Positions 1 to 64,000 of a DNA stretch of 64,000 nt are shown here, piece after piece. The translations under genes were made by a program, and so were the position numbers. The stretch lies in assembly GCA_017622215.1 (NCBI GenBank), contig JAGARO010000010.1, positions 1 to 64,000 of the forward strand. Reading direction: 5' to 3'. Origin of the DNA: Clostridia bacterium. GTDB lineage: Bacteria; Bacillota; Clostridia; Monoglobales; Monoglobaceae. The notes beneath the pieces are model-generated. The model worked only from the letters and a program-made list of their open reading frames with translations, ran no database searches and was not told the origin of the DNA. Positions within the stretch are counted from its first letter, which is position 1. Each line of letters begins with the position of its first letter.

Positions 1-1
1 G

Positions 2-466
2 GGCGTTATAGCGGAGTCGGGAGGAAACTTTTTCCTTGACTGGCTTGCAACCTGGAGCGTATTTGACAGATTTTTGGCTGTTATGATAGGCTTTGTAATA
101 AACTATGCCTGTTATTTTTCGGAAATTTACCGTGGCGGTATTGAATCAATCCCTGTTGGACAGTATGAAGCAGGTCAGGTTCTCGGTATGAAAAAGAACC
201 AGATTTTCTTCAAAATTGTTCTCCCTCAGGTAATTAAAAGAATTGTTCCGCCTATGAGTAATGAAATTATTACTCTTGTTAAGGATACTTCCCTTGCAAG
301 AATTATTATGGTTTATGAAATTATCTGGAATGCCCAGAAGTTTATTAAAACTGACGGTCTTATCTGGCCTCTGTTCTATTCAGGTGCATTCTACCTTTTA
401 TTCAACGGTTTACTTACACTTCTTTTCGGATACATTGAGAAGAAGCTTGACTATTACAAGGGTTAG
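2..466 (+). CDS. amino-acid ABC transporter permease, C-terminal part (5' cut by window edge)
   Basis: This is the inner-membrane permease of a polar amino-acid uptake ABC transporter of the HisM/GlnP type. The frame is open from base 2, so the gene begins upstream of the window; the first ATG, at 74, is internal. The visible part has hydrophobic membrane segments and the cytoplasmic EAA loop (EAGQVLGM followed by LPQ), which docks onto the ATPase. The stop lies 11 bases before the ATP-binding gene, so the two form one operon. The amino-acid specificity cannot be read from the sequence. The substrate-binding protein is presumably upstream. Confidence 0.93.
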
Positions 467-477
467 GAGGTGGAGAT

Positions 478-1224
478 ATGCCTGTAATTTCTGCTAAAAA
501 TATTAAGAAAAGCTTTGGTAAGCTTGAAGTTTTGAAAGACGTTTCAATGGAAATCAATGAGGGTGAGGTTGTTGCAATAATCGGCCCCTCGGGTTCAGGT
601 AAAAGTACCTTTCTCCGTTCCCTTATCCACCTTGAAACTGTTGACAAGGGCACAATTGTAATTGACGGGGACGAGGTTGTAAAAGACGGGGAATACATTA
701 ACAACGAAGTAACAAGAGAAGCCTACAAAAAGCTCGGTATGGTTTTCCAGAATTTTAATTTATTTCCTCACAAATCAGTTCTTGAAAATGTTATGCTTGC
801 GCCTGTCATGGTAAACGGTGAAAGCCCTGATACTGCAAAGGAAAATGCTATTGAAATTCTTGATTCAGTTGGACTTAAAGACAAGATTTCTGCCTATCCA
901 TATCAGTTATCAGGCGGTCAGCAACAGAGAGTTGCCATTGCTCGCGCCCTTGCAATGAATCCACACCTTATGCTCTTTGACGAGCCTACATCGGCTCTTG
1001 ACCCTGAGCTTACAGGTGAAATTCTTAAGGTTATCCGCGAGCTTGCAGAGAAGAAGATGACAATGGTTATCGTAACCCACGAAATTGAGTTTGCAAAGTA
1101 TGTTGCAGACAGAATAATCTTTATGGCTGACGGCTATATCGTAGAAGAGGGTAGCGCTGAGGATGTTATCGACAATCCTCAAAACGAAAGAACAAAAGCT
1201 TTTATAAGCGGTTTCAGAAGATAA
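478..1224 (+). CDS. amino-acid ABC transporter ATP-binding protein (GlnQ family)
   Basis: This 248-residue ATPase powers uptake through the permease encoded just upstream. Walker [10 protein letters not shown] is at about residues 36-44, the Q-loop [10 protein letters not shown] follows, then the signature LSGGQQQR, Walker B LMLFDEP with D-loop SALDPE, and the H-loop VTHE. The length is normal for the GlnQ/HisP family. The ATG at 478 follows an AGGAGG site. It is the last gene of its operon and is followed by a small hairpin array and a terminator. The substrate is probably a polar amino acid; which one is unknown. Confidence 0.95.
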
Positions 1225-1226
1225 AA

Positions 1227-1325
1227 TGCTTCGCAGTGTTATAAATTCCTGCGGAATTTGTGATATACCTTGAGGTGTGGTATTTTACTTCGTAAAGTGA
1301 TATGTTGCCTGTGGCAACGTGAAAA
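1227..1325. repeat. array of five short hairpins joined by GTGATATA-like linkers
   Basis: Five small inverted repeats stand in a row: TGC-TTC-GCA (1227-1235), AAATTCC-TGC-GGAATTT (1243-1259), CCT-TG-AGG (1268-1275), TTTAC-TTC-GTAAA (1284-1296) and GTTGCC-TGT-GGCAAC (1304-1318). The sequence after each one is nearly constant: GTGTTATA, GTGATATA, GTGGTAT, GTGATAT and GTGAAAAT. The arms differ from hairpin to hairpin but always pair, so the structure is kept while the sequence is not. It lies between two convergent genes. I recall similar interspersed elements in gut Clostridia but cannot name a family. Confidence 0.8.
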
Positions 1326-1334
1326 TAGGAATAT

Positions 1335-1366
1335 AAAAACCTCTCGAAAATTCGAGAGGTTTTTTG
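1335..1366. terminator. bidirectional terminator between glnQ-like gene and rny
   Basis: AACCTCTCGAA pairs with TTCGAGAGGTT across a 2-base loop, with A and T runs on both sides. It can serve both the transporter operon (+) and rny (-). Confidence 0.88.
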
Positions 1367-1369
1367 TGC

Positions 1370-2932
1370 TTATTTTGCGAAGTCAACAGCTCGGGATTCA
1401 CGGATTACATTAACCTTAATCTGTCCCGGATATTCCATTTCGTCTTCGATACGCTTAACGATATCCTTTGCGAGAATGATTGCATCATCGTCAGATACCT
1501 GTTCAGGCTTAACCATAATTCTGATTTCACGGCCTGCCTGAATAGCGTAGGATTTATCAACGCCGTTGAATGAATTTGCGATATCCTCAAGGTTTTCAAT
1601 TCTCTTGATATAAGACTCAAGGTTTTCGCGTCTTGCTGCAGGTCTTGCGGCTGAAATCGCGTCAGCAGCCTGAACTAAAACAGCGATAAGTGAGTTTGCT
1701 TCCACGTCGCCGTGGTGAGCCATAATAGCATTAACGATTTTTTCGTTTTCCTTATATTTCTTGGCAAGGTCAGCACCGATTGCAGCGTGGGAACCTTCTA
1801 CTTCGTGGTCGATAGCCTTTCCAATGTCGTGGAGAAGTCCTGCACGCTTAGCAGCTGCAACATCACCGCCCATTTCAGCAGCCATAAGGCCTGCAAGGTG
1901 GGCAACTTCTTTTGCATGAAGAAGTACGTTCTGGCCGTAGCTTGTTCTGTACTTAAGTCTTCCGAGAACCTTTACAAGGTCAGGATTTAAACCGTGTACA
2001 CCTGTTTCAAAGCAAGCCTGTTCGCCTTCCTGCTTGATAATCTGTTCAACTTCCTTTTTGGACTTTTCAACAGTTTCTTCAATTCTGCCAGGATGAATTC
2101 TGCCGTCTGTTACAAGCTTTTCAAGGGAACGTCTTGCGATTTCTCGTCTTACAGGGTCAAAGCTTGAAAGAATAACAGCTTCAGGAGTATCGTCTATGAT
2201 AAGGTCAACGCCTGTCATGGTTTCGATTGCCCTGATATTTCTACCCTCACGGCCGATAATTCTACCCTTCATTTCGTCGTTAGGAATTGCAACAACAGAA
2301 ACTGTGGTTTCGGCAACGTGGTCAGCGGCACAACGCTGAATTGCGCCTGAGATAATATTCTTAGCTCTTGTGTCGGCTTCTTCTTTAGCCTGTGTTTCAA
2401 TTGTTTTGATGAGGATTGCAGCCTGATGCTTTGTGTCCTCTTCAACTTTCTTAAGGAGAAGATTTTTGGCGTCTTCAACACTCATTGATGCAACTTTCTC
2501 AAGCTGGGAAAGTTCAAGGCGTTTAACCTGTTCAATCTCTTCCTGTGTTTCTTCGGCTTTTGCAATCTTCTGGGCAAGGACTTCTTCCTTTTCCTCAAGA
2601 TTGTGTGCCTTTTTGTCAATTGTATCTTCCTTTTGCTGGATACGATGCTCTTGTCTCTGGAGGTCGGAACGGCGTTCCTTTATTTCCTTTTCGAGCTCAG
2701 CTCTTTCCTTGTGTATTTCTTCTTTTGCTTCAAGCAACTTTTCTTTCTTAGCATTTTCGGCAGCTTTAGCTGCACTTTTTTTAGCGTCTTCTATAATTCT
2801 TTTAGATTCTTCTTCAGCACTGCCAATCTTAGCTTCAGCAGTATTTCGCCTATATGAATAGCCCCACTTAAATCCTCCGAAAGTTCCAACGAGGACAAGG
2901 ACTCCAAGTATCAAATATATAACAATTTCCAT
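1370..2932 (-). CDS. rny: ribonuclease Y
   Basis: RNase Y is the membrane-anchored endoribonuclease that starts mRNA decay in Firmicutes. The 520-residue product has an N-terminal membrane helix ([14 protein letters not shown]), a long charged coiled coil to about residue 190, a KH RNA-binding domain with the GREGRN loop, and an HD domain with the metal motif HDIGKA. The ATG at 2932 is chosen over the GTG at 2947 because the GTG overlaps the AGGAGG site. The length then equals the usual 520 residues. It is a single gene with its own promoter and terminator. Confidence 0.97.
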
Positions 2933-3027
2933 TATAGTAACGCACACCTCCTTTTAATATTTATTTCAAAACATTAAAAAGAAATACAAATGCAAGTAAA
3001 AATACAAATTATATGCTATCACTAGAT

Positions 3028-3056
3028 ATTGTACTTTATTTACGGCTAAAAGTCAA
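3028..3056 (-). promoter_or_regulatory. SigA-type promoter of rny
   Basis: On the minus strand TTGACT (3056-3051) and TACAAT (3033-3028) are separated by 17 bases, about 100 bases upstream of the rny start. Confidence 0.7.
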
Positions 3057-3064
3057 TATTTTTC

Positions 3065-3625
3065 TTAGAAATCGCCTATGTAGTATTCAAGGCTTCCGTT
3101 TTCAAGATAGTTTGGTCCGATATACCAGTTATCCCCTACTTTTATAACTGTTTTCTGCATATCAAGTCCGCCGTTATCAGCAGCTATCTGTCCCTCAATT
3201 GTGAGGATTGCAGATACGCTTGCTGTGATAAGATAGGCATCTGTTGCAGGAATAAATTCATAGAGAACATTTTTGTCAATGTATCTCTGCTTGATATAAT
3301 TATTAATTTCAGCAAGCTTTTCCTCTGAAAGACGCTCTTTATCGGTTACGATTGCAGAACACTGCATTCCAAGTTCCTTATGGTTGTCAGCTGTTTCGTA
3401 AATAGTATCCTTTGCATCAAAAACTGTTATAATGTTTTCAGGGTAAATGTACTTAAGCACATTTTCATCCCCTGTGCTTACAAAATCACAGAGGTACTTA
3501 AGAGGTGTGCCAAGCTCTACAATTGTGGCGTCGCCCTTGTCTGCTGTTTTATCAGTTTTATTTCCGCAACCTGTAACAGAAAATACAAGTACAAATACCA
3601 TTAATAATGATAAAAGTTTTTTCAT
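3065..3625 (-). CDS. lipoprotein of unknown function
   Basis: The 186-residue product starts with a lipoprotein signal: MKK, a hydrophobic stretch, then the lipobox VTGC with the lipidated cysteine at about residue 20 and a short charged linker. It should be anchored on the outer face of the membrane. The rest is a compact mixed alpha/beta sequence ending in KVGDNWYIGPNYLENGSLEYY, similar in style to DUF4878/NTF2-like lipoproteins, but I do not recognise a family. It lies just downstream of an XRE regulator gene on the same strand with only 20 bases between them, so the two may be co-transcribed. Confidence 0.75.
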   Translation of the reverse strand: MKKLLSLLMVFVLVFSVTGCGNKTDKTADKGDATIVELGTPLKYLCDFVSTGDENVLKYIYPENIITVFDAKDTIYETADNHKELGMQCSAIVTDKERLSEEKLAEINNYIKQRYIDKNVLYEFIPATDAYLITASVSAILTIEGQIAADNGGLDMQKTVIKVGDNWYIGPNYLENGSLEYYIGDF

Positions 3626-3645
3626 AATTTCTCCTCCCCGGATGA

Positions 3646-4074
3646 TTATATTTCGGAAAAAACTCCTATTGCTTTGCCTCGGATTTTATCACCGTTTTCA
3701 TAATTCTTGAGAATTTCTGTATCGAGAATTACAACTTCTCCCTCACGGGCATCGGTGGTTTTCTTAAACAAAACAAGATCTCCTGATTTAATTTTATCGG
3801 AAAGCTGCTCCTTTCCGTTATAACGAACTGCGTAATCATATTCAATCGAGGCTGTAACAATTCCCTTATACAGATTTCTCAGGGATACCCTGAATAAATC
3901 AGAAATCAGTACTACTGTTTCAACAGAGGGGGTCTGGAATCCCGTTTCCCACTTGGAAACAGTTGCCCTCTCTATATTTAATCCATAGGTCGAATTAAGC
4001 AATTCAGTAAAATCCTTTTGGGTCAGGCTTAGTTTTTTCCTTAAAGTTTTGATTGACTTACCTATGTAGTGCAT
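3646..4074 (-). CDS. XRE-family regulator with a degenerate S24-like tail
   Basis: This is a 142-residue DNA-binding protein. Residues about 8-65 form a helix-turn-helix of the Cro/CI type (LSLTQKDFTELLN then ATVSKWETGFQTPS). The C-terminal part (IKSGDLVLFKK, GEVVIL, GKAIGVF) looks like the beta fold of LexA/CI S24 peptidases. The serine motif GDSM is replaced by GKEQ, so self-cleavage is unlikely. It is transcribed divergently from the small module at 4273-5457, and a perfect TGTCG/CGACA palindrome lies between them. Control of that module and of itself is a likely role, by inference. Confidence 0.85.
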   Translation of the reverse strand: MHYIGKSIKTLRKKLSLTQKDFTELLNSTYGLNIERATVSKWETGFQTPSVETVVLISDLFRVSLRNLYKGIVTASIEYDYAVRYNGKEQLSDKIKSGDLVLFKKTTDAREGEVVILDTEILKNYENGDKIRGKAIGVFSEI

Positions 4075-4153
4075 TTATAATCACCTTTCTAAATCTTAGC
4101 ATAATTTTGTCGAAAAATCAACATATTTATCATATTTTGGGGGACGATTGGTG

Positions 4154-4203
4154 TTGACTGTCCCATTTTAAGAATGATAAAATAATTGTGTCGGGTTCGA
4201 CAC
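4154..4203 (+). promoter_or_regulatory. promoter with operator-like palindrome GTGTCGGGTTCGACAC
   Basis: TTGACT (4154-4159) and TAAAAT (4178-4183) are 18 bases apart. A perfect 6-bp inverted repeat with a 4-base centre (4188-4203) falls on the expected transcription start. A further TGTCG half-site occurs near 4110, before the XRE gene. This layout suits repression by the divergent XRE protein, but binding is not shown. Confidence 0.6.
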
Positions 4204-4272
4204 ATAATATATTATAGTGTTGATGTCTGTTGTTTTTGACTTAAAAATTATAATACAAGGTGAGTGAAAAAA

Positions 4273-4455
4273 ATGACGGATTTTGACGGATTTAAAAAAA
4301 TTTTTACTGGTAAAGACAAAAAAATTTTGGGGGAATGTGCTTTTTGTAAGGGTGAAATCCTTGGGGAGAATGAATTTGTTACAGACAAATTTGGTAATTT
4401 TTTCTGTAATGAGGACTGTTTTAAGGAAAATTACGGATACAGATTGTATGATTAA
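4273..4455 (+). CDS. small zinc-ribbon-like protein
   Basis: The predicted product has 60 residues with paired cysteines CAFC and CNEDC, the spacing of a small zinc-binding knuckle. ATG at 4273 is preferred over GTG at 4264 because AAGG at 4257-4260 is too close to the GTG. It is the first gene of a three-gene module behind the XRE-controlled promoter. No function can be assigned. A nucleic-acid or protein contact role would be usual for such a domain. Confidence 0.65.
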   Translation: MTDFDGFKKIFTGKDKKILGECAFCKGEILGENEFVTDKFGNFFCNEDCFKENYGYRLYD

Positions 4456-4471
4456 AAAGGAGGAATGATTC

Positions 4472-4903
4472 TTGAATAAAACAGAGGAATGGCTCAAGCG
4501 TGGTTGGAAGATAAATGATGAAATACAGTTTCTTATTCAGGAACGCAGGAATTTCGCTGAATTTCTCGGACAATGCGGAGCTATAGATAACAGGGAGTTT
4601 TTAAACTATGAAAAAACTCTTAATAACAAAATTACGGAGCTTTGCAAAATAAAGAATGAAATTGCAGAGGCAATCGGCAGGGTGGAAGATGTGCAGTATC
4701 GCACGCTTCTTACACTCAGGTATCTATCTTTTAAGACGTGGGAGAAAATTGCCGAAGATATGTTCTACAGCGACTATTGGATTAGAAAGGCTCTACATAA
4801 AAAAGCCCTCAGGGCTCTTGAAAAAACAATTTCTCAGGAGGAGGATAAAATTACATTGACAAAAGGAATTCCTAGTGTTAAGATGAACTTATCGGGGGTG
4901 TAA
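4472..4903 (+). CDS. phage-type RinA/DUF1492-like transcription regulator
   Basis: The 143-residue protein has an N-terminal helical part (NEEWLKRG-like, rich in charged residues) and a C-terminal sigma-70 region-4-like helix-turn-helix (LLTLRYLSFKTWEKIAEDM, then a recognition helix). This is the layout of the ArpU/RinA/DUF1492 family, which switches on late or structural genes of Gram-positive phages. The TTG start at 4472 is 8 bases from AAGGAGG; no ATG gives a full frame. It is a stray phage-type regulator about 11 kb from the particle cassette at 15.9-28.8 kb. A regulatory link is possible but untested. Confidence 0.72.
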   Translation: MNKTEEWLKRGWKINDEIQFLIQERRNFAEFLGQCGAIDNREFLNYEKTLNNKITELCKIKNEIAEAIGRVEDVQYRTLLTLRYLSFKTWEKIAEDMFYSDYWIRKALHKKALRALEKTISQEEDKITLTKGIPSVKMNLSGV

Positions 4904-4905
4904 AT

Positions 4906-5457
4906 ATGAAGAAAAAACCATGGATTTTTCTTATTCTTATCTTAATACTTGTGGGAGTTGCAGTATGCTTATTCTTCCCTGAAAAGGATGCTCCTGATTT
5001 TAACCCGAAAGGAGTTGTGATTTCGGAGGTTGTCTTTGATAAGCCTCACAGCGCTGACAATTACTGTGGCTACGACAAAGAGGGCAGAGTTGTTGAAGAA
5101 TATGCTGAAAATCATGATAATGTGGCTGTTATAAGACGGCATAAGTATGACGGAGAGGGCAACAAGATTCTTACTGTCAGCTATGACGAAAATGGTGATA
5201 TTTCGGGTTACATAAGCTATGATTTTATTGATGAGGGTAAGCATACAAAGATGTATAGCTTCACACCATCAGACGTTCTTCTTTATGCTGATGAATATGA
5301 GTATGACCATAACTGGAACACTCTTAAGTATCAGCATTACAACGAAAAGGATGAACTTGAAAGCTACACGGAGTTTAAGTATGACGAAAACGGCATACAG
5401 ACAGGATATGTAATTTATGACAGGGACGGAAACGTAACTGAAACCTGTGAATACTAA
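4906..5457 (+). CDS. membrane-anchored protein with YDENG-type repeats
   Basis: The 183-residue product begins with a positively charged start and one membrane helix (residues about 5-24), then an outside domain made of repeated beta-hairpin units: YDKEGRVVEEY, YDGEGNKILTVSYDENG, YDENGIQTGYVIYDRDGN. Such YD/MORN-like repeats occur in RHS-type and other surface proteins. It starts 2 bases after the RinA-like gene, so it belongs to the same transcript, and a terminator follows. I do not recognise a specific family. Immunity or surface roles are only guesses. Confidence 0.7.
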   Translation: MKKKPWIFLILILILVGVAVCLFFPEKDAPDFNPKGVVISEVVFDKPHSADNYCGYDKEGRVVEEYAENHDNVAVIRRHKYDGEGNKILTVSYDENGDISGYISYDFIDEGKHTKMYSFTPSDVLLYADEYEYDHNWNTLKYQHYNEKDELESYTEFKYDENGIQTGYVIYDRDGNVTETCEY

Positions 5458-5458
5458 A

Positions 5459-5494
5459 AAAGGAAGGTTCTAAATGAACCTTCCTTTAATTTTT
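5459..5494. terminator. terminator after the XRE-controlled module
   Basis: GGAAGGTTC pairs with GAACCTTCC around a TAAAT loop (5462-5484) with A and T runs on the two sides, so it can also end the convergent stalk-domain gene. Confidence 0.88.
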
Positions 5495-5504
5495 AAAGTC
5501 TTAA

Positions 5505-6203
5505 TTATTCAGCAGGTACTACAGCTTCTTCTGTAGGAGTTACTTCTTCAGCCTTTTCAACTGGTGCAACAGTTTCTTCAGCGATTACCTTGTCTTCGCC
5601 TTCAACAGGAAGTTCTGTAACAGGAGTAAGGTCTGCTGTGATTAAAACCTGTTCTGTAGCTTCAACCCAGTCAACCTTTGCACCGAATGCTTCGGAGATT
5701 GCACGAACAGGAACCATTGTTCTGTCTGCTTCTGTAACAAATGCAGGAACATCAAGTTCAACTACATTGTCGCCAACATACATTTTCTTGTCGCCGATTT
5801 TTAAGTTGATTGTTGTTGTGCCTCTTGTAGCTGTGATTGCTTCTGTTGCTTCATCGTATTCAACTGTAGCACCGAGTGCTTCAAAGATTGAACGGAGAGG
5901 AACTAAAGTTCTGTCATCCTTGATAAATGCGTTCTGTCCGTAAACAGAGCAGTCAAGGTATGCGTTGTTGATGTAAACTGTAACACCTGTAACGCCTGCA
6001 GGAACAGCAGGAATTACAACTTCAGGAGCTACAACAGGAGTTTCTTCTGTAACAACTTCAGGAGCTACAACAGGAGCTTCTTCTGTAACAGCTTCTGTAA
6101 CTGTTTCAGGTGCAACTTCAGTAGCAACTTCATCAGCAAATGTAGGTGAGATTGCAGAAAGTGCAAGAACAACTGTGAGTGTTAAAATAAGTACTTTTTT
6201 CAT
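5505..6203 (-). CDS. secreted copper amine oxidase N-terminal-like (stalk) domain protein
   Basis: The 232-residue protein has a Sec signal peptide (residues 1-23, ending SPTFADE) and should be exported. A low-complexity region of Glu/Val/Pro/Ala repeats follows, including two nearly identical copies of PVVAPEVV. The core is a copper amine oxidase N-domain-like fold with the two usual halves, DRTLVPLRSIFEALGATVEY and RTMVPVRAISEAFGAKVDW. Another acidic Pro/Glu/Val tail ends the protein. The family is widespread in Clostridia and lacks oxidase activity; its role at the cell envelope is unknown. It is monocistronic. Confidence 0.88.
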   Translation of the reverse strand: MKKVLILTLTVVLALSAISPTFADEVATEVAPETVTEAVTEEAPVVAPEVVTEETPVVAPEVVIPAVPAGVTGVTVYINNAYLDCSVYGQNAFIKDDRTLVPLRSIFEALGATVEYDEATEAITATRGTTTINLKIGDKKMYVGDNVVELDVPAFVTEADRTMVPVRAISEAFGAKVDWVEATEQVLITADLTPVTELPVEGEDKVIAEETVAPVEKAEEVTPTEEAVVPAE

Positions 6204-6237
6204 TTGAATTTCTCCTTTATATTTTATTTACCAGGTT

Positions 6238-6266
6238 ATTATAGCACTCATTTATTATTTTTTCAA
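6238..6266 (-). promoter_or_regulatory. SigA-type promoter of the stalk-domain gene
   Basis: On the minus strand TTGAAA (6266-6261) and TATAAT (6243-6238) are separated by 17 bases. The gene starts 35 bases downstream with an AAAGGAG site. Confidence 0.75.
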
Positions 6267-6277
6267 TAGTTTTTAAC

Positions 6278-6313
6278 AAAAAACCCACAGGAGAGTTTTC
6301 CTGTGGGACATTT
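6278..6313 (-). terminator. terminator of spoVT
   Basis: CCCACAGGA pairs with TCCTGTGGG around a short loop (6284-6307), with a T run in the minus-strand direction. It ends the spoVT transcript. Confidence 0.82.
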
Positions 6314-6850
6314 TTATTCCATTGTTTTTCCTAGAAAGCCTGCAGCAGCCTCCGCAAGCTTTGTCTCAACTTCGCCGATATTTCCCTTGTCGCTCATAAG
6401 AAATACTACTGAGCCGATTGTGTCGCCGTCATAAATTATTGGCGCTACAACCCCTGCTTTATAGTTTTCGTTTCCGTCAATTACCTGAATTGATTTATCC
6501 GATGTGTTTGCCATAAATACAGTCTTGTCAGACATAACCTTTTCAAGGTCAGTCGAGATTTTTTTGTCTGCAAGCTCCTTTTTGGATACTCCTGAAACTG
6601 CAATTATTGCGTCTTTGTCGGAAATTACAAGGGGCAACCCTGAAGTCTTTGATAAGGTTTCAGCGTACTGGGTTGCAAATTCCCCAAGCTCGCCGATTGG
6701 CGAATACTTTTTGAAAATTACTGTGCCGTCGCTTTCTGTGAAGATTTCAAGAGGGTCTCCTTCGCGGATTCGCATTGTACGGCGAATTTCCTTTGGGATT
6801 ACAACACGACCCAAGTCATCTATACGTCTTACTATTCCTGTTGCTTTCAT
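6314..6850 (-). CDS. spoVT: stage V sporulation protein T
   Basis: SpoVT is the forespore transcription regulator that tunes SigG-dependent genes. The 178-residue length is right for the family. Residues 1-50 form the swapped-hairpin AbrB-type DNA-binding domain (MKATGIVRRIDDLGRVVIPKEIRRT with RIREGDPLEI), and residues about 55-178 form the GAF-like sensor domain. It heads the rqcP-mazG-yabM side of the region, as in Bacillus spoVT-yabM-yabN-yabO, although a divergent HPr-like gene sits between. The leader contains a long inverted repeat that covers the ribosome binding site. Confidence 0.96.
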   Translation of the reverse strand: MKATGIVRRIDDLGRVVIPKEIRRTMRIREGDPLEIFTESDGTVIFKKYSPIGELGEFATQYAETLSKTSGLPLVISDKDAIIAVSGVSKKELADKKISTDLEKVMSDKTVFMANTSDKSIQVIDGNENYKAGVVAPIIYDGDTIGSVVFLMSDKGNIGEVETKLAEAAAGFLGKTME

Positions 6851-6853
6851 TTT

Positions 6854-6907
6854 AAAAACTCCTTTTTTTGATTTTCATAACTATTGTTTGCAAAAAAGGA
6901 GTTTTTA
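6854..6907 (-). promoter_or_regulatory. spoVT leader hairpin covering the ribosome binding site
   Basis: In the spoVT sense, AAAAACTCCTTTTTTG (6906-6891) pairs with CAAAAAAAGGAGTTTTT (6870-6854) across a loop of about 20 bases. The AAAGGAG site that precedes ATG at 6850 lies in the 3' arm. The stem is 16 bp with one bulge. It could hold spoVT translation down. It is not followed by a proper T run, so it is a poor terminator. Confidence 0.6.
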
Positions 6908-7004
6908 TGTAAGGAAAATGGTGGAAGAGAGCGAGGTTCAAAATTTAACTGTTGTTTTTGGCGTATCGTTAAAAAAGTTATGTGGTTTGTGCATACTGTT
7001 TTTG

Positions 7005-7032
7005 TTGACTTTCTGTTTATCCGTGGTATGAT
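7005..7032 (+). promoter_or_regulatory. SigA-type promoter of the HPr-like gene
   Basis: TTGACT (7005-7010) and TATGAT (7027-7032) are 16 bases apart. The gene starts 28 bases further on with an AAAGGAGA site. Confidence 0.75.
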
Positions 7033-7060
7033 AAAGGTGTAACAGAAAGGAGATGTTTAT

Positions 7061-7300
7061 ATGTTACATAAGGTAAAGATTATGCTTGATACTACTGCAG
7101 ATGTTAAGGATTTCGTTGGAATCTGCGAAGGTATTGAAGAGGATGTTTCAATCATCGACGGAACAAACAAGAACTACAAGGTTAACGCTAAGAGCTTTAT
7201 CGGTGTTCTCTGTGCTCAGTGCGATTTTACATCACTTTACGCTATCTCTGAGGCTGACATCTACACAAAGATTTCAAGATTTGCAGTAGAGGAAGCCTAA
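7061..7300 (+). CDS. HPr-like protein without the catalytic histidine
   Basis: The 79-residue protein has the size and C-terminal half of HPr, the phosphocarrier of the sugar phosphotransferase system. It keeps the regulatory serine region (KVNAKSFIGVL, Ser45, matching KVNLKSIMGVM with Ser46). The active-site motif GLHARPA is absent: the matching stretch reads LDTTADVKDF, and the only His in the protein is His3. It therefore cannot relay phosphate from enzyme I. Bacillus Crh is the known analogue, with Ser46 kept and His15 lost. Loss of the Ser partner function cannot be excluded. The gene is monocistronic. Confidence 0.82.
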   Translation: MLHKVKIMLDTTADVKDFVGICEGIEEDVSIIDGTNKNYKVNAKSFIGVLCAQCDFTSLYAISEADIYTKISRFAVEEA

Positions 7301-7318
7301 ACTTCCATCTAATACAAA

Positions 7319-7346
7319 AGCCACTCGTTTGAGTGGCTTATTTTTA
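7319..7346. terminator. bidirectional terminator between the HPr-like gene and rqcP
   Basis: AGCCACTC and GAGTGGCT pair around a GTTT loop (7319-7338) with a T-rich run after it. The stop codon of rqcP on the other strand lies in that run. Confidence 0.85.
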
Positions 7347-7586
7347 TGCGATAACCTCATATAAAGTTGAGGCGTCGTTTTTGCCTACAGTTTCCTTAAC
7401 GTCTGTAACTCTGATTTTAAGGAGCTTCTGGCCGAAACCGATTTCAATTTCGTCCCCGACTTTTACATCATAGGACGCTTTAACAACCCGACCGTTTACG
7501 GAAACTCGTCCGCCGTCGCAGGCCTCGTTTGCAACTGTACGGCGTTTTATAAGGCGGGAAACCTTAAGATATTTATCAAGTCTCAT
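7344..7586 (-). CDS. rqcP: S4-domain ribosome quality-control factor RqcP (YabO)
   Basis: RqcP binds stalled 50S subunits with RqcH and keeps the nascent chain in place during poly-alanine tailing. The 80-residue protein is almost entirely an S4 RNA-binding domain: MRLDKYLKVSRLIKRRTVANE, GGRVSVNGRVVK, VKVGDEIEIGFGQKLLKIRV, closely matching Bacillus YabO. ATG at 7586 is preferred to the TTG at 7607 because it gives the family start MRLDK and has AAAGG upstream. It overlaps the end of mazG by 11 bases, so the two are translationally coupled. Confidence 0.93.
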   Translation of the reverse strand: MRLDKYLKVSRLIKRRTVANEACDGGRVSVNGRVVKASYDVKVGDEIEIGFGQKLLKIRVTDVKETVGKNDASTLYEVIA

Positions 7587-8274
7587 CTTTTTCTTCGTAC
7601 CTTTCAAATTCCTTTATAAATTTTTCAGTTCTCTTTTTAAGTGCAAGTTCAGGGTCAATTCCTGTGAGGCAGGAAACTGAAACTATATCAAATAAAATTC
7701 TTCCGATATAATCCTCTGCGATTTCAGGTTCTTCGTTCTGGGCAAGAACTTTTAAAAGGCCTGAAACTGATTCGGCTGCAATATTCGGTGAGTTGAACAC
7801 GAAGCCGTGTTTTTTAGCCTTGGACTGAATTTTCTTTGCCCTCATAAGAGCAGGAAGAGAAGGAGTAACCTCTTTAAGCTCCTGTGAAATTGTTTTCTGC
7901 TCCCTGTCTTTTCTTTTGATTTCATCCCATTTGTCAAGGACTTCTTCTGCTGTATCAGCTTTAGCATCCCCGAAAACGTGAGGGTGTCTGTGAATCATTT
8001 TTTCGCAGACTGCGTCAATAACATCATCAATAGTATATTCGCCTTTTTCCTTGCCAATCTGGGCGTGGAATACTACCTGCAAAAGCAAATCTCCGCTTTC
8101 GTCAGCCATTTTTTCGTTGTCCTGTTCCTCGATTGCCTCGATAACCTCGTAGCTTTCTTCAATCATTGCATTTTTAATGCTTTCGTGGGTCTGTTCAATG
8201 TCCCATGGGCAACCGCCCGGGGAACGAAGCCTTTCAACAATATTAAGTAAATCTTCAAAAGAATATTTTTTCAT
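7576..8274 (-). CDS. mazG: nucleoside triphosphate pyrophosphohydrolase MazG (YabN C-terminal type)
   Basis: MazG hydrolyses (d)NTPs to monophosphates and pyrophosphate and is thought to clean up aberrant nucleotides. The 232-residue protein has the MazG start LLNIVERLRSPGGCPWDIEQTH and the metal-binding motif region EESYEVIEAIEEQD with ESGDLLLQVVFHA, then the C-terminal half KWDEIKR. The N-terminal methylase domain of Bacillus YabN is absent, which is common in Clostridia. It lies between yabM-like and rqcP in the conserved order. Confidence 0.95.
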   Translation of the reverse strand: MKKYSFEDLLNIVERLRSPGGCPWDIEQTHESIKNAMIEESYEVIEAIEEQDNEKMADESGDLLLQVVFHAQIGKEKGEYTIDDVIDAVCEKMIHRHPHVFGDAKADTAEEVLDKWDEIKRKDREQKTISQELKEVTPSLPALMRAKKIQSKAKKHGFVFNSPNIAAESVSGLLKVLAQNEEPEIAEDYIGRILFDIVSVSCLTGIDPELALKKRTEKFIKEFERYEEKDET

Positions 8275-8287
8275 CTGTATGTCTCCC

Positions 8288-10003
8288 TTATTTTATAAAC
8301 CAAAGTTTTTCAGCCAGCTTTTCTCCCTTTGGAAGTGAAAGCAGGTCTTCCTTGTGAACTGCCTTAAGAAGCACAATAGAAAGGAGATAAACTACTCCGC
8401 CTATGCCGATTGCAAGGATTGTGGCTATTTTCCCTGCGCCGATTATTCCTGCAATAAATGAATAGCCGAAAGCTGTTACAACCCCCATAATTCCTGCGGC
8501 GGCAAGTGGCTTTAATATTATATCCAATGGATTGAATTTTACTTTAAGAACTTTTACAATACAAATTATATTAAGAACTGCAATTACTCCGTAGCATAAG
8601 TTTGTGGCGATTGGTGCGCCGTCAATTCCCCAGATTGGAATACCGAAATAGTTTACAGTAACCTTTACAATTCCGCCGATAAGCATTGTGAAAACAGGGA
8701 AATATACCTTTCCTGACGCCTGAAGTATGCCGTTTGTAACCTGCACAATTCCAACAAATATAACTGCAATAGCAAGCTTCTGAAGAAGCAGATACGCGTC
8801 GGAGTCTGAATATAAAAGGGCGAGAATTTCCTTTGAAAGAACACTTAAGCCGATTGCACAAGGCATTGCAAAAAGTGAGGTTATACGAAGAACGCTGTTG
8901 ATTGTGGTTCTTGCCTCAAGGTCTCTTTTTTCAGCGTAAAGTCCTGAAATTGCAGGGACAGCACTCATGGAAATTGCAACTACAATTGCAAGAGGCAGGT
9001 TAAACATTGTCTGCGCCTGACCTGTGTACATTCCATAGAGACTGTTAGCCTTTTGTCTTAAAAGCTCTGCACCTTGCCAGCCGTTTTCAAGTGCCTTATG
9101 TGCAAAGTCGGTGCCCTCTGAGAAGAGGTGGCTGTAGCTGTCAAAAACCTCAGGGTTAATTACAAGTCTGTTCATAACTGTTGCAAGGTCAACAAGACTT
9201 GTAAGGCTTGAAACAGACGCACCGATTGTAATCGGGATTGCGATAAGCACAAGCTCTTTTAAGATGTCCTTGTAGGTTCTTGTTGCCTTAATTTTATTTG
9301 CATTTCTCTTTTTAAGAAGAGTGATTACAAGCATAAGAAGAAGAGATAAAATTGTGCCTGCTGTAACACCTAAAATTGCGCCTGATGCGGCGTACTGGGT
9401 TTTAACAGCAGAATTTTCAACTGTTCTTCCTGTAAAGTCAATTATATTTGTGTTTGGGTTTACAGCCATCTTCATAACAAAGTATGCACAGATATAGCCT
9501 ATGCAGAGCTTTGCTAAGGCTTCGATTACTTCGGAAAAGGCTGTAGGATACATATTTTGTGTGCCCTGGAAATATCCTCGGAATGCGCAAACGATTGCAA
9601 CAAAGAATACTGCAGGTGCGATTGTGCGGATTACCATTGCGGCGTCAGGGTTACCTAAAGCTCCTGCAAGCTGATTGGAGAACAGGAGAAGTATAACTGT
9701 TCCTGTAAGACCGATACAGCTTAAAAGGTAGAAGGCTGTGCGGAAGATTTTTTTGGAATCTCCTGTCTTTCCTAAAGCCTCAGACTCCGCAACCATTTTA
9801 GATACAGCTGTCGGGAAGCCTGCTGTGGCTATAATAAACATAAATGTATAAATCTGGTAGGCAACATTAAAAAGACCGCTGCCATCCTTACCGATAAGCT
9901 CATACAGCGGAATTTTAAAGACTGCACCGATTATTTTAACTATTAAATTTGCAATTGCAAGAATCATGGCACCTTTTATGAAGGTCTGACCTTTATTCTT
10001 CAA
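8288..10003 (-). CDS. MurJ/SpoVB-family lipid flippase-like protein (YabM-like)
   Basis: The 571-residue integral membrane protein has about 14 hydrophobic helices and belongs to the MOP superfamily polysaccharide exporter group that includes SpoVB, MurJ and YabM. The N-terminus (GQTFIKGAMILAIANLIVKIIGAVFKIPL) and the region FPTAVSKMVAE are typical. Members move lipid-linked cell-wall or polysaccharide precursors, and SpoVB is needed for spore cortex. The context spoVT / this gene / mazG / rqcP matches yabM of Bacillus, so YabM-like is the best call; SpoVB cannot be excluded. An unusually long loop with many charged residues lies near residues 270-320. Confidence 0.88.
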   Translation of the reverse strand: MKNKGQTFIKGAMILAIANLIVKIIGAVFKIPLYELIGKDGSGLFNVAYQIYTFMFIIATAGFPTAVSKMVAESEALGKTGDSKKIFRTAFYLLSCIGLTGTVILLLFSNQLAGALGNPDAAMVIRTIAPAVFFVAIVCAFRGYFQGTQNMYPTAFSEVIEALAKLCIGYICAYFVMKMAVNPNTNIIDFTGRTVENSAVKTQYAASGAILGVTAGTILSLLLMLVITLLKKRNANKIKATRTYKDILKELVLIAIPITIGASVSSLTSLVDLATVMNRLVINPEVFDSYSHLFSEGTDFAHKALENGWQGAELLRQKANSLYGMYTGQAQTMFNLPLAIVVAISMSAVPAISGLYAEKRDLEARTTINSVLRITSLFAMPCAIGLSVLSKEILALLYSDSDAYLLLQKLAIAVIFVGIVQVTNGILQASGKVYFPVFTMLIGGIVKVTVNYFGIPIWGIDGAPIATNLCYGVIAVLNIICIVKVLKVKFNPLDIILKPLAAAGIMGVVTAFGYSFIAGIIGAGKIATILAIGIGGVVYLLSIVLLKAVHKEDLLSLPKGEKLAEKLWFIK

Positions 10004-10139
10004 TTAAATCACCTCTGTTTCAACTCTATAATTATATTATAATCAGGGTAAAATTACAACTCTTTTTTGGAATTTTTAGGCATTATGCTTAATTTGTGAG
10101 TAATAATATGTAATAAATTATCAAAAAATGTAAAAATAC

Positions 10140-10168
10140 TTGAAAAAATTTTTTATTAGTGATAAAAT
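10140..10168 (+). promoter_or_regulatory. SigA-type promoter of the recJ-rel operon
   Basis: TTGAAA (10140-10145) and TAAAAT (10163-10168) are separated by 17 bases, 35 bases before the recJ start. Confidence 0.65.
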
Positions 10169-10203
10169 TATATGCGAAAAAATTAAACTTTAGGAGAATT
10201 TAT

Positions 10204-11913
10204 ATGATTCAGAAAAATTGGGCAATCAAACAGTTTGACAAGGCAGAGGTTGTAAGACTTGCAAAGGAAACGGGAATTTCCCCTCACATTGCGATTATAC
10301 TATATAACAGAGGTATTCAGGATGCTGAGTCCATAAAGAAATTCCTTGCCTGTGATTTGAGCGATTTACACGACCCGTATCTTTTAATGGATATGGATAA
10401 GGCTGTTGAGAGAATTAACCGTGCAAAGGAAAACGGAGAGAAAATTACTATCTACGGCGACTACGATGTTGACGGTATTACAAGTATTGCTATTTTATAT
10501 AAACAGCTTCAGAGAATGGGTATTGAAGTGGGCTACTATGTGCCTGACAGAAATACTGAAGGTTACGGTGTTAACCGTGAGGCACTTGATAACATTAAGG
10601 CTGATGGCACAACTATACTTATCACAGTTGATACAGGTATTACTGCTGTTGAAGAAACAGTTTATGCCCGTTCTATCGGAATGGATATAATTATAACTGA
10701 CCACCATGAATGTAAGGAAACTATTCCTGATGCTTTTGCGGCAATTGACCCGAAGCGTAAGGAATGTAAGTACCCATTCAAGCATTTAGCTGGTGTAGGC
10801 GTTACATTTAAGCTTATTCAGGCCTTAGAGCCTGAAACACCTGTTGCTGAGCTTATGGACAGATACGCAGACCTTCTCTGTCTTGGTACAGTTGCAGATA
10901 TTTCTCCTCTTGTGGACGAAAACAGAATTATGGTTAAGGTTGGTCTTGATAAGATTGCCAATACTGAAAACGTTGGACTTAAGGCACTTTTAGATGTTGC
11001 AATCACAAACGGAAAGCCTGTTTCAACATCCACAATCGGTTATGTTATTGCCCCAAGAATTAACGCGAGCGGTCGTCTTGGCTGTGCTTCCCGCAGTGTA
11101 GATATGTTTTTAACTGATGATAAAAATAAAGCTGTGGAACTTGCTGAAGAGCTTTGCCGTGAAAATATCATCCGTCAGCAGACTGAACAGCAGATGTTCA
11201 AGGAAGCTCTTGAATATCTTGAGGCTCACCCTGAGATTAAAGAAGATGAGGTTATTGTAATTCCTCACGAGAACTGGCATCACGGAATTGTTGGAATAGT
11301 TTCTTCAAAAATTACAGAAAAATTCTATAAGCCATCAATTCTTTTTGCAGTTGACGGAGAGGTTGCAAAGGGTTCAGGCCGTTCTATAAACGGTTACAGT
11401 CTTTTTGAGGCTCTTGAATATTCCTCCGACCTTTTAGACAAGTTCGGCGGACACGAGCTTGCCGCAGGTCTTACTATGCAGACTGCAAATATTGAGGAAT
11501 TCAGAAAGAAAATCAACAGCTATAAGGCTGAAACAGAGGCAGAGGAAGAAAAGGTGCCTACAATTAACATTGATGCCTTTATCAAGCCTGCGTTTATCAG
11601 CATTGAAACTGTTGAGGATATAAACAGCTTAAACCCATACGGTGTTGACAACCCACCGCCTGTGTTTGCTGTGAGAAACATAAAAATTCATAAGATAAGC
11701 ACTATGAGCGAGGGCAGACATTTAAGAATGACTCTCTTAAAGGACGGAAAATATTTCGATACTGTTGGTTTCGGTATGGGAGATTATTTCGAGTATCTTA
11801 AAGAGGGCGATATGACTGATGTTGCCTTTGGAATGGATATAAATGACTATAAGGGCTTCAGAAATGTTCAGCTCATTTTAAAGGATATAAGAATGGCACA
11901 AAATCAGGAGTAG
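10204..11913 (+). CDS. recJ: single-stranded-DNA exonuclease RecJ
   Basis: RecJ is a 5'-3' exonuclease for single-stranded DNA in recombination and mismatch repair. The 569-residue protein has the DHH-family metal motifs DYDVDG and TDHHE, then the DHHA1 domain with the GSGRSI region (GEVAKGSGRSINGYSLFEAL, FGGHELAAG), and a C-terminal OB-type domain. ATG at 10204 follows AGGAG; the GTG at 10159 lies within the promoter's start region and has no site. It is the first gene of a recJ-rel-MBL-hemZ operon, a common arrangement in Clostridia. Confidence 0.96.
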   Translation: MIQKNWAIKQFDKAEVVRLAKETGISPHIAIILYNRGIQDAESIKKFLACDLSDLHDPYLLMDMDKAVERINRAKENGEKITIYGDYDVDGITSIAILYKQLQRMGIEVGYYVPDRNTEGYGVNREALDNIKADGTTILITVDTGITAVEETVYARSIGMDIIITDHHECKETIPDAFAAIDPKRKECKYPFKHLAGVGVTFKLIQALEPETPVAELMDRYADLLCLGTVADISPLVDENRIMVKVGLDKIANTENVGLKALLDVAITNGKPVSTSTIGYVIAPRINASGRLGCASRSVDMFLTDDKNKAVELAEELCRENIIRQQTEQQMFKEALEYLEAHPEIKEDEVIVIPHENWHHGIVGIVSSKITEKFYKPSILFAVDGEVAKGSGRSINGYSLFEALEYSSDLLDKFGGHELAAGLTMQTANIEEFRKKINSYKAETEAEEEKVPTINIDAFIKPAFISIETVEDINSLNPYGVDNPPPVFAVRNIKIHKISTMSEGRHLRMTLLKDGKYFDTVGFGMGDYFEYLKEGDMTDVAFGMDINDYKGFRNVQLILKDIRMAQNQE

Positions 11914-11919
11914 TGTTTT

Positions 11920-14100
11920 ATGTATCAGGAAGAACTCAGTAAATTACTTGAAAAATTAAAACTGAATAATCCTAATGCAAACACAGACCTTGTGACAAAG
12001 GCATTCTGGTTCTGTGTTGAAAAACATAAGGGACAAAAACGTGTTTCGGGTGAGGACTATGCGACTCACCCGATTGCTGTTGCAAACATTTTAGCTGAAA
12101 TGGAAATGGATAGCTATTCTGTTTGTGCTGCACTTCTTCACGATGTTGTTGAAGATACAGAAGTAAATCAGGAAGAAATTGAGGAAGAATTCGGGGATAT
12201 TGTAGCTCTTTTGGTTTATGGTGTTACAAAGCTTGGAAAAATTGAAAACCTTTCCAAGGAAGAGGCTCAGATGGAGAATCTTCGCCGTATGTTCTTTGCC
12301 ATGGCGGAGGATGTAAGGGTTATTCTTATTAAGCTTGCGGACAGACTCCACAATATGAGAACTATGAAGGCTATGCCTGAACCGAAACAGCGTGAAAAGG
12401 CGAGAGAAACCCTTGAAATTTATGCTCCCCTTGCTCACCGTCTCGGTATTTCAAGAATAAAGAGCGAGCTTGAGGACTTGTCGCTTAAATTTATTGACCC
12501 AATCGGCTACTATGAAATTGTAGATAAGATTGCCCAGAAGCAGGAAGAAAGAGAACAGTATATTTTAGAAATAATTGAAATTCTTAAAAAGCGTCTCTCT
12601 TCTGCAGGAATTGACTTCCATATTGCAGGCAGAGCAAAGCATTTTTACAGTATTTACCGTAAAATGTTTATGCAAAATAAAACTATTGACGAAATCTATG
12701 ACCTTTTCGCAGTCCGTATTATTGTGGATTCTGTGGAGCATTGTTATGCCATTTTGGGTCTTGTGCATGAGCTGTTTACCCCTGTGCCAGGCAGGTTTAA
12801 GGATTATATTGCTATGCCGAAGCCAAATATGTACCAGTCCCTCCATACAACAATGATTGGACCTAAGGGTACACCTTTTGAAATACAAATCAGAACATGG
12901 GAAATGCACCATACAGCTGAAAATGGTATTGCTGCCCACTGGAAATATAAAGAGGGTAAAAACGGTGCTGACGAAAACGACGAGAAGCTTGAATGGATTA
13001 AAAATCTTCTTGATATTCAGAAAAATACCACCAACAACGAAGAGGTTATGAACGCCTTAAAGATTGATATGTTCTCCGATGAGGTGTTTGTATTTACTCC
13101 TAAAGGAAAGGTTGTATCACTTCCTGCAGGGGCTACGCCTATTGACTTTGCCTACGCAATTCATACTGCAATCGGTAATAAGATGCAGGGCGCAAAGGTA
13201 AACGGAAAGATTGTAACCTTAGATTATGAGCTTCAGAACGGGGATATTATTGAAATTCATACAGCAAACAACGGCAGACCGAATATGGACTGGGTTAAGA
13301 TTGCAAAGACCTCACAGGCACGAAACAAAATTAACCAGTGGTTCAGAAAGGAAAACCGTGAGGAAAATCTTGAAAAAGGCAGAGAAATCCTTGAAAAAGA
13401 GCTTAAAAAGGCAAATATTCCTATGGAATATCTTGAGGACGATGCCTTTACAGAGCCAATCCTAAGAAAGTACGGCTTCAGGCAGATGGAGGATATGATT
13501 GCTACCATCGGCTACGGAAGTCCAAACGGCGGAAAGTTCATTACAAAGTTCAAGGAACTTGCTATCAAGAGATATAATGATGAACACAAGGAAACTGAAG
13601 AATTTAATCCGATTATTGAGATTAAACAGACTGTTAAACCTAACCAGAGCGGTATTTGTGTTGAGGGGATTGATAACTGTCTTATTAAGGTTTCAAGATG
13701 CTGCAGTCCTGTGCCGGGCGACAGCATTGTGGGTTATATTACACGAGGCAGAGGCGTTGCTGTTCACAGAGCAGACTGTATAAATATGAGAAACCTTGAA
13801 AATCAGGGCAACAGCAGATTTATAAGATGCTGGTGGGCAGGAGATGTGGCTGAAAAGGAAAGCTTCCGAACTGACCTTTGTGTTACAGCCGAAGACAGAG
13901 CAGGTCTTCTTATGGATATTATGGGGGCTGTAAGCTCAATGAACCTGAAGTTCAGCAGTATCAACGCCCGTTCAGGCAAAAATAATGTTGCTATAATTGA
14001 CATATCATTTGATGTTTCAAGCACAAGTCAGCTTGATATTGTAATTAAGAAGATTGGTGCTGTAAGCGGAGTAATTTCAGTACAGAGGAGACGTTTATGA
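11920..14100 (+). CDS. rel: bifunctional (p)ppGpp synthetase/hydrolase
   Basis: This enzyme makes and breaks the stringent-response alarmone (p)ppGpp. The 726-residue protein has all expected domains: HD hydrolase (LLHDVVEDTEV, about residues 65-85; RLHNMRT), synthetase (YKMF-type region with PKPNMYQSLHTT), TGS (VFTPKGKVVSLPAGATPIDFAY, about residues 390-450), the zinc-finger/CC helical segment with RCCSPVPGD, and a C-terminal ACT domain. It starts 6 bases after recJ and overlaps the next gene by ATGA. Both catalytic domains look intact, so it is a long bifunctional Rel. Confidence 0.97.
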   Translation: MYQEELSKLLEKLKLNNPNANTDLVTKAFWFCVEKHKGQKRVSGEDYATHPIAVANILAEMEMDSYSVCAALLHDVVEDTEVNQEEIEEEFGDIVALLVYGVTKLGKIENLSKEEAQMENLRRMFFAMAEDVRVILIKLADRLHNMRTMKAMPEPKQREKARETLEIYAPLAHRLGISRIKSELEDLSLKFIDPIGYYEIVDKIAQKQEEREQYILEIIEILKKRLSSAGIDFHIAGRAKHFYSIYRKMFMQNKTIDEIYDLFAVRIIVDSVEHCYAILGLVHELFTPVPGRFKDYIAMPKPNMYQSLHTTMIGPKGTPFEIQIRTWEMHHTAENGIAAHWKYKEGKNGADENDEKLEWIKNLLDIQKNTTNNEEVMNALKIDMFSDEVFVFTPKGKVVSLPAGATPIDFAYAIHTAIGNKMQGAKVNGKIVTLDYELQNGDIIEIHTANNGRPNMDWVKIAKTSQARNKINQWFRKENREENLEKGREILEKELKKANIPMEYLEDDAFTEPILRKYGFRQMEDMIATIGYGSPNGGKFITKFKELAIKRYNDEHKETEEFNPIIEIKQTVKPNQSGICVEGIDNCLIKVSRCCSPVPGDSIVGYITRGRGVAVHRADCINMRNLENQGNSRFIRCWWAGDVAEKESFRTDLCVTAEDRAGLLMDIMGAVSSMNLKFSSINARSGKNNVAIIDISFDVSSTSQLDIVIKKIGAVSGVISVQRRRL

Positions 14101-14726
14101 TAATTGAAAAGCTTTCACTTGGAATAATGAAGAATAATTGTTATCTTGTATATAACGAAAATACTAAAAACGCAGTGGTTATTGACCCCTGCGTTTTTCC
14201 TGACAGAATTTACAATGAAATTAAGATGCTTGGACTTAATGTTGAAATGGTTTGCTTAACTCACGGACATTATGACCATATGTTAGGTGCAGAAAAAATT
14301 CTTGAATACACAGGTGCACCCCTAGCTGTGCATCCTCTTGATGAGAAAAATCTTACCGATAAGGAATATAACTTAAATTATGAGAATCATTACGGAAAGA
14401 TTGACCTAAAGGCAGATATTCTCTTAAACGAGGGAGACGAAATTGATTTGGACGGAGAAAAACTTAAGGTTTTACATACTCCGGGACATTCTCCGGGAAG
14501 TATCTGTTTTTATACAGAGGGAAGTCTTTTTTCAGGGGATGTGCTTTTTAACCGTTCAGTTGGCAGAACTGATTTTATCGGCGGAAGCACAGAAGAACTG
14601 ATTAAATCAATCAGAGAAAAACTTTACACTCTTCCTGAAAATACAGTTGTTTACCCCGGCCACGGTGAAAATACAACTATTCTTGAGGAACGAAAGGAAA
14701 ATCCGTTTGTAAATGAATTATATTGA
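14097..14726 (+). CDS. metallo-beta-lactamase-fold hydrolase, glyoxalase II type
   Basis: The 209-residue protein carries the metal-binding motifs of the fold: THGHYDH (about residues 56-62), TPGHSPGS, GDVLF, and the late histidine in YPGHGENT. The length and motif order fit hydroxyacylglutathione-hydrolase-like proteins, usually annotated YcbL-like in Clostridia; the substrate is not known. It begins at an ATGA overlap with rel and its end overlaps hemZ by 14 bases, so translation is coupled across the operon. Confidence 0.92.
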   Translation: MIIEKLSLGIMKNNCYLVYNENTKNAVVIDPCVFPDRIYNEIKMLGLNVEMVCLTHGHYDHMLGAEKILEYTGAPLAVHPLDEKNLTDKEYNLNYENHYGKIDLKADILLNEGDEIDLDGEKLKVLHTPGHSPGSICFYTEGSLFSGDVLFNRSVGRTDFIGGSTEELIKSIREKLYTLPENTVVYPGHGENTTILEERKENPFVNELY

Positions 14727-15891
14727 TGAACCATGGGGAATTTTAACGGGGATACGCCCTGTTAAGCTTGCTGTTTATTTATTCAAAGATGGAAAAGACG
14801 AGGAATATGTAAGACAGTATTTCTTAAATGAATACAAGGCAAGCCCTGAAAAAACTGAGCTTGCACTTGATATTGCAAAAAGGGAAATGGAGCTTACAAA
14901 AGATATGTATAAGGACGGAATAAGTCTTTATATAGGTGTGCCATTTTGCCCCTCCCGATGTCTGTATTGCTCTTTCATAACAAGTGCAAATAAGAATGTC
15001 AAGGTTATGATGCCACAGTTCGTGGAATGTTTAAAGAAAGAAATTTCATATACTGCAAAGCTTGTGAAAGAGTTTGGGAAAAGGGTTGAAACTGTTTATG
15101 TAGGCGGTGGAACGCCCACAACTTTAGAGGCGGATATGCTCCGTGATGTTTTTGAATGTCTGTATAAGGAATTTGACCTAAAAGATATGAAAGAATTTAC
15201 AGTTGAAGCAGGTCGCCCTGACACAATCACCAGAGAAAAGCTTATGGCTCTCAAGGAGTTTAATGTGGACAGAATAAGCATAAATCCACAGACTATGAAC
15301 CAGCAAACCCTTGATATAATCGGAAGAAAGCATACCCCTGAGGATATAATAAGGTCCTTTAATCTGGCAAGGGATTGTGGCTTTGACAATATAAATATGG
15401 ATTTGATTGCAGGGCTTCCCGAGGAAACCTTTGATATGTTCAGGTATTCTCTGGAGGAGGTTGAAAAGCTTTGCCCTGATGATACCACTGTTCATACAAT
15501 GAGCATAAAAAGGTCCTCAAGACTTAAGGAAAGGATTGAAGAATTTAACTTAACCCACGGTAATGAGGTAGGGAAAATGGTTGATTTTTCAAGAGAATTC
15601 TTAAAGGAAAAGGGGAAAGTTCCCTATTATTTATACAGACAGAAAAATATGCTTGGAAATTTAGAGAATGTGGGATATGCAAAGCCTGATAAAGTCAGCC
15701 TTTACAATATCTATATAATGGAAGAGGTCCAGAGCATTATAGCAATGGGCTGTGGGGGAGTTACAAAAACTGTTGACCCTGCCTTAGACAGAATTGAGCG
15801 TATTTTTAATGTAAAAGAGCCAAAGGATTATATAGAACGCATTGATGAAATGCTTCATAGAAAAGACGAACTTCGCAATTTAATAGTGTAA
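14713..15891 (+). CDS. hemZ: radical SAM coproporphyrinogen-oxidase-like protein HemZ, short N-terminus
   Basis: HemZ is a HemN-like radical SAM protein. The iron-sulfur motif is CPSRCLYC (CxxxCxxC, about residues 76-83), followed by VYVGGGTPT and the HemN-type barrel sequence (INPQTMNQQTLDIIGRKHT). It starts at PWGILTGIRP-like sequence (MNYIDEPWGILTGIRPVKL), which in the HemZ proteins I remember lies about 80-100 residues into the protein. So this 392-residue copy lacks the N-terminal domain, apparently because the gene starts inside the MBL gene. Its true substrate is uncertain. Confidence 0.86.
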   Translation: MNYIDEPWGILTGIRPVKLAVYLFKDGKDEEYVRQYFLNEYKASPEKTELALDIAKREMELTKDMYKDGISLYIGVPFCPSRCLYCSFITSANKNVKVMMPQFVECLKKEISYTAKLVKEFGKRVETVYVGGGTPTTLEADMLRDVFECLYKEFDLKDMKEFTVEAGRPDTITREKLMALKEFNVDRISINPQTMNQQTLDIIGRKHTPEDIIRSFNLARDCGFDNINMDLIAGLPEETFDMFRYSLEEVEKLCPDDTTVHTMSIKRSSRLKERIEEFNLTHGNEVGKMVDFSREFLKEKGKVPYYLYRQKNMLGNLENVGYAKPDKVSLYNIYIMEEVQSIIAMGCGGVTKTVDPALDRIERIFNVKEPKDYIERIDEMLHRKDELRNLIV

Positions 15892-15892
15892 A

Positions 15893-15923
15893 AAAGCAGA
15901 GGATTAAGTCCTCTGCTTATTTA
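15893..15923. terminator. terminator shared by hemZ and the particle cassette
   Basis: AGCAGAGGA pairs with TCCTCTGCT around TTAAG (15895-15917), with A and T runs on both sides. The lysozyme stop codon lies in the loop, so the last codons of the convergent lysozyme gene are read through the hairpin. Confidence 0.88.
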
Positions 15924-16521
15924 TTATTTTGTATAAAATCCAATAGACGCTGGAGTTTTCCTTTTTTGCTTTTTCAAGGTCTGAAACGGCTTTGTTTACG
16001 TCCTGGATTTCAATTTTAAGACTGCCGTTCATAAGCTCCCAGATTATGTCGTTTGGACTTTCAAGAGCCTTTAAAACAGGTGTGTTAAAGAGCTTTTCTT
16101 CGGCTGTTCTTCTATTTTTAAGTCCCTCTAAAACCTTTTTGCCGCCTACGTAAATCCATCTCTTAAATTGCTGACTTGCACCCTTATAATCTCCGTTATT
16201 AAGGAGAGTGAGAAGAGTGGAGGTGGAAAAAGCATTTATACCGATGTTGAAGACGAAACTTACAAGGGCGTCAAACTGATTGCTGTTAAGTGGAACTTTT
16301 ACCAGGGAATTAACAGCCTTTTCGTAGTGCTTTAAATCTTCTTTAAGCAGAGCCTCTGCTTCTTCAGGAGTAATTGTGGTCTGAGGAGTTATTTTACTTC
16401 CCCTGACCATTCCTGTATGGCCGTAGCCAATTGTAAGGACGCCTGAGGGACAAAGGTAGGCTTTAAGTCCCAGACCCTCAAAGGATTTTATAAGCTCAAG
16501 CCCCGCCTTACCTGTCTGCAT
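15904..16521 (-). CDS. phage lysozyme (GH24 endolysin)
   Basis: The 205-residue endolysin cuts the glycan strand of peptidoglycan to free particles from the cell. The T4-lysozyme-type catalytic pattern is present: Glu15 (IKSFEGLGLKAY), Cys24 at the Asp/Cys position, and Thr30 in LTIGYGHT. The core ends near residue 155 (RTAEEKLF), and a charged helical tail of about 45 residues follows. No signal peptide is seen, so it needs the holin encoded 14 bases upstream in an overlap. The stop codon falls within the hairpin shared with hemZ. Confidence 0.93.
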   Translation of the reverse strand: MQTGKAGLELIKSFEGLGLKAYLCPSGVLTIGYGHTGMVRGSKITPQTTITPEEAEALLKEDLKHYEKAVNSLVKVPLNSNQFDALVSFVFNIGINAFSTSTLLTLLNNGDYKGASQQFKRWIYVGGKKVLEGLKNRRTAEEKLFNTPVLKALESPNDIIWELMNGSLKIEIQDVNKAVSDLEKAKKENSSVYWILYKIINKQRT

Positions 16522-16756
16522 TCTTTAGCTCCTTAAGATAAAGGTCGGCCTGAAGAGCAGATTTTGTAAAACTGTTGTTTTTCCACCATACAATAAGGCT
16601 TGTGATAATTGTGGCAAGGAGGGACAATAGCTGATAAACTGTGTCTTCTTCAATTGGGAGGCTGTCTTTTCCAAAGATTGCTAAAGCCTGATTTATTAAA
16701 GCTATGTACATAAAAAATGTTCGTGTTATTGTGGAAATTGTAGGTCTGTATTTCAT
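16508..16756 (-). CDS. phage holin, phiLC3/SPP1 type
   Basis: The predicted 82-residue membrane protein has two hydrophobic helices (TFFMYIALINQALAIFG and LLSLLATIITSLIVWW) separated by a short turn containing PIEEDTVYQ, then a charged tail WKNNSFTKSALQADLYL. This is the usual pattern of phiLC3-family holins, which make pores that let the endolysin reach the wall. ATG at 16756 has AAGGAG 6-7 bases upstream. The longer frame from 16795 lacks such a site and would overlap the neighbour. It overlaps the lysozyme gene start by 14 bases. Confidence 0.9.
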   Translation of the reverse strand: MKYRPTISTITRTFFMYIALINQALAIFGKDSLPIEEDTVYQLLSLLATIITSLIVWWKNNSFTKSALQADLYLKELKNADR

Positions 16757-16767
16757 ATTTTTCTCCT

Positions 16768-17190
16768 TTACAGAAATATATTTTCGCTTAAGCATTTTGT
16801 GTAAATGTCTTTTATGCGTTTACTTGTGAGGGCTGTTATGTTATTTTCGAAATGAGGGTTTTGCCTGCAGTAGTTTTCGTAGCAGGTTATATCTGTTAAA
16901 ATCTGGTCGAAATGCTCCTTGGTGTGTTGCTTGTCGTGGAGTATTTCGTCCCCGAATCGCAATATTCTTGCTCTGCACTGCACTGCAAAATTCCTTGAAA
17001 CCTCTGTTTTGAAGGCAATAAATTCATCCGACAGACTGTTTAAGGAATTGTGCATTTCCTGATTTAGAGCTCTGCCGATACATCGGGCAAGGGCGCTCCA
17101 GGGATTGATTTTCACAGGGGTTACCTGAATTAAAGTCAGTAAAATGAGAACTAGAGTACAGCCTCCTGCTGTAAGGTCTTTGAGGGTCAT
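16768..17190 (-). CDS. small membrane protein of phage lysis/tail region
   Basis: The 140-residue protein has one N-terminal membrane helix (CTLVLILLTLIQVTPVKINPW) and a long helical cytoplasmic or outside part with paired cysteines and histidines (ENYCRQNPHFENN). The pattern of a short helix, NPWSALAR, and YENYCRQNPHF resembles a small protein that often stands between tail genes and holin in Firmicutes phages. I recognise it as phage-associated but not its function; a holin partner is possible. Its start overlaps the gene before it by 4 bases. Confidence 0.75.
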   Translation of the reverse strand: MTLKDLTAGGCTLVLILLTLIQVTPVKINPWSALARCIGRALNQEMHNSLNSLSDEFIAFKTEVSRNFAVQCRARILRFGDEILHDKQHTKEHFDQILTDITCYENYCRQNPHFENNITALTSKRIKDIYTKCLSENIFL

Positions 17191-17462
17191 TCTTCGGCTC
17201 CTGACTCATATTTACGAACTGTATAAACCGGTACAATTTCGTTGTTTACAAGGCTGAACCTTTCCTCTATGTATTCATCTCCCTTAAGTTCGGGATAAGG
17301 AATGTTCTTATATGGATAGTAGCCGTTTTCTCTTGCGATTTCAGGATTTTTATTGAGATAGGATAAAAGATTTGAAAAGCCTGTCCTTTTTCCGTTAACA
17401 ACAATATATCCATTTTGGGGAACATTTGTTATATTTTTTTCATTTATAAATTTCATTAACAT
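17187..17462 (-). CDS. small phage tail-region protein (XkdX/XkdW-position), unknown function
   Basis: The 91-residue protein reads MLMKFINEKNITNVPQNGY at the start and ends with KGDEYIEERFSLVNNEIVPVY, a style found in short proteins after tail-fibre genes in phages, but I do not recognise a defined family. ATG at 17462 is chosen because AGAGG lies 6 bases upstream; the GTG at 17471 overlaps that site. It follows the gene before it without a gap and overlaps the next one by 4 bases, so it belongs to the same transcript. Confidence 0.62.
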   Translation of the reverse strand: MLMKFINEKNITNVPQNGYIVVNGKRTGFSNLLSYLNKNPEIARENGYYPYKNIPYPELKGDEYIEERFSLVNNEIVPVYTVRKYESGAEE

Positions 17463-17463
17463 A

Positions 17464-18099
17464 TTATTCACCTCTTAAAAAACTGTTTTTGCCATTACTT
17501 TTATAGAAAGTGTTAGTTAGTGTATCAATAAATCCGACTTTCAGGTCCGGTTTTCTTACTGCAGGAACTAAATCTAAAATGAGCTTGTTGTCCTGAAAGA
17601 TTTTGAAACTGTAAACTAAACCAACAGTAGAATAAGAACCGGTGCTTGTTTGAGAAAACAGTTGCAGAAACCCTTTTGTTGGAGCGTTAACACAATTTAT
17701 GGTTTCATGGATGTTTTCTTCAGGAATGGAAAATCGTGTTTCTTCCTGGGAAATTCTTTCTATTATAAATGTGTTTTTATTAAAGAAATAACTTCCTTCA
17801 GGAGTTGTAACAGATTTTTCAGATATATTAAATCTGTGCTTAGTATAGGTTGGAGTCATTAATTGCAAAGAAAAATCGGATGCCCCATCCTGACTTAAGA
17901 AATTCAGGCAATATGGATTTCCTAACAGATATCTTTTATTGCTTGCAGGTTTATATACCAGCTCTATTCTTGTTCCTTTTGCGGGAAGCTCTATTTCGCC
18001 TAAATCCAGATGTGAGGATGAGACAATTTGGATAGAGGGCACTTGCTCGTATCTGTATTTAAAGATAAGAGCCATTCGATGGATATTAAACATTGGCAT
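17464..18099 (-). CDS. phage tail/host-contact protein, carbohydrate-binding-like
   Basis: The 211-residue protein is all-beta in style. Its C-terminal block (YSFKIFQDNKLILDLVPAVR followed by KPDLKVGFIDTLTNTFY) resembles a motif of gut-phage tail-fibre ends in which an object's displacement and a later text-like repeat read vPAvRk-D-vvGlyD. I remember this motif from distal tail proteins in Clostridia phages. It is therefore likely a receptor-binding protein. Translation starts at ATG 18099 with a GGAGG site. The binding target is unknown. Confidence 0.68.
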   Translation of the reverse strand: MPMFNIHRMALIFKYRYEQVPSIQIVSSSHLDLGEIELPAKGTRIELVYKPASNKRYLLGNPYCLNFLSQDGASDFSLQLMTPTYTKHRFNISEKSVTTPEGSYFFNKNTFIIERISQEETRFSIPEENIHETINCVNAPTKGFLQLFSQTSTGSYSTVGLVYSFKIFQDNKLILDLVPAVRKPDLKVGFIDTLTNTFYKSNGKNSFLRGE

Positions 18100-18110
18100 C
18101 TTTATACCTC

Positions 18111-18893
18111 CTATTCAGGAATATATCCTATAGACAGTGCTCCCGCAACCCAGCCCCATTTATCGTATTGGAAGAAAATGTCGCATCCGACTCCTGTTAT
18201 GTCCGGTAAGCAGTTATTGAAAAATAAATTTGTGCCATAGCTTACAGCAGGTTCTCCTTCGATTGTTGCGTGAATCAGAATCTGGTGGTGCTTTCCGTCA
18301 GTAATTTCGGGAAGAACAAAGTCTATGTTTTCTAAAAGTTCTATTGAGTAGACTTTGTCCGGAAGAAGATAGGGACTCTCAAGAGGAATAATATCATGCT
18401 CCATAACCCCTTTTGCCTTTACACCTGTGTTTATGTAATCCTTTTTGTCCTCATCCCATATATACCAACAGGCATCTTCACCGATTTTTGGGACAGAGTG
18501 GGACATTAGACTTGTAATTGTGTTTATATATTCCTGCCAGATTTCAGGTGTAGGTGCAAGTGTTTCTGTAATATCCTCATTATAAGCGCCTTTAGACACT
18601 TTTATTGGAGCAAGAGAGGTGGATAGAATGTCTGTCCCATTTTCTTTTGAAGAACCGAAAATACCAACATAAACTGTTCTGTCAGTCTTTAAAGCTTCCT
18701 TTGGAATTTTACACGAGTCATCAGTTACCGGGACAGTGTAATTTTTATCTCCGCTGAAGACGGCAAATTTATTAAAGCTGTCCCATTTTGGTGAAAAGGA
18801 AAACTTACATTCATAAGTATTTACATTTCCTGTGTATACTACAGTGTTTGTAAAAATAATTTTATCGTCATTTACTGCATAATTAAATATCAT
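18111..18893 (-). CDS. phage baseplate/tail upper protein, BppU-like
   Basis: The 260-residue protein starts with a beta domain (IIFTNTVVYTGNVNTYECKF, then SFNKFAVFSGDKNYTVPV and VYVGIFGSSKENGTDILST) of the kind seen in N-terminal modules of tail proteins that bridge the tip to receptor-binding proteins. The second half, after a linker with TPEIWQEYI, is less conserved. The gene lies between two other tail genes in the same frame direction with a GGAGG site. A structural role at the tail tip is likely; the exact function is not known. Confidence 0.68.
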   Translation of the reverse strand: MIFNYAVNDDKIIFTNTVVYTGNVNTYECKFSFSPKWDSFNKFAVFSGDKNYTVPVTDDSCKIPKEALKTDRTVYVGIFGSSKENGTDILSTSLAPIKVSKGAYNEDITETLAPTPEIWQEYINTITSLMSHSVPKIGEDACWYIWDEDKKDYINTGVKAKGVMEHDIIPLESPYLLPDKVYSIELLENIDFVLPEITDGKHHQILIHATIEGEPAVSYGTNLFFNNCLPDITGVGCDIFFQYDKWGWVAGALSIGYIPE

Positions 18894-18905
18894 ATTTCCG
18901 CCTCC

Positions 18906-19673
18906 TTATACAAAATAAATATCAATGTTTTTGTAGGTCTGACTGCCAAGGGCGCAAAGAGCAATTTTATTGTCCCTTATCTCGTAGTAGATATGGGCGT
19001 TATCAGTATCAGCATTTAATATTTTGTCTGAATTTAAGTCGTATATGCGGACAGGAAATTTGTAGTTTTCATATGCACTGTGCTGAACCAAAGCAAACAT
19101 AAAATTAAAGTCTGAATAGTCAAAATCAGGGGTATAGATTGTGTTCTCATTCTTAACTGTTATGTTTGACAATGTGATTTTCTTTATATTATTTCTGCCA
19201 AATGTTACAACCTTGCTTTTTGCATGGGCTCTAAGGTCTGTAAGGACTCCGGTTGAGGAAATTTTTCCAAGGAGAATCGGATGGACATGGTTTGTGTCGG
19301 CAGGTCTGGATGGAGAACTCATAAAGGATATAATGTTTGTTTCCTCGTTGTGTTCTGCATAAATGTAATTTGTTTTGCCTGCTATGATTTCAACCTCTGT
19401 GCCATCATCGTCCACCTCAACAGTTGCACCGCTTGAGAAAAATCCAATGCCTTTGCCGATTCTGGCGATGTTATCTTCCACTGTAACCTTAAGCCCATTC
19501 ATGCTTGTTCCCGCCTCAACAAGTTCTTTTGTGAGACTGTTTAAGTCTTCAGGGGCATAGGTATCCTTTGTTAAAAAAGGGGAAACCCCTGAGCCTGTAA
19601 TCTTTTGCACGATACCATTTATATCTTCAGCTCCGTAAGTTTCCCCGTCTAAAAAACTATATTTATATGCCAT
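18906..19673 (-). CDS. phage tail structural protein
   Basis: The 255-residue protein has a short helical start (YSFLDGETYGAEDINGIVQKI and APEDLNSLTKELVEAG), followed by beta-rich sequence containing NYIYAEHNEETNIISFMSS and HVHPILLGKI. This combination occurs in phage tail-fibre attachment proteins that sit after the Gp37-like protein. AAGGAG precedes ATG at 19673. Role: minor tail component or fibre, by position. I do not know the exact family. Confidence 0.68.
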   Translation of the reverse strand: MAYKYSFLDGETYGAEDINGIVQKITGSGVSPFLTKDTYAPEDLNSLTKELVEAGTSMNGLKVTVEDNIARIGKGIGFFSSGATVEVDDDGTEVEIIAGKTNYIYAEHNEETNIISFMSSPSRPADTNHVHPILLGKISSTGVLTDLRAHAKSKVVTFGRNNIKKITLSNITVKNENTIYTPDFDYSDFNFMFALVQHSAYENYKFPVRIYDLNSDKILNADTDNAHIYYEIRDNKIALCALGSQTYKNIDIYFV

Positions 19674-19688
19674 TTTATCACTCCTTTT

Positions 19689-20624
19689 TTAATCTTCTAA
19701 TATAGGCTCCTCGCCAATTCCTTCTCCTCGTTCAGCCCACTTGCTTACACCGATTATCTTCTTTGTGATGCAGATATTCTTGTCGCCAATCCTCATCTGT
19801 ACTCTTACTGTGTCCCCTAAGTTATAGTCCCTGCCGTGAATAAAGTCAGAGGTTTTAACTGTAACACGTTTTTTTCTGCCCAGACGCTTTATTTTATCTT
19901 TCTTTCGTTCTGTGCCTGATACATTTATAGTTCCCTGAAATGCAAATAGTCCTGTAAGGTCTCGGTCGGTGCCTACGGTTGTGTTTCGGGTAGTATTTAT
20001 GTAGTCTAAAATGTCGTGGGTATAGCATAGATTATGGGCGTTGCGATTTTCAGGAGAGAGAATAATGTCCCTGATTTCTTTACCTTTCAGGAGGCTGAAA
20101 ATCCATTTTTTATTTATAGTGTCAAAGGTAACGCTGTGGCCCAGATTCTGTGTATCAAGCATCTCGCAAACAACCTCTGAAAGATTTTCGTTTTCATAGA
20201 TTGCACAGGTTATTTTGGAGGTATTTTCTATGGATTCTCCTAAAATGAAATGACTGTCGTTAAGACGTACAATTGAAGAATCTATAAATGAAGATTTTAT
20301 AAGCTTTCTTACACTTGACTCTAAAAATGCGTCATTGAAGGTATTGCTATCGGTAACTCTTTTTGTGAGTATAAAGTTCATTGTTCTTCCGTAGAGAGTC
20401 AAATCTTCTTCGTATACCTTGGTTGTGATTATAAATGAATGGCCTTTATAACAGGCAACAAGAAAATCTGTATCAAGAATTTTATGTGCCTTTTCACTTT
20501 CCTTTGGAATGTGGATTTCTGCTGTGCCAACCTTGTTAAAATACTCTGTGAGATTTACAGAAATAAAATCGGGGACGCTGCAGAGGAAATCAAAATGAAA
20601 ATCATAAAAAAATATTTCTTCCAT
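19689..20624 (-). CDS. tail tip protein, siphovirus ReqiPepy6 Gp37-like
   Basis: The 311-residue protein matches the Gp37-like tail-tip family: YDFHFDFLCSVPDFISVNLTEYF, FLVACYKGHSFIITTK, LTLYGRTMNFILTKRVT, then GRDYNLGDTVRVQMRIGDK near the C-terminus. Such proteins form the tail-tip hub, the short counterpart of tail-associated lysin proteins. There is no peptidase domain. It starts at the stop of the distal tail gene (1-base overlap), so the pair is coupled. Confidence 0.85.
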   Translation of the reverse strand: MEEIFFYDFHFDFLCSVPDFISVNLTEYFNKVGTAEIHIPKESEKAHKILDTDFLVACYKGHSFIITTKVYEEDLTLYGRTMNFILTKRVTDSNTFNDAFLESSVRKLIKSSFIDSSIVRLNDSHFILGESIENTSKITCAIYENENLSEVVCEMLDTQNLGHSVTFDTINKKWIFSLLKGKEIRDIILSPENRNAHNLCYTHDILDYINTTRNTTVGTDRDLTGLFAFQGTINVSGTERKKDKIKRLGRKKRVTVKTSDFIHGRDYNLGDTVRVQMRIGDKNICITKKIIGVSKWAERGEGIGEEPILED

Positions 20625-21457
20625 TACATTCCTGCCTCCCCGAAGAGTATATCGTGTTCAATTGAAAGGGAGATGTCTATGTTGTCAGCAACGGCTGAAA
20701 TAACATTTTCCCCCGGTACAAGACTGAAATTATAGAGGAAGCTTGTGTCTGTAAGATAGGAGAGGAGGTTTTCTCCGTCCTGCCTTTTTACAGTTCTCCT
20801 TTTAATATCAATAATAATCTCATCCCCTTTTTTGAGAGGAACTTCTGAAAAAGCAATTTCTGTGGCTGTTGTGGAATTTGTAAGGGTAACATTGCCCTCG
20901 ATTTCATCCTTGCCCTTGTAGAAAACATAAACCTTTGGACAGGTAGAAATATAGCTTATGTTATCTATGATTCTTGTGTTTGTTCTCTGGGAGAGGACTG
21001 CAGGAAGAGAAAATCCGTTTTTGATGTTTTTTTGGGTATTAAAAAGAGGATAATACTCTTTTTCAAGTTTTGTAAAATAGGGATTGTCGCAGACAAATTG
21101 TACTGCAAAAACCTTATATTTTCCAACTGTTTCGCCCATTTTAAGCTCCTGACAATAACAGGCGATTTTTCTCTCAACGCCATTATGGGACACAATAAGC
21201 TCTCCCTTGTGGTAGAGAATTCTTATAATTTCCTCCATTGAAATGTCCGGGTTAATTTCATAATCACAACTCATTGTGATAACTCTTTCCCTGTCCTTTT
21301 CGTAGTAGGTGCTTTGTCCCGGGATTGTAGGAAAATTGTAGCTTTTTCTTGTCTTTTCAATAAGGCCTGTGCCCTCAATACTTGTGATGTGAATATAGCC
21401 CTTTGAAGAACCGCTAAATGGGATTTCTCCCTCATTGTTACGGTAAATAATATCCAT
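20624..21457 (-). CDS. distal tail protein (Dit)
   Basis: The 277-residue protein has the features of the siphovirus distal tail protein: a start that sets the reference frame of the structure (IPFSGSSKGYIHITSIEGTG), TYYEKDRERVITMSCDYEI, then the hallmark FVCDNPYF, and a galectin-like C-terminal domain with YVFYKGKDEIEGNVTL. It forms the hexameric ring at the tail end that holds the tip. It overlaps the tape measure stop by 1 base. Confidence 0.9.
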   Translation of the reverse strand: MDIIYRNNEGEIPFSGSSKGYIHITSIEGTGLIEKTRKSYNFPTIPGQSTYYEKDRERVITMSCDYEINPDISMEEIIRILYHKGELIVSHNGVERKIACYCQELKMGETVGKYKVFAVQFVCDNPYFTKLEKEYYPLFNTQKNIKNGFSLPAVLSQRTNTRIIDNISYISTCPKVYVFYKGKDEIEGNVTLTNSTTATEIAFSEVPLKKGDEIIIDIKRRTVKRQDGENLLSYLTDTSFLYNFSLVPGENVISAVADNIDISLSIEHDILFGEAGM

Positions 21458-22434
21458 TATGCTCCACCTCCGTTTATGCCTGCTGCACGGATTACAGCAA
21501 GAGTTTTCTTCATCTGATTGACAGTCTCGGTATTTGTCATACCTGTGCCGTTTATGTTTATGTTGTTTGTGTTATTCACGTTGGAAACTCTGGTTGTGCC
21601 TGCAGTTTGCGGAGTCAGAGAGGCGGTAAAGGTACTTATTTTCGTGCGGATTTTTGCAAGCTGACTGTCAAGCTCGTGGATAAAAGCTGAACCGAAGTTT
21701 CGGGCGGAAACTGTACCGCTTGTGAAAAATCCCTCGGGAACCTGAAAACCCACAGCCTCAAGCTTTTCTCTCATATAGTCAACCGATGAATCTACAGCTT
21801 TTCCGAAATCCTCTGAATAAAGCTGTGCAGAAATTTCCTGGGACAAGTTCTGCTTTTTGTCCCATCCTGAAATGAAGTTCTTAAACTGTGAGTCGTCAAC
21901 GGACAAAAGTACGTTGGAAAAATTCAATGCTTCGGAGATATCCATTGAGGCAATTTCGTTGAAAAATGCCCGTGCAATTTCATCTGAAAAGCCTGATGCT
22001 CCGATTTTGTTTTTAATATTTAAGATATTGTCCCTGTATAAAGTCAGCTTTCGTATGTCGTTTTCAAAGTCGTTGAGATAATTAAGACTTTCTGTTTTGC
22101 CTCCGCTTTTGAAAGTAAACTTTCCGAAGTATCTGCCTCCGAAGTCCTTAAGCTTGTTTTCAAGCTTTTTCTGAGAATTTATTACCTGTTCGATTTCGGT
22201 TTCAGCATAGGAGGCAATGTCCTTGTAGATTGCCTTTATTTCCGATTTCAGGGTAGTCATAATTGACTTTTTAGCATTGCAGGTACGCATAAGCTGGTTT
22301 ATGTATTCCCTGTCGGAAAGCTTTTGCTCTTCAAGGATTTTGCTGTTTGTAAGCTTCTCAAGTCGCTCTTTTTCAGCGTTAAATTCTTTTATATTTTCAA
22401 GGTTTTCCCTTGAAGTGTTATCTGTGTTTGCCAT
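21457..22434 (-). CDS. short tail tape measure protein
   Basis: The 325-residue protein is mainly helical and ends with an Asn/Thr-rich stretch (NNTNNININGTGM) and MKKTLAVIRAAG, as in C-terminal parts of tape measure proteins; the region ISGWDKKQNLSQEISAQLYSEDF is also typical. It has no transmembrane segments and lacks the long N-terminal half, so it is far shorter than the usual 700-1500 residues. By the known rule of about 1.5 angstrom per residue, a tail near 50 nm would be set. It follows the Gp15-type chaperone gene, the standard place. Confidence 0.82.
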   Translation of the reverse strand: MANTDNTSRENLENIKEFNAEKERLEKLTNSKILEEQKLSDREYINQLMRTCNAKKSIMTTLKSEIKAIYKDIASYAETEIEQVINSQKKLENKLKDFGGRYFGKFTFKSGGKTESLNYLNDFENDIRKLTLYRDNILNIKNKIGASGFSDEIARAFFNEIASMDISEALNFSNVLLSVDDSQFKNFISGWDKKQNLSQEISAQLYSEDFGKAVDSSVDYMREKLEAVGFQVPEGFFTSGTVSARNFGSAFIHELDSQLAKIRTKISTFTASLTPQTAGTTRVSNVNNTNNININGTGMTNTETVNQMKKTLAVIRAAGINGGGA

Positions 22435-22445
22435 ACTTCTCCTTT

Positions 22446-22997
22446 CTACATAAGCTTTCCGAATTCCGCACCGATGTCGTTGTCGGGTTCTGTGGACGGA
22501 ATCCGGAATTGCCTCTGCAGTTTTGACAGCATTGCCCGTTGCTCCTTGTCCTGAATTTTTGATGGATTTATATTGCGGATTTGCATTACCTCACAGATAC
22601 GGTTGTCGGGGGTAAGCCCTTTAAAAAGACTTATAAATTTCCACCAGTGAATGGGGGTTTGATTCAGGTCTATGCCGTATTGGGACAGAAAGGCTGAATA
22701 AATTAAATCTCCGTCATAAGAAAAGTCAAGGAGCTTTTTTGAATTTTTCTCTGTGGGGGCAGAGGGGGAAATTGCATAAAAATTAAAAAGTTCCTTTATC
22801 GTTTCCTCCAGAGAGGGAGGAAGAGTCCTGTCTTTGAGGCACAGGGAAATTATTTTTATATATTTATCCCAAAGAGGTATATTGTCGTTTGTCATTATCT
22901 CCTCAAAGGAAATCCAGACCTTATGGCTTGTATTTATTTTATATTTTTTATCCCTGACAGTTATGAAGTCGGGCAAAGTGTCAACTAATATATTCAT
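22446..22997 (-). CDS. tail assembly chaperone, Gp15 family
   Basis: The 183-residue protein fits the phage Gp15 family: KINTSHKVWISFEEIM, LLDFSYDGDLIYSAFLSQYGIDL, then HWWKFISLFKGL. These proteins stand between the tail tube and tape measure genes and act as assembly chaperones. No separate overlapping frame for a frameshift product was found with certainty. The gene starts 2 bases after the tail tube stop. Confidence 0.88.
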   Translation of the reverse strand: MNILVDTLPDFITVRDKKYKINTSHKVWISFEEIMTNDNIPLWDKYIKIISLCLKDRTLPPSLEETIKELFNFYAISPSAPTEKNSKKLLDFSYDGDLIYSAFLSQYGIDLNQTPIHWWKFISLFKGLTPDNRICEVMQIRNINPSKIQDKEQRAMLSKLQRQFRIPSTEPDNDIGAEFGKLM

Positions 22998-22999
22998 AA

Positions 23000-23476
23000 T
23001 TAGTTAAATGAGATTGTAGCGAAATTGTCGCCTGATGTTGCAACGCCCTCGATAATTTCACCGCAGGCGCTGAAGCTTCCGCTGTATGTGTATGCGTCTG
23101 TGGAGTCGCCTTCTTTGTTAGGAATTACAGAGAAGCTTCTCTTTCTCGCCTTGTAACCGCCGTCAACCTCTTTTGAAAGGTCAACAACAATAATTGAACG
23201 GACAGCGTCTGTGCCTGTGATTTCCTTGTCGTGAATCTGGGCAATATCAAGATGAACAGGGTTTTCAGAATGCATATCAAAGGAATAGCTGATTTCAGTT
23301 GAGTAGCCTACAACTGCTGTCTGCTTGAATTCCTCGTCAATATACTGTCTTGAGTATTCAATTGGATTTTTTTCTGTTGTGATGTCAGTAAACTTTGACA
23401 TTCTGTGATAAGTTGCTACGCCGTTTTCCATAACTTCGTAAAAGGCAACTTTCTGGGCTCTTTTAACTAAGCTCAT
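23000..23476 (-). CDS. major tail tube protein
   Basis: The 158-residue protein has the beta-rich sequence expected for a small siphovirus tail tube: TYHRMSKFTDITTEKNPIEYSRQYID, VGYSTEISYSFDMHS, KARKRSFSVIPNKEG, YTYSGSFSACGEIIEG. It lies between the tail terminator and the Gp15 chaperone. The start at 23476 is preceded by AAAAGGAG. The repeated structure would stack in hexameric rings around the tape measure. Confidence 0.88.
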   Translation of the reverse strand: MSLVKRAQKVAFYEVMENGVATYHRMSKFTDITTEKNPIEYSRQYIDEEFKQTAVVGYSTEISYSFDMHSENPVHLDIAQIHDKEITGTDAVRSIIVVDLSKEVDGGYKARKRSFSVIPNKEGDSTDAYTYSGSFSACGEIIEGVATSGDNFATISFN

Positions 23477-23478
23477 TT

Positions 23479-23889
23479 TTATTTCTCCTTTTCATATACT
23501 AATCTTAATTTGATTTCATACACTGCAGATTTACTGTCAGTTTTCTTCTGTGCTCCTGAAGATAAAACTTCTAACCACAATGGGCTTATGCCCTTAATTT
23601 CAGGGAATTCCCCCTTTTCGTTTTTTTCGTATATCCACTCTGAAAGCTCTTCAAAAAGCTGTGCGGAGTCAAGATTTGTGTCGCAGAATTCGTCTGTTAC
23701 AGCTCTGTACTTTAAGATAAAGACATACTGAAAAACTGCCTCTCCGTCTGCGTAAACCTTAACGAGAGGAGTTTCGCCTGCAGGGAAAATTCCACAGGCG
23801 GGAGTAGAGTTTGGTAGATAGTCCGGGTGTATTGTAGTATTTTCCAGGGGCTTAAAATCAGAAAAAAACGCTACTGTTTCGTGAATCAG
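23479..23889 (-). CDS. tail terminator/minor capsid-3-like protein with a CTG (or ATT) start
   Basis: No ATG, GTG or TTG start exists for this frame, so it is easy to miss. The frame is open over 136 residues (IHETVAFFSDFKPLENTTIH ... LWLEVLSSGAQ ... YEIKLRLVYEKEK). The end, SGAQ followed by VYEIKLRLVY, is typical of minor capsid/tail terminator proteins that close the tail tube. GGGGG lies 7 bases before CTG at 23889, and that CTG overlaps the TGA stop of the gene before it, like a normal ATGA junction. ATT at 23886 is the alternative. Confidence 0.82.
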   Translation of the reverse strand: MIHETVAFFSDFKPLENTTIHPDYLPNSTPACGIFPAGETPLVKVYADGEAVFQYVFILKYRAVTDEFCDTNLDSAQLFEELSEWIYEKNEKGEFPEIKGISPLWLEVLSSGAQKKTDSKSAVYEIKLRLVYEKEK

Positions 23890-24155
23890 ATAAATTCCCC
23901 CTTTATTTTATAGTGAGGGCGTGTGCCCCTTAAATTATTATAAACCGCTGTGATTTTATAGGACTTGTCCTTAGGAGGATTTTCCTCGCTGGTTACTCCC
24001 CGTAGGATATAGTCCTCAGGGCTTATTTTAATTGGCTCATCTGTAAAAATTCTTACAGTAATTGTGTCTGAGCCATGGACGGATATGTTTTCATACACTG
24101 TTTTTTCATATTTTTTTGAGAGTTTGTTATGGTGATAGACCGTTATTTTATTCAA
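23886..24155 (-). CDS. head-tail stopper/minor capsid-1-like protein
   Basis: The 89-residue protein starts at TTG 24155 (GGGGTGG upstream), overlapping the end of the adaptor gene by 8 bases; the ATG at 24209 is well inside that gene. KITVYHHNKLSKKYEKTVYENISVHG with TVRIF and TDEPIKISPEDYILRG is typical of small minor capsid proteins between adaptor and tail terminator. It probably plugs the portal after packaging. The neck order adaptor, stopper, terminator, tube is complete. Confidence 0.78.
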   Translation of the reverse strand: MNKITVYHHNKLSKKYEKTVYENISVHGSDTITVRIFTDEPIKISPEDYILRGVTSEENPPKDKSYKITAVYNNLRGTRPHYKIKGEFI

Positions 24156-24483
24156 GAATAATACCACCCCTATAGAGATAATTTGTATTCCCGAAATAAA
24201 GCTTAACAATCCTTAAAATCTCCATTTCTACTGGAGAATTTTCGTATGAAACGCTGTAGCCGTCATTGTTTTCCGAAGAAATTCCAAGCCTCTTGCCGTT
24301 CTCATAGAGTAGGTCTGAAATATGACAGATGCAGGGCTTTAAGCCAGGTGCATCGATTTCTTCAAGAGGGGAGTTTACATATCTTAAAAGACAGTATTCT
24401 CCGCGGGTTTCCCATAAGGGAAACTCCGCAGATGGAATTTTCGAATTACCGTTTTCTATGTAGAAATTGTAATCAACTATCAT
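24148..24483 (-). CDS. head-tail adaptor (connector) protein
   Basis: The 111-residue protein lies straight after the capsid gene, where the ring that attaches below the portal is encoded. Its N-terminus DYNFYIENGNSKIPSAEFPLW is hydrophilic, and ENSPVEMEILRIVKLYFGNTNYL is helical. I assign the role by position and size; the family match is weak. It ends 8 bases inside the next gene. Confidence 0.7.
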   Translation of the reverse strand: MIVDYNFYIENGNSKIPSAEFPLWETRGEYCLLRYVNSPLEEIDAPGLKPCICHISDLLYENGKRLGISSENNDGYSVSYENSPVEMEILRIVKLYFGNTNYLYRGGIILE

Positions 24484-24486
24484 AGT

Positions 24487-25320
24487 TTACGCCTTGAACT
24501 GTGCGAGGACAACCTTAGAATCGTTAGAAAGAGCAACAGCGTAGAACTTATCTACTGAAATATCAGTAGCTCTCTTTAATGCCTGACGTGTTACTTCTAC
24601 GTTTGTATCTCTCTTGAGGTATACTGTAACAGCAGGAGCTTCAGCTTCGTCAAGTACCTGGAGCTGTACGATTGGGTTAGTGAATGTGCCGTCTTCTTCG
24701 TTCTTTAAAACCTTGTTTGAAACAACAATTCTTGTGTTTGCAATCATACCGATTTCTCCTGTGAGCATAACGTTACCCATATACTTGTCAGCAGAAATAA
24801 AGTCAGCATCCTTTCTTAAGTCTGTCATCTGTTCAGGGTGAATGAACATAACCTTTTCTGTGTTAACTTCTTCGTTGAACATTCCAAGGGCAGATACGAT
24901 ACCTGTATAGCCAATCTTGTTGTCTGTGCCGTCAAACTTAACTGTTGCAGTAAGAAGAACGTTTAATGCGTCGCTGTCAAGCTTTGCAGCGATTGACTTT
25001 GAAATCTGTGCGGCAGCTTCGCCAACAGGGTTACCGTAGCCTGTGATTAATGCTTCGTCTGTGATTTCAACAGCCTTAAGAGCCTTGCTTACAGTTACAG
25101 TTGTTGTAGATGCCTGAAGGTCTGACGGAGAAACTTCGTCGCCCTCTGCTACAGCTGTAGCATCACCGATATATGTGTACTGCGGAACCTTGATTGAATC
25201 CCCCGGTGTGCCAAGTAATGTTTCGTCAATTCTTGCAAATGGTGCAACAACCATTCTGCTCTGGATTTTTGATGAAATAAGGTCTGAAAGTACCTGTTCG
25301 TTAATTTCGTTGTTAAACAT
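24487..25320 (-). CDS. major capsid protein, N4-gp56/HK97-fold family
   Basis: The 277-residue protein has the features of N4-gp56-type capsid proteins: start FNNEINEQVLSDLISSKIQSRM, LGTPGDSIKVPQYTYIGDA, ASTTTVTVSKALKAVEITDEAL, TEKVMFIHPEQMTDLRK, and the end YLKRDTNVEVTRQALKRATDI. No prohead protease gene is present, as is usual for this capsid group with a Gp20-type scaffold. AAAAAGGAG precedes ATG at 25320. The size is small but complete. Confidence 0.92.
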   Translation of the reverse strand: MFNNEINEQVLSDLISSKIQSRMVVAPFARIDETLLGTPGDSIKVPQYTYIGDATAVAEGDEVSPSDLQASTTTVTVSKALKAVEITDEALITGYGNPVGEAAAQISKSIAAKLDSDALNVLLTATVKFDGTDNKIGYTGIVSALGMFNEEVNTEKVMFIHPEQMTDLRKDADFISADKYMGNVMLTGEIGMIANTRIVVSNKVLKNEEDGTFTNPIVQLQVLDEAEAPAVTVYLKRDTNVEVTRQALKRATDISVDKFYAVALSNDSKVVLAQFKA

Positions 25321-25334
25321 AATTAGTCTCCTTT

Positions 25335-25823
25335 TTATTTTGTAAATTCGTTATAAAGTGAGGGATTTTCAAGGTATAGCTTTACCCTTTCGGCATAGCT
25401 CATCTTTGAAAAATCCTTCTTTGTTGTGTTGCCCTGAGCAACCTTTCCCGTAAAGCTTGGTGTTTCACCGCTGAAGAGATAAGGGTAGGAGTCTTTAAGA
25501 GCCTTTACCTGCACAGAGATTTCTTCCTCACCGTTTAGAAAATGGCTTATAAGTTCAGGGTTTTTGACGCCCTCCTCCTTAAGATAACGGTTAAGTTCCG
25601 CAGTTTTCTTCTCATTTCTTAACTCTTCAAGCTCTGAAATCATAGCTTCGTTTTCTTCAGCTCCCTTTTTAAGAGTTGCAATCTCGTTTTCGAGAGCCTG
25701 ATATTTTTCCCGGCTGACATAGTTTCCGTCAGTCAGGTTAGCAAGCTTTACATCTTTATCCTTAAGAGCGTCCTCTAAGGAAGTGTAAAGCTCCTCTGTT
25801 AGAATTTCTTTTAAGAATTCCAT
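25335..25823 (-). CDS. capsid scaffold protein, Gp20 type
   Basis: The 162-residue protein begins MEFLKEILTEELYTSLEDAL and has a long charged coiled coil (EKYQALENEIATLKKG with EAMISELEELRNEKK), then a C-terminal helical end YAERVKLYLENPSLYNEF; this is the phage minor structural GP20/scaffold pattern. The ATG at 25823 is chosen because the family starts there; the frame from 25895 adds 24 residues with no homology. It directs capsid assembly around the portal. Confidence 0.86.
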   Translation of the reverse strand: MEFLKEILTEELYTSLEDALKDKDVKLANLTDGNYVSREKYQALENEIATLKKGAEENEAMISELEELRNEKKTAELNRYLKEEGVKNPELISHFLNGEEEISVQVKALKDSYPYLFSGETPSFTGKVAQGNTTKKDFSKMSYAERVKLYLENPSLYNEFTK

Positions 25824-25943
25824 ATTGCCTCGTGTGTCACAGTTTTTATATGTGGTGTCTCCACTGACAGCGAAAGTTTTTGTCCCATTCCGCAAGGGAA
25901 AATTTTATTAAAAACAACTGCCCCTCGAGTCAGGCTGTTGGTT

Positions 25944-27266
25944 TTAAGCATTTTGTTTTGCGATTTCCTCTTCCTCGCCGAAGTACCACATTCTCATTTC
26001 ATAAGGCTTCATAATGCCCTGTTCGAGAAGTGAAAGCTTTTCTTTGAATTCTGTCTGACGGTCAGCAATAATGCTGTCGTCAAAGTCAAAGGAGAGGTAG
26101 TAGTCCCCTCTTGGTGCAAGGTTATAGAGAGAAATGTAGGCGTCGATTACGCCGCAAAGCTCTGTAAGTGCATTTTTGAGATTTGCCTGAATTTCAGCCA
26201 CATGAGCATAGCTTCTCTGCTTTGATGTGCGGATTTCCTCTGCAGTTTTATCCTTGTTTTCAACATTGGATAATGTGCCGTAGGTAAGACCGCAACTAAA
26301 TTCAATCTGTCGTAAAATAAGGTCAAGGCCTCGGATGAGGTTCTGTTCCCTGAGGGTTGGTGTCCAGTCCTTAAATAAGGCTTCGTCAGAACTTATCATT
26401 CTGTATAAACGCTTGTCAGGGAGAATTCTTGTGCCGTTTCCGTCACGGAATACAGCTGTATCGTCAACGTAAACTGCCCTTTCCCCTGACTTGAATTCCC
26501 AGAGCAATCGTGAATACTGCTTGTCAGCTTCACGGATTAAAGAGGTTGCCCTTGAGAATACTGAAACTCCAAGAGGGGAGTGGGTGTCAAAGGTGTTTGC
26601 CATAGGCATCTTAAAGTATGAAAACAATGGCTTTTTAAGGTTTTCAATGGTTGTTTCAGCCTGAAGATTTTTCCATTTCGGAACAGAACTAAGTGGAATT
26701 TCTGCTCCAAGGTCCCCCTTTGTTGTGCTTACAAAGGCTGTGTTTCTCACCTTGTAGAGACCCTCTTCAAAATGGTGATATTCAAGGCGTGTGTAGTAAT
26801 CGTTTCCATCCTTGTAGCAATCTCTGAAAATTGCGCCTGTTATGTTCCCTGAAGAGTCAAAGGCGGTAGGGATAAAGCTGTCTGCCTGAATGACATCAAT
26901 GCCGATTGTGCCGTCCTGAACATAGGGCTTGAAAATTACACCACCGCCTGCACAGGCAAGTTCAACTGTGGGTTTTATAAGGGAAATTAAATCCTGATAA
27001 GGCTTGTTGATAAACCTTGCTCTCTCCGAGCCTTTTACCTCTGAACTGAAATTTAAGGCTACAAGTCTTGAAATTTCATCGGAGATTGAGGCTGGAAGTC
27101 CAAGACTTTTTACATCTTTTTTAAGCCAGGATGCCTGCCCGCTGTACATGGAAAGCCACTCTGAAATGTAGCCTGACATTTCGTGGGACATAGCCTTCCC
27201 TAAATTCTTTTCAATAATTTCTGTGTTCATATTCATCTTCCTTCTGAATAAATTTTTAAGGTTCAT
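25944..27266 (-). CDS. portal protein, A118 family
   Basis: The 440-residue portal forms the 12-mer ring through which DNA enters the head. The sequence follows the A118-type portal: SLGLPASISDEISRLVALNFSSEV, ACAGGGVIFKPYV, VIQADSFIPTAFD, the region HSPLGVSVFSRATSLIREADKQYSRLLWEF, and GLTYGTLSNVENKDKTAEEI, the last being highly typical. It overlaps the terminase stop by 1 base (TAATG). It is complete, with no minor head protein gene after it. The 120 bases to the scaffold start hold no clear gene. Confidence 0.93.
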   Translation of the reverse strand: MNLKNLFRRKMNMNTEIIEKNLGKAMSHEMSGYISEWLSMYSGQASWLKKDVKSLGLPASISDEISRLVALNFSSEVKGSERARFINKPYQDLISLIKPTVELACAGGGVIFKPYVQDGTIGIDVIQADSFIPTAFDSSGNITGAIFRDCYKDGNDYYTRLEYHHFEEGLYKVRNTAFVSTTKGDLGAEIPLSSVPKWKNLQAETTIENLKKPLFSYFKMPMANTFDTHSPLGVSVFSRATSLIREADKQYSRLLWEFKSGERAVYVDDTAVFRDGNGTRILPDKRLYRMISSDEALFKDWTPTLREQNLIRGLDLILRQIEFSCGLTYGTLSNVENKDKTAEEIRTSKQRSYAHVAEIQANLKNALTELCGVIDAYISLYNLAPRGDYYLSFDFDDSIIADRQTEFKEKLSLLEQGIMKPYEMRMWYFGEEEEIAKQNA

Positions 27267-28432
27267 TATTTACTCCTTTTTTTAAGTATTGTTGATACAA
27301 AATATCTCATATCGTCCATTGCGTGGTCGTTTTCTTTTATTACCGTGTCATTCCCCTTTTCTGTATCCCAGGAATAAGAGGAGAACTCCCCGATTATGTC
27401 CTTGCACTTTGAGGAAAACATAAGCTGTCCCCCTGACAGACAGGAGGATACGTTTCGTATTCCGTCTAAAACAGAGTTGTTAGCTTTCCTTACGGGGAAT
27501 CTTCCGCGTCGTTTTATTGCAGTTATAAAGCTTGAGGCCGAGGGGTCAACGATTACAGCGCGAATGTCTGTATCGGCTGTAAGTTCCTCAAGCTTGTCGC
27601 AATATTCTTCGTCTGTTAAAAGAGAATTGTCTCTTCCGTTGTGGTAAAATTCCCTGATTCTGTATGCAATGTTGTCCCGTGAGATGCCCCAAAGGCCCAT
27701 TGAACAGGGGTTAAGGGTTCCATAGTCAATGGAAACATAATAATCTTTAAAGGGAGGAAAATTATCGGTAATATGTATATCGGGGCTGAACATAGGATAG
27801 ACAAGCCCCTCGGCTCTTGTCCATTTTCCTAAAATGTATCTGTCGTAAAGGACAGTCCCCGCGTATTCCTTTTTTAAGTTGTCAACAAAGCTTTTCGAAA
27901 GAAAAGGGTTGTCGTCAATGGTGTAATTCTGACAGAAAATGTCAGCGTCGCTGTCTAAAAATTTCTTAAACCAATGGGATGGGGAGTCGGGGTTACAGGT
28001 TCCGTCAAAAAGACTTGTTGGCTTGTCAAGACGGGATTTGAGCATATTGAAAACTGCCTCGCTCCAGGTGGTAATTTCATCGCCATAGCAGTATTCAACC
28101 CCTGCACCCTGAAGTCTTGATGCCTGACAGGCCTTGTCTGCCCCTAAAACGAAACAGTTTCTCCCGAAGAGATTGACTGTATTGTTTCCTGTAACTCTTC
28201 CTACAAGGGACTTGCCGTAGATGTTTCGCATAGGTGCTAAAATGTTTCTCTCTACAGTATTTTTTGTGTGTCCCATTATGAGAATAATTCCATTGCTTCC
28301 TGCGTTTTTAATACGCTTGGGAATAAGGAAATAGTCAAGGTAGGTCTTTCCGCTTCGTGTAGCACCGCATTTTATGTTCCAGCGGTGGTTAGCGTTGTTC
28401 CAGAACTCCTTTTGTTTAGCCGATAGCTTCAT
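27266..28432 (-). CDS. terminase large subunit, PBSX family
   Basis: The 388-residue motor protein packages DNA into the prohead. ATPase motifs are intact: Walker A GATRSGKT (residues 23-30) and Walker B CYGDEI (near residue 115). The nuclease domain keeps SIDYGT (about residue 235), VDPSA, and HAMDDMRY. ATG at 28432 has a GAGGAG site 8 bases upstream and is preferred to the TTG at 28438. It overlaps the small terminase gene by 17 bases. Both enzymatic halves look active, which argues against simple decay of the cassette. Confidence 0.94.
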   Translation of the reverse strand: MKLSAKQKEFWNNANHRWNIKCGATRSGKTYLDYFLIPKRIKNAGSNGIILIMGHTKNTVERNILAPMRNIYGKSLVGRVTGNNTVNLFGRNCFVLGADKACQASRLQGAGVEYCYGDEITTWSEAVFNMLKSRLDKPTSLFDGTCNPDSPSHWFKKFLDSDADIFCQNYTIDDNPFLSKSFVDNLKKEYAGTVLYDRYILGKWTRAEGLVYPMFSPDIHITDNFPPFKDYYVSIDYGTLNPCSMGLWGISRDNIAYRIREFYHNGRDNSLLTDEEYCDKLEELTADTDIRAVIVDPSASSFITAIKRRGRFPVRKANNSVLDGIRNVSSCLSGGQLMFSSKCKDIIGEFSSYSWDTEKGNDTVIKENDHAMDDMRYFVSTILKKRSK

Positions 28433-28829
28433 TGTCAATCTCCTCTATCAGCCCTGAAACCAGAGCGTCAAGCTCTTTTTCGGTCTCATCGGTTTTCCCG
28501 TTCCACCCCTCGAAACAGCTCGTAAGGGTGAACTTTGCACCGTTTAAGGTGTCCTTGTCATACAGCCTAAGCTGTATAAGGTCCTCACACTTTGTAATAA
28601 GACATGAAATCTGTTTTTTAAGAGGGCCTTTATATGAAAGCATTTCTTTAACTGAATTAAAACCCAGTGCCAGAGCAAGCCCTGACAGATTGGGAGGCGG
28701 GGGAGTGTCATAGATATATCCTCCGTTTTTGTCTGTTAAAGGACTTCCGTCGGAATTATAGAGGAGAGTTTTTTCGCTCTTCCTGAAATATTCCTCGGCA
28801 GCTGCTTTTAATGTTTTTTTGCTTAGAAT
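28416..28829 (-). CDS. terminase small subunit, Gp3 DNA-packaging family, ATT start
   Basis: The 137-residue frame starts at ATT 28829, eight bases from a good AAAGGAG site; no ATG, GTG or TTG occurs in frame before Met63. The N-terminal part (KTLKAAAEEYFRKSEKTLLY, DTPPPPNLSGLALALGFNS) has the small terminase helix-turn-helix start, and the C-terminal part ISCLITKCEDLIQLRLYDKD and TLNGAKFTLTSCFEGW matches the Gp3 packaging family. An ORF search with standard starts shows only 75 residues. It recognises DNA for packaging; the pac/cos specificity is unknown. Confidence 0.87.
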   Translation of the reverse strand: MLSKKTLKAAAEEYFRKSEKTLLYNSDGSPLTDKNGGYIYDTPPPPNLSGLALALGFNSVKEMLSYKGPLKKQISCLITKCEDLIQLRLYDKDTLNGAKFTLTSCFEGWNGKTDETEKELDALVSGLIEEIDNEAIG

Positions 28830-28895
28830 GTTACCAGCTCCTTTCGGGAAAAGAGTAGCACAAAACCTACCGCAACAAACAGAAACAAATTATTA

Positions 28896-28922
28896 ACACA
28901 GAGGAAAAAAGTTCATAGAATA
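28896..28922 (+). promoter_or_regulatory. SigK-type promoter of the DUF11 gene
   Basis: CATAGAATA (28914-28922) exactly fits the SigK -10 consensus CATANNNTA, and an AC (28896-28897) stands 16 bases upstream as in the SigK -35. No SigA-type hexamers are convincing here. sigK itself is 1.8 kb downstream. Confidence 0.6.
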
Positions 28923-28971
28923 TAAGGAGAATATTTAATATTCCAATAAAAATAGAAAGGAAGTTAGAAAT

Positions 28972-29871
28972 ATGCCAGAAATTCAGAATCAGGCCAGCCT
29001 GACCTACCTGTATGGCGGGACAAATCAGGGCACGGCTCTTTCAAATGTAGCCACCACAAATCTGGAAGGGCCTGTTACTATCAATAAAACAGCTCTTCAG
29101 GATACTTATCGCGGCGGCACGCAGATAACCTATATTGTTACAATCACAAATTCAGGAGAATGCGGAAGCGTTGGATATACTCTGACAGATGATTTAGGTA
29201 CATTCACAAACGGAACCTGCACCTCCACACCTCTTAATTATGTTGGCCCTGCCCAGCTTTATGTGGGCGGACAGTTCTATTCAGTCCTGACACCGACTGT
29301 AGCACAGGGCTTGGTAACCTTTGATATTCCTGCCCTCCCTTGTAACACTTCAGCAATGCTCATTTATGTTGCAGAGGTAAATGAATGTGCAAACCTTGCG
29401 GTTGGCGCATCTATTGAAAATACAGTAACTCTCACAGGCGGTAACCTTTGCGAACCTTTAACAGATTCAAATATTATCGACGTGGCTGTTTACGCCGATG
29501 TTGACATTATTAAGTCAATGACACCAAATCCATTCGTATCAGGCGGTACACTCACCTATACCTTTGACCTTTTCAACTACGGTAACACAGAGGCTACGGA
29601 TATTGTCTTAACAGATGTATTCAACCCTGCCCCTGAAAGTATTGCAATTACTGTAAACGGAGAGGTGCTGTCCCCTGCTTTATACAGCTATACAAACGGT
29701 GTTCTCACAATCCCTGCAACTGCAGGAGTTACAATTCCTGCAGCAGACTTTGTGCTTAACAACTGTTGCTATGCAACCACAGCAGGTCAGACCCAGATTG
29801 TTGTTACAGGTGTTGTAAGAAGCTGTCCAACCGACGGCGTTACAACTAACCTTTGTCCTTGTAATTCATAA
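28972..29871 (+). CDS. DUF11-repeat protein, probable mother-cell spore-surface protein
   Basis: The 299-residue protein has no signal peptide and no membrane segment. It contains two DUF11-type beta domains (about residues 30-150 and 170-290; TYIVTITNSG and TYTFDLFNYGNTEATDIVLTD are typical) and ends in a cysteine-rich tail (NNCCYATTAG, LCPCNS). A SigK-like promoter precedes it. The lack of a secretion signal with a late mother-cell promoter suggests a spore coat or exosporium protein; that is inference. AGGAAG precedes ATG at 28972, and a terminator follows. Confidence 0.78.
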   Translation: MPEIQNQASLTYLYGGTNQGTALSNVATTNLEGPVTINKTALQDTYRGGTQITYIVTITNSGECGSVGYTLTDDLGTFTNGTCTSTPLNYVGPAQLYVGGQFYSVLTPTVAQGLVTFDIPALPCNTSAMLIYVAEVNECANLAVGASIENTVTLTGGNLCEPLTDSNIIDVAVYADVDIIKSMTPNPFVSGGTLTYTFDLFNYGNTEATDIVLTDVFNPAPESIAITVNGEVLSPALYSYTNGVLTIPATAGVTIPAADFVLNNCCYATTAGQTQIVVTGVVRSCPTDGVTTNLCPCNS

Positions 29872-29873
29872 AA

Positions 29874-29899
29874 AAAGACGGGTTATCCCGTCTTTTTTT
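29874..29899. terminator. terminator of the DUF11 gene
   Basis: AAAGACGGG and CCCGTCTTT pair around TTAT (29875-29896) with a run of T after it. Confidence 0.9.
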
Positions 29900-29963
29900 A
29901 TGCCCGCTTGACGAAAAGTGGTATTTGGGTTACTATATAGAAAAACTGTATGGAGTAAAGATT

Positions 29964-30683
29964 ATGTTTGAGTTTCTGTTCCCGAAGAAATGTATCTTCT
30001 GCGGGAAAATCGGCAAATACAAATTCTATAATGTCTGTAAAGCTTGTTACGATAAAATAGAGTTCTGTAGCGACTATGAGTGTTGTACCCGTTGCGGAAC
30101 GCCTCAAATCAGTATGGGCGAAGAAAAGCTTTGCTATGACTGTATGACAAGGACTTATTTTCCCTGTAAGAGAATTGCGTCAGTTGGTGCATACAGAAAT
30201 GATTTCAGGAACTGTATTTTAAGATTTAAGAACGGAAAGACTTCCTACGGCAAAACTCTGGCTTATTTTATGGTTAAACGGATTTGCGAAGTTTATAAGG
30301 AAATTGATTTTGACATAATTGTGCCTGTACCCTTTGATAAGGCAAGACAAAACAGCCGTGGCTATTCCTCATCTCATATTCTGGGAAAAGAAATTTCGAA
30401 AATTACAAAAATTCCTTTTGAGAGAAAGGCCCTTAAGAAGATTAAGAAAACTCCAAAACAGACAGCCCTTAAATATAAGGAAAGAATAGAAAATCTCGCC
30501 GACGCATTTAAAGGATATGAAGATAAGGTAAAGGGAAAGACTGTGCTTTTGGTTGATGATGTGTGTACCACAGGCTCAACTTTAAGGGAATGTGCAAGAG
30601 CCTTAAAAAGAGCAGGCACAAAAACTGTTTACGGAATAACAGCGGGAACAACTGTGAGATTTGGGGAAAAGATAAATAAGTAA
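29964..30683 (+). CDS. comF: ComF-family phosphoribosyltransferase-like protein
   Basis: The 239-residue protein has the ComF layout: an N-terminal zinc-knuckle part (CIFCGK, CKACY, CTRCG, CYDC) and a PRPP-binding phosphoribosyltransferase domain with VLLVDDVCTTGSTL (about residues 198-211) and the RGYSSSHILG loop. In naturally competent bacteria ComF is needed for DNA uptake; in others the role is unclear. ATG at 29964 has GGAG 8 bases upstream; the earlier ATG at 29925 has no site. It is upstream of sigK, with a terminator between. Confidence 0.93.
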   Translation: MFEFLFPKKCIFCGKIGKYKFYNVCKACYDKIEFCSDYECCTRCGTPQISMGEEKLCYDCMTRTYFPCKRIASVGAYRNDFRNCILRFKNGKTSYGKTLAYFMVKRICEVYKEIDFDIIVPVPFDKARQNSRGYSSSHILGKEISKITKIPFERKALKKIKKTPKQTALKYKERIENLADAFKGYEDKVKGKTVLLVDDVCTTGSTLRECARALKRAGTKTVYGITAGTTVRFGEKINK

Positions 30684-30685
30684 AA

Positions 30686-30716
30686 TTTTGGCATATCCTA
30701 GGATATGCCTTTTTTC
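30686..30716 (+). terminator. terminator of comF
   Basis: A perfect 20-base palindrome at 30690-30709 (GGCATATCC arms around TA) is followed by seven T. Confidence 0.88.
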
Positions 30717-30746
30717 TTTGGACTTGCAAAATGATATAAAGAGAGC

Positions 30747-30777
30747 ATAAGATTTCAAAAAAAGGAGGAAATCTTAT
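30747..30777 (+). promoter_or_regulatory. hairpin at the sigK start codon
   Basis: ATAAGATTTC (30747-30756) pairs perfectly with GAAATCTTAT (30768-30777); the AAAGGAG site lies in the 11-base loop and the AT of the start codon is in the stem. It could limit ribosome access and so tune SigK synthesis. Confidence 0.55.
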
Positions 30778-31468
30778 GGTTGAAATCATTGCAGAAGTAA
30801 TTAAACCGTTGTTGTTTTTAATATCTTTTATTTCCAACGGAAACTATTTTCCGAAGCCTCTTACAGCTTCTGAGGAGAGGGAGTATATTAAGCAGTACAA
30901 AGAGGGGGATATGAAAGCTAAAAATGAGCTTATAGAAAGAAATTTAAGGCTGGTTGCCCATATTGCAAAAAAATATTCCTCTGTTACCTCGGATACAGAC
31001 GATTTAATTTCAGTGGGCACAATCGGTCTTATTAAGGGAGTGGAGAGCTATAATTTTGACAAAGGAAAAAGGCTTGTAAGCTATGTGTCCCGCTGTATTG
31101 AGAATGAAATTCTTATGCTTTTAAGAAGTAATAAAAAACTCTCGGCAGAAGTGTCCTTGTCAGAGCCTATCGGCGCCGATAAGGAGGGAAACCAGATACT
31201 TTTAATGGACGTTTTAGGTTGTGAGGATGAGAGCTTTGCAGAAGAGCTTGAACAGAAAAACAATATAAAAAAGCTCCGTGAAAACATAAAAAACAGATTG
31301 ACCAACAGAGAACGGGAGATAATCGAACTTCGTTATGGAATGAAAAACGGACGGTGCTATACCCAGCGGGAAGTGGGGAAAATGTTAAATATATCAAGGT
31401 CATATGTGTCGAGAATTGAGAAAAAAGCAGTTGAAAAATTGGGCGCAGGAATTATTGAAAGGTATTGA
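30776..31468 (+). CDS. sigK: sporulation sigma factor SigK (pro-form)
   Basis: SigK drives late mother-cell genes. The 230-residue protein begins with a hydrophobic pro-sequence (about residues 1-20, LLFLISFISNGN) as in pro-SigK, which must be cut by SpoIVFB-type protease. Then come sigma regions 2 (NLRLVAHIAKKYSSVTSDTD, LISVGTIGLIKGVESYN) and 4 (LTNREREIIELRYGMK, YTQREVGKMLNISRSYVSRIEKKA). The gene is uninterrupted, so no skin-type recombination is needed. The particle cassette is 2 kb upstream but outside it. Confidence in SigK rather than SigE comes from the sequence match of the start and region 2 to Bacillus SigK. Confidence 0.93.
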   Translation: MVEIIAEVIKPLLFLISFISNGNYFPKPLTASEEREYIKQYKEGDMKAKNELIERNLRLVAHIAKKYSSVTSDTDDLISVGTIGLIKGVESYNFDKGKRLVSYVSRCIENEILMLLRSNKKLSAEVSLSEPIGADKEGNQILLMDVLGCEDESFAEELEQKNNIKKLRENIKNRLTNREREIIELRYGMKNGRCYTQREVGKMLNISRSYVSRIEKKAVEKLGAGIIERY

Positions 31469-31492
31469 TTTTTATGGTGTTTGTGTTATAAT
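31465..31492 (+). promoter_or_regulatory. SigA-type promoter of the beta-helix gene
   Basis: TTGATT (31465-31470) and TATAAT (31487-31492) are 16 bases apart, and the gene starts 36 bases after with AAAGGAG. Confidence 0.65.
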
Positions 31493-31527
31493 TAGTCTAT
31501 AATACTTTTCACAAAGGAGAAGTTCTT

Positions 31528-33549
31528 ATGTTTAATACCTCGAATCTTTCAACTTTATATGTTTCACAGAAAAACGGTAATGACCGAAGCAGAGGTTTTT
31601 TACCTTATGATAACGGCTGTTTTATGGGCCCTGTAAACTCAATTGAACTTGCATTAAACACTGTTTCCCAGATGAGAATATTTGGCGCAAATCAGCCTGT
31701 TACAATCAAAATACTTGATGAAAAGTACGAGATTTCAAGCCCGATTGTTCTTGATAAAACTCACAGCAACCTTACAATTGAGGGGACTGAGGGAACTTTA
31801 ATAAGCGGTGGAATGGAAGTTTCAGGCTTCAAAAAGGACACATTCAACGGCGTAGAATGTGTGTCTGTGGATTTATCTGATAAGGGCGAACCTGACTTTT
31901 CAGACTTTTATGTAAATGGAAAGGCTTGCGAAAGACCAAAATTTCCTGAAGAGGGAACACTTTGCCCTGAGGCAGTTGAAAATAATGAGCCTTGGGTTTG
32001 CTCAAAGTGGTTTGTGGCAAAGGAAGAGGATTTTAAGACAATTAAGAACTTTAAGAATAAAGAAGATTTATGGGTAAGCTTTAACCATTACTGGATTGAT
32101 GAACATACTCCTGTGGAGTCAGTTGATTTAACTACAGGCAAGATTGAATTTAAGTATGTTTCAAGATTTACACTATTTTTAGATGACCCTGTATCTTCCC
32201 CTGAATATTACATTGAAAATGTTGCAGAGATGTTTAAAAAGCCTAATCAATGGTACTATGACAAAAAGGCGAAGAAGCTTTATTATATCCCCGAAAATGC
32301 TGATGAGGAGATTGTAGGCTACATACCTCTTACAAATAAAATTTTTGTAATTAAGGGCGAAGAAGATAATAAGGCAAAGAATATCTTTATTAGAAATCTC
32401 TCTTTAGCATATACAAAGGGTGAGTATGTAAGCACAAGTACCCCAAGAATTCCTCACCCACAGGGAGAGGTGGGCTACGCCTCCGACTACCAGTCCGTAT
32501 GGAGTGGCCACGGCGGAATTGAGTTTGAAAATGCCTGCGGTTGCAGTGTTGAAAACTGTAAGCTTTACTGCTTCGGTGCTCACGGTGTTGTAGTTAAGGA
32601 CGGCTCTTCAAGAATAAGAATAACAGGAAATGAAATTACTGACCTTGGCGGTGGCGGAATTACTATGTCAGGGGGAGAGGCTGGCAGTGATACAAAAACA
32701 CATACTTTTGGCAACACAATTTCTGATAATACAATTCTCCGTCTTGGCAACAGATATTCTGCATCCTGCGGAATTTTAATAAGACATTCCTATGATAATA
32801 TTGTTTCCCATAACGAAATCGGAGACCTTTATTACAGCGGTATCTCCTGCGGTTGGGTATGGGGATATGCAGACAGTGTTGCAAAGGGCAATATTATCGA
32901 AAAGAACCATATTCACGACCTTGGAAAAGGTAAGCTTTCGGATATGGGCGGAATCTACCTCCTTGGAATTCAGGAGGGTACAATTGTTCGTGGAAACGTA
33001 ATTCACGGAATTGATTGTAACCACTACGGTGGCTGGGCTCTTTATGCAGACGAGGGCTGCAGTCAGGTTATCTTTGAAAATAACCTTTGCTATGATACAG
33101 CCGATGCTTCATTTGATTTACACTTCGGATATGGAAATGTAGTTAGAAATAATATCTTTATAAGACTTACAGGTGCAGTTGTTCTTGCTTCAAGACCTGC
33201 GATAAATGTAGGCATAATTGCCGAAAGAAATATTATTGTTTCCAATAATGCACCAATCTTTAAGGTTGGTTATCTTAAGAGGGACTGTGGAAGTATCGGT
33301 ATGATTTCTTCAATGAATAATCTTGTTTACGATATAAGCGGAAGAGACGCTGTTGCATTCAGAATGATGGATGCTGAATACAGCATAAAGCAGGCACAGG
33401 AAGAATTTGGAATGGATATTGGCTCAGTTTGTGCCGACCCTATGTTCATTGACTTTGAAAATAAGGACTTCAGGCTCAAGGAAAATTCACCTGCAATTAA
33501 AATGGGATTTGTGCCTTTTGATATCAGTGATGTAGGTGTAAGAAGATAA
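31528..33549 (+). CDS. right-handed beta-helix protein, GH141-like
   Basis: The 673-residue protein has no signal peptide and therefore acts in the cytoplasm. The N-terminal part ([28 protein letters not shown]) and [19 protein letters not shown] resemble GH141-type glycosidases, and residues about 290-620 form a right-handed beta-helix of parallel turns with [31 protein letters not shown], and [17 protein letters not shown]. Substrate and catalytic residues are not assigned. It is next to genes for rnhA and mnmA and shares no obvious operon partner in sugar use. Glycan degradation with the GH38 and GH31 enzymes at 42-49 kb is a possible role. Confidence 0.78.
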
Positions 33550-33560
33550 GGAAAAGAATT

Positions 33561-34013
33561 ATGTACAAACTTAAAGAAGTTGAAATTTTTACAGACGGTG
33601 CCTGTAGCGGAAACCCCGGTCCCGGAGGCTATGGCGTCATATTAAGATATAACGGCAGAGAAAAGGAGCTTTCAGGGGGAGAGGCAGAAACTACAAACAA
33701 CAGAATGGAGCTTACTGCGGCTATTGAGGGACTTAAGGCTCTTAAGGAAAGTTGCAAAGTTACCCTATACAGCGACTCAAAATATCTTGTGGACGCTGTG
33801 AATGAGGGCTGGGTTTATAAATGGGAAGAAAACGGCTGGATGAGAACAAAGAGAGAACCTGCTTTAAACCCTGATTTGTGGGAGGAACTTCTTGCCCTTA
33901 TGGATGAGCATGAGGTTACTCTTGTGTGGGTTAAGGGACATGACGGACACCCTGAAAATGAGAGATGCGATAAACTTGCAGTTATGGAAACTGAAAAACA
34001 CAGAAATTTATAA
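33561..34013 (+). CDS. rnhA: ribonuclease HI
   Basis: RNase HI degrades RNA in RNA-DNA hybrids. The 150-residue protein has the start [18 protein letters not shown] (first catalytic Asp near residue 11), [13 protein letters not shown] (Glu), [12 protein letters not shown] (Asp) and the C-terminal [15 protein letters not shown] (His and Asp). All four acidic residues and the histidine loop are present. It begins 11 bases after the beta-helix gene, so it may share its transcript. Confidence 0.96.
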
Positions 34014-34015
34014 AT

Positions 34016-34046
34016 AAAATCACCTAAAATTTTTTAGGTGATTTTT
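34016..34046 (+). terminator. intercistronic terminator-like hairpin between rnhA and mnmA
   Basis: AAATCACCTAAAA pairs with TTTTAGGTGATTT over 13 bp, followed by T residues. mnmA begins only 27 bases later and its GGAGG site is nearer still, so there is little room for a promoter; see findings. Confidence 0.72.
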
Positions 34047-34073
34047 CGGTATTGTAAAGGAGGGACAGGCTTA

Positions 34074-35123
34074 ATGAAAAAGGTTGCAATCGGTATGTCG
34101 GGAGGCGTAGACAGCAGTGTTGCTGCGGCCATGCTTCTTGAAAAGGGCTATGAAGTGATTGGGATTACTATGCTTTTGTGCGAAGAAGGAGCCTGCCTGT
34201 CATCTGTAGAAGAGGATGCAAGAAAAGTTTGCGAAAATCTTGGAATTGAGCATCACGTTGTAGATTTCAGAGGCGAATTTAAGGAAAAAGTTGTGGACTA
34301 TTTTGTGGATGAATATCTTGCAGGCAGAACTCCGAATCCTTGTATTGCCTGTAATAAGCACCTGAAATTTGATGCGATGCTTGAAAAGGCAAAGGAGCTT
34401 GGCGCAGATTATATTGCCACAGGCCATTACGCAAAGGTGCTTTATAACGAAGATACGGGAAGATATTATCTTAAACAGTCTGACGCTTCGGAAAAGGACC
34501 AGACCTATGTTTTATATAACTTAAAACAGGAACAGCTTAAGCGCCTTCTGATGCCTTTAGGGGATGTTGAAAATAAGGAAGAAGTAAGAAAATATGCTGA
34601 AAAGCTTGGACTTTCCACAGCAGGAAAGCCTGACAGTATGGAAATTTGCTTTATCCCTGATAATGACTACGCAGGCTTTATTGAAAGAAACAGGAATTAT
34701 AAGGCGACAGAGGGAGATTTTGTTGATAAGAATGGAGAATTTTTAGGCAAGCATAAAGGAATTATCCACTATACTGTGGGACAGAGAAAGGGTCTTGGCG
34801 TAACCTTCGGAAAGCCGATGTTTGTAACTAAAATTGACGCTGAAAATAACAGAGTAGTATTAGGCGAAAAGGGAGAAGAATTTTCGAAGGGACTTCTTTG
34901 CGACAACCTTAATTTTATAACAGTCGAAAAAATTACAGAGCCAATTAAGGTTTGGACAAAGGTCAGATATTCCGCAAAACCTGCTTTGGCAACGCTGTCA
35001 ATGGTTGACGAAAACACAGCGAAAGTTGTATTTGACCAGCCACAGAGGGCGGTAACTCCGGGACAGGCTGTTGTTTTCTATGATGATGAAAATATTGTCA
35101 TAGGCGGAGGAATTATTAAATAA
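34074..35123 (+). CDS. mnmA: tRNA-specific 2-thiouridylase
   Basis: MnmA puts sulfur on uridine 34 of Glu, Gln and Lys tRNAs. The 349-residue protein has the PP-loop SGGVDSS (residues 9-15), the first catalytic cysteine in TPNPCIACNKHLKF and the second in SMEICFIPDNDY (about residue 194), then GQRKGLGV. ATG at 34074 is chosen as the usual MKKVAIGMSGGVDSS start with a GGAGG site; the frame from 34038 adds unrelated residues. Complete and ordinary in length. Confidence 0.96.
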   Translation: MKKVAIGMSGGVDSSVAAAMLLEKGYEVIGITMLLCEEGACLSSVEEDARKVCENLGIEHHVVDFRGEFKEKVVDYFVDEYLAGRTPNPCIACNKHLKFDAMLEKAKELGADYIATGHYAKVLYNEDTGRYYLKQSDASEKDQTYVLYNLKQEQLKRLLMPLGDVENKEEVRKYAEKLGLSTAGKPDSMEICFIPDNDYAGFIERNRNYKATEGDFVDKNGEFLGKHKGIIHYTVGQRKGLGVTFGKPMFVTKIDAENNRVVLGEKGEEFSKGLLCDNLNFITVEKITEPIKVWTKVRYSAKPALATLSMVDENTAKVVFDQPQRAVTPGQAVVFYDDENIVIGGGIIK

Positions 35124-35137
35124 TCTGGGAGATAAAA

Positions 35138-37495
35138 ATGGGATTTTACGATATAAGACGGAAAATAATTGAAAAAGAATTTGGATTTCTTAACGGAAAA
35201 CAAAAGGAGGCAGTTTTCACAACTGACGGACCTCTTTTAATTCTTGCAGGTGCAGGCTCAGGAAAAACAACTGTTCTGATTAACAGGATTTATAACCTTA
35301 TAAAATTTGGAAAGGCTTATAATGCCGAAAGAACTGTTGGAGAAAGAGAAGAAGAGATTTTTCAGTGGTACTTAGAGGGCGAGATTGACGAGCTTCCTCC
35401 TGAACTTGAAGAAATGCTTTGTGAGGACACTGTAAGACCTTATAATATTTTAGCTATAACCTTTACAAATAAGGCGGCTGCAGAGCTTAAAACAAGACTT
35501 TCAAAGAAGCTGGGGGACTGTGCAGAGGAAATCTGGGCAAGTACATTCCATTCAATGTGCGTTAAAATTTTAAGACGCTTTGCAGACAGAATAGGCTATG
35601 AAACAAACTTTATAATTTTTGACACAGCGGACCAGCAGACTGTTATTAAGGATTGCTTAAACGAACTGAACTTTGACAGTAAACAGTACACCCCAAGGGC
35701 AATTCTGTCAAATATAAGCCGTGCCAAGGATCAGCTTATTTCTCCTCAGGAGTATGAGGATATAAACGGAAAAGAGTTTTACGGAAAGATTGTGTCAAGG
35801 GTTTATGAACTATATCAGGAGAAGCTAAGACAGTATAACGCCTTTGACTTTGATGATTTGATAGGGAAAACTGTGGAGCTTTTTGAAAAGAATTCAGATG
35901 TTCTGGAGTATTACAGAAATAAATTCAAATACATATTAGTTGACGAGTATCAGGACACAAACCACGCCCAGTACAGACTTGTAAGCTTGCTGGCTGGAAA
36001 GTACAGAAACCTCTGTGTTGTAGGTGATGACGACCAGAGTATCTATAAGTTTCGTGGCGCAGATATCGGAAACATTCTAGGTTTTGAGGACGAATTCCCT
36101 GATGCAAAGGTTATAAAGCTTGAGGAGAATTACCGTTCTACACAGAATATTTTAAACGCTGCCAACAGCGTTATAAGAAATAACCGCGGAAGAAAGGGTA
36201 AGGAGCTCTGGACTGAAAATGGAGAGGGCGAAAAGATTACAGTTTTCCGTGGAGAGAATGAACATAACGAGGCTTATTTTGTAGCCGATTCTATTAAGAA
36301 AATCTATGACGAGGGCGGAAGCTTTAATGACTGTGTAATTCTTTACAGAACAAATGCCCAGTCCCGAGTTTTAGAAGATGTGTTGCTCCGTTCTGCAATT
36401 CCATACAGAGTTTTGGGAGGCCTCAGGTTCTTTGACCGAAAGGAAATCAAGGATATTACAGCCTATTTAAGACTTATCCAGAACACAAATGACGATGTAG
36501 CTCTTAAAAGAATTATAAATGAGCCTAAGCGCGGAATAGGCGATGCCTCTGTGGACAAAATGGAGGAGATTGCAAGAGAAAATACAATGAGTATTTTTGA
36601 TGTGTGCAGAAAGGTTATGGATTTCCCTGAACTTTCCCGTGCCCAAAGCAAAATTATACAGTTTGCTGATATGATAGACAGGCTCATCGAACTTAAAGGC
36701 GACGAAAATCTGTCCCTTGAACAGTTTGTTGAAGAGGTAATGGATAAAACGGGGATAGTTGAAAGCTATAAGGCGGAAAAGACTGTGGAATCTGAAACAA
36801 GGATTGAAAACCTTAAGGAATTTATTTCCATGGTACAGGAGTCTGTAAGACAAAACAGCGAAACTACTTTAGAGAGTTTATTGGAAGATATTTCTCTTAT
36901 TTCGGATATTGATAACTACGACGAGTCCCAGGAAACAGTTACACTTATGACTCTTCACAGTGCAAAGGGTCTGGAATTTCCGTATGTATTCCTTGTGGGG
37001 ATGGAGGAAAATCTGTTCCCAAGCCCAAGGGCAATCGGAGAAAGTGATGAGCTTGAGGAAGAAAGACGACTTTGCTATGTTGGAATTACAAGAGCGAAGA
37101 AAAGACTGTTTTTAACTGCAGCCAAGGTAAGAAATATTTATGGCTCAACACGCTTCAATCTTATCTCGAGATTCATTGATGAAATTCCTGATGACTATGT
37201 GGAATTTATAGAGGAAAAACCGAAGAAAACAGCTGTTTACGGCGAGTTTGATCATATTTCCGTGCCTGAATTTGAAAAGGTTGCCTTATCTTTCGGACAG
37301 ACCCAGTCCAAAGAGAAGAAGGCGGGGGCACCAAGCTTTAATGTGGGAGATAAGGTTAAGCATCGTAAGTTCGGTGTTGGTATAATTAAAGAAGCAAAGG
37401 CTATGGGTGAAGATATGTTCCTGTCAATCTCCTTTGAGGAGGCAGGGGATAAAAAGCTTATGGCGGCCTACGCTAATCTTGAAAAGGTGGAATAG
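35138..37495 (+). CDS. pcrA: ATP-dependent DNA helicase PcrA/UvrD
   Basis: PcrA is a superfamily 1 helicase for repair and replication. The 785-residue protein has motif I LAGAGSGKTTVL (about residues 37-48), motif Ia ITFTNKAA, motif II DEYQDTN, motif III VGDDDQSIYKFRGA, motif IV LEENYRST, motif V TLHSAKGLEFPYV and motif VI YVGITRAKKRL. A charged insert of about 40 residues (60-100) separates motifs I and Ia, which I recall from Oscillospirales UvrD proteins. The end is a short basic Tudor-like segment (NVGDKVKHRKFGVG). It starts 14 bases after mnmA. Confidence 0.95.
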   Translation: MGFYDIRRKIIEKEFGFLNGKQKEAVFTTDGPLLILAGAGSGKTTVLINRIYNLIKFGKAYNAERTVGEREEEIFQWYLEGEIDELPPELEEMLCEDTVRPYNILAITFTNKAAAELKTRLSKKLGDCAEEIWASTFHSMCVKILRRFADRIGYETNFIIFDTADQQTVIKDCLNELNFDSKQYTPRAILSNISRAKDQLISPQEYEDINGKEFYGKIVSRVYELYQEKLRQYNAFDFDDLIGKTVELFEKNSDVLEYYRNKFKYILVDEYQDTNHAQYRLVSLLAGKYRNLCVVGDDDQSIYKFRGADIGNILGFEDEFPDAKVIKLEENYRSTQNILNAANSVIRNNRGRKGKELWTENGEGEKITVFRGENEHNEAYFVADSIKKIYDEGGSFNDCVILYRTNAQSRVLEDVLLRSAIPYRVLGGLRFFDRKEIKDITAYLRLIQNTNDDVALKRIINEPKRGIGDASVDKMEEIARENTMSIFDVCRKVMDFPELSRAQSKIIQFADMIDRLIELKGDENLSLEQFVEEVMDKTGIVESYKAEKTVESETRIENLKEFISMVQESVRQNSETTLESLLEDISLISDIDNYDESQETVTLMTLHSAKGLEFPYVFLVGMEENLFPSPRAIGESDELEEERRLCYVGITRAKKRLFLTAAKVRNIYGSTRFNLISRFIDEIPDDYVEFIEEKPKKTAVYGEFDHISVPEFEKVALSFGQTQSKEKKAGAPSFNVGDKVKHRKFGVGIIKEAKAMGEDMFLSISFEEAGDKKLMAAYANLEKVE

Positions 37496-37497
37496 AT

Positions 37498-38235
37498 ATG
37501 TACGGTGAATTTGCCAGAATTTATGACAAGCTCCAGAGTATAAACTATGAAAAATATGTGGAGTATATTGAGAGTATTTTCAGGAAATTTGATAAAAAGC
37601 CTGAACTTGTCCTTGATTTAGCCTGCGGTTCAGGAACACTTACCTGTCTGATGGCTGAAAAGGGCTATGATATGATAGGTCTTGACTTGTCCCCTGAAAT
37701 GCTTGATATTGCAAACGAAAAGGCAAAGGAAAAGGAACTTGATATCCTTTTTATAAATCAGGATATGTGCGATTTCGAGCTGTATGGCACAGTTGACGCT
37801 GTAATCTGTTCCCTTGACGGAGTGAATTATATTACAGACACTGAAGATTTGAAGAAGGTTTTTGCACTTGTGAAAAACTATCTGAATCCTGACGGCATAA
37901 TGATATTTGATATAAATTCCGAGTATAAATTAAGACAGATTTTAGGAGAAAATACCTTTGTTGAGGATGAAGAGGGTGTTTTCTACGTGTGGCAGAACGA
38001 GTTTGATGAGGAGGAGAAAATCTGCACTTTTATTCTTGATATATTTGAAGAAGATGAGGATGGAAAATACTCTCGTTTTGAGGAATATCAGGAAGAGAGA
38101 GCCTACTCCACAGCTGAACTTGAGGAGATTATAACGGAATCAGGCCTGCCGAAGCCTGCTTTTTACAAAGAATTTTCTTTTGTCAATCCTGATGTCGAAA
38201 CAGAGCGTATTTTCGGTGTTATTGTGAGGGGTTGA
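37498..38235 (+). CDS. class I SAM-dependent methyltransferase
   Basis: The 245-residue protein has the SAM-binding start LDLACGSGTLTCLMAEKGY (residues about 40-58), the acidic residue in IGLDLSPEMLDIANEKA, and NQDMCDFEL. The remaining sequence (ADAVICSLDGVNYI-like) is typical of the small-molecule or tRNA-related methyltransferases next to pcrA in Clostridia. The substrate is unknown. It starts 2 bases after pcrA and is the end of the run. Confidence 0.88.
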   Translation: MYGEFARIYDKLQSINYEKYVEYIESIFRKFDKKPELVLDLACGSGTLTCLMAEKGYDMIGLDLSPEMLDIANEKAKEKELDILFINQDMCDFELYGTVDAVICSLDGVNYITDTEDLKKVFALVKNYLNPDGIMIFDINSEYKLRQILGENTFVEDEEGVFYVWQNEFDEEEKICTFILDIFEEDEDGKYSRFEEYQEERAYSTAELEEIITESGLPKPAFYKEFSFVNPDVETERIFGVIVRG

Positions 38236-38239
38236 TGCC

Positions 38240-38268
38240 TTGACAACACAGGAAAAATATGGTATATT
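38240..38268 (+). promoter_or_regulatory. strong SigA-type promoter of csp
   Basis: TTGACA (38240-38245) and TATATT (38263-38268) are 17 bases apart; the leader before the ATG is about 43 bases. Confidence 0.8.
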
Positions 38269-38317
38269 TATTTTACTGGTTGAAAAACCAAGGACATAAG
38301 AATGGAGATTTTGAATT

Positions 38318-38518
38318 ATGCAAAAAGGAAAAGTAAAGTGGTTTAATGCTGAGAAAGGTTTTGGCTTCATTGAAGGCGAAAACGGAGCTGACGTATTTGT
38401 ACACTTTTCTGCTATAGCTATGGATGGCTATAAGACATTAGAGGAAGGCGCAGAAGTTGAATTTGAAGTTGTCGAAGGTGCTAAAGGTCCACAGGCTGCT
38501 AACGTAACCCGTGTTTAA
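38318..38518 (+). CDS. cold shock protein, CspA family
   Basis: The 66-residue OB-fold RNA/ssDNA-binding protein reads [31 protein letters not shown], containing both RNP motifs (GFGFIE and VFVHFSA). It is full length. Single gene with a strong promoter and a terminator; it probably acts as an RNA chaperone. Confidence 0.96.
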
Positions 38519-38552
38519 TCTTTTTTATATACGATAAACAAATCAGACTTGG

Positions 38553-38584
38553 AAACCGGCTCTTTATTTTGAGCCGGTTTTTTT
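38553..38584 (+). terminator. terminator of csp
   Basis: AAACCGGCTC pairs with GAGCCGGTTT around TTTATTTT, followed by a T run. Confidence 0.9.
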
Positions 38585-38596
38585 CTTGGAGGAATT

Positions 38597-39496
38597 ATGG
38601 ATAAGATTACAAAAGCCGTTACAAAAGACGGATTTTTAAGAATGTATGTTGTAAATTCAAAGGAAACAGTTGAACAGGCAAGGCTATATCATAACCTGTC
38701 TCCGCTTATGAGTGCAGTTTTAGGCAGAACACTTACTGCGTCAATGCTTATGGGCTCAATGCTTAAGGGAAAGGACGATACAATCACTCTCCAGATAAGA
38801 GGCGGCGGTCCTGCAGGAATGGTTCTTGCTGTGTCTGACAGCGAGGGAAACCCAAGAGGCTATGTCCAGAATAATGCTTTAGAGCTTCCGCCAAATGATA
38901 AGGGGAAGCTTGATGTAGGCGGAGCAGTGGGCACAACAGGTTATATGAGTGTAATTAAGGACTTAAGACTTAAAGAGCCTTATATAGGAAAAATACCACT
39001 TCAGACAGGTGAAATCGGCGATGATGTGGCGTTTTACTTTGCCCAGTCCGAACAGACTCCTACGGCAGTAGCTTTAGGCGTTTTGGTGGATAAGGATATT
39101 TCGATTATGGCTGCAGGTGGTTTTATCGTACAGGTTATGCCTGATTGTCCTGACGAATATTTAGATAGACTTGAGAAGAAAATTGGCGAGATTAATTCTA
39201 TAAGTGAGATGCTTAAGAACGGAATGAATAACGAGGAAATCGTAAATTATGTTTTAGATGGCTTTGAACCTGAAATTCTTGAGGAAAGCGAAGTAGGCTA
39301 TAAGTGTAACTGCTCAGAGGACAGAATGACAAGGGCGATTATAAGCCTTGGGGAAAAAGAAATCAGAAGTATGATTGAAGAGGACGGACAGTGCGAAATC
39401 AACTGTCAGTTCTGTAGAAAAAGCTATAATTTCAATAAAAACAGTCTCGAAAAAATGCTTGAAATAGCTAAAGAGAAAAAAATTGAAAAAAATTGA
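38597..39496 (+). CDS. hslO: redox-regulated chaperone Hsp33
   Basis: Hsp33 is a holdase turned on by oxidation. The 299-residue protein has the N-terminal substrate domain (MDKITKAVTKDGFLRMYVVNS, ADTI-type IQIRGGGPAGM region) and a C-terminal zinc switch with cysteines CNC and CQFC about 27 residues apart. All four zinc ligands are present. It starts 12 bases after the csp terminator. Confidence 0.95.
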   Translation: MDKITKAVTKDGFLRMYVVNSKETVEQARLYHNLSPLMSAVLGRTLTASMLMGSMLKGKDDTITLQIRGGGPAGMVLAVSDSEGNPRGYVQNNALELPPNDKGKLDVGGAVGTTGYMSVIKDLRLKEPYIGKIPLQTGEIGDDVAFYFAQSEQTPTAVALGVLVDKDISIMAAGGFIVQVMPDCPDEYLDRLEKKIGEINSISEMLKNGMNNEEIVNYVLDGFEPEILEESEVGYKCNCSEDRMTRAIISLGEKEIRSMIEEDGQCEINCQFCRKSYNFNKNSLEKMLEIAKEKKIEKN

Positions 39497-39515
39497 AAAA
39501 TTTTTAAAAAAACTA

Positions 39516-39544
39516 TTGACAATTTAAGGTTAAGTATGTATAAT
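39516..39544 (+). promoter_or_regulatory. perfect SigA promoter of the tRNA cluster
   Basis: TTGACA (39516-39521) and TATAAT (39539-39544) are 17 bases apart, the full consensus. A small hairpin GTCGC/GCGAC follows at 39556-39571, before the first tRNA. Confidence 0.9.
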
Positions 39545-39585
39545 AGTTTTTGTTGTCGCGGTAATGCGACGACGGTCTTATGTGT

Positions 39586-39661
39586 GGGCGCATAGCTCAG
39601 CTGGGAGAGCATCTGCCTTACAAGCAGAGGGTCATAGGTTCGAGCCCTATTGTGCCCACCA
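39586..39661 (+). tRNA. tRNA-Val (TAC)
   Basis: A full 76-base cloverleaf with encoded CCA: acceptor GGGCGCA/TGTGCCC, anticodon loop CTTACAA (TAC), T-loop GGTTCGAGCC. It is identical to the copy at 55561-55636. Confidence 0.97.
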
Positions 39662-39668
39662 CACATGC

Positions 39669-39745
39669 GGTCCGGTAGTTCAGTTGGTTAGAACGCTAGC
39701 CTGTCACGCTAGAGGTCGTGGGTTCGAGCCCCATCCGGATCGCCA
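39669..39745 (+). tRNA. tRNA-Asp (GTC)
   Basis: A full cloverleaf with encoded CCA: acceptor GGTCCGG/CCGGATC with one G-T pair, anticodon loop CTGTCAC (GTC), and a G discriminator as is usual for Asp. Confidence 0.97.
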
Positions 39746-39757
39746 ATTTTTTTATTT

Positions 39758-39833
39758 GCCTCTGTAGCTCAGTCGGTAGAGCAGGGGACTGAAAATCCCC
39801 GTGTCGGTGGTTCGATTCCGCCCGGAGGCACCA
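39758..39833 (+). tRNA. tRNA-Phe (GAA)
   Basis: Acceptor GCCTCTG/CGGAGGC, anticodon loop ACTGAAAAT (GAA), T-loop GGTTCGATTCC, and encoded CCA. Confidence 0.97.
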
Positions 39834-39876
39834 CTTTTTATCATAAAATGATAGAATGGTGAATATTATTAAATAT

Positions 39877-39951
39877 GCGGGAGTGGCTCAGTGGTAGAGC
39901 GTCACCTTGCCAAGGTGAACGTCGCGAGTTCGAATCTCGTCTTCCGCTCCA
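39877..39951 (+). tRNA. tRNA-Gly (GCC)
   Basis: Acceptor GCGGGAG/CTTCCGC, anticodon loop CTTGCCAAG (GCC), T-loop AGTTCGAATCT, and encoded CCA. Confidence 0.97.
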
Positions 39952-39954
39952 AAT

Positions 39955-39985
39955 GATAAAAGACGCAAATTTGCGTCTTTTATCA
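39955..39985. repeat. perfect 30-base inverted repeat inside the tRNA cluster
   Basis: GATAAAAGACGCAAA and its exact complement TTTGCGTCTTTTATC stand next to each other without a loop, between tRNA-Gly and tRNA-Cys. It may be a weak terminator or a processing hairpin. Confidence 0.75.
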
Positions 39986-39999
39986 CTTAAATTTAATAT

Positions 40000-40074
40000 G
40001 GCGCCATAGCCAAGTGGTAAGGCAGAGCTCTGCAAAAGCTTTATTCCCCAGTTCAAATCTGGGTGGCGCCTCCA
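40000..40074 (+). tRNA. tRNA-Cys (GCA)
   Basis: Acceptor GGCGCCA/TGGCGCC, anticodon loop CTCTGCAAAAG (GCA), T-loop GTTCAAATC, a T discriminator as expected and encoded CCA. It is the last tRNA of the cluster. Confidence 0.96.
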
Positions 40075-40107
40075 AAAATCCTCGTTCGTAAGAACGGGGA
40101 TTTTTAC
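40075..40107 (+). terminator. terminator of the tRNA cluster
   Basis: AAAATCCTCGTTC and GAACGGGGATTTTT pair around GTAA with one mismatch, then end in T-rich sequence. Confidence 0.85.
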
Positions 40108-40182
40108 TTATCACCTATTCACTCTTCACTTTTCACTAAAAGATTTCGTCGATTTTTGGAAAGTAATAAGTAATAGTGAATA
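40108..40182. repeat. MITE-like element with TTCAC 7-base tandem units
   Basis: TATTCAC-TCTTCAC-TTTTCAC (40116-40136) are three 7-base units. About 25 bases further on, AAAGTAATAAGTAATAGTGAA (40160-40180) reads as a partial inverted complement of the left end. The sequence holds no gene. Together with 40183-40316, which carries a hairpin and a promoter, this is the longest part without a CDS in this stretch (about 240 bases). Confidence 0.45.
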
Positions 40183-40198
40183 TGGAAGAAGTTAAGGT

Positions 40199-40225
40199 AG
40201 CTTTGCTTTCGCAAAGCTTATTTTT
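40199..40225 (+). terminator. hairpin AGCTTTGC/GCAAAGCT with T run
   Basis: AGCTTTGC pairs with GCAAAGCT around TTTC (40199-40218), followed by TATTTTTAT. A terminator with no obvious gene upstream apart from the tRNA cluster. Confidence 0.5.
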
Positions 40226-40259
40226 ATATGTCATCCAAGCTGTACGGATTTTTCTGTTG

Positions 40260-40288
40260 TTGACAAAGTTTATTTAATTTGATATATT
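40260..40288 (+). promoter_or_regulatory. SigA-type promoter of the small membrane protein
   Basis: TTGACA (40260-40265) and TATATT (40283-40288) are 17 bases apart, 29 bases before the ATG at 40317. Confidence 0.75.
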
Positions 40289-40316
40289 TAGAAAAAATAA
40301 AAAGAGGGTAACAATA

Positions 40317-40454
40317 ATGAAATTTTTCAAGATGGGAGTGATTTTTTTAATCGGAGCATTCCTCCCGGCAAAAGCAACTGCATTTTGTCCTTTTCTCTTG
40401 ATACCTTATGCAATTATCGACATAGTTTATAGCTTAATTATAATGAAAAAATAA
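40317..40454 (+). CDS. 45-residue membrane protein
   Basis: A small frame of 45 residues, MKFFKMGVIFLIGAFLPAK followed by ATAFCPFLLIPYAIIDIVYS, with two hydrophobic helices. A clean promoter lies upstream, AGAGGG is in the right place, and a terminator follows directly, so it is a complete transcription unit. No family is recognised. It may be a short regulatory membrane peptide or a type I toxin; nothing decides between these. Confidence 0.65.
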   Translation: MKFFKMGVIFLIGAFLPAKATAFCPFLLIPYAIIDIVYSLIIMKK

Positions 40455-40455
40455 A

Positions 40456-40487
40456 TAAAATCCTGTCTTTTGACAGGATTTTTTTGG
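40456..40487 (+). terminator. terminator of the small membrane protein gene
   Basis: AAATCCTGTC and GACAGGATTT pair around TTTT, followed by T residues. A close copy of this hairpin follows the next gene at 41831. Confidence 0.88.
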
Positions 40488-40539
40488 TTGGGAAGTATGC
40501 CTCAGTTTTATTTTGAAATAATAAAACTGAGGTGAAATT

Positions 40540-41832
40540 ATGAAATCAATATGGAATGAGAATGCAGAGAGAAGAAGTTTTTCTCCTCTCAAAGGCGATA
40601 TAAACACAGATGTTCTAATTATCGGCGGAGGAATGTGTGGGATACTTTGTGCATATATGCTAAAAAATGAGGGAGTGGATTGCGTTCTGGTGGAGGCAGA
40701 CAAAATCTGCAGAGGAATTACAATGGACACCACGGCAAAACTCACCCTCCAGCACGGACTTATATACAATAAAATAATGAAGAGATACGGCACAGAAAAA
40801 GCCTTTCTTTATTATCAAAGTCAGAAGAAAGCCCTTGAAAAATTAAAGGAAATCAGCTTGAAAATGGATGCTGATTTAGAAAATAGTAATTCCCTTGTTT
40901 ATTCTTTAAATGACCGTGAAGTGATTGAAAATGAGGTTTTGGCACTTAATAAATTGGGGTGCAGTGCTAAATTTTGCGAAAAAACAGAATTGCCATTTGA
41001 TATTGCAGGTGCAGTGAAAATTGAAAATCAGGCAAACTTCCACCCCCTAAAATTTGTTTTTAATATCTCGGAAAACCTTAAAATTTATGAGAACACGAAA
41101 GTTATAGAACTTGGTCCTGATACAGCCGTAACAAACCGCGGAAAAATCAAAGCAAAGAAAATTATTGTGGCAACCCATTTTCCGTTTTTAAATAAACACG
41201 GTGGCTTTTTCATAAAAATGTACCAGCACAGGTCCTACGTTTTAGCACTAAAAAATGCGAAAACAGTAAAGAATATGTATGTTGACGAAAAAGATGATGG
41301 GCTGTCCTTCAGGAGTTATAAGGATGTGTTGCTCCTTGGCGGAGGAGGGCATCGTACAGGGGGAAAAGGCGGAGGCTGGACGGAGCTTGAAAGGATAAAG
41401 AAAGAATATTATCCTGAGGCAAAGATTGTGACAAAATGGGCGACACAGGACTGTATGACACTTGACTCAATTCCCTATATAGGCAGATATTCAAAGGGGA
41501 CCCCTGATTTATATGTAGCAACAGGTTTTAATAAATGGGGAATGACCTCGTCAATGGTGTCGGCTATGTTGCTATCTGATATGGTTCAGGAGAGAAAAAA
41601 TGACTGCGAGTACCTTTATTCTCCACAAAGAAGTATAATCCACCCCCAGCTTGCAGTAAACGTTTTTGAGTCGGTAAAAGGGCTTCTTACCCCAACTGTT
41701 CCAAGATGTCCTCATCTGGGCTGTGCCTTAAAGTATAATAAAGAGGAGCATTCCTGGGATTGCCCCTGCCACGGCTCAAGATTTGAGGAAGAGGGAAATT
41801 TAATAAATAACCCTGCAACCAAAGATAAATAA
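40540..41832 (+). CDS. FAD-dependent oxidoreductase with C-terminal Rieske domain
   Basis: The 430-residue protein has a DAO-type FAD-binding start VLIIGGGMCGILCAYML (about residues 25-41) with EADKICRG, and the ending C-P-H-L-G-C...CPCHGS, the Rieske 2Fe-2S ligands (CxH and CxxH). Enzymes with this fusion move electrons between a flavin substrate and a Rieske centre; the substrate is unknown. It is a little short, but the order of the parts is complete. It is a single gene with its own terminator. Confidence 0.9.
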   Translation: MKSIWNENAERRSFSPLKGDINTDVLIIGGGMCGILCAYMLKNEGVDCVLVEADKICRGITMDTTAKLTLQHGLIYNKIMKRYGTEKAFLYYQSQKKALEKLKEISLKMDADLENSNSLVYSLNDREVIENEVLALNKLGCSAKFCEKTELPFDIAGAVKIENQANFHPLKFVFNISENLKIYENTKVIELGPDTAVTNRGKIKAKKIIVATHFPFLNKHGGFFIKMYQHRSYVLALKNAKTVKNMYVDEKDDGLSFRSYKDVLLLGGGGHRTGGKGGGWTELERIKKEYYPEAKIVTKWATQDCMTLDSIPYIGRYSKGTPDLYVATGFNKWGMTSSMVSAMLLSDMVQERKNDCEYLYSPQRSIIHPQLAVNVFESVKGLLTPTVPRCPHLGCALKYNKEEHSWDCPCHGSRFEEEGNLINNPATKDK

Positions 41833-41860
41833 AATCCTGTTAAACGACAGGATTTTTTAA
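41831..41860 (+). terminator. terminator of the FAD/Rieske gene
   Basis: AATCCTGT and ACAGGATT pair around TAAACG, then a T run. The sequence is nearly the same as the terminator at 40456. Confidence 0.87.
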
Positions 41861-41870
41861 TTGCTAACTA

Positions 41871-41899
41871 TTGTAAATTTTATACCGTTATGATATAAT
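41871..41899 (+). promoter_or_regulatory. SigA-type promoter of the GH38 operon
   Basis: TTGTAA (41871-41876) and TATAAT (41894-41899) are 17 bases apart, 34 bases before ATG 41933, which has an AGGGC-rich site. Confidence 0.72.
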
Positions 41900-41932
41900 A
41901 TTTCATAATATTTTGTTTTACGGAGGGCAATT

Positions 41933-44668
41933 ATGAAAAAGGCATACGTAGTAACCCATACCCATTGGGACAGGGAATGGAGATATCCTGTATGGGAAAA
42001 CAGACAGTATTTAATAGATATGATAGATGAACTTCTTGAAATTCTTGATACACAGCCTGAATATTCATGCTTCTTAATGGACGGACAGTCTGTAATTATT
42101 GAGGATTATCTTGAATTTAAGCCTGAAAACAGAGAAAAGGTAGAGGGCTATATCAAGGCAGGCAAAATCGATGTTGGTCCTTGGTACACTCTTCCTGACC
42201 TTTATCCTGTTGCAGGGGAAAGTTTGGTAAGAAACCTTCTTAAAGGGGACAGACTTTCCAAAAAGCTCGGCAGACGCTTAAATGTTGCCCACGAGTCATT
42301 TGGCTGGGGACAGACTGCACAGTTCCCACAGATTTACAAAGGCTTCGGACTTAACTTTGTAGTTGTAGCGAAGAATGTTGCAAAGGACAGATGCCCGAAC
42401 TGTGAATTCCTTTGGGAAGCTCCAGACGGCACAAAGGTTTTTGCAACCCGTCTTGGCGAACACGCCAGAGCAAACTTCTTTATGAATGCATTTTTAGCTA
42501 TTACAACTGATAAGGATTATAACAGCAACGAATACTTTATGAAGATTGGTAAGGATGGACAGGTTTACCACGAAGCTGACGGAAAGGGCTATTGGGAGGA
42601 TTACTTTGTAATTCAGGATAATGGCAAAATCCACGAAGGCAGACTTAAACAGGCAGTTGAGCTTGCATGGAAGTCAATGGATGAAACAGTTCTCCCTGAA
42701 AACAGAATTTTGATGAACGGTTCAGACTCTTCAACTGCACAGCCACAGCTCGTTGAGATTATCAAAAAGGCACAGGAACTTTTCCCTGATATTGAGCTTA
42801 AGCTTTCAACTCTTGAAGAATATGTGGAAGATTTTGTAAAGCTTGTTGATGAAAATAAGCTTATAACAATCAAGGGTGAACTCCGTGATGGCCCTGCCTT
42901 TAAGTGCAGTGCAAACGCTCTTGCTACAAGACCAAGGATTAAGATTTTAAATAAGAGAGTTGAAAATACAATCTTCAAGTTTGCAGAACCACTTTCTGTA
43001 ATGGAAGATAAGTATAATAAGCCATTTATTGATAAGGCTGTAGATTATCTTCTCCTTTCACATCCACACGACAGTATCAATGGCGTTACACAGGATAAGA
43101 CTGTTGATGATACAATGTACAGACTTAATCAGGCTTTAGAACTTGCTGAGGCTGCGTCAAACACAGCTTGTAAGAATATAGTTAAAAATATTGATTTTTC
43201 AAAGTATGATAAAGAGGATATGCTTCTTGTACTCTTCAACACACTTCCATATAAGAGAAATGAAGTTGTAAAGCTTTATATTGATTTCCCTCAGGATATG
43301 AATGTATGGGAATTTGAGCTTTATGACGGCGATAAAAAGCTTGATTTCCAGGTTGTTTCAAGAAAGGAAGTTGTAACACCTGTATCTAACTTACATACAA
43401 GACCGCTTCCTTATGAGGTTGACCGCTTTGAAGTTATTGTTGAAACAGGAGAAATTCCTGCTATGGGCTATAAGACAATTAAGGCTGTTAAGACTAAGGA
43501 TTTAAACAGAAAGACTGTTTTCTGGCACGATATGCGTAAGTTTACAGGCAAGGAACTTATCACAGGCGTTAACACAATGGAAAATGAATTCATTGCTGTA
43601 AAGGTTGAAAATAACGGTACGGTTACACTTACTGAAAAGACCACAGGCAAGGTTTATACAAACCTTAACTATTTTGAGGAAACAGGAGACCAGGGTGACT
43701 ACTGGATTTACTATCCTCCATATCATAATAAGACATTTAATACTCTCGGCTCTAACGCTGAAATCTGGTATGAAGAAAATGGCGAGCTTTCAGCAACAAT
43801 CTGCGCAAAGGTAAAGATGAATGTTCCTGCCTTTGGTATTATAAATAAGAATATGGTACAGGGCGAAAGTAAGAGAAGTGATGAGCTTACAGAGATTGAA
43901 ATCGTTACATATTATACTCTTAAGAAGGGTGCTAAGGCTGTTGACGTTAAGACAGTTATAAATAACACAGCTATGGACCACCGTATGAGAGTTATGTTTG
44001 ATACAGGGATTGAAACTGAAATCGCAAAGAGTGCAGGTCATTTCTATGTTGATGAAAGAAGCACAGTTCCAGCCGGAGATAAGTATTATCCTGAAATGCA
44101 GACACTTCCAAAGGGCTATTTCACAACTCTTGAAAACGAAAAGGGAGGATTCTCTTTTGTAGATAATTCAACTTGTGAATATGAGGCAAATAAGGACGGT
44201 AAGCTTGCAATAACACTCTTCAGAGGCGTAAGAAATATTATCTGTACAGAGTTCAGAAGTGCAGGTGCATTCCCTCATGAAAATGGCGGACAGTCTTTAG
44301 GCGAGCTCACTTTTGAATATGCACTTTATCCATTTGCTAAAAACGAAACAGGTATGCTTGCAGAAAGAATTTCTGCTCCTGTTAAGAATGTGCAGACATC
44401 AGTAGGTTTAGGCACAGGAAAAGATAACGCATCATTCCTTGAAATCCCTGAAAGCCTTGTGCTTACAGCTCTTAAAAAGGCTGAAGACAGCGATAAGGTG
44501 ATTATAAGAGTTTATAATCCTACAAAGGAAACTGTAAGTGGCGAGTTCAAGTGCGAATTTAAGAACGCTAAAATCGTGAACCTGAACGAAGAATATGAGG
44601 CTGAAACTGACCTTAAGAATGTAACAGTAAAACCACATCAAATTTTAACAATTGAGGTAGAAAAATAA
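41933..44668 (+). CDS. alpha-mannosidase, GH38 family
   Basis: The 911-residue cytoplasmic enzyme (no signal peptide) removes alpha-mannose from glycans. It has the zinc-binding start HTHWDREW (residues 9-16), GPWYTLPDLYPVAGESLVRNL, and HPHDSINGVTQDK (about residue 380). The site where GH38 enzymes carry the catalytic aspartate, normally in DSFG or DPFG, reads ESFG (Glu121). It starts the operon with the HAD gene, which begins at its stop (TAATG). It may work with the GH31 and beta-helix enzymes on a shared glycan; that is inference. Confidence 0.9.
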   Translation: MKKAYVVTHTHWDREWRYPVWENRQYLIDMIDELLEILDTQPEYSCFLMDGQSVIIEDYLEFKPENREKVEGYIKAGKIDVGPWYTLPDLYPVAGESLVRNLLKGDRLSKKLGRRLNVAHESFGWGQTAQFPQIYKGFGLNFVVVAKNVAKDRCPNCEFLWEAPDGTKVFATRLGEHARANFFMNAFLAITTDKDYNSNEYFMKIGKDGQVYHEADGKGYWEDYFVIQDNGKIHEGRLKQAVELAWKSMDETVLPENRILMNGSDSSTAQPQLVEIIKKAQELFPDIELKLSTLEEYVEDFVKLVDENKLITIKGELRDGPAFKCSANALATRPRIKILNKRVENTIFKFAEPLSVMEDKYNKPFIDKAVDYLLLSHPHDSINGVTQDKTVDDTMYRLNQALELAEAASNTACKNIVKNIDFSKYDKEDMLLVLFNTLPYKRNEVVKLYIDFPQDMNVWEFELYDGDKKLDFQVVSRKEVVTPVSNLHTRPLPYEVDRFEVIVETGEIPAMGYKTIKAVKTKDLNRKTVFWHDMRKFTGKELITGVNTMENEFIAVKVENNGTVTLTEKTTGKVYTNLNYFEETGDQGDYWIYYPPYHNKTFNTLGSNAEIWYEENGELSATICAKVKMNVPAFGIINKNMVQGESKRSDELTEIEIVTYYTLKKGAKAVDVKTVINNTAMDHRMRVMFDTGIETEIAKSAGHFYVDERSTVPAGDKYYPEMQTLPKGYFTTLENEKGGFSFVDNSTCEYEANKDGKLAITLFRGVRNIICTEFRSAGAFPHENGGQSLGELTFEYALYPFAKNETGMLAERISAPVKNVQTSVGLGTGKDNASFLEIPESLVLTALKKAEDSDKVIIRVYNPTKETVSGEFKCEFKNAKIVNLNEEYEAETDLKNVTVKPHQILTIEVEK

Positions 44669-45594
44669 TGAACGAAATTTTAAAAAGTGATTTTTTTGAA
44701 ACAGGGAAAGATGGAGTTAAGAAAATCTGGACTCCTGACGATAAGAAGATTGATATAGTTGAGTTTGAGGATAAAAAACTCTGCTATGTTAAGAGCGGTA
44801 TGGGTTATCCTGCAATTTACCCAATGCACGAAACACATTTTGAGCCTAAGGCTGAAGCAATCCTTATGGATTTGGACGGAACATCTGTTCATAGCGAAAG
44901 CTTCTGGATGTGGGTAATTGAACAGACCACAGGAAGACTTTTAGGAAAGCCTGACTTTAAGAAAGAGGCAGAGGACGAGCCATTTATTTCAGGCCACTCC
45001 GTATCTGAGCATCTCCAGTATATGATTGATAAGTACGCTAAAGGCTCAAGCCTTGAACTTGCAAGACAGTACTATTTTGAAATTGTAAATTACGAAATGG
45101 ACGAAATCTTAAAGGGCAGAGGAAAGCAGGACGCATTTACTCCTGCACCGAACCTTAAGGAATTTTTAACAACAGTTAAAAATGAGGGAATTAAGATTGG
45201 TCTTGTTACAAGCGGACTTTATGAAAAGGCAATGCCTGAAATTATTTCAGCATTCAAACAGCTTGATATGGGTGACCCTGTTGACTTCTATGATTCAATC
45301 ATAACAGCAGGTCAGGCACTCCGCAAGGGCCAGACAGGTACTTTAGGTGAGCTTGCACCAAAGCCACATCCATGGCTTTACGCTGAAACCGCAAGAGTAG
45401 GCCTTGGAATTCCTTTTGAAAACAGACATAAGGTTATCGGTATCGAAGACTCCTCTGCAGGTGTAGTTTCAATTAAACTTGCAGGCTTTAGCTGTGTAGG
45501 CATTTCAGGGGGCAATATCGAACAGGCTGGCGTGGGCGACCTTTGTGATTATAAGATAAATAATCTTATGGAAATGCTTGATATAATTTTATAA
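44668..45594 (+). CDS. HAD-family hydrolase, beta-phosphoglucomutase-like
   Basis: The 308-residue protein has a 65-residue leading part of unknown role, then the HAD motif I MDLDGTSVHSE, motif II GLVTSG, and motif III with IGIEDSSAG. The order is that of sugar-phosphate phosphatases and beta-phosphoglucomutases. It is coupled to the mannosidase gene by a TAATG overlap. The target is probably a sugar phosphate released from glycans; uncertain. Confidence 0.88.
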   Translation: MNEILKSDFFETGKDGVKKIWTPDDKKIDIVEFEDKKLCYVKSGMGYPAIYPMHETHFEPKAEAILMDLDGTSVHSESFWMWVIEQTTGRLLGKPDFKKEAEDEPFISGHSVSEHLQYMIDKYAKGSSLELARQYYFEIVNYEMDEILKGRGKQDAFTPAPNLKEFLTTVKNEGIKIGLVTSGLYEKAMPEIISAFKQLDMGDPVDFYDSIITAGQALRKGQTGTLGELAPKPHPWLYAETARVGLGIPFENRHKVIGIEDSSAGVVSIKLAGFSCVGISGGNIEQAGVGDLCDYKINNLMEMLDIIL

Positions 45595-45597
45595 TAA

Positions 45598-45628
45598 GAA
45601 AACGGCAACTTGGATGTTGCCGTTTTTC
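45598..45628 (+). terminator. terminator of the GH38-HAD operon
   Basis: AAAACGGCAAC pairs with GTTGCCGTTTT around TTGGAT, then T residues. The next promoter's -35 begins right after it. Confidence 0.9.
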
Positions 45629-45656
45629 TTGACATTTTTTGTGGTTATGTTATAAT
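45629..45656 (+). promoter_or_regulatory. SigA-type promoter of the HPr-kinase-like gene
   Basis: TTGACA (45629-45634) and TATAAT (45651-45656) are 16 bases apart, 35 bases before the ATG. Confidence 0.85.
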
Positions 45657-45690
45657 TTTTATATCAAATTCATCGGGAGAATTTTAAATT

Positions 45691-46380
45691 ATGGTTGGAA
45701 TTTATGGGTTTGCAGACCTTAAATTTAAAATACATTATAATTACTCTTATTTTGAGAGGCTGGCAAAGGATTACAGGCTTGAGGGAGAGAATTTTGACGC
45801 TGAAATTTCTGTAACAGAAACTGAAATTCAGGCTGAAAATCTTGAGGGGACTTCGTCTGTAGACTATCTCGAAAGTCTTGCGATTTACAGAAAGGTTGCA
45901 GAGAAAATTATTGACTTTTCAGGTTTTTTAATGCACGGCGTAGTTGTAAATGCAGGAGGAAAGGGAGTTGCTTTTCTTGCCCGCTCAGGCACAGGTAAGT
46001 CCACTCATGCGTGGCTCTGGCAGGAACTTTTAGGGGAAAACCTTGTGATTATAAACGGAGATAAGCCATTAGTTCGGCTTATAGACGGCGAATTTTATGC
46101 CTATGGAACTCCTTATGCAGGGAAAGAAAATATTCATAAAAACGATAAAGTAAAGCTCACAGACGTTTTCTTTATAGAAAGAAACGAAAAGAACTTTGTA
46201 ACTCCTTGTGAGGACATCTTTAAGCGTCTGGCGCAGCAGATTTTTATCCCGAGAAATGAAAAGATGCTTAAAACCCTTGAACTTATTGATGCTTTTTCAA
46301 AAAAGGTAAAATTTCACGTAATTCATTGTAATAAGGATATTGAAGCAGCTAAAGTTGCATATAGCAAAATAAAAGACTAA
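45691..46380 (+). CDS. HPr-kinase/PEPCK-like P-loop protein
   Basis: The 229-residue protein has a C-terminal half like HPr kinase/phosphorylase and PEPCK-type P-loop proteins: MHGVVVNAGGKGVAFLARSG with P-loop SGTGKST, WLWQELLGENLVIINGDKP, and FFIERN. The N-terminal half (ISVTETEIQAENLEG) is not recognised. True HPr kinase is about 310 residues, so this is only a relative, such as the small ATPases of peptide-maturation clusters. The partner is unknown; a Crh-like protein is encoded at 7061. Confidence 0.75.
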   Translation: MVGIYGFADLKFKIHYNYSYFERLAKDYRLEGENFDAEISVTETEIQAENLEGTSSVDYLESLAIYRKVAEKIIDFSGFLMHGVVVNAGGKGVAFLARSGTGKSTHAWLWQELLGENLVIINGDKPLVRLIDGEFYAYGTPYAGKENIHKNDKVKLTDVFFIERNEKNFVTPCEDIFKRLAQQIFIPRNEKMLKTLELIDAFSKKVKFHVIHCNKDIEAAKVAYSKIKD

Positions 46381-46406
46381 TTCCCATTCGGAATTAGTCT
46401 TTTTTG
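46371..46406. terminator. bidirectional terminator between the P-loop gene and GH31
   Basis: GACTAATTCC pairs with GGAATTAGTC around CATTC (46375-46399), with A and T runs. The TAA of the plus-strand gene lies in the stem. Confidence 0.88.
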
Positions 46407-46410
46407 TGTC

Positions 46411-48765
46411 TTAAATTTCAGCACTTGTTACTTCGTGAATAGCGTCTTTAAGTTCAAACGGGAGACCTGTTGTCATAATCTTTGCAAATGCCATAGCAAA
46501 ATCAGTTTCGCCGATGATTCTGTTGTAAGCATCTTCCTTTAAGAAGTTAGCAGCAGAAGACTTTGCAAGAACATCAAAAATTTCTTTTTCAAGGTCAATC
46601 TTGCGAAGCTGAATAGCCTTGATTTCAACTGAAATTTCCTTGTCAGCCTCAAAGTTTTCGATGTAAATTAAAGTAGCTGTTTCTGTAATTTCAGCCTTAA
46701 ATTCAAGCTCCTTGCCAGCCTGCATTACCTTAATGCTGTCATAACTTTCAACATTTTCAAAAGAAAGAACATACTTTCTCTTTGGAGAAATTGCAAGGTT
46801 TCCGCGAGTTGAGATTGTGAAGTTTACGTCCTTGCCATACTTTAAGTTAAAGTCTGTATAGAGAATATCTCCCTTTTCAAAAACAGGCTCCTGTACGTCG
46901 TTGTCTTCATATAATGAGAAGCTGTTGTCAGCACCTGGGAAGATTTTAACTTCAAATCCCTCTGGGTTTGATGTATCGTTAATTTCGTCTGTAAGTATAG
47001 CAAGAGGAATAATACCGCCCGCCTTAACCATAACAGGAATATCATCAATTCCACGGTAGAGAGTATAGAACTTTCCACCCTTGTATCTCTTGTTTGTGAA
47101 GAGGTCGAACCAGTCGCCTTCAGGGAGATATGCGTTAGGGAATACAGCTGTATGTGTAACGTCGTCGAGCTTCTTTGTTACAGGCATAACAAGCATTTCC
47201 GTACCGAAGAAGAATTCGTTTCTGTTTGCATTGTTAATTGGAACTTCATAGAAAAGCGGAGCAACAAGTGGTTTACAATCTTTATGAGTACGTTCGTTCA
47301 TTGTATAGATATATGGGATAAGCTGATGTCTTAATCTCATATATTTTCTGAGAATGTGCTGTGCTCCAATTGACTTTGTCCAAGGCTCTTTCATAAGGAA
47401 TGGGTTGCTGCTTGAATGAAGTCTGAAAATAGGAGAGAAGATGCCGTACTGAATCCATCTTACGTGGAGTTCTTCGTCCTGCCAGCCGTTCATATGTCCG
47501 CCAATATCGTGGCTCCACCAGGAGTAGCCGATATTTGAAGCAGTTGATGTAAAGAATGGCTGGAAGTCAAGACAATTCCAGTTAATAGCAGTATCTCCTG
47601 AAAAACCGATTGGATATCTGTGGCTTCCCGGTCCTGCATAACGTGAGAATGTAAGAGCACGCTTATTGCCTCTTGAATTGTCTAAATAGTGGTAGTGGTT
47701 AAGCATCCAGAGTGGGTCAAGGCCAGGGATTTTTGTGGCATCGCCCTGCTGCCAGTCAAGCCACCAGAAGTCAACACCTTCATCTTCTAAAGGATGGTTA
47801 ACATACTTAAAGTATGCGTCAATAAACTTAGGGTCTGCAATATCAAATGCAACAGGCTCCTCGTTTTCTACGTCAACACCCATAGCCTCGCCGATTGCCT
47901 TATAGCACTGTTCGTAGGCACGGATACCTGATGCAGGATGCACGTTAAGAGCATTTTTAAGGTGGTTGTCAGCGAGGAATTTAAGGAAACCAACGTGGTC
48001 AGGGAATAATTCCTTGTTCCAGGTAAATCCAGTCCAACCGCTTCCGTATTTCTTTGGAATATCAACAATGTGCCAGTCCATATCGATGATTGCAACAGAG
48101 AATGGATAGCCCTCTTCTTTGAATCTGTTGATAAGTCCCATATATTCTTCCTGAGTATATTTATGGTATCTGCTCCACCAGTTACCAAGCGCAAAACGAG
48201 GTACAAGAGGAGTAGGACCTGTAAGCTTGTAGAAGTCCTTAAGACAGCCATAATAGTCAGTTCCGTATGTGAAAACATACATATCAATATTGTTGTTTAC
48301 TCTTGGAACAACAGTATTATCTTCGTTGAGAATTGAAGTTTTTGAATCGTCAATAATTCCCACCTGGAAAACGCTCATAATACTTGGTTCAAGAGGAACT
48401 TCGCCGTTTGTAGCGTCAAGAGTTCTGACTGTACCAGGGAGAGTTCCCGTAGGATTGCCATAGTACCAGGTCTCTGACGTATCAATTCTGTGGATGTTGA
48501 GTGTGTTCTTTGAGAATGGTTTTTTATAGTATGTAAGAATGAATCTTGATGTTGAGATAACAATTTTTTCTTCTGTATCCTTAACAGTAAACTTCGGAAC
48601 ATCAAAATCACGGTTAATTACAGTCTGTGTAGCACGATCCTCGAACTGTCCCTCTTCGGAATATTCAAGTCTTATAAGGTTCTCGGTAAGAACAGTAAAA
48701 CGCCATTTGTCGCCCTGAACAATGGCTTCTTTCTTGCTTTTTGGTGTAAGTTTAAGCTTATCCAT
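46411..48765 (-). CDS. GH31 alpha-glucosidase-type enzyme
   Basis: The 784-residue cytoplasmic protein belongs to GH31. It has WYYGNPTGTLPG near the start, the barrel with WWLDWQQGD (nucleophile Asp in WLDW), GFSGDTAINW (acid/base Asp) and the further motif WWSHDIGGHM. It acts on alpha-glucosides or related sugars. ATG at 48765 has GAGGTG upstream and is preferred over GTG 48774, which overlaps that site. It is convergent to the P-loop gene and stands alone. Confidence 0.93.
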   Translation of the reverse strand: MDKLKLTPKSKKEAIVQGDKWRFTVLTENLIRLEYSEEGQFEDRATQTVINRDFDVPKFTVKDTEEKIVISTSRFILTYYKKPFSKNTLNIHRIDTSETWYYGNPTGTLPGTVRTLDATNGEVPLEPSIMSVFQVGIIDDSKTSILNEDNTVVPRVNNNIDMYVFTYGTDYYGCLKDFYKLTGPTPLVPRFALGNWWSRYHKYTQEEYMGLINRFKEEGYPFSVAIIDMDWHIVDIPKKYGSGWTGFTWNKELFPDHVGFLKFLADNHLKNALNVHPASGIRAYEQCYKAIGEAMGVDVENEEPVAFDIADPKFIDAYFKYVNHPLEDEGVDFWWLDWQQGDATKIPGLDPLWMLNHYHYLDNSRGNKRALTFSRYAGPGSHRYPIGFSGDTAINWNCLDFQPFFTSTASNIGYSWWSHDIGGHMNGWQDEELHVRWIQYGIFSPIFRLHSSSNPFLMKEPWTKSIGAQHILRKYMRLRHQLIPYIYTMNERTHKDCKPLVAPLFYEVPINNANRNEFFFGTEMLVMPVTKKLDDVTHTAVFPNAYLPEGDWFDLFTNKRYKGGKFYTLYRGIDDIPVMVKAGGIIPLAILTDEINDTSNPEGFEVKIFPGADNSFSLYEDNDVQEPVFEKGDILYTDFNLKYGKDVNFTISTRGNLAISPKRKYVLSFENVESYDSIKVMQAGKELEFKAEITETATLIYIENFEADKEISVEIKAIQLRKIDLEKEIFDVLAKSSAANFLKEDAYNRIIGETDFAMAFAKIMTTGLPFELKDAIHEVTSAEI

Positions 48766-48827
48766 AGGTATCACCTCAAATGATAAAATTGTAATTTCAT
48801 TTTAGCATATATATATTTTATGTCAAT

Positions 48828-48860
48828 AAAAAACCAACAATTTCTTGTTGGTTTTTTTCT
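48828..48860 (-). terminator. terminator of topA
   Basis: On the minus strand AAAAACCAAC and GTTGGTTTTTT pair around a short loop directly after the topA stop. Confidence 0.88.
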
Positions 48861-50960
48861 TTATTTTTTCTTTTCAATTTCAGTTTTACAGTCCTCGTTT
48901 GAGCATACCCATTTAATTGGACCTCTGCCCCTGAAAGGACGTTTTTTCATAATCATGCTTCCGCACTTCGGACACTTTTCGTTAGTAGGCTCGTCCCAGG
49001 AAATAAAGCCACAATCCCTGCCCTTTTCACAGCAGTAATATGTCTTTCCCTTAGGAGATTTTCTAACCTGAATTTTGCCTCCGCAGTTTGGACAGCTAAC
49101 GTCAAGCTCAGGCACGATTGACTTTGTGTTCTTACACTCAGGGTATCCCGGACAGGCAAGGAACTTGCCGAATCTGCCCTGCTTAAATACCATAAGTCGT
49201 CCGCACTTTTCACAGGCAACGTCAGATACCTCATCTTCAAGTTCAATCTCGCCGATTTTGTCTTCAGCGTCCTTTAATGACTTGTCAAACGGACCGTAGA
49301 AATCAGTTAAAATTGATGTCCATTCTGTATCACCGTCTTCAATTGTATCAAGCTTTTCTTCCATATTTGCAGTAAATTCAACATTTACAATATCGGAGAA
49401 ATGCTCTTCCATAAGCTCAGTAACAATTCGTCCAAGCTCAGTTGGGTAGAGGGTTTTACCCTCTCTGCCAACATAACCTCTTGCGGTTATAGTTGTTATT
49501 GTAGGGGTGTAGGTAGAAGGTCTGCCGATACCGTCTTCTTCCATAGCCTTAACAAGAGAAGCTTCTGTGTAACGAAGAGGTGGCTGTGTGAAGTGCTGTC
49601 TTGGAGCAAGCTCCTTAAGCTTAAGCTCTTCTCTCTCACTGATGTTCGGGATTTTTCCTTCTTTTTCGTCCTCAATATCTTTTGATTCAATATAAACAGC
49701 CATAAAGCCGTCGAACTTAACAGTAGAACCTGTTGCTGTTAAGAGATGCTTTTTGTCTGCAACAATTTCAATTTTAACTGTGTCTAAAACAGCGTTAGAC
49801 ATCTGGCAGGCAACAAATCTGTTCCAGATAAGACGGTAAAGCTTGTATAAATCAGGCTTTAAGCTTTCCTTAAGCTTTTCAGGTGAATACTGCATAGAAG
49901 TAGGTCTGATTGCTTCGTGAGCGTCCTGAGCAGCCTTTTTAGTCTTGTAGAACTTTGGTGTTTTTGGTACATAGCTGTCGCCGTAGGTTGCACCGATGAA
50001 TGCACGACATTCGGACTGTGCATCAGTGGAAATACGAAGTGAGTCAGTTCTCATATAGGTAATGCGTCCCATTTCGTAAAGCTGCTGTGCTGCAACCATA
50101 GTACGCTTTGTTGTAAAGCCAAGCTTTCTTGCTGCCTCCTGCTGGAGTGTACTTGTTGTAAATGGCGGAGCAGGCTGACGCATTTTTTCGCTTTTCTGCA
50201 CAGACTCTGCAACGTAGGTTGCCTTTGAAAGCTCTTCTGCAATAGCAGTTGCAGATGCTTCATTTGTAATATCAGTCTTTTTCTTACCCACAGGTCCCTG
50301 ATACTTTGCAATAAAAGGAGTTTTGCCCTGACTGTTGGTAAGCTTTGCCTCGATTGTCCAGTATTCCTCTGAATTAAAGGCTTCAATTTCCTTTTCCTTG
50401 TCAACTATAAGCTTTGTAACAGCAGACTGAACACGGCCTGCAGACAAGCCTTTTTTAACCTTTTTCCAAAGGAGCGGACTGATTTTATAGCCCACGATTC
50501 TGTCGAGAACACGGCGAGCCTGCTGGGCGTCAACTAAATCCATATTTATACTGCGAGGGGCAGTAATTGCCTCTTTAACAGCATTTTTGGTAATCTCGTT
50601 AAAAGTAATTCTGCAATCCGACTGAGGGTCAATGCCTAAGATTGATGCAAGGTGCCATGAAATTGCTTCTCCTTCACGGTCGGGATCGGCTGCCAGATAA
50701 ACTTTGGCTGCGTTCTTTGTTTCCTTTTTCAGCTTTGAAATAAGGTCGCCCTTGCCACGGATTGTGATATAGTGAGGCTCAAAATTCTTTTCAATGTCAA
50801 TACCAATCTGGCTCTTTGGAAGGTCTCTTAAATGTCCCATAGATGCCATAACGTTATAGCTTGTACCGAGATATTTTTTAATTGTTTCTGCCTTGGCAGG
50901 AGACTCAACTATTACAAGATTTTTTTTCTTGGGTGCCTTTTTAGTAGTTGCTGGTGGCAT
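48861..50960 (-). CDS. topA: DNA topoisomerase I
   Basis: TopA relaxes negative supercoils. The 699-residue protein has the Toprim domain (LVIVESPAKAETIKKYLG, AADPDREGEAISWHL), the active-site tyrosine in GRITYMRTDS, and three C-terminal four-cysteine zinc fingers (CEKCGRLM...CPGYPEC, CPNCGGKI...CEKGRDC, CPKCGSMI...CSNEDC). Complete. It starts 2 bases after dprA, so the two are translated from one transcript. Confidence 0.97.
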   Translation of the reverse strand: MPPATTKKAPKKKNLVIVESPAKAETIKKYLGTSYNVMASMGHLRDLPKSQIGIDIEKNFEPHYITIRGKGDLISKLKKETKNAAKVYLAADPDREGEAISWHLASILGIDPQSDCRITFNEITKNAVKEAITAPRSINMDLVDAQQARRVLDRIVGYKISPLLWKKVKKGLSAGRVQSAVTKLIVDKEKEIEAFNSEEYWTIEAKLTNSQGKTPFIAKYQGPVGKKKTDITNEASATAIAEELSKATYVAESVQKSEKMRQPAPPFTTSTLQQEAARKLGFTTKRTMVAAQQLYEMGRITYMRTDSLRISTDAQSECRAFIGATYGDSYVPKTPKFYKTKKAAQDAHEAIRPTSMQYSPEKLKESLKPDLYKLYRLIWNRFVACQMSNAVLDTVKIEIVADKKHLLTATGSTVKFDGFMAVYIESKDIEDEKEGKIPNISEREELKLKELAPRQHFTQPPLRYTEASLVKAMEEDGIGRPSTYTPTITTITARGYVGREGKTLYPTELGRIVTELMEEHFSDIVNVEFTANMEEKLDTIEDGDTEWTSILTDFYGPFDKSLKDAEDKIGEIELEDEVSDVACEKCGRLMVFKQGRFGKFLACPGYPECKNTKSIVPELDVSCPNCGGKIQVRKSPKGKTYYCCEKGRDCGFISWDEPTNEKCPKCGSMIMKKRPFRGRGPIKWVCSNEDCKTEIEKKK

Positions 50961-50962
50961 AT

Positions 50963-52066
50963 TTAACCTCCGATTAAGATGTATTTTCCGCCGGCTTCCT
51001 GAGATAAAACCCCGTCAATTGTAAGAAGCATAAGCTTCCCTGACAGAGTTCCTATATCAATGTTACAACCACTGATTATATCATTTATATAGGCGAAACC
51101 GCCGTTATTTTCGATGAATTTAATTATTTCATCCTCAAGGTTGTCTCCCTGGGAAATTTTGTCTTTTGAACATCCTGATATGTGTGAGAGACCATTGTCT
51201 AAGAGTTCAGGATAAAGTGTTGCGTAAGAACTTACTATGTCATAAGTATTTGTTACAATTCTCGCTCCGTCAGCAATAAGACTGTTTGGGAGTTCAGAAT
51301 TTGAGAGAACAGGACTGCCTGGAACAGCAAATATGTCCCTGTTGTTGTCCCTTGCCATTTTAGCGGAGATACTTGTACCGCTGGCAATTTTACCTTCGCA
51401 GACCACGGTTGCATAGGAAAGACCAGTTAATATTCTGTTTCTCTGGGGATAGAGGTATTTACCTCCTGAAAAGCCGGGAGGTCTTTCAGAGATGACCATA
51501 CCATTTTCTAAAATTTGGTCATACAGCTGTCGGTTTATTGCAGGATAAGGTCTGTCGACTCCACCTGCTAAAACAGCCACGGTTTTGTTCCCTGATTTAA
51601 GTGCACCTTTGTGAGCCGCCCCGTCAGTCCCCATAGCCATTCCTGATACAACAACCATTCCGCATTTACCAAGGTCATGTCCCAAAGTTTCGGCATATCT
51701 TACACCGAAGTCAGAGGGAGTTCTTGTACCTACAACTGAGATACAGAAGTATTTGTTAAGGTTAAGCCTTTCACCTTTGGTAAAAAGTATCCTCGGCGGA
51801 CAGTCAATGTGTCTGAGTAAGTCAGGATACTCATGGTCGTTAAAAGAGAGAATGCGAATATCCTGCTCCTTACAACGCTGAATAAGTGATTCTGCTTTTT
51901 CAAAAGATTTGTCAGGGCCCTTTAGACCAAACAGCTTTGTTTTTTCAACATCAAAAAAGTTTGTTGTATATAAGTTTTCAGCAGAACCAAAGGTTTCGAT
52001 GCTTTTGTTAATAAGTTCAGGCTCAAAGTTACAGACAGTAACAAGCCATAAATCATATTTATCCAT
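50963..52066 (-). CDS. dprA: DNA processing protein DprA
   Basis: DprA loads RecA on incoming single-stranded DNA during natural transformation. The 367-residue protein has the Rossmann-like core (VVGTRTPSDFGVRYAETLG, VVVSGMAMGTDGAAHKGAL, YPQRNRILTGLS, VPGSPVLSNSELPNSLIADGA), plus a C-terminal winged-helix-like tail. Together with comF and the ComEA-like gene in this window it hints at competence or at DNA acceptance, but many non-competent bacteria also keep dprA. It lies between trmH and topA. Confidence 0.95.
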   Translation of the reverse strand: MDKYDLWLVTVCNFEPELINKSIETFGSAENLYTTNFFDVEKTKLFGLKGPDKSFEKAESLIQRCKEQDIRILSFNDHEYPDLLRHIDCPPRILFTKGERLNLNKYFCISVVGTRTPSDFGVRYAETLGHDLGKCGMVVVSGMAMGTDGAAHKGALKSGNKTVAVLAGGVDRPYPAINRQLYDQILENGMVISERPPGFSGGKYLYPQRNRILTGLSYATVVCEGKIASGTSISAKMARDNNRDIFAVPGSPVLSNSELPNSLIADGARIVTNTYDIVSSYATLYPELLDNGLSHISGCSKDKISQGDNLEDEIIKFIENNGGFAYINDIISGCNIDIGTLSGKLMLLTIDGVLSQEAGGKYILIGG

Positions 52067-52074
52067 AGTATTCC

Positions 52075-52845
52075 TTATTTTTTGAATTTATACATAGTTA
52101 TTGCGGCGGCAACAGATGCGTTAAGGGATTCAACATGTCCTTCCATATTAATCCGTACATTAATGTCGGAGCCGGAAAGAATATCCTCTGATACACCGTG
52201 AGCTTCGTTGCCGATTACAATAGCAGATTTTTTGCAAGGCTCGATTTCCTCTAAAGATACAGAAGAAGAAAGAGCGGTTGCGTAAATTTTATATCCATTT
52301 GATTTTATGTTTTTTATGAAATCATAGTTTTTTTCAATTTTAAAATTAAGACGGAAGAGGGAACCCATTGTGGAACGCACAACCTTAGGACTGTATATGT
52401 CCACTGCGTTCCCGCAGAGAATTATGTCATTAAATCCCATAGCCTCTGCAGTACGAAGAATTGTGCCCATATTTCCAGGTTCGGAAATTCCGTCCAGTAT
52501 AAGAAGTCTGTCGCAGTCCTCGGTTTTTTCATCCATAAATTTTACAACGGCAAGAATTCCCTGTGGAGATTCTGTGTCGGAGATGGAATCGAATATGTAG
52601 TCGGGAACAAGGTAGATGTTTAGTCCCGAACGGTTAAGACTGTTATATATATCGGTATTTTTGTCCCTGAAGCTGTGTGAAATAATAACATAGCTTATTT
52701 TTTCAGGAATATCTCGGATGGCCTCTTCTGCAATCCTCTTCCCCTCAACGATAAAGCACCCCATTTTTTCACGACTGCTTTTTTTTGAAAGACTTCTGAC
52801 TAACTTTATTATTTTGTTGTCCTTACTTGTGATTTCAAGTATCAT
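52075..52845 (-). CDS. SpoU-family rRNA/tRNA 2'-O-methyltransferase
   Basis: The 256-residue protein has the SPOUT trefoil-knot motifs: LILDGISEPGNMGTILRTAEAMG, IVIGNEAHGVSEDIL, and INMEGHVESLNASVAAAI. An N-terminal substrate-binding part of about 90 residues precedes it, so it is like TrmH/RlmB. The exact RNA target is not predictable. It is the first gene of trmH-dprA-topA on this strand. Confidence 0.92.
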   Translation of the reverse strand: MILEITSKDNKIIKLVRSLSKKSSREKMGCFIVEGKRIAEEAIRDIPEKISYVIISHSFRDKNTDIYNSLNRSGLNIYLVPDYIFDSISDTESPQGILAVVKFMDEKTEDCDRLLILDGISEPGNMGTILRTAEAMGFNDIILCGNAVDIYSPKVVRSTMGSLFRLNFKIEKNYDFIKNIKSNGYKIYATALSSSVSLEEIEPCKKSAIVIGNEAHGVSEDILSGSDINVRINMEGHVESLNASVAAAITMYKFKK

Positions 52846-52889
52846 TTTAAAACCTCGTATGACTTTAAGATAGGTAAAGTTCTGTGATT

Positions 52890-53672
52890 TTATTCCTCTT
52901 CCTCATCATCGTCTTCGTCGTCCAAGCTGTTTTCATAGTACTCTTCTTCGCGGCCAGCATACTTTACATAATCAATTACCTTATCAACAAGTGCCAAAAG
53001 GATATACATAAGTGTAATATTAAGGATAAACGGGAAGATTGTTTTTCCTAAGTAGAGTGCAAGCAGGTAAGAGAATGATAAGGCCTTGTACGTAAAGAGA
53101 TAGGCTGTGGAAGTAATAAGAACATTCCCTACAATGTTAACAATAAGCTTTGAGTATACACAGCTTAAGAATGAAACTTTTTTGTTATAATGGAAAAAGC
53201 TGTAAATCATACTGCCGATACCGTAGGCAAGGGCAATCTGAGGAATAAAGTTAAATGGATTCAGGAGGTATATCATAAGGTACTGTAAAAGTCCAAAGAA
53301 GAATGAGATGACTGGACTAAAATACCTTGCAAACAGAACTGATGTCAGAAAACTGAATGTAATAAAGAATTCTGAGTTTATTCTGATTTTTGCATAATAA
53401 GTAGTAAGATAGAATATTCCAAGGAGAATTATTGCCGCAAAAAGAGCATAGTCGATGTCTTTTTTATCAGATACAACAGGAAAGCGCTTCTTAACCAAAT
53501 AGTAAATACAAGCGCCTAATGCTGCGAAAACAAACAGCCAGCTTATGTCAAATTTTAAAAGCGAAAGGTTGTCAAAATTCATTGATAAGAAGAAGTTGTA
53601 TAATGCTTCGACAAAGGCGCTAAATGACCTGGAATAAAAATTAAATGCAGATACAAAAAAATCCTTAATCAT
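52890..53672 (-). CDS. ECF transporter S-component-like membrane protein (FolT style)
   Basis: The 260-residue protein has about six to seven hydrophobic helices, with sequence like folate-family ECF substrate-binding proteins (LNPFNFIPQIALAYGIGSMIYSFF, LLALYLGKTIFPFILNITLMY). An N-terminal extension of about 60 residues and an acidic C-terminal tail (DDEDDDEEEE) are unusual. It lacks a gene for ECF ATPases next to it. The substrate is unknown. It is read toward trmH, 44 bases away. Confidence 0.65.
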   Translation of the reverse strand: MIKDFFVSAFNFYSRSFSAFVEALYNFFLSMNFDNLSLLKFDISWLFVFAALGACIYYLVKKRFPVVSDKKDIDYALFAAIILLGIFYLTTYYAKIRINSEFFITFSFLTSVLFARYFSPVISFFFGLLQYLMIYLLNPFNFIPQIALAYGIGSMIYSFFHYNKKVSFLSCVYSKLIVNIVGNVLITSTAYLFTYKALSFSYLLALYLGKTIFPFILNITLMYILLALVDKVIDYVKYAGREEEYYENSLDDEDDDEEEE

Positions 53673-53708
53673 AAATTATCACTCCTAAACTTTTGTTATA
53701 ATAAGCAC

Positions 53709-53743
53709 AAAAAGTTATACCTGCGCGCAGGTATAACTTTTTT
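53709..53743 (-). terminator. terminator of infC-rpmI-rplT
   Basis: A perfect inverted repeat AAAAAGTTATACCTGCG/CGCAGGTATAACTTTTT with flanking T and A runs just after the rplT stop. It can work on both strands. Confidence 0.92.
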
Positions 53744-53744
53744 A

Positions 53745-54089
53745 TTATCTTACTTTTTCAACTAAAGCAGTGAAAGCAGCAGGGTCAGATACTGCAATTT
53801 CAGCAAGCATCTTTCTGTTGATTTCAATATTGTTCTTTTTGAGACCATTCATGAATGCACTGTATGTCATGCCGTTCATACGAGCAGCAGCATTAATTCT
53901 TGCAATCCATAACTTTCTGAAATCTCTCTTCTTCTGTTTTCTATCACGATAAGCATAAGAGAGTGATTTCATTACAGCCTGATTAGCAGTCTTGAATAAT
54001 TTACTCTTAGCACCTCTGTAACCTTTAGCTAATTTCAATATCTTTTTACGTCTCTTACGAGTGTGCATAGCACCTTTAACTCTTGCCAT
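53745..54089 (-). CDS. rplT: ribosomal protein L20
   Basis: The 114-residue protein reads [23 protein letters not shown] with [21 protein letters not shown], the invariant L20 sequence. It binds 23S rRNA early in 50S assembly. In Firmicutes L20 also represses its own operon, and a leader with attenuator structure is seen upstream of infC. Last gene of infC-rpmI-rplT. Confidence 0.98.
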
Positions 54090-54117
54090 AATTTAAGGCT
54101 CCTTTCAATAATTCGAT

Positions 54118-54315
54118 TTATTTGTATGGAATCATGCTTCTTATTGTAGCAGCATTAGCGCTTGATAAGAATCCCATCTTTCTGAGCTTTCTTTTTCTCT
54201 TTGTAGACTTCTTGTTAAGAATGTGTCTTCTGAAAGCCTTAGCTCTCTTGATTTTACCGTTTTTAGTGATACCGAAACGCTTAGCGGCACCCTTATGTGT
54301 TTTGATTTTAGGCAT
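54118..54315 (-). CDS. rpmI: ribosomal protein L35
   Basis: The 65-residue protein [19 protein letters not shown] is L35. ATG at 54315 has AAGGAG 8 bases upstream and gives the standard start; the frame from 54348 adds 11 residues without homology. It lies between infC and rplT. Confidence 0.97.
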
Positions 54316-54369
54316 ATCAAAATCTCCTTCCATTAGATTAAAATTCACGACATAAAGCCGAGTATTTAC

Positions 54370-54885
54370 TTAATTTTTCTTTGGTGTAATGAACATTGCC
54401 ATGTTTCTGCCTTCTAACTTGATATCCTTATCCACAGCACCAAATTCAGCCATTTCCTCTTTAACTCGGTTAAGCAAGTCCTTGCCGATGGAGGAGTGAG
54501 TAATTTCTCTTCCTCTGAAACGTACAGAAACCTTAACCTTGTCGCCGTTCTTTAAGAACTTGATTCCCTGGTTGATTTTAGTCATAAAATCATGTTCATC
54601 AATATTAGGGCTTAATCTGACTTCCTTAATGTCAATGACCTTCTGCTTTTTCTTTGCTTCCTTGTCTCTCTTTGCAAGTTCGAACTTGTACTTACCGTAG
54701 TCGATTACCTTGCAGACAGGCGGTTTAGCCTGTGGAGCAATCTTAACAAGGTCAAGATTGTGTTCAGCAGCAATTCTCTGTGCTTCCTTGCCGGAAACAA
54801 CTCCAAGCTGTTCGCCGTCAGGGCCGATTAAACGAACCTCAGCGTCCTTGATTTCCTCATTAATCATTAATTCTTGCTTAGCTAT
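54370..54885 (-). CDS. infC: translation initiation factor IF-3, ATA start
   Basis: IF-3 checks initiator tRNA and start codons on the 30S subunit. The product of 171 residues has the standard start (I)AKQELMINEEIKDAEVRLIG and the C-terminal KVSVRFRGREITH. The GGAGGTG site lies 7 bases before ATA at 54885. The ATG at 54972 is in frame but has no ribosome binding site and lies within the leader. infC is known to use rare start codons (AUU in E. coli), which lets IF-3 control its own translation. A transcription attenuator lies upstream. Confidence 0.94.
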   Translation of the reverse strand: MAKQELMINEEIKDAEVRLIGPDGEQLGVVSGKEAQRIAAEHNLDLVKIAPQAKPPVCKVIDYGKYKFELAKRDKEAKKKQKVIDIKEVRLSPNIDEHDFMTKINQGIKFLKNGDKVKVSVRFRGREITHSSIGKDLLNRVKEEMAEFGAVDKDIKLEGRNMAMFITPKKN

Positions 54886-55005
54886 GTCAAAGCACCTCCG
54901 CAATAAAAAAGTGTGAAAACATAGAGTTTCCACACTAAATGAATCAAATGAATTGATAAATCCTTTTGCCATAAGCTAAGGAGAGAAGTGGAAACCTCTG
55001 CTTTA
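54886..55005 (-). ncRNA. infC-rpmI-rplT leader with attenuator (L20-leader-like)
   Basis: In the minus sense a terminator stem GTGTGGAAAC/GTTTTCACAC (54935-54911) is followed by six T (54910-54905) and lies just before the infC site. Upstream, GGTTTCCAC (54996-54988) can pair with GTGGAAAC of the terminator's 5' arm, giving an antiterminator. This is the logic of L20-type leaders in Firmicutes. The covariance model was not run. Confidence 0.75.
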
Positions 55006-55012
55006 CCTGAGT

Positions 55013-55041
55013 ATAATACCACTATCTTCCTGATTTGTCAA
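55013..55041 (-). promoter_or_regulatory. SigA promoter of infC operon
   Basis: On the minus strand TTGACA (55041-55036) and TATTAT (55018-55013) are 17 bases apart. Transcription should start near 55005. Confidence 0.88.
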
Positions 55042-55087
55042 CACCTTTTTCAAAAAAATTTTTCGACAGACAAAAGAAAGGGACAAA

Positions 55088-55105
55088 CTATTTCCCGGGA
55101 AATAG
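55088..55105. promoter_or_regulatory. 18-base perfect palindrome CTATTTCCCGGGAAATAG
   Basis: The palindrome has 9-bp arms and no loop and lies in the 392-base stretch between infC and the DUF1858 gene. TATAAT-like sequence is 15-20 bases downstream on the plus strand (near 55120). It is a typical operator shape, but no regulator is known. This stretch also holds the infC leader, both promoters and a 15-codon frame at about 55148 (MYKSYKRRSLENNKE) of doubtful value. Confidence 0.5.
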
Positions 55106-55218
55106 AATACACCTGCAATATATAATGTAGAAAGAGGGGAATAATATATGTATAAGAGTTATAAAAGAAGAAGTTTGGAGAATAATAAGGAGTAAATAAG
55201 GATAAATGTAAAAAAGGC

Positions 55219-55247
55219 TTGAAAAAAGTAGAGATATGTAGTACAAT
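55219..55247 (+). promoter_or_regulatory. SigA-type promoter of the DUF1858 gene
   Basis: TTGAAA (55219-55224) and TACAAT (55242-55247) are 17 bases apart, 31 bases before the ATG at 55278. Confidence 0.75.
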
Positions 55248-55277
55248 AAATAAAAACAACTTAAGGAGAGATTTATA

Positions 55278-55490
55278 ATGGCTGAAAAGATTACAAAGGA
55301 TACAATTATTTTAGATGTTTTAAGAATTGACGCTGAAACTGCACCCTTCTTTCTTGAAATAGGAATGCACTGTTTAGGTTGTCCGTCTGCAAGTGGCGAA
55401 ACCATTGAACAGGCATGCGCGGTTCACGGAACAGATGCTGACGAATTAGTAAGAAAAATTAACGAATTCCTTGAAAGCAAAGAAAAATAA
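55278..55490 (+). CDS. DUF1858 small redox-disulfide protein
   Basis: The 70-residue protein reads ITKDTIILDVLRIDAETAPFF with the CLGC pair (Cys32, Cys35) after MH. This is the DUF1858/redox-disulfide domain that also stands with hybrid-cluster proteins. It may exchange electrons or bind iron-sulfur parts; the function is unproven. The gene has its own promoter. No terminator is seen before the tRNA-Val promoter. Confidence 0.9.
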   Translation: MAEKITKDTIILDVLRIDAETAPFFLEIGMHCLGCPSASGETIEQACAVHGTDADELVRKINEFLESKEK

Positions 55491-55508
55491 AAAAAATAAA
55501 AATAGCTA

Positions 55509-55537
55509 TTGACAAAACAACTGTGTTTATGTATAAT
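55509..55537 (+). promoter_or_regulatory. perfect SigA promoter of tRNA-Val/yceD/rpmF
   Basis: TTGACA (55509-55514) and TATAAT (55532-55537) are 17 bases apart, 23 bases before the tRNA. Confidence 0.9.
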
Positions 55538-55560
55538 AGGTAAAGTGTTTTGTTGGATGT

Positions 55561-55636
55561 GGGCGCATAGCTCAGCTGGGAGAGCATCTGCCTTACAAGC
55601 AGAGGGTCATAGGTTCGAGCCCTATTGTGCCCACCA
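55561..55636 (+). tRNA. tRNA-Val (TAC), second copy
   Basis: Identical in all 76 bases to the copy at 39586-39661, anticodon TAC, CCA encoded. There is no terminator after it, and yceD starts 23 bases downstream. Confidence 0.97.
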
Positions 55637-55659
55637 CATTTTTTATACGGAGAATTAAG

Positions 55660-56151
55660 ATGGAGATTAGTTTATTACCTATAGTAAATGCCGAAGGCAG
55701 GGAACTTGCGGTGAGCGAAAACCTCGATTTTTCGGCAAAAAATGAAGTGGGAGTATGTTTCCCTAAACCTCTTTCCTTTACAGGAAAGTTTGTTAACACA
55801 GGAAACGGAATTGAGCTTACCGGAAGAGGTGAGGTTGATGCTGAGTTCACCTGCGACAGATGCGGAGAGGTTTTTGAAGACAAAATTACTTTTGAACTTG
55901 AGGAGTGGTTTATTAAGGCGTCAGATGAAACAAACGGCGACCCTGATACAATAGTTCTCGAGGGAGATATGGTTGATTTAGGAGAGATTGTTTATAGGAA
56001 TCTTTTTATGAATCTTCCTATGAAAGTTCTTTGCAAGGAAGACTGCAAAGGCCTTTGTGCAAAGTGCGGAGCAAACTTGAATCACGGTGAATGTAGCTGT
56101 GATAAGAGAGAAGTGAATCCCGCTTTTGCAGATTTAGATAAACTTTTGTAG
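55660..56151 (+). CDS. yceD: DUF177/YceD-family 23S rRNA accumulation protein
   Basis: The 163-residue protein shows the YceD pattern: AEFTCDRCGEVFEDKI and the later CKEDCKGLCAKCGANLN, with FADLDKLL at the end. YceD binds near 23S rRNA or in ribosome assembly and stands before rpmF in most bacteria, as here. ATG at 55660 has GGAG in place; the ATG-like start at 55627 lies inside the tRNA. With no promoter in between, it must be read from the tRNA-Val promoter. Confidence 0.94.
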   Translation: MEISLLPIVNAEGRELAVSENLDFSAKNEVGVCFPKPLSFTGKFVNTGNGIELTGRGEVDAEFTCDRCGEVFEDKITFELEEWFIKASDETNGDPDTIVLEGDMVDLGEIVYRNLFMNLPMKVLCKEDCKGLCAKCGANLNHGECSCDKREVNPAFADLDKLL

Positions 56152-56202
56152 ATTATGCAGAGTAAAATCTGTTGAATATTATTTGAGAGAGGTGTAAAAA
56201 AG

Positions 56203-56382
56203 ATGGCAGTTCCAAAGAGAAAGACTTCTAAAGCAAGAAGAGATAAAAGAAGAGCAAACTGGAAATTGTTCATTCCTGGCATGGTTGCTTGTCCTAAGTG
56301 CGGAGAATTTAAGATGCCTCACAGAGTATGTAAGGCTTGCGGTACTTATAAAGGCGAAGAAGTAATTAAGGTTGAAGCTTAA
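56203..56382 (+). CDS. rpmF: ribosomal protein L32
   Basis: A 59-residue zinc-ribbon ribosomal protein beginning [20 protein letters not shown] with the ligands CPKC and CKAC. It lies 51 bases after yceD, its usual partner, and a strong terminator follows. The frame is too short for common ORF cut-offs. Confidence 0.98.
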
Positions 56383-56401
56383 TTGTTTATTAACTTGCTT
56401 G

Positions 56402-56436
56402 AAAACGGATAACCAAGAGGTTGTCCGTTTTTTGTT
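56402..56436 (+). terminator. terminator of the tRNA-Val/yceD/rpmF unit
   Basis: AAAACGGATAACC pairs with GGTTGTCCGTTTT around AAGA with one G-T pair, then a T run. Confidence 0.9.
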
Positions 56437-56449
56437 TTGCAATTTTTTG

Positions 56450-56478
56450 TTGTATTTCCACGAAATTTGTGGTATAAT
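56450..56478 (+). promoter_or_regulatory. SigA-type promoter of the ComEA-like gene
   Basis: TTGTAT (56450-56455) and TATAAT (56473-56478) are 17 bases apart. Confidence 0.72.
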
Positions 56479-56508
56479 GAGCAAAAAATGAAGAAAAGGA
56501 GGCTGGGG

Positions 56509-57102
56509 ATGAAGTCTGAGGAATTTTATAAAAGATTTATGTTTATTCCAATCATACTTATAATTATAATTCTTTGCATTATCGGGAATAAAATTATAAA
56601 TAAGTATGATGTAAATGACAATGTTGTCGCTGTGGACGAAAAAAGAGAGCTTCCTGAAACTCCCGTTGAAATACCGCCGGGATTTAAGGTTATAAATATA
56701 AATACAGCTGACGAATTTACTCTTGAAACCCTGCCTGAAATCGGAGAAACCCTGGCTAAAAAGATTGTGGAAAAGCGTACAGAAATGAACGGTTTTCGTG
56801 ATATCTATGATTTAACAAACGTTGACGGAATAAGCCGCACAGTTGTTACATATATTTCAAATCTTATAACAGTTGACGAAACTGAAACCCGGGAAGAACC
56901 TGAAAACACAAACCTTATAAACATAAATACAGCGTCTTTGGATGAGCTTATGACTATTGATGGGCTTGATAAAGGCAAGGCAAGGCTGATTATAGAAGAC
57001 AGAGAGAAAAATGGGGAATATAAGTCAACCCGAGATATAGTAAGAGTAAACGGAATAGGTAATAAAACCTATTTGAAGATAAAGGATAAAATCACTTATT
57101 AA
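56509..57102 (+). CDS. ComEA-like double helix-hairpin-helix membrane protein
   Basis: The 197-residue protein has a membrane helix (about residues 12-28) and two helix-hairpin-helix DNA-binding units: NINTADEFTLETLPEIGETL with KKIVEKRTEM, and ININTASLDELMTIDGLDKG. Classical ComEA has an SLBB domain followed by one HhH unit; here the SLBB domain is lacking and HhH is doubled. ATG at 56509 is 6 bases after AAGGAGG. It should bind double-stranded DNA outside the cell. A role in DNA uptake is possible; comEC is not in this window. Confidence 0.86.
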   Translation: MKSEEFYKRFMFIPIILIIIILCIIGNKIINKYDVNDNVVAVDEKRELPETPVEIPPGFKVININTADEFTLETLPEIGETLAKKIVEKRTEMNGFRDIYDLTNVDGISRTVVTYISNLITVDETETREEPENTNLININTASLDELMTIDGLDKGKARLIIEDREKNGEYKSTRDIVRVNGIGNKTYLKIKDKITY

Positions 57103-57112
57103 GGAGATTGTT

Positions 57113-57988
57113 ATGTCAATTTTTAATTTGAACGGTAATCCAAATGTAAGAGGAATACAGAAAAATGACCCTGAAAAGAGAGCGTTTTTCGAGTTTACAG
57201 ATATTTATGGTTTGAGATTTTTTAAGATTATGGGATTATCTTTGCTTTATTTCTTCACAAGCATCCCGTTTTATATCTTAACAACCCTTGTTGTAGTATT
57301 CATATTCCAGCTTTTTGCAACTGCAGCCCCTGAAACTATAATGTTCCTGCTGGGTGTTGAAACCCTTACAGATAGCGTGTACCTCACAGCTTCCACTGTT
57401 TTCAGCGGAATTATAGCAGTTTTCATCTGTGTATTTTTTGGTGCAGGCCCTACAACTGCAGGCTTTCACTTTGTTTTAAGGAACTATGTAAGACATGACC
57501 ACGCCTGGATTTTTTCAGACTTTTTCGGTAAAACCTTTAAGAATTTCGGACAGGCGCTTTTGGTCTGGCTGTTTTCCATGATTGGACTTGTTCTGCTTTC
57601 AGTTGCCTGGATTTTCTATTCCTCAATGGGCGGAGTTTTTTCATACCTGGTGTATGTAGTTTACTTTTTCCTACTTGTTTTTGTAATGCTTCACATATAT
57701 ATTTATCAGCTTATGGTTACATTCAAGCTTGGAATTAAAGACCTTTATAAAAATGCACTTTTAATGGCATTCGGCGGTTTTTCACAGAACTTTTTGACAC
57801 TTCTCATTGTTTTAATTGTTGTAGGCGGAGCATTTTTGCTGTTTATGAATATAGAAAGACTTTTATTGTTCTATTTCTTGTTTGCACTTCTCCTGCTTGG
57901 CTTTGCAGGGCTTATGTATAACTTCACAGCCCACTTGTCAATCAAGAAAATTCTGCCAAAGGAAGAGGATTATTCCGAAGAAATTTAG
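57113..57988 (+). CDS. YesL/DUF624-like membrane protein
   Basis: The 291-residue protein has six hydrophobic helices, with the DUF624-type signature RNYVRHDHAWIFSDFFGKTFKNF (about residues 122-144) between the second and third. The function of YesL-like proteins is not known. It starts 10 bases after the ComEA-like gene and is followed at 12 bases by the DUF6062 gene, so they form one transcript. Confidence 0.8.
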   Translation: MSIFNLNGNPNVRGIQKNDPEKRAFFEFTDIYGLRFFKIMGLSLLYFFTSIPFYILTTLVVVFIFQLFATAAPETIMFLLGVETLTDSVYLTASTVFSGIIAVFICVFFGAGPTTAGFHFVLRNYVRHDHAWIFSDFFGKTFKNFGQALLVWLFSMIGLVLLSVAWIFYSSMGGVFSYLVYVVYFFLLVFVMLHIYIYQLMVTFKLGIKDLYKNALLMAFGGFSQNFLTLLIVLIVVGGAFLLFMNIERLLLFYFLFALLLLGFAGLMYNFTAHLSIKKILPKEEDYSEEI

Positions 57989-58000
57989 GGTGGTGTAGTT

Positions 58001-58729
58001 ATGAGAGAAGAGATTTATATGATTCCTGTCAACGACGGGGTTGACAAAGGAACAGAATGTCCTTTCTGTGCAATGTATGATAAGCTTGAGGGCGATATTA
58101 TAAAACAGATTATGGGCTCAGCCTATATGGATGAGGATGTAAGGCTGAAAAGCGACGAGCTTGGATTTTGTAAAACTCATATAAGACGCCTTTATAATAT
58201 GCGAAACAGCTTAGGCGTTGCCCTTATGATGCACACTCATCTTAAAAAGGTGCTTAAGGACATTGAAAATATGGGAACTCCAACTAAAAAAAGTCTTTTT
58301 GGAAAAAAAGAAAAGGATATTTTTGAGGAATACAGGGAAAAGAAAAACAGCTCCTGTTATATCTGCGATAAAATCGAATTAAGTCTAAAAAGATACGAAG
58401 AAACTTTTATAGCTCTGTGGAAAAAGGACGATAAATTCAGGGGAAAGGTAATGTCATCAAAGGGCTTTTGTGTTGAACATTATTTAAGAATGATGACAGT
58501 TGCCGGCAGAAAACTTTCGGAAAAAGATTTCAAAATCTTTTTTGAAGAAATGACAAAGCTTTTTAATGAAAATATGGCGAGAGTTGACGGGGATATTGAT
58601 TGGTTTGAGAAGAAATTTGACTATCGTTACAGCGCTGAAAGCTGGAAGAATTCAAAGGATGCCCTGCCGAGAACAATCCTTAAGGCAATGGGCTATAATG
58701 TAGAGGAGGATAACTTAAATGGAGACTGA
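58001..58729 (+). CDS. DUF6062 cysteine-pair protein
   Basis: The 242-residue protein contains two similar halves, each with CxxC and CxxH pairs: CPFC with FCKTH, and CYIC with FCVEH. It may bind two zinc ions or an iron-sulfur centre. The family is common in Clostridia (DUF6062) and is of unknown function. It overlaps the nitroreductase start by 11 bases. No membrane segments. Confidence 0.82.
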   Translation: MREEIYMIPVNDGVDKGTECPFCAMYDKLEGDIIKQIMGSAYMDEDVRLKSDELGFCKTHIRRLYNMRNSLGVALMMHTHLKKVLKDIENMGTPTKKSLFGKKEKDIFEEYREKKNSSCYICDKIELSLKRYEETFIALWKKDDKFRGKVMSSKGFCVEHYLRMMTVAGRKLSEKDFKIFFEEMTKLFNENMARVDGDIDWFEKKFDYRYSAESWKNSKDALPRTILKAMGYNVEEDNLNGD

Positions 58730-59285
58730 AAAGGTAATTAAAGAAAGAAGAAGTACAAGAGGATTTACAGCTGAAAAAATTTCTGATGATGCAATAAACA
58801 AAATTGTTGAAAGTGCATTTTATGCGCCACTTGCAGTAAACACAGTTTCCTGGCATCTGACAGTTCTTAAAAATGAAGAAGTGATTGACAGACTTGCTGG
58901 TGAAATCAAGGAGTTTTTAAGTATTGACCCTGCAGAACACGTGAAAAAACGTCTTGCTATGGACGGATTTTCGCCATTTTATAATGCTAAAACAGTTATC
59001 GTTATGACTGTGGATGAAGAAAATAAATACTCCCACGAAAACGCAGGCGCCTCAATCCAGAATATGCTTTTAACAGCCAAAGATATGGGCATTGACAGTA
59101 TCTGGGTAGGTATGGGAAATGTTTATCTTAAGACTGAAAAGGGAAAGAAATTTTTAAAGGATATCGGTGCTCCTGAGGAGTACGAAATAATTGCCTGCTT
59201 AGGTTTTGGATACAGAAATTATGATGTTCCAATGCCTGATAAACACCTTGGCGAGTATGACAAAATTGTAAATGTAATTGACTAA
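58719..59285 (+). CDS. nitroreductase-family protein
   Basis: The 188-residue flavin enzyme has the nitroreductase start KERRSTRGFTAEKISDDAINKIVESAFYAP, with GASIQNMLLTAKDMGIDSIW and the end LGFGYRNYDVPMPDKH. It should bind FMN and use NAD(P)H. The real substrate is unknown. It overlaps the previous gene and is followed by a terminator. Confidence 0.93.
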   Translation: METEKVIKERRSTRGFTAEKISDDAINKIVESAFYAPLAVNTVSWHLTVLKNEEVIDRLAGEIKEFLSIDPAEHVKKRLAMDGFSPFYNAKTVIVMTVDEENKYSHENAGASIQNMLLTAKDMGIDSIWVGMGNVYLKTEKGKKFLKDIGAPEEYEIIACLGFGYRNYDVPMPDKHLGEYDKIVNVID

Positions 59286-59289
59286 TATA

Positions 59290-59328
59290 AACCCTTACGG
59301 AAAAGCGTCCGTAAGGGTTTTATTTTTT
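59290..59328 (+). terminator. terminator of the ComEA-like/nitroreductase operon
   Basis: AACCCTTACGG pairs with CCGTAAGGGTT around AAAAGCGT, followed by a T run. Confidence 0.9.
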
Positions 59329-59339
59329 TGTAAAAAACC

Positions 59340-59368
59340 TTGCCAAGAATATAAAAAAAGTGTATAAT
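59340..59368 (+). promoter_or_regulatory. SigA-type promoter of the miaB-mutS-mutL operon
   Basis: TTGCCA (59340-59345) and TATAAT (59363-59368) are 17 bases apart, about 25 bases before the start. Confidence 0.72.
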
Positions 59369-59392
59369 ATAAATTAAAATGGGGGTGTGTAT

Positions 59393-60790
59393 GTGAGGAA
59401 GGTTACACCTGAAGATTTAATTGAAAAAAATAACGCAATAAACAGCGTTTTACATATAAATTCTAAGCGCAAAGAAAAACCAAAGGCTTTCGTTGAAACC
59501 TATGGCTGTGCCCAGAACGAAAACGATTCCGAAATGATAAAGGGAATGCTTGAAAAAATGGGTTATGAGTTTTGCAACTCCTACAAGGACGCAGACTTCG
59601 TTTTGTATAACACCTGTGCGGTAAGAGAGAATGCGGAACTTCGTGTTTTCGGAAATCTTGGTGCATTAAAGGGTGAAAAAAGAGAAAGACCTGACCTTAT
59701 GATAGCAGTCTGTGGCTGTATGATGCAACAGGCTCATATAAGGGACGAAATCAAGAAAAAATATAAGCACGTGGATATTGTTTTTGGAACTCACGCTCTC
59801 TATAAATTTCCACAGCTTTTAGAAAAGGCATTAGCGGGAGAAAAGGTGGTTGACGCACCTGAAGAGGAAATTGCAATCTGCGAGGATATGACCTATGTAA
59901 GAGAGGGTTTTCCTGTTGCAAAAATCCCGATTATGTATGGCTGTAATAATTTCTGCACCTACTGTATTGTCCCTTATGTAAGAGGCAGGGAAAGAAGCAG
60001 AAACCACGAAAATATTTTAGAGGAAGTAAGACAGGTGGCAAGTGAGGGCTATAAAGAAGTTATGCTCCTTGGCACAAATGTAAACTCCTACGGCGGAGAT
60101 AACGGAGAAATGACTTTTCCGAAGCTTTTGAAAGAGGTTGCAAAGGTTGATGGCATTGAAAGAATACGCTTTATGACCTCTCATCCAAAGGATTTATCAG
60201 ATGAACTTATTGAAGTGATTGCAACAGAGAAAAAGGTTTGCAACCAGCTCCACTTACCTGTTCAGTCAGGCTCCGACAGAATATTAAAGCTTATGAACAG
60301 GAAATATACTGCTGAAAAATATCTGGAGATTGTAGAGAAACTTAAGAAAAAAGTTCCTGATATTTCCCTTACAACAGATATAATCGCAGGCTTCCCCGGG
60401 GAAACAAATGAGGACTTTGAGGAAACCTTAAAGCTTCTTGAAAAAGTCAGATATGACACAATTTTTTCTTTTATTTATTCAAAAAGAAAGGGCACTCCCG
60501 CAGCTGAAATGGAGGACTGCCTGACTGAAGAAGAGAAGCACAGGAATTTTGATAAAATGATTGAGCTCCAGAATAAAATTTCCAGGGAAATAAATGAGTC
60601 CTATGTTGGAAAAACAGTGGAAGTTTTGGTGGAGGGAGAGTCGAAAACAAATCCTGACATATTAAGCGGAAGATGTGAACAGAATAAGATTGTAAACTTC
60701 AGGGGAGAAAAATCCCTTGTGGGAAATATAATAAAAGTTAAGATTACAGAGGCTAAAACCTGGTCTCTGACTGGAGAAAGGACAGAATAA
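59393..60790 (+). CDS. miaB: tRNA 2-methylthio-N6-isopentenyladenosine methylthiotransferase MiaB
   Basis: MiaB adds a methylthio group to A37 of tRNAs that read U-starting codons. The product has the N-terminal UPF0004 domain (AFVETYGCAQNENDSEMI, NTCAVRENAE, CGCMMQ), the radical SAM motif GCNNFCTYCIVPYVRG, and a C-terminal TRAM domain. GTG at 59393 has GGGGGTG 6 bases upstream; GTG 59387 is the alternative, which is two codons longer. First gene of miaB-ylbF-mutS-mutL, as in other Clostridia. Confidence 0.95.
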   Translation: MRKVTPEDLIEKNNAINSVLHINSKRKEKPKAFVETYGCAQNENDSEMIKGMLEKMGYEFCNSYKDADFVLYNTCAVRENAELRVFGNLGALKGEKRERPDLMIAVCGCMMQQAHIRDEIKKKYKHVDIVFGTHALYKFPQLLEKALAGEKVVDAPEEEIAICEDMTYVREGFPVAKIPIMYGCNNFCTYCIVPYVRGRERSRNHENILEEVRQVASEGYKEVMLLGTNVNSYGGDNGEMTFPKLLKEVAKVDGIERIRFMTSHPKDLSDELIEVIATEKKVCNQLHLPVQSGSDRILKLMNRKYTAEKYLEIVEKLKKKVPDISLTTDIIAGFPGETNEDFEETLKLLEKVRYDTIFSFIYSKRKGTPAAEMEDCLTEEEKHRNFDKMIELQNKISREINESYVGKTVEVLVEGESKTNPDILSGRCEQNKIVNFRGEKSLVGNIIKVKITEAKTWSLTGERTE

Positions 60791-60791
60791 A

Positions 60792-61199
60792 ATGGAAAAC
60801 ACTTTTGAAAAACTTATAATAAATAAAGCAGAGGAACTTGGACAGCTTATTGCCGACAGTCCTGAAAGACAGAACGCAATGAATGCAAACGATAAGCTTT
60901 TTAACGACAAAGAGGCAAGTGCTCTCCTTGACAATTATAATAATAATCGCAGAGAGGCTATGGACAAGCTTTCTGACCATGAGCCTACAAAGGAAGAGCT
61001 TGAAGAATTCAGAAGATATATGAGCGAGGAATTTGGAAAACTTGCTAAAAATCCTGTAATTGCAGAGTATATGGAAGCAAATAAAAAGTATGATTCCCTT
61101 GTGGAAAGAGTTAATGCAATTCTTACTTTTTATGTAACAGGTCAGGAAGCTGAAGGCTCCTGCAGTGGTAGTTGTGCAACCTGCGGAGGATGCAGATAA
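60792..61199 (+). CDS. ylbF: YlbF-family regulator with cysteine-rich tail
   Basis: The 135-residue helical protein belongs to the YlbF/YmcA family, whose Bacillus members form the Y-complex that acts on RNase Y and Spo0A phosphorylation. The end reads CSGSCATCGGC, four cysteines that could bind an iron-sulfur cluster or zinc. It starts 1 base after the miaB stop. rny is also in this window at 1370-2932. Confidence 0.88.
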   Translation: MENTFEKLIINKAEELGQLIADSPERQNAMNANDKLFNDKEASALLDNYNNNRREAMDKLSDHEPTKEELEEFRRYMSEEFGKLAKNPVIAEYMEANKKYDSLVERVNAILTFYVTGQEAEGSCSGSCATCGGCR

Positions 61200-61217
61200 T
61201 AAAAAGGGGTTGAGTGT

Positions 61218-63812
61218 ATGGCTGGATTTACACCCATGATGCAACAATATTTTCAGATAAAGGAACAGTACAAGGACTCTATTCTTATGTATAGGGTGGG
61301 GGATTTTTACGAGATGTTTTTTGAGGATGCTGTAAAAGCCTCAAAGGCGCTTGAACTTGTGCTGACAGGAAAGGACTGCGGACAGGAGGAAAGGGCTCCT
61401 ATGTGCGGAGTTCCTTTTCACGCTGCCGATACATATATTTCAAGACTTGTAGAGCAGGGCTTTTCAGTTGCAATCTGTGAACAGGTTGAAGACCCTAAGC
61501 AGGCTACAACGCTGGTTAAAAGAGATGTAATAAGGGTTGTAACTCCTGGTACAATTATGGATTCTTCTGCCCTTGACGATAAGAAGAATAACTATCTTTG
61601 TGCTCTTTTAATTGACGAAAAGGGCTTTGGTATTGCCTTTGCAGATATCACAACAGGTGAAATTATTTCTTCTGAAAATAGCTCCCTTGAAGAAATTTTA
61701 ATTCTTAACGAAATGGCAAAGTATCAGCCGTCAGAGGTTATAGTAAACCTTATGGCTTACGAAAAAAGTGAGCTTATTGAAAAGATAAATGAACGCTTTG
61801 GAGTAACAGTAAGAAATTACTATAACTGGGCATTCGACACAGATGAAGCGGGAAAGAAAATTGCTGAAACCTTAGGCGAGGACAGCGGACTTGCTGAAAA
61901 GAAAAGATGCACAGGTGCAATTGGTGCACTGCTTCACTACCTTGAAGAAACCCAGAAAGCTGAGCCAAAGAATTTAAGAGATATTGAGGTGTCCGCAGAG
62001 GACGAATATATGAACCTTGATATGTATAGTCTCCGAAACCTTGAACTTGTTGAAACAATGAGGGATAAAAAGGCAAAGGGAAGCCTTTTAAATATTATAA
62101 ATAAGACAAAAACCTCAATGGGTAGCCGTATGATGAGAAGATGGCTTATCCAGCCTCTTAAAAACTGCGTAAAAATAAGACAGCGCCACGACGCTGTTGA
62201 AGAGCTTAAGAATAAGCCTATACAGAGAGAAGAAATAATAGAACTCCTTAAGGGAATTCAGGATATTGAAAGAATTATCGGACGAATTACATATAAAACT
62301 GCAAACTGTAAGGATTTGCTTGCAATAAGAAATTCCTGCAGTTACCTCCCTGAAATCAAGAATATTCTTACAGGGCTTAAAGCAGGGGTTATAGAGGACC
62401 TTGCAGAAAATTTGGATACCCTTTCGGATATAAGTGAGCTTATTGATATATCCATAAATGAGGAAGCTCCTATTTCTTTAAGAGAGGGCAATCTTATAAA
62501 AACAGGCTACAATAAGGATATTGACTACTACCGTGAGGTTATCCGAGACGGAAAACAGTGGATAAAGGACTGTATCGACAGAGAAAGAGAAAAGACAGGT
62601 CTTAAAATCAAAGAGGGATATAACAGGGTTTTCGGTTATTATCTTGAGATTACCAAGGCACAGAAAGCTGAAGTGCCTGAATATTTTATAAGACGACAGA
62701 CCTTAGCCAACGCGGAAAGATATATTACCGAGGAAATAAAGTCCATTGAAGAAAAAATTGTTGAGGCAGAAAGTAAGATTGTTGCAATGGAATACGAAAT
62801 GTTCTGCCAGATAAGAGACAGAATTTCCGAAAATGTTGCAAGAATTCAGGAGACAGTCTCAATCATAGCACAGGTGGACGTACTTTGCTCTTTGGCTTAT
62901 GTTGCCGAGAAGAACGGCTACACTAAGCCATATATGAATATGGGCGATAAGATTATAATAAAGGACGGCAGACACCCTGTTGTTGAAAAGATAAATACGA
63001 AGAATATTTTTATTGCAAATGACACAAATCTTGACTGCGGAAACGACCAGATTTCTATTATAACAGGTCCTAATATGGCAGGTAAATCCACATATATGCG
63101 TCAGGTGGCGCAGATTGTGATTATGGCACAGATGGGTTCTTTTGTCCCTGCAAGCCATGCAGAGCTTGGAATAATAGATAGCGTTTTCACAAGAGTGGGA
63201 GCCTCCGACGATTTGTCAGCAGGCCAGAGTACATTTATGGTTGAAATGAATGAGGTTGCATATATTTTAGACAATGCAACCAAAAACAGCCTTATCATAC
63301 TTGATGAAATCGGCAGAGGTACAAGTACCTATGACGGTTTAAGTATTGCCTGGGCAGTTGTAGAGTTTATTGCAAACCATAAAAAGTGCGGTGCAAAGAC
63401 ACTTTTTGCAACTCATTACCATGAACTTACCGAGCTTGAAGAAAAAATTGAGAATGTTAAGAATTACTGTATAGCTGTAAAGAAAAACGGTGACGATATA
63501 ATCTTCCTCCGAAAGATTATAAGAGGGGGAGCAGACGGAAGTTACGGCATTGAAGTTGCAGGCTTGGCAGGCGTTAAAAAGGATGTTTTAAAGCGTGCAA
63601 AGGAAATTCTTTTAATGCTTGAAGAAAGAGACGGCAGAGAAATTACAGTTTCCAAAAAGAAAGAAAAGAGAGAAACAGGACAGCTTGGTTTTATGGGCAT
63701 AGAAGAAAATGAAATCATAAGTGAGATTGAGAATATGGATTTAGACTCAATGTCTCCTATGGATGCCCTGACAAAGCTGTATGCTATTAAAGCGAAGATA
63801 AAAAATATGTAA
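61218..63812 (+). CDS. mutS: DNA mismatch repair protein MutS
   Basis: MutS finds mismatches. The 864-residue protein has the mismatch-binding start [19 protein letters not shown] with [15 protein letters not shown] (Phe-x-Glu in DFYEMF), the ATPase motifs [14 protein letters not shown] (about residues 615-628), a [12 protein letters not shown] Walker B, and THYHEL. Full length and intact. It is 18 bases after ylbF and 13 bases before mutL. Confidence 0.97.
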
Positions 63813-63825
63813 GGAGGTAAAGGCA

Positions 63826-64000
63826 ATGGCGGAAATAAAGGTACTCCCAGGGTTAATTGCAGACAAAATCGCTGCAGGTGAAGTTGCAGAAAGACCAAGT
63901 GCAGTTGTAAAAGAACTTGTGGAAAATTCCATTGACGCAGGGGCAACAAAAATCTCTGTGGAAATCCGAAACGGCGGAATTAAATATATATCTGTTGAAG
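63826..64000 (+). CDS. mutL: DNA mismatch repair protein MutL, 5' part (cut by window edge)
   Basis: Only the first 58 codons are in the window. They show the GHKL ATPase start [20 protein letters not shown] with [19 protein letters not shown], including motif I ([10 protein letters not shown]). AAGGAGG lies 9-10 bases before ATG 63826. Confidence 0.96.

Follow-up and report, generated by a model that had tools for sequence, protein, structure and literature searches.

The window analysed here, a stretch of 64 kb, carries near its start an array of five units on the + strand (positions 1227-1326), each of which, as defined by script, is a small hairpin followed by a linker. The array begins just behind the stop codon (1222-1224) of an ORF at 478..1224 (+), which by its sequence motifs encodes an ABC transporter ATP-binding protein of the amino-acid type (ABC ATPase), and ends before a terminator-type palindrome that is perfect over 14 bp and has A/T tracts (1335..1364). 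This terminator is bidirectional and common to both of the convergent genes, the second of which (1370..2947, -) is presumably the RNase Y gene, rny, and is present in 35 of 38 family genomes; the placement between convergent genes given in the initial annotation is correct. The first unit is a weak hairpin of 3 bp only, found by script (TGCTTCGCA, TGC-TTC-GCA, 1227..1235), followed by the linker GTGTTAT (1236..1242). Hairpin H1 (AAATTCC-TGC-GGAATTT, 7 bp with a TGC loop, 1243..1259) is followed by GTGATAT (1260..1266), H2 (ACCT-TG-AGGT, 1267..1276) by GTGGTAT (1277..1283), H3 (TTTAC-TTC-GTAAA, 5 bp with a TTC loop, 1284..1296) by a second GTGATAT (1297..1303), and H4 (GTTGCC-TGT-GGCAAC, 6 bp with a TGT loop, 1304..1318) by the last linker, GTGAAAAT (1319..1326), all on the + strand.

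The five small hairpins that had been placed at 1227-1325 are thus recovered at those coordinates, with five units within 100 nt. The linker had been described as a constant GTGATATA; two of the five are exactly GTGATAT, and the other three depart from it by one or two bases or by one added base. No open frame is seen within the array in the ORF list, so coding sequence is rejected, and since the constant parts are just 7-8 nt, a CRISPR array, with constant direct repeats of ~23-47 nt, is rejected as well; on both points we agree with the initial annotation. That palindromes in AT-rich intergenic DNA came together here by chance has next to no probability, and we regard it as refuted. The weak first unit, with its 3 bp, would suit such a reading, but when the 64 kb was shuffled 200 times with dinucleotides preserved, the best cluster had one unit (186 times) or two (14 times) and never more, against the five in 100 nt observed, and homologous arrays are present elsewhere. 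The fold energy z for positions 1225-1334 is -3.6. The window shows no enrichment of GTGATAT as such (7 occurrences versus 5.8 expected), whereas a genome-wide search for two spaced linkers (GTGATAT-N6..30-GTGATAT) gave 8 matches versus 0 for the reversed control. The initial annotation would have been refuted by a lack of other copies in this or related genomes; there are six more loci in the source genome, and relatives in genomes of the same class, in keeping with its mention of similar strings in gut Clostridia.

A permissive scan of positions 1100-1500 matched the Rfam family RF01706 (Gut-1) at 1234..1308 (+) with 49.4 bits and an E value of 6e-9, the array covering the full model (1-77) of three consecutive hairpins with UGAAAU-type linkers. 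The gathering score for Gut-1 is 50 bits, which the array misses by 0.6 bits and which none of the 10 matches in its own genome reaches, and Gut-1 was not listed in the default Rfam scan of the window. Because it lies below the curated score, we do not file the window array as Gut-1, to which it is plainly related. The 10 matches in the source genome are those at E≤1; eight are below 1e-4, and they represent seven loci, the window and the six others. At E≤1, 4 of 14 control genomes also match, and at E 1e-4 none of the 14 in each set does. With the latter threshold, Gut-1 is found in 27 of 118 related genomes, 14 of them above the cut-off, and in the class sample it occurs in 60 of 391, of which 38 exceed the cut-off.

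The entry for Gut-1 in a 2010 survey gives it as a probable non-coding RNA, from the human gut only (Weinberg et al. 2010; PMC2864571), and one reading is that the array is what was then proposed, a structured host non-coding RNA or 3'-UTR element acting in trans or protecting mRNA ends. The listing itself, the position of the window array between convergent genes, where it falls in a 3' UTR, and arms that in effect covary all speak for this. However, the mirrored anatomy of fuller copies, which could be read on either strand, the location of many copies behind a terminator, a copy number that varies, and copies that are absent or different at orthologous sites in a congener (see below) do not agree with it, and we think it unlikely.

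The six other loci in the source genome are fuller than the window array, with hairpins separated by GTGATAT, a centre, and then reversed hairpins with ATATCAC linkers. Full copies consist of a palindromic terminator, about four variable hairpins with a fixed heptamer, a centre, and roughly three or four further hairpins whose linkers are the reverse complement of the heptamer; some add a promoter-like stretch and one ORF, which encodes a PF05635 four-helix-bundle protein, and the arrays are retained in copies that lack the ORF. In relatives the heptamer comes in several flavours (GTGAAAT, ATGAAAT, AGCTAAAT, ATGAATT, ATGATAT and GTGATGT; the flavour names are our own), and whatever the flavour, the two halves of each element agree by reverse complement. 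At one locus (L063, positions 1080-2090, G009:C9) four elements of three flavours (GTGAAAT/ATGAAAT, AGCTAAAT and ATGAATT) stand in tandem, the last being followed by a PF05635 ORF. We also note a mirrored ATGATGT/ACATCAT array in a genome that has a GTGATAT-type array nearby (L047, G018:C1), and, at L034, L036, L041, L064 and L109, a conserved tail of approximately GCATCTAAAYCRTTCGGCTCTTCCA after the mirrored half or the ORF, ending in CA or CCA ahead of the next terminator. Window hairpin H1 matches the position of AAATTCC/GGAATT in the GCGATAT-linker element of L109.

The claim that the arms vary and yet pair is borne out across the family: pairing between the two ends reaches 4 bp or more in 128 of the 244 distinct inter-linker segments, whereas 500 trials with re-dealt 3' arms averaged 17 such segments and never exceeded 28, and the segments have 51 different outer arms. 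Triloops are TNC in 51 of 78 cases and closed by C-G in 73 of 78, which gives the units a polarity and indicates a genuine reversal in the mirrored halves. The arms contain 33 single mismatches, too few to decide the strand, of which 6 are G.T and 15 A.C; an excess of G.T, as the host RNA reading would favour in the Rfam orientation, is not seen, and there is no sign of RNA selection in that orientation, DNA or RNA of the opposite strand fitting equally well. The initial annotation had offered selection on structure or a mechanism that copies inverted arms as the source of the pairing, and compensatory selection on one folded strand would account for it as well as inverted-arm copying would. 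The start of the element, comprising the first linker and the 5' arm of H1, is also complementary to the centre ~85 nt further on, in 50 of 68 elements (found by pattern, a few of them doubtful) versus 32 of 340 swapped pairs. Because this closing stem engages the H1 5' arm, it and H1 would be mutually exclusive.

In the window, the putative closing stem has its 5' strand, TTATAAATTCCT, at 1239..1250 (+), overlapping the H1 5' arm, and its 3' strand, AGGAATATAA, at 1327..1336 (+), the two being 83% complementary. The mirrored half expected after position 1336 is absent from the sequence there; since both strands of the closing stem are kept and the sequence then stops, the window copy is a left half. 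Neither a CCA nor a terminator start is present on it, and no PF05635 ORF adjoins it in the ORF list. With the mirrored half and the CCA-terminator start lost, this copy is probably inert.

The protein encoded at C1:98961 in the source genome, beside the GTGATAT array of the element at ~C1:98.8k, matches PF05635 (23S_rRNA_IVP) and TIGR02436, a four helix bundle protein, and has a relative in PDB 2rld (E 5e-28). PF05635 is found in 42 of the 118 related genomes, but in 23 of the 27 with Gut-1 versus 19 of the 91 others (p 1.9e-9), and 10 of its 74 matches there lie within 500 bp of Gut-1, where 0.15 would be expected. The class sample behaves similarly, with PF05635 in 106 of 391 genomes, 46 of the 60 with Gut-1 versus 60 of the 331 others (p 1.5e-18), a separate test on new genomes assuming 304 of them, and with at least 13 further Gut-1/PF05635 pairs; in these 13, chosen by eye among the matches listed, PF05635 lies downstream 12 times and shares the strand 12 times. 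Gut-1 genomes with no PF05635 match number 4 of 27 relatives and 14 of 60 in the class, and some of these assemblies are incomplete. At G014:C21, the PF05635 ORF lies between the left and the mirrored half. By an automatic rule, the heptamer is present in both orientations upstream of 37 of 58 distinct PF05635 ORFs, a set whose loci, like those of the linker and protein tree, were partly chosen for nearby Gut-1.

Linker flavour follows the protein closely. On a tree of PF05635 proteins (ORFs of <95 or >145 residues dropped, reducing 58 to 55), flavour changes 9 times for 9 states over 36 rows, using automatic labels only and with GTGGTAT counted as GTGATAT, whereas the minimum in 300 shuffles is 20; genome labels, five of them set by hand, change 33 times. 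The linker follows the tree and the genome labels do not: protein and array travel together across bacterial families. Physical linkage by itself would produce such agreement, which is no proof of the binding of the heptamer by PF05635 that we propose. The same agreement, and arrays located directly upstream of the promoter-like region of the ORF, could be invoked for arrays that are an operator of the PF05635 gene bound by its own product, the solo copies being relics or decoys and the protein a regulator or defence factor that moves nothing. This leaves unexplained the placement behind tRNA CCA ends and the possession of terminators, as well as the tandem stacks with different linkers (L063) and the many solo copies per genome, and we hold it to be quite improbable.

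Inverted flanking arrays may be a broader property of PF05635 genes, although the evidence is suggestive only: they occur at 9 of 36 loci (score 26), compared with 10 of 278 when flanks were mismatched and 3 of 94 around control genes, in a test that skipped 17 of 53 loci in which the motif or its position was missing. We note that PF05635 genes of other lineages (L083, L084, L092, L096, L101, L102 and L189) have inverted plain repeats of 7-8 nt, of the AGGAATTAGGAATG type and with no hairpins; such hairpin-less flanking arrays are perhaps the ancestral form. Among the elements read, none showed a nuclease, recombinase or polymerase.

Many of the elements begin directly behind a tRNA or tmRNA gene. 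For 78 array starts with a palindromic terminator, collected with a loose pattern that admits some unrelated terminators, a tRNA or tmRNA gene is directly upstream in 37, and CCA occurs in the last bases before the terminator in 53; several of the remaining starts follow the CCA-like tail of another element. The terminator moves with the element, as the same one is found behind tRNA-Glu and behind a tail in G009 (L075 and L104) and behind tRNA-Cys in G135 (L150). At L012 (1112-1457) an element directly follows the terminator of a tmRNA gene, and L037 is a second tmRNA case. The window itself has a second ORF-less element, behind tRNA-Cys (40075..40191, +), with its own terminator hairpin and inverted heptamer arrays but no interleaved hairpins; in the region extending to 40255 there is a stretch with GTCATCCAAG, which resembles the tails of other elements.

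Comparison with a congener (G001) reveals turnover at such sites. Downstream of tRNA-Arg the congener has a different element and a different terminator, the end of sigF carries a terminator of its own but lacks an element, and at the antiporter gene there is no element. Its tRNA-Cys is followed, in an alignment, by the same heptamer arrays as at window positions 40075-40191 and then by an intact PF05635 ORF, and heptamers of this tRNA-Cys-element type also lie near the second PF05635 gene of the source genome (C12:2932). The comparison of orthologous sites proposed at the outset thus succeeds for other element sites, which differ between the congeners, and not for the window array, whose own site is unreadable in G001: the rny gene there is 99% identical, yet its neighbours differ, and gene order is not kept. 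A search of genome contigs with the ABC ATPase, which did not extend to near genomes, returned relatives of ≤60% identity. No clean pair of empty and filled sites with a target duplication was found at the sites compared. G001 contigs end at or near element sites at L312, L313, L314 and L316, and element repeats may for that reason be under-counted in draft genomes.

Short palindromes beside a fixed short motif, in inverted pairs, are also reminiscent of repeats of the REP/BIME type, which would be mobilised by a Y1 (RAYT or IS200/IS605) transposase. REP palindromes are conserved in sequence, unlike the arms of these elements, and PF01797 has no match in the source genome (G000), being present in 15 of 27 Gut-1 genomes (a by-eye count) versus 43 of 91 others. 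The Y1 transposase, absent here and showing no association with the arrays, is as a partner largely refuted for this genome, in support of the earlier statement that the array is no REP pair, and we regard REP-type movement as very improbable. A phage link is similarly not indicated, as a hairpin of ≥4 bp was present in 0 of 81 viral matches to GTGAAAT-N9..20-GTGAAAT among the 80 loci listed.

The most satisfactory explanation, which we consider likely, is that the window array represents the left half of an ORF-less, non-autonomous and decayed copy of a dispersed mobile element whose sole gene encodes PF05635. The elements are dispersed, have a mirrored anatomy, are associated with PF05635, lie behind CCA ends and turn over between congeners, and their standing as elements is well supported; how they move is inferred. 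Counting against this explanation are the ORF, mirrored half, CCA or terminator start and Gut-1 score that the window copy lacks, the Gut-1 genomes with no PF05635 match, the elements that show no nuclease, recombinase or polymerase, and comparisons in which no movement was observed. The initial annotation missed the Gut-1 match, the status of the array as half an element, and the ties to PF05635 and to tRNA 3' ends. In a plausible scheme, a PF05635 ring would bind the heptamer, and the hairpins and closing stem would fold one strand, as single-stranded DNA or RNA, so that it forms a compact substrate. In this scheme, ORF-less copies could behave like MITEs and depend for their movement on a PF05635 protein supplied in trans from elsewhere in the genome (C1:98961, for example), which would also need a host nuclease or polymerase. 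The insertion reaction may be guided by CCA, and insertion behind CCA with a terminator of its own would leave the tRNA gene intact. More tentatively, Gut-1/PF05635 elements could form a separate mobile class, in which an Avd-like four-helix ring recognises a lineage-specific heptamer in both halves, the DNA or its RNA folds by means of the variable hairpins and a closing stem, and each new copy is placed exactly after a 3' end in CCA, be it of a tRNA, a tmRNA or the tail of an earlier copy, perhaps by end-primed synthesis with a borrowed polymerase; this is possible, though doubtful.

Gut-1 and the IVS/S23p elements are known separately, and what is new here is the joining of both, with the possibility of a distinct class. 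In a limited search, mostly at the level of listings, we found no literature that connects Gut-1 or hairpin arrays with PF05635, and RF01706 was named in only one of the papers searched. Each partner gains a testable counterpart from the connection, with the heptamer as a candidate binding site; natural linker variants that go with particular protein clades, ORF-less copies that could serve as substrates, and the CCA end as a defined target provide further testable handles. There is also a caution, in that a curated RNA family can belong to a mobile DNA element. The 23S rRNA IVP is mentioned in a figure legend on CRISPR-linked genes (PMC10910872), and our guess would be that hairpin or heptamer arrays beside PF05635 genes might be mistaken for CRISPR by automatic callers.

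Among known systems, the 23S rRNA IVS with an S23p/IVP ORF in Coxiella and Leptospira are similar in being selfish-looking, in having PF05635 as the sole gene and in having complementary terminal sequences. A passage of PMC4990558 describes IVS as sitting inside rRNA helices and being cut from the RNA by RNase III, and calls the role of the four-helix S23p/IVP protein unknown. Gut-1/PF05635 elements, in contrast, lie behind tRNA or tmRNA genes or between genes and have mirrored hairpin arrays; the window array, between the ABC ATPase gene and rny, is not inside a 23S rRNA gene, and no rRNA match is present in the window. Diversity-generating retroelements offer a second likeness through their Avd protein, which a passage of PMC10053308 calls homologous to PF05635, but in the elements read here no reverse transcriptase, template or variable repeat was seen. 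MITEs and REP-BIME repeats are likewise short, ORF-less, multi-copy and inverted in structure, whereas these elements have no Y1 association, no demonstrated target duplication and arms that are not conserved. There is also a resemblance to Gut-1 RNA itself (RF01706), which has three variable-arm hairpins with GUGAAAU-type linkers and whose model positions 1-77 the window matches. The Rfam model is, however, a single three-hairpin stretch on one strand, whereas the Gut-1 stretch here is one part of a mirrored element to which a terminator, alternative linkers and a closing stem also belong, and in which full copies carry a gene as well.

Follow-up and report, generated by a model that had tools for sequence, protein, structure and literature searches.

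The 64-kb stretch of DNA that was analysed, hereafter the window, carries 20 intact minus-strand genes that fill positions 15904-28829 (12.9 kb) and encode packaging, capsid, neck, short siphovirus tail, host contact and lysis functions, as determined from the open reading frame listing and family searches (Table 1). The genes follow the order small terminase (TerS), large terminase (TerL), portal, scaffold, capsid, adaptor, neck, tail completion, major tail protein, Gp15, tape measure, Dit and Tal. Four tail-tip, fibre or small proteins, a holin-proximal protein, a holin and a lysozyme complete the cassette. Neighbouring genes overlap or abut, and only 12 bp separate the end of the lysozyme gene from the end of hemZ. 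The complete 20-gene cassette with coupled-operon overlaps, as claimed in a first-pass annotation made from sequence alone, was thus upheld. A 46-codon frame at 25811-25951 was considered as a 21st gene and rejected as non-coding for lack of conservation in the sister species. On the other side of the cassette, positions 28972-29871 encode a DUF11-domain surface-like protein, divergent from TerS, which the sister species also has next to its cassette.

Table 1. Cassette genes and flanking features of the window, in cassette order
Feature	Position	Strand	Support
Small terminase TerS, 137 aa, ATT start	28416..28829	-	PF16677 GP3_package 31.8 bits, cutoff 29.4
Large terminase TerL	27266..28438	-	phrog_2 4e-44, PF03237; ATPase and nuclease motifs intact
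Portal protein, SPP1 gp6 type	25944..27266	-	phrog_533 6e-117, PF05133; dN/dS 0.025
Capsid scaffold	25335..25817	-	PF06810, phrog_194
Major capsid protein, HK97-type, 277 aa	24487..25320	-	phrog_544 6e-66, PF25209
Head-tail adaptor	24148..24483	-	phrog_541
Connector/neck protein DUF6751	23886..24152	-	PF20536
Tail completion protein, CTG start	23479..23889	-	phrog_3266 1e-21; open frame
Major tail tube protein	23000..23476	-	phrog_3099 1e-38; homologous to structural gene of phage RG-TP1
Gp15 tail protein	22446..22997	-	PF06854 2e-37
Shortened tape measure protein, 325 aa	21457..22434	-	Position and homology to relatives
Distal tail protein Dit	20624..21457	-	phrog_33, PF22768
Tal/minor tail protein	19689..20624	-	phrog_538, PF14594
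Tail-tip protein, conserved in compact cassettes	18906..19673	-	HMM matches across cassettes
Fibre/baseplate-like protein	18111..18893	-	phrog_19695
Probable receptor-binding protein, fast-evolving	17464..18099	-	59% identity to sister species, dS 1.7, dN/dS 0.18; function inferred
Small protein of unknown function	17187..17471	-	Kept in sister species, dN/dS 0.135
Holin-proximal membrane protein	16768..17190	-	phrog_37604 8e-43
SPP1-type holin	16508..16795	-	PF04688 1e-23
T4-type lysozyme	15904..16521	-	PF00959 2e-49
Divergent intergenic region, candidate promoter	28830..28971	.	1 mismatch in 142 bp vs sister species; ~4% around it
Left host flank, hemZ	14713..15891	+	Conserved recJ-relA-mbl-hemZ block
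Right host flank, DUF11 protein and comF	28972..30683	+	Same flank in sister species

We then considered the integrity of individual products. TerL retains Walker A (GATRSGKT), Walker B (CYGDEI) and the nuclease acidic motifs. At what we take to be its catalytic positions the lysozyme has E, C and T, with a Cys at the position of the Asp of T4 lysozyme; apart from this substitution, the earlier claim of intact terminase motifs, portal and lysozyme active site held. The annotated start at 28829 was also correct, yet no ATG, GTG or TTG is found there: TerS starts with ATT (28827-28829), preceded by AAAGGAG as it also is in the sister species, and the full-length product scores above the PF16677 cutoff. 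A 75-aa TerS lacking the DNA-binding part was considered and rejected because of this conserved ATT start. The tail completion gene starts with CTG (23887-23889), and it is possible that these rare starts limit packaging output. AlphaFold single-sequence models of the tape measure and TerS were too weak for any use.

The cassette contains structural and lysis genes only, with no repressor or replication gene within 15904-28829. No integrase family match was found in the window, all three tyrosine-recombinase matches of the genome lying outside it, and a search for attachment repeats bracketing the cassette found none. The first-pass annotation had reported the lack of all these elements, and family and repeat searches confirmed it. 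The portal and scaffold genes have no minor head protein gene between them, and no sheath gene was recognised, the tail being shortened and non-contractile. No regulator accompanies the window cassette; despite this, its upstream region is nearly identical between the two species. Cassettes of genus g9 have a divergent XRE repressor and an ArpU-like regulator directly upstream (L018:14528-15922).

Comparison with a second species of the genus (G001, a metagenome-assembled genome, or MAG, from water-deer caecum) revealed the same 20-gene cassette between hemZ and DUF11/comF, with all genes open. Between the window and G001, dN/dS ranged from 0.025 in the portal to 0.27, with a total of 0.14 (dN 0.059, dS 0.42); host flanks gave 0.04-0.14. 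All cassette genes thus remained below 0.28, and of the particle genes those for portal, capsid, major tail protein and TerL were the most constrained. The earlier inference of selection from the open frames was therefore confirmed, the ratio not being near 1. The same pattern of purifying selection was seen again in the pairs G053/G054, G019/G023 and G003/G011 (total dN/dS about 0.1-0.16), and the cassette has been kept between species and between genera that show a synonymous divergence of 0.4-2. Synonymous divergence was uneven along the cassette, with dS of 0.14-0.18 in the TerS-to-capsid genes versus 1.2-1.7 in four tail-tip genes (17187-19673), which may reflect exchange of alleles among host-contact genes.

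Absence from close relatives was checked by a portal search of 38 genomes of the family, which includes Monoglobus. Exactly one copy was detected in every genome of three genera (2/2, 2/2 and 9/9; 13/13 in total), and only one of the remaining 25 genomes gave a match, at a divergent phage-like locus. No full parent prophage was seen nearby, and the portal occurs once in the window genome. In a second family, reached via G054, strong single-copy matches were obtained in 13 of 20 genomes; most of these loci share the gene order, and no phage early genes were recognised near them. When 391 evenly sampled Clostridia genomes were searched for Dit, 35 gave a match; the fetched loci comprised compact cassettes in 14 of the sampled genomes, from seven families, and ordinary prophages in others. 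ComEC was not found in the window genome and is present in 9 of 11 cassette genomes.

Several compact cassettes are already included in IMG/VR, and some loci depart from the common organization. A relative in G068 (L189) keeps TerL, portal, scaffold and capsid and has lost the tail genes; L064/G057 lacks TerL beside the portal, TerL possibly being elsewhere in the genome. In G104 (L258), the interval from the major tail protein to Dit contains no recognisable Gp15 or tape measure, and the G054 tape measure gene lies in two frames (L052:15174-16385), through a frameshift or an assembly error. Two independent records, L065:2740-13454 and L113, are rearranged, with capsid-to-Dit first and then TerS-TerL-portal-scaffold-Tal.

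Cassette sites differ between genera and are stable within lineages. In relatives, unrelated genes follow the recJ-relA-mbl-hemZ block, indicating that insertion at hemZ is specific to the window genus. In genus g9, recD2 lies downstream of the cassette in all five informative genomes (G009, G019, G023, G049 and G050; RecD2 68-92% identical), a thiT-like gene lies upstream in five genomes of the second family (G070, G072, G075, G076 and G077), and G137 and G257 have both flanks in common. Moreover, FastTree trees of six cassette proteins largely matched host RelA trees within clades, as in (G019,G048)/(G015,G050), (G074,(G072,G076)) and (G068,G069), with a few weakly supported nodes differing. 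A comF-cassette-sigma synteny shared between families was rejected as evidence, since the hemZ site is genus-specific and the sigma genes are apparently different paralogues (SigE with SpoIIGA in G054 and SigK-like in the window, as read from the sequence).

Approximately 70 loci with complete information, with lengths taken stop to stop, fell into two classes. About 30 compact loci have a tape measure no longer than 488 aa and lack a minor head protein, whereas 38 prophage loci have a tape measure of at least 540 aa together with a minor head protein of 370-700 aa; L134 and the decayed G447 are exceptions. The association of a short tape measure with an absent minor head protein gave a Fisher p of about 2e-17, although the counts are not phylogenetically independent. 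G103 and G397 each hold one cassette and one related long-tape prophage. Compact cassettes are not monophyletic: a temperate phage group (L098/L099/L106) is sister to the g9 cassettes, and its viral contigs L098 and L099 carry integrase, repressor and recombination genes. A single domestication event is thus unsupported by the tree, and the compact class is probably polyphyletic, which points to repeated parallel domestication or, alternatively, to cassettes and phages having exchanged their head modules.

Taken together, the intact packaging-to-lysis set without autonomy genes, the genus-fixed locus with one copy per genome, the purifying selection and the recurrent compact architecture are directly established. 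They meet the criteria of a gene transfer agent (GTA) as to complete structural and packaging genes, lack of autonomous replication or integration genes, and vertical inheritance under purifying selection. The cassette is thus likely a domesticated, vertically inherited, GTA-like siphovirus structural operon. The earlier proposal of a candidate GTA is in this sense supported as the best reading; host-DNA packaging and transfer remain inferences, as no particles, packaged DNA or transfer have been observed and the DNA content of the particle is unproven. The product of the operon would be a small, DNA-filled particle with a short tail; that it carries DNA is suggested by how strongly the packaging and head genes are constrained. 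Without replication or integration functions and with a fixed locus, this DNA would most likely be host chromosome, with which the terminase would fill heads by headful cutting. Since holin and lysozyme lie within the operon, release by lysis of a subpopulation is predicted, and the particles may then inject their DNA into kin. Tail length follows about 1.5 angstrom per tape measure residue, a rule that predicts a tail of roughly 50 nm for the shortened tape measure. Points against the GTA reading are the complete phage-type TerS, the lack of a linked regulator, the non-monophyly, the differing loci between genera and the ComEC not found in the window genome.

The TerS of RcGTA, the GTA of Rhodobacter, has reportedly lost its DNA-binding domain, which was offered as an explanation of random packaging (PMC6854486). 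The window TerS covers positions 8-100 of 105 of the gp3-type profile and is, with its helix-turn-helix-like stretch, a complete gp3-like protein of phage type. No such domain loss is therefore observed in this genus, and the RcGTA account is not directly applicable. The 99-aa TerS of genus g3 lacks the basic N-terminus of its phage relative (phrog_2412 37-105 versus 1-105).

The main rival is a PBSX-like killer particle, which would be headed and contain host DNA and would kill related strains without delivering genes. PBSX provides a Gram-positive precedent (PMC12946183), and the host-contact genes evolve fastest and look exchanged (dS 1.2-1.7 versus 0.15 in head genes), as would fit a changing target range. 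However, a killer needs mainly a tail, yet the genes under the strongest constraint include those for terminase, portal and capsid, and the shortened, non-contractile tail without a detectable sheath gene further argues against this reading, which we consider unlikely. A phage satellite or mini-phage, still mobile and replicated or integrated by a helper, could account for the non-monophyly, the different loci in different genera and the two genomes that also hold a related long-tailed prophage. This cassette has a complete head and tail of its own, in contrast to satellites that borrow such parts; integrase, repressor, replication gene and attachment repeats are lacking, and the near-universal single copy is fixed within genera. 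This makes a satellite very unlikely. The first-pass annotation had named both alternatives together with a recent deletion, for which no parent prophage was seen. Finally, a decaying defective prophage remnant would fit the absence of all early genes and the tail-gene loss in G068, but is all but excluded by 20 open frames, a total dN/dS of 0.14 and maintenance across species and genera.

The GTA-like reading can be extended to a bolder one, which in our view could as readily prove wrong as right: that a widespread, undescribed class of siphovirus-type GTAs exists in Clostridia, that it arose several times from related temperate phages with the same two reductions each time (the minor head protein lost and the tape measure reduced to about 325-490 aa), and that such GTAs account for some of the GTA-like packaging in the gut without an assigned locus. 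GTAs are known mainly from Alphaproteobacteria, and FpGTA of Faecalibacterium is the first from a gut commensal. If the bolder reading were true, a second, architecturally distinct gut GTA type would be fixed in whole genera of anaerobes living in the gut, and host-controlled DNA exchange would be common in Clostridia. The tape-measure and minor-head signature offers a simple genomic test separating cassettes from prophages, now mixed in virus catalogues, and repeated domestication with identical losses would supply independent replicates of which particle changes make a GTA. We found no description of siphovirus-type cassettes in the open-access literature searched.

Among known systems, temperate siphophages of gut Clostridia (FP_Lugh, RG-TP1 and the C. 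difficile phage Hain-Saunders; L098, L099, L106) have TerL, portal, scaffold, adaptor, tail completion, major tail and Gp15 proteins homologous to those of the cassette. Their tape measure, at about 600-1100 aa, is longer than that of the cassette, and they have in addition a minor head protein as well as integrase, repressor and replication genes; the named phages with homologous heads have full early regions. The definition of an F-type tailocin, a tail without capsid or terminase, is not met, as capsid, portal and TerL are intact and strongly constrained. Capsid-forming satellites (cfPICI-like) do not match either, since the cassette lacks integrase, regulator and replication module and has its own tail genes. 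PBSX of Bacillus subtilis is likewise a domesticated phage particle of a Gram-positive host, but its tail is contractile and it does not inject its DNA (PMC12946183).

RcGTA resembles the cassette in size, head-to-tail order, short siphovirus tail and vertical inheritance. The resemblance claimed in the first-pass annotation held only partly, for generic order and size: without a direct comparison to RcGTA, the window proteins match apparently different Pfam/PHROG families (SPP1-type portal, scaffold, gp3-like TerS), and the lysis genes lie inside the operon. FpGTA is podovirus-like, split into 10.5-kb and 5.5-kb operons, packages 8.4-8.9 kb of host DNA, is near-universal in its genus and has lysis genes (PMC12946183, Nat Commun 2026). 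Podovirus-like cassettes of about 8-20 kb (L075, L078, L088, L089) were observed beside argS in several Oscillospiraceae/Ruminococcaceae MAGs. They combine TerS-TerL-portal-scaffold-capsid with a large 690-aa protein, lack genes for a major tail protein or a tape measure, and have portals that are homologous at 35-38%; they fit the FpGTA description better than the window cassette does and may be the FpGTA I family. The window cassette shares with FpGTA a clostridial gut host, an operon that encodes TerS, TerL, portal, scaffold and capsid but no replication functions, lysis genes and near-universal presence in its genus. It differs in organization, the only level compared in the absence of a direct sequence comparison, as a single 12.9-kb operon with a full siphovirus tail module.
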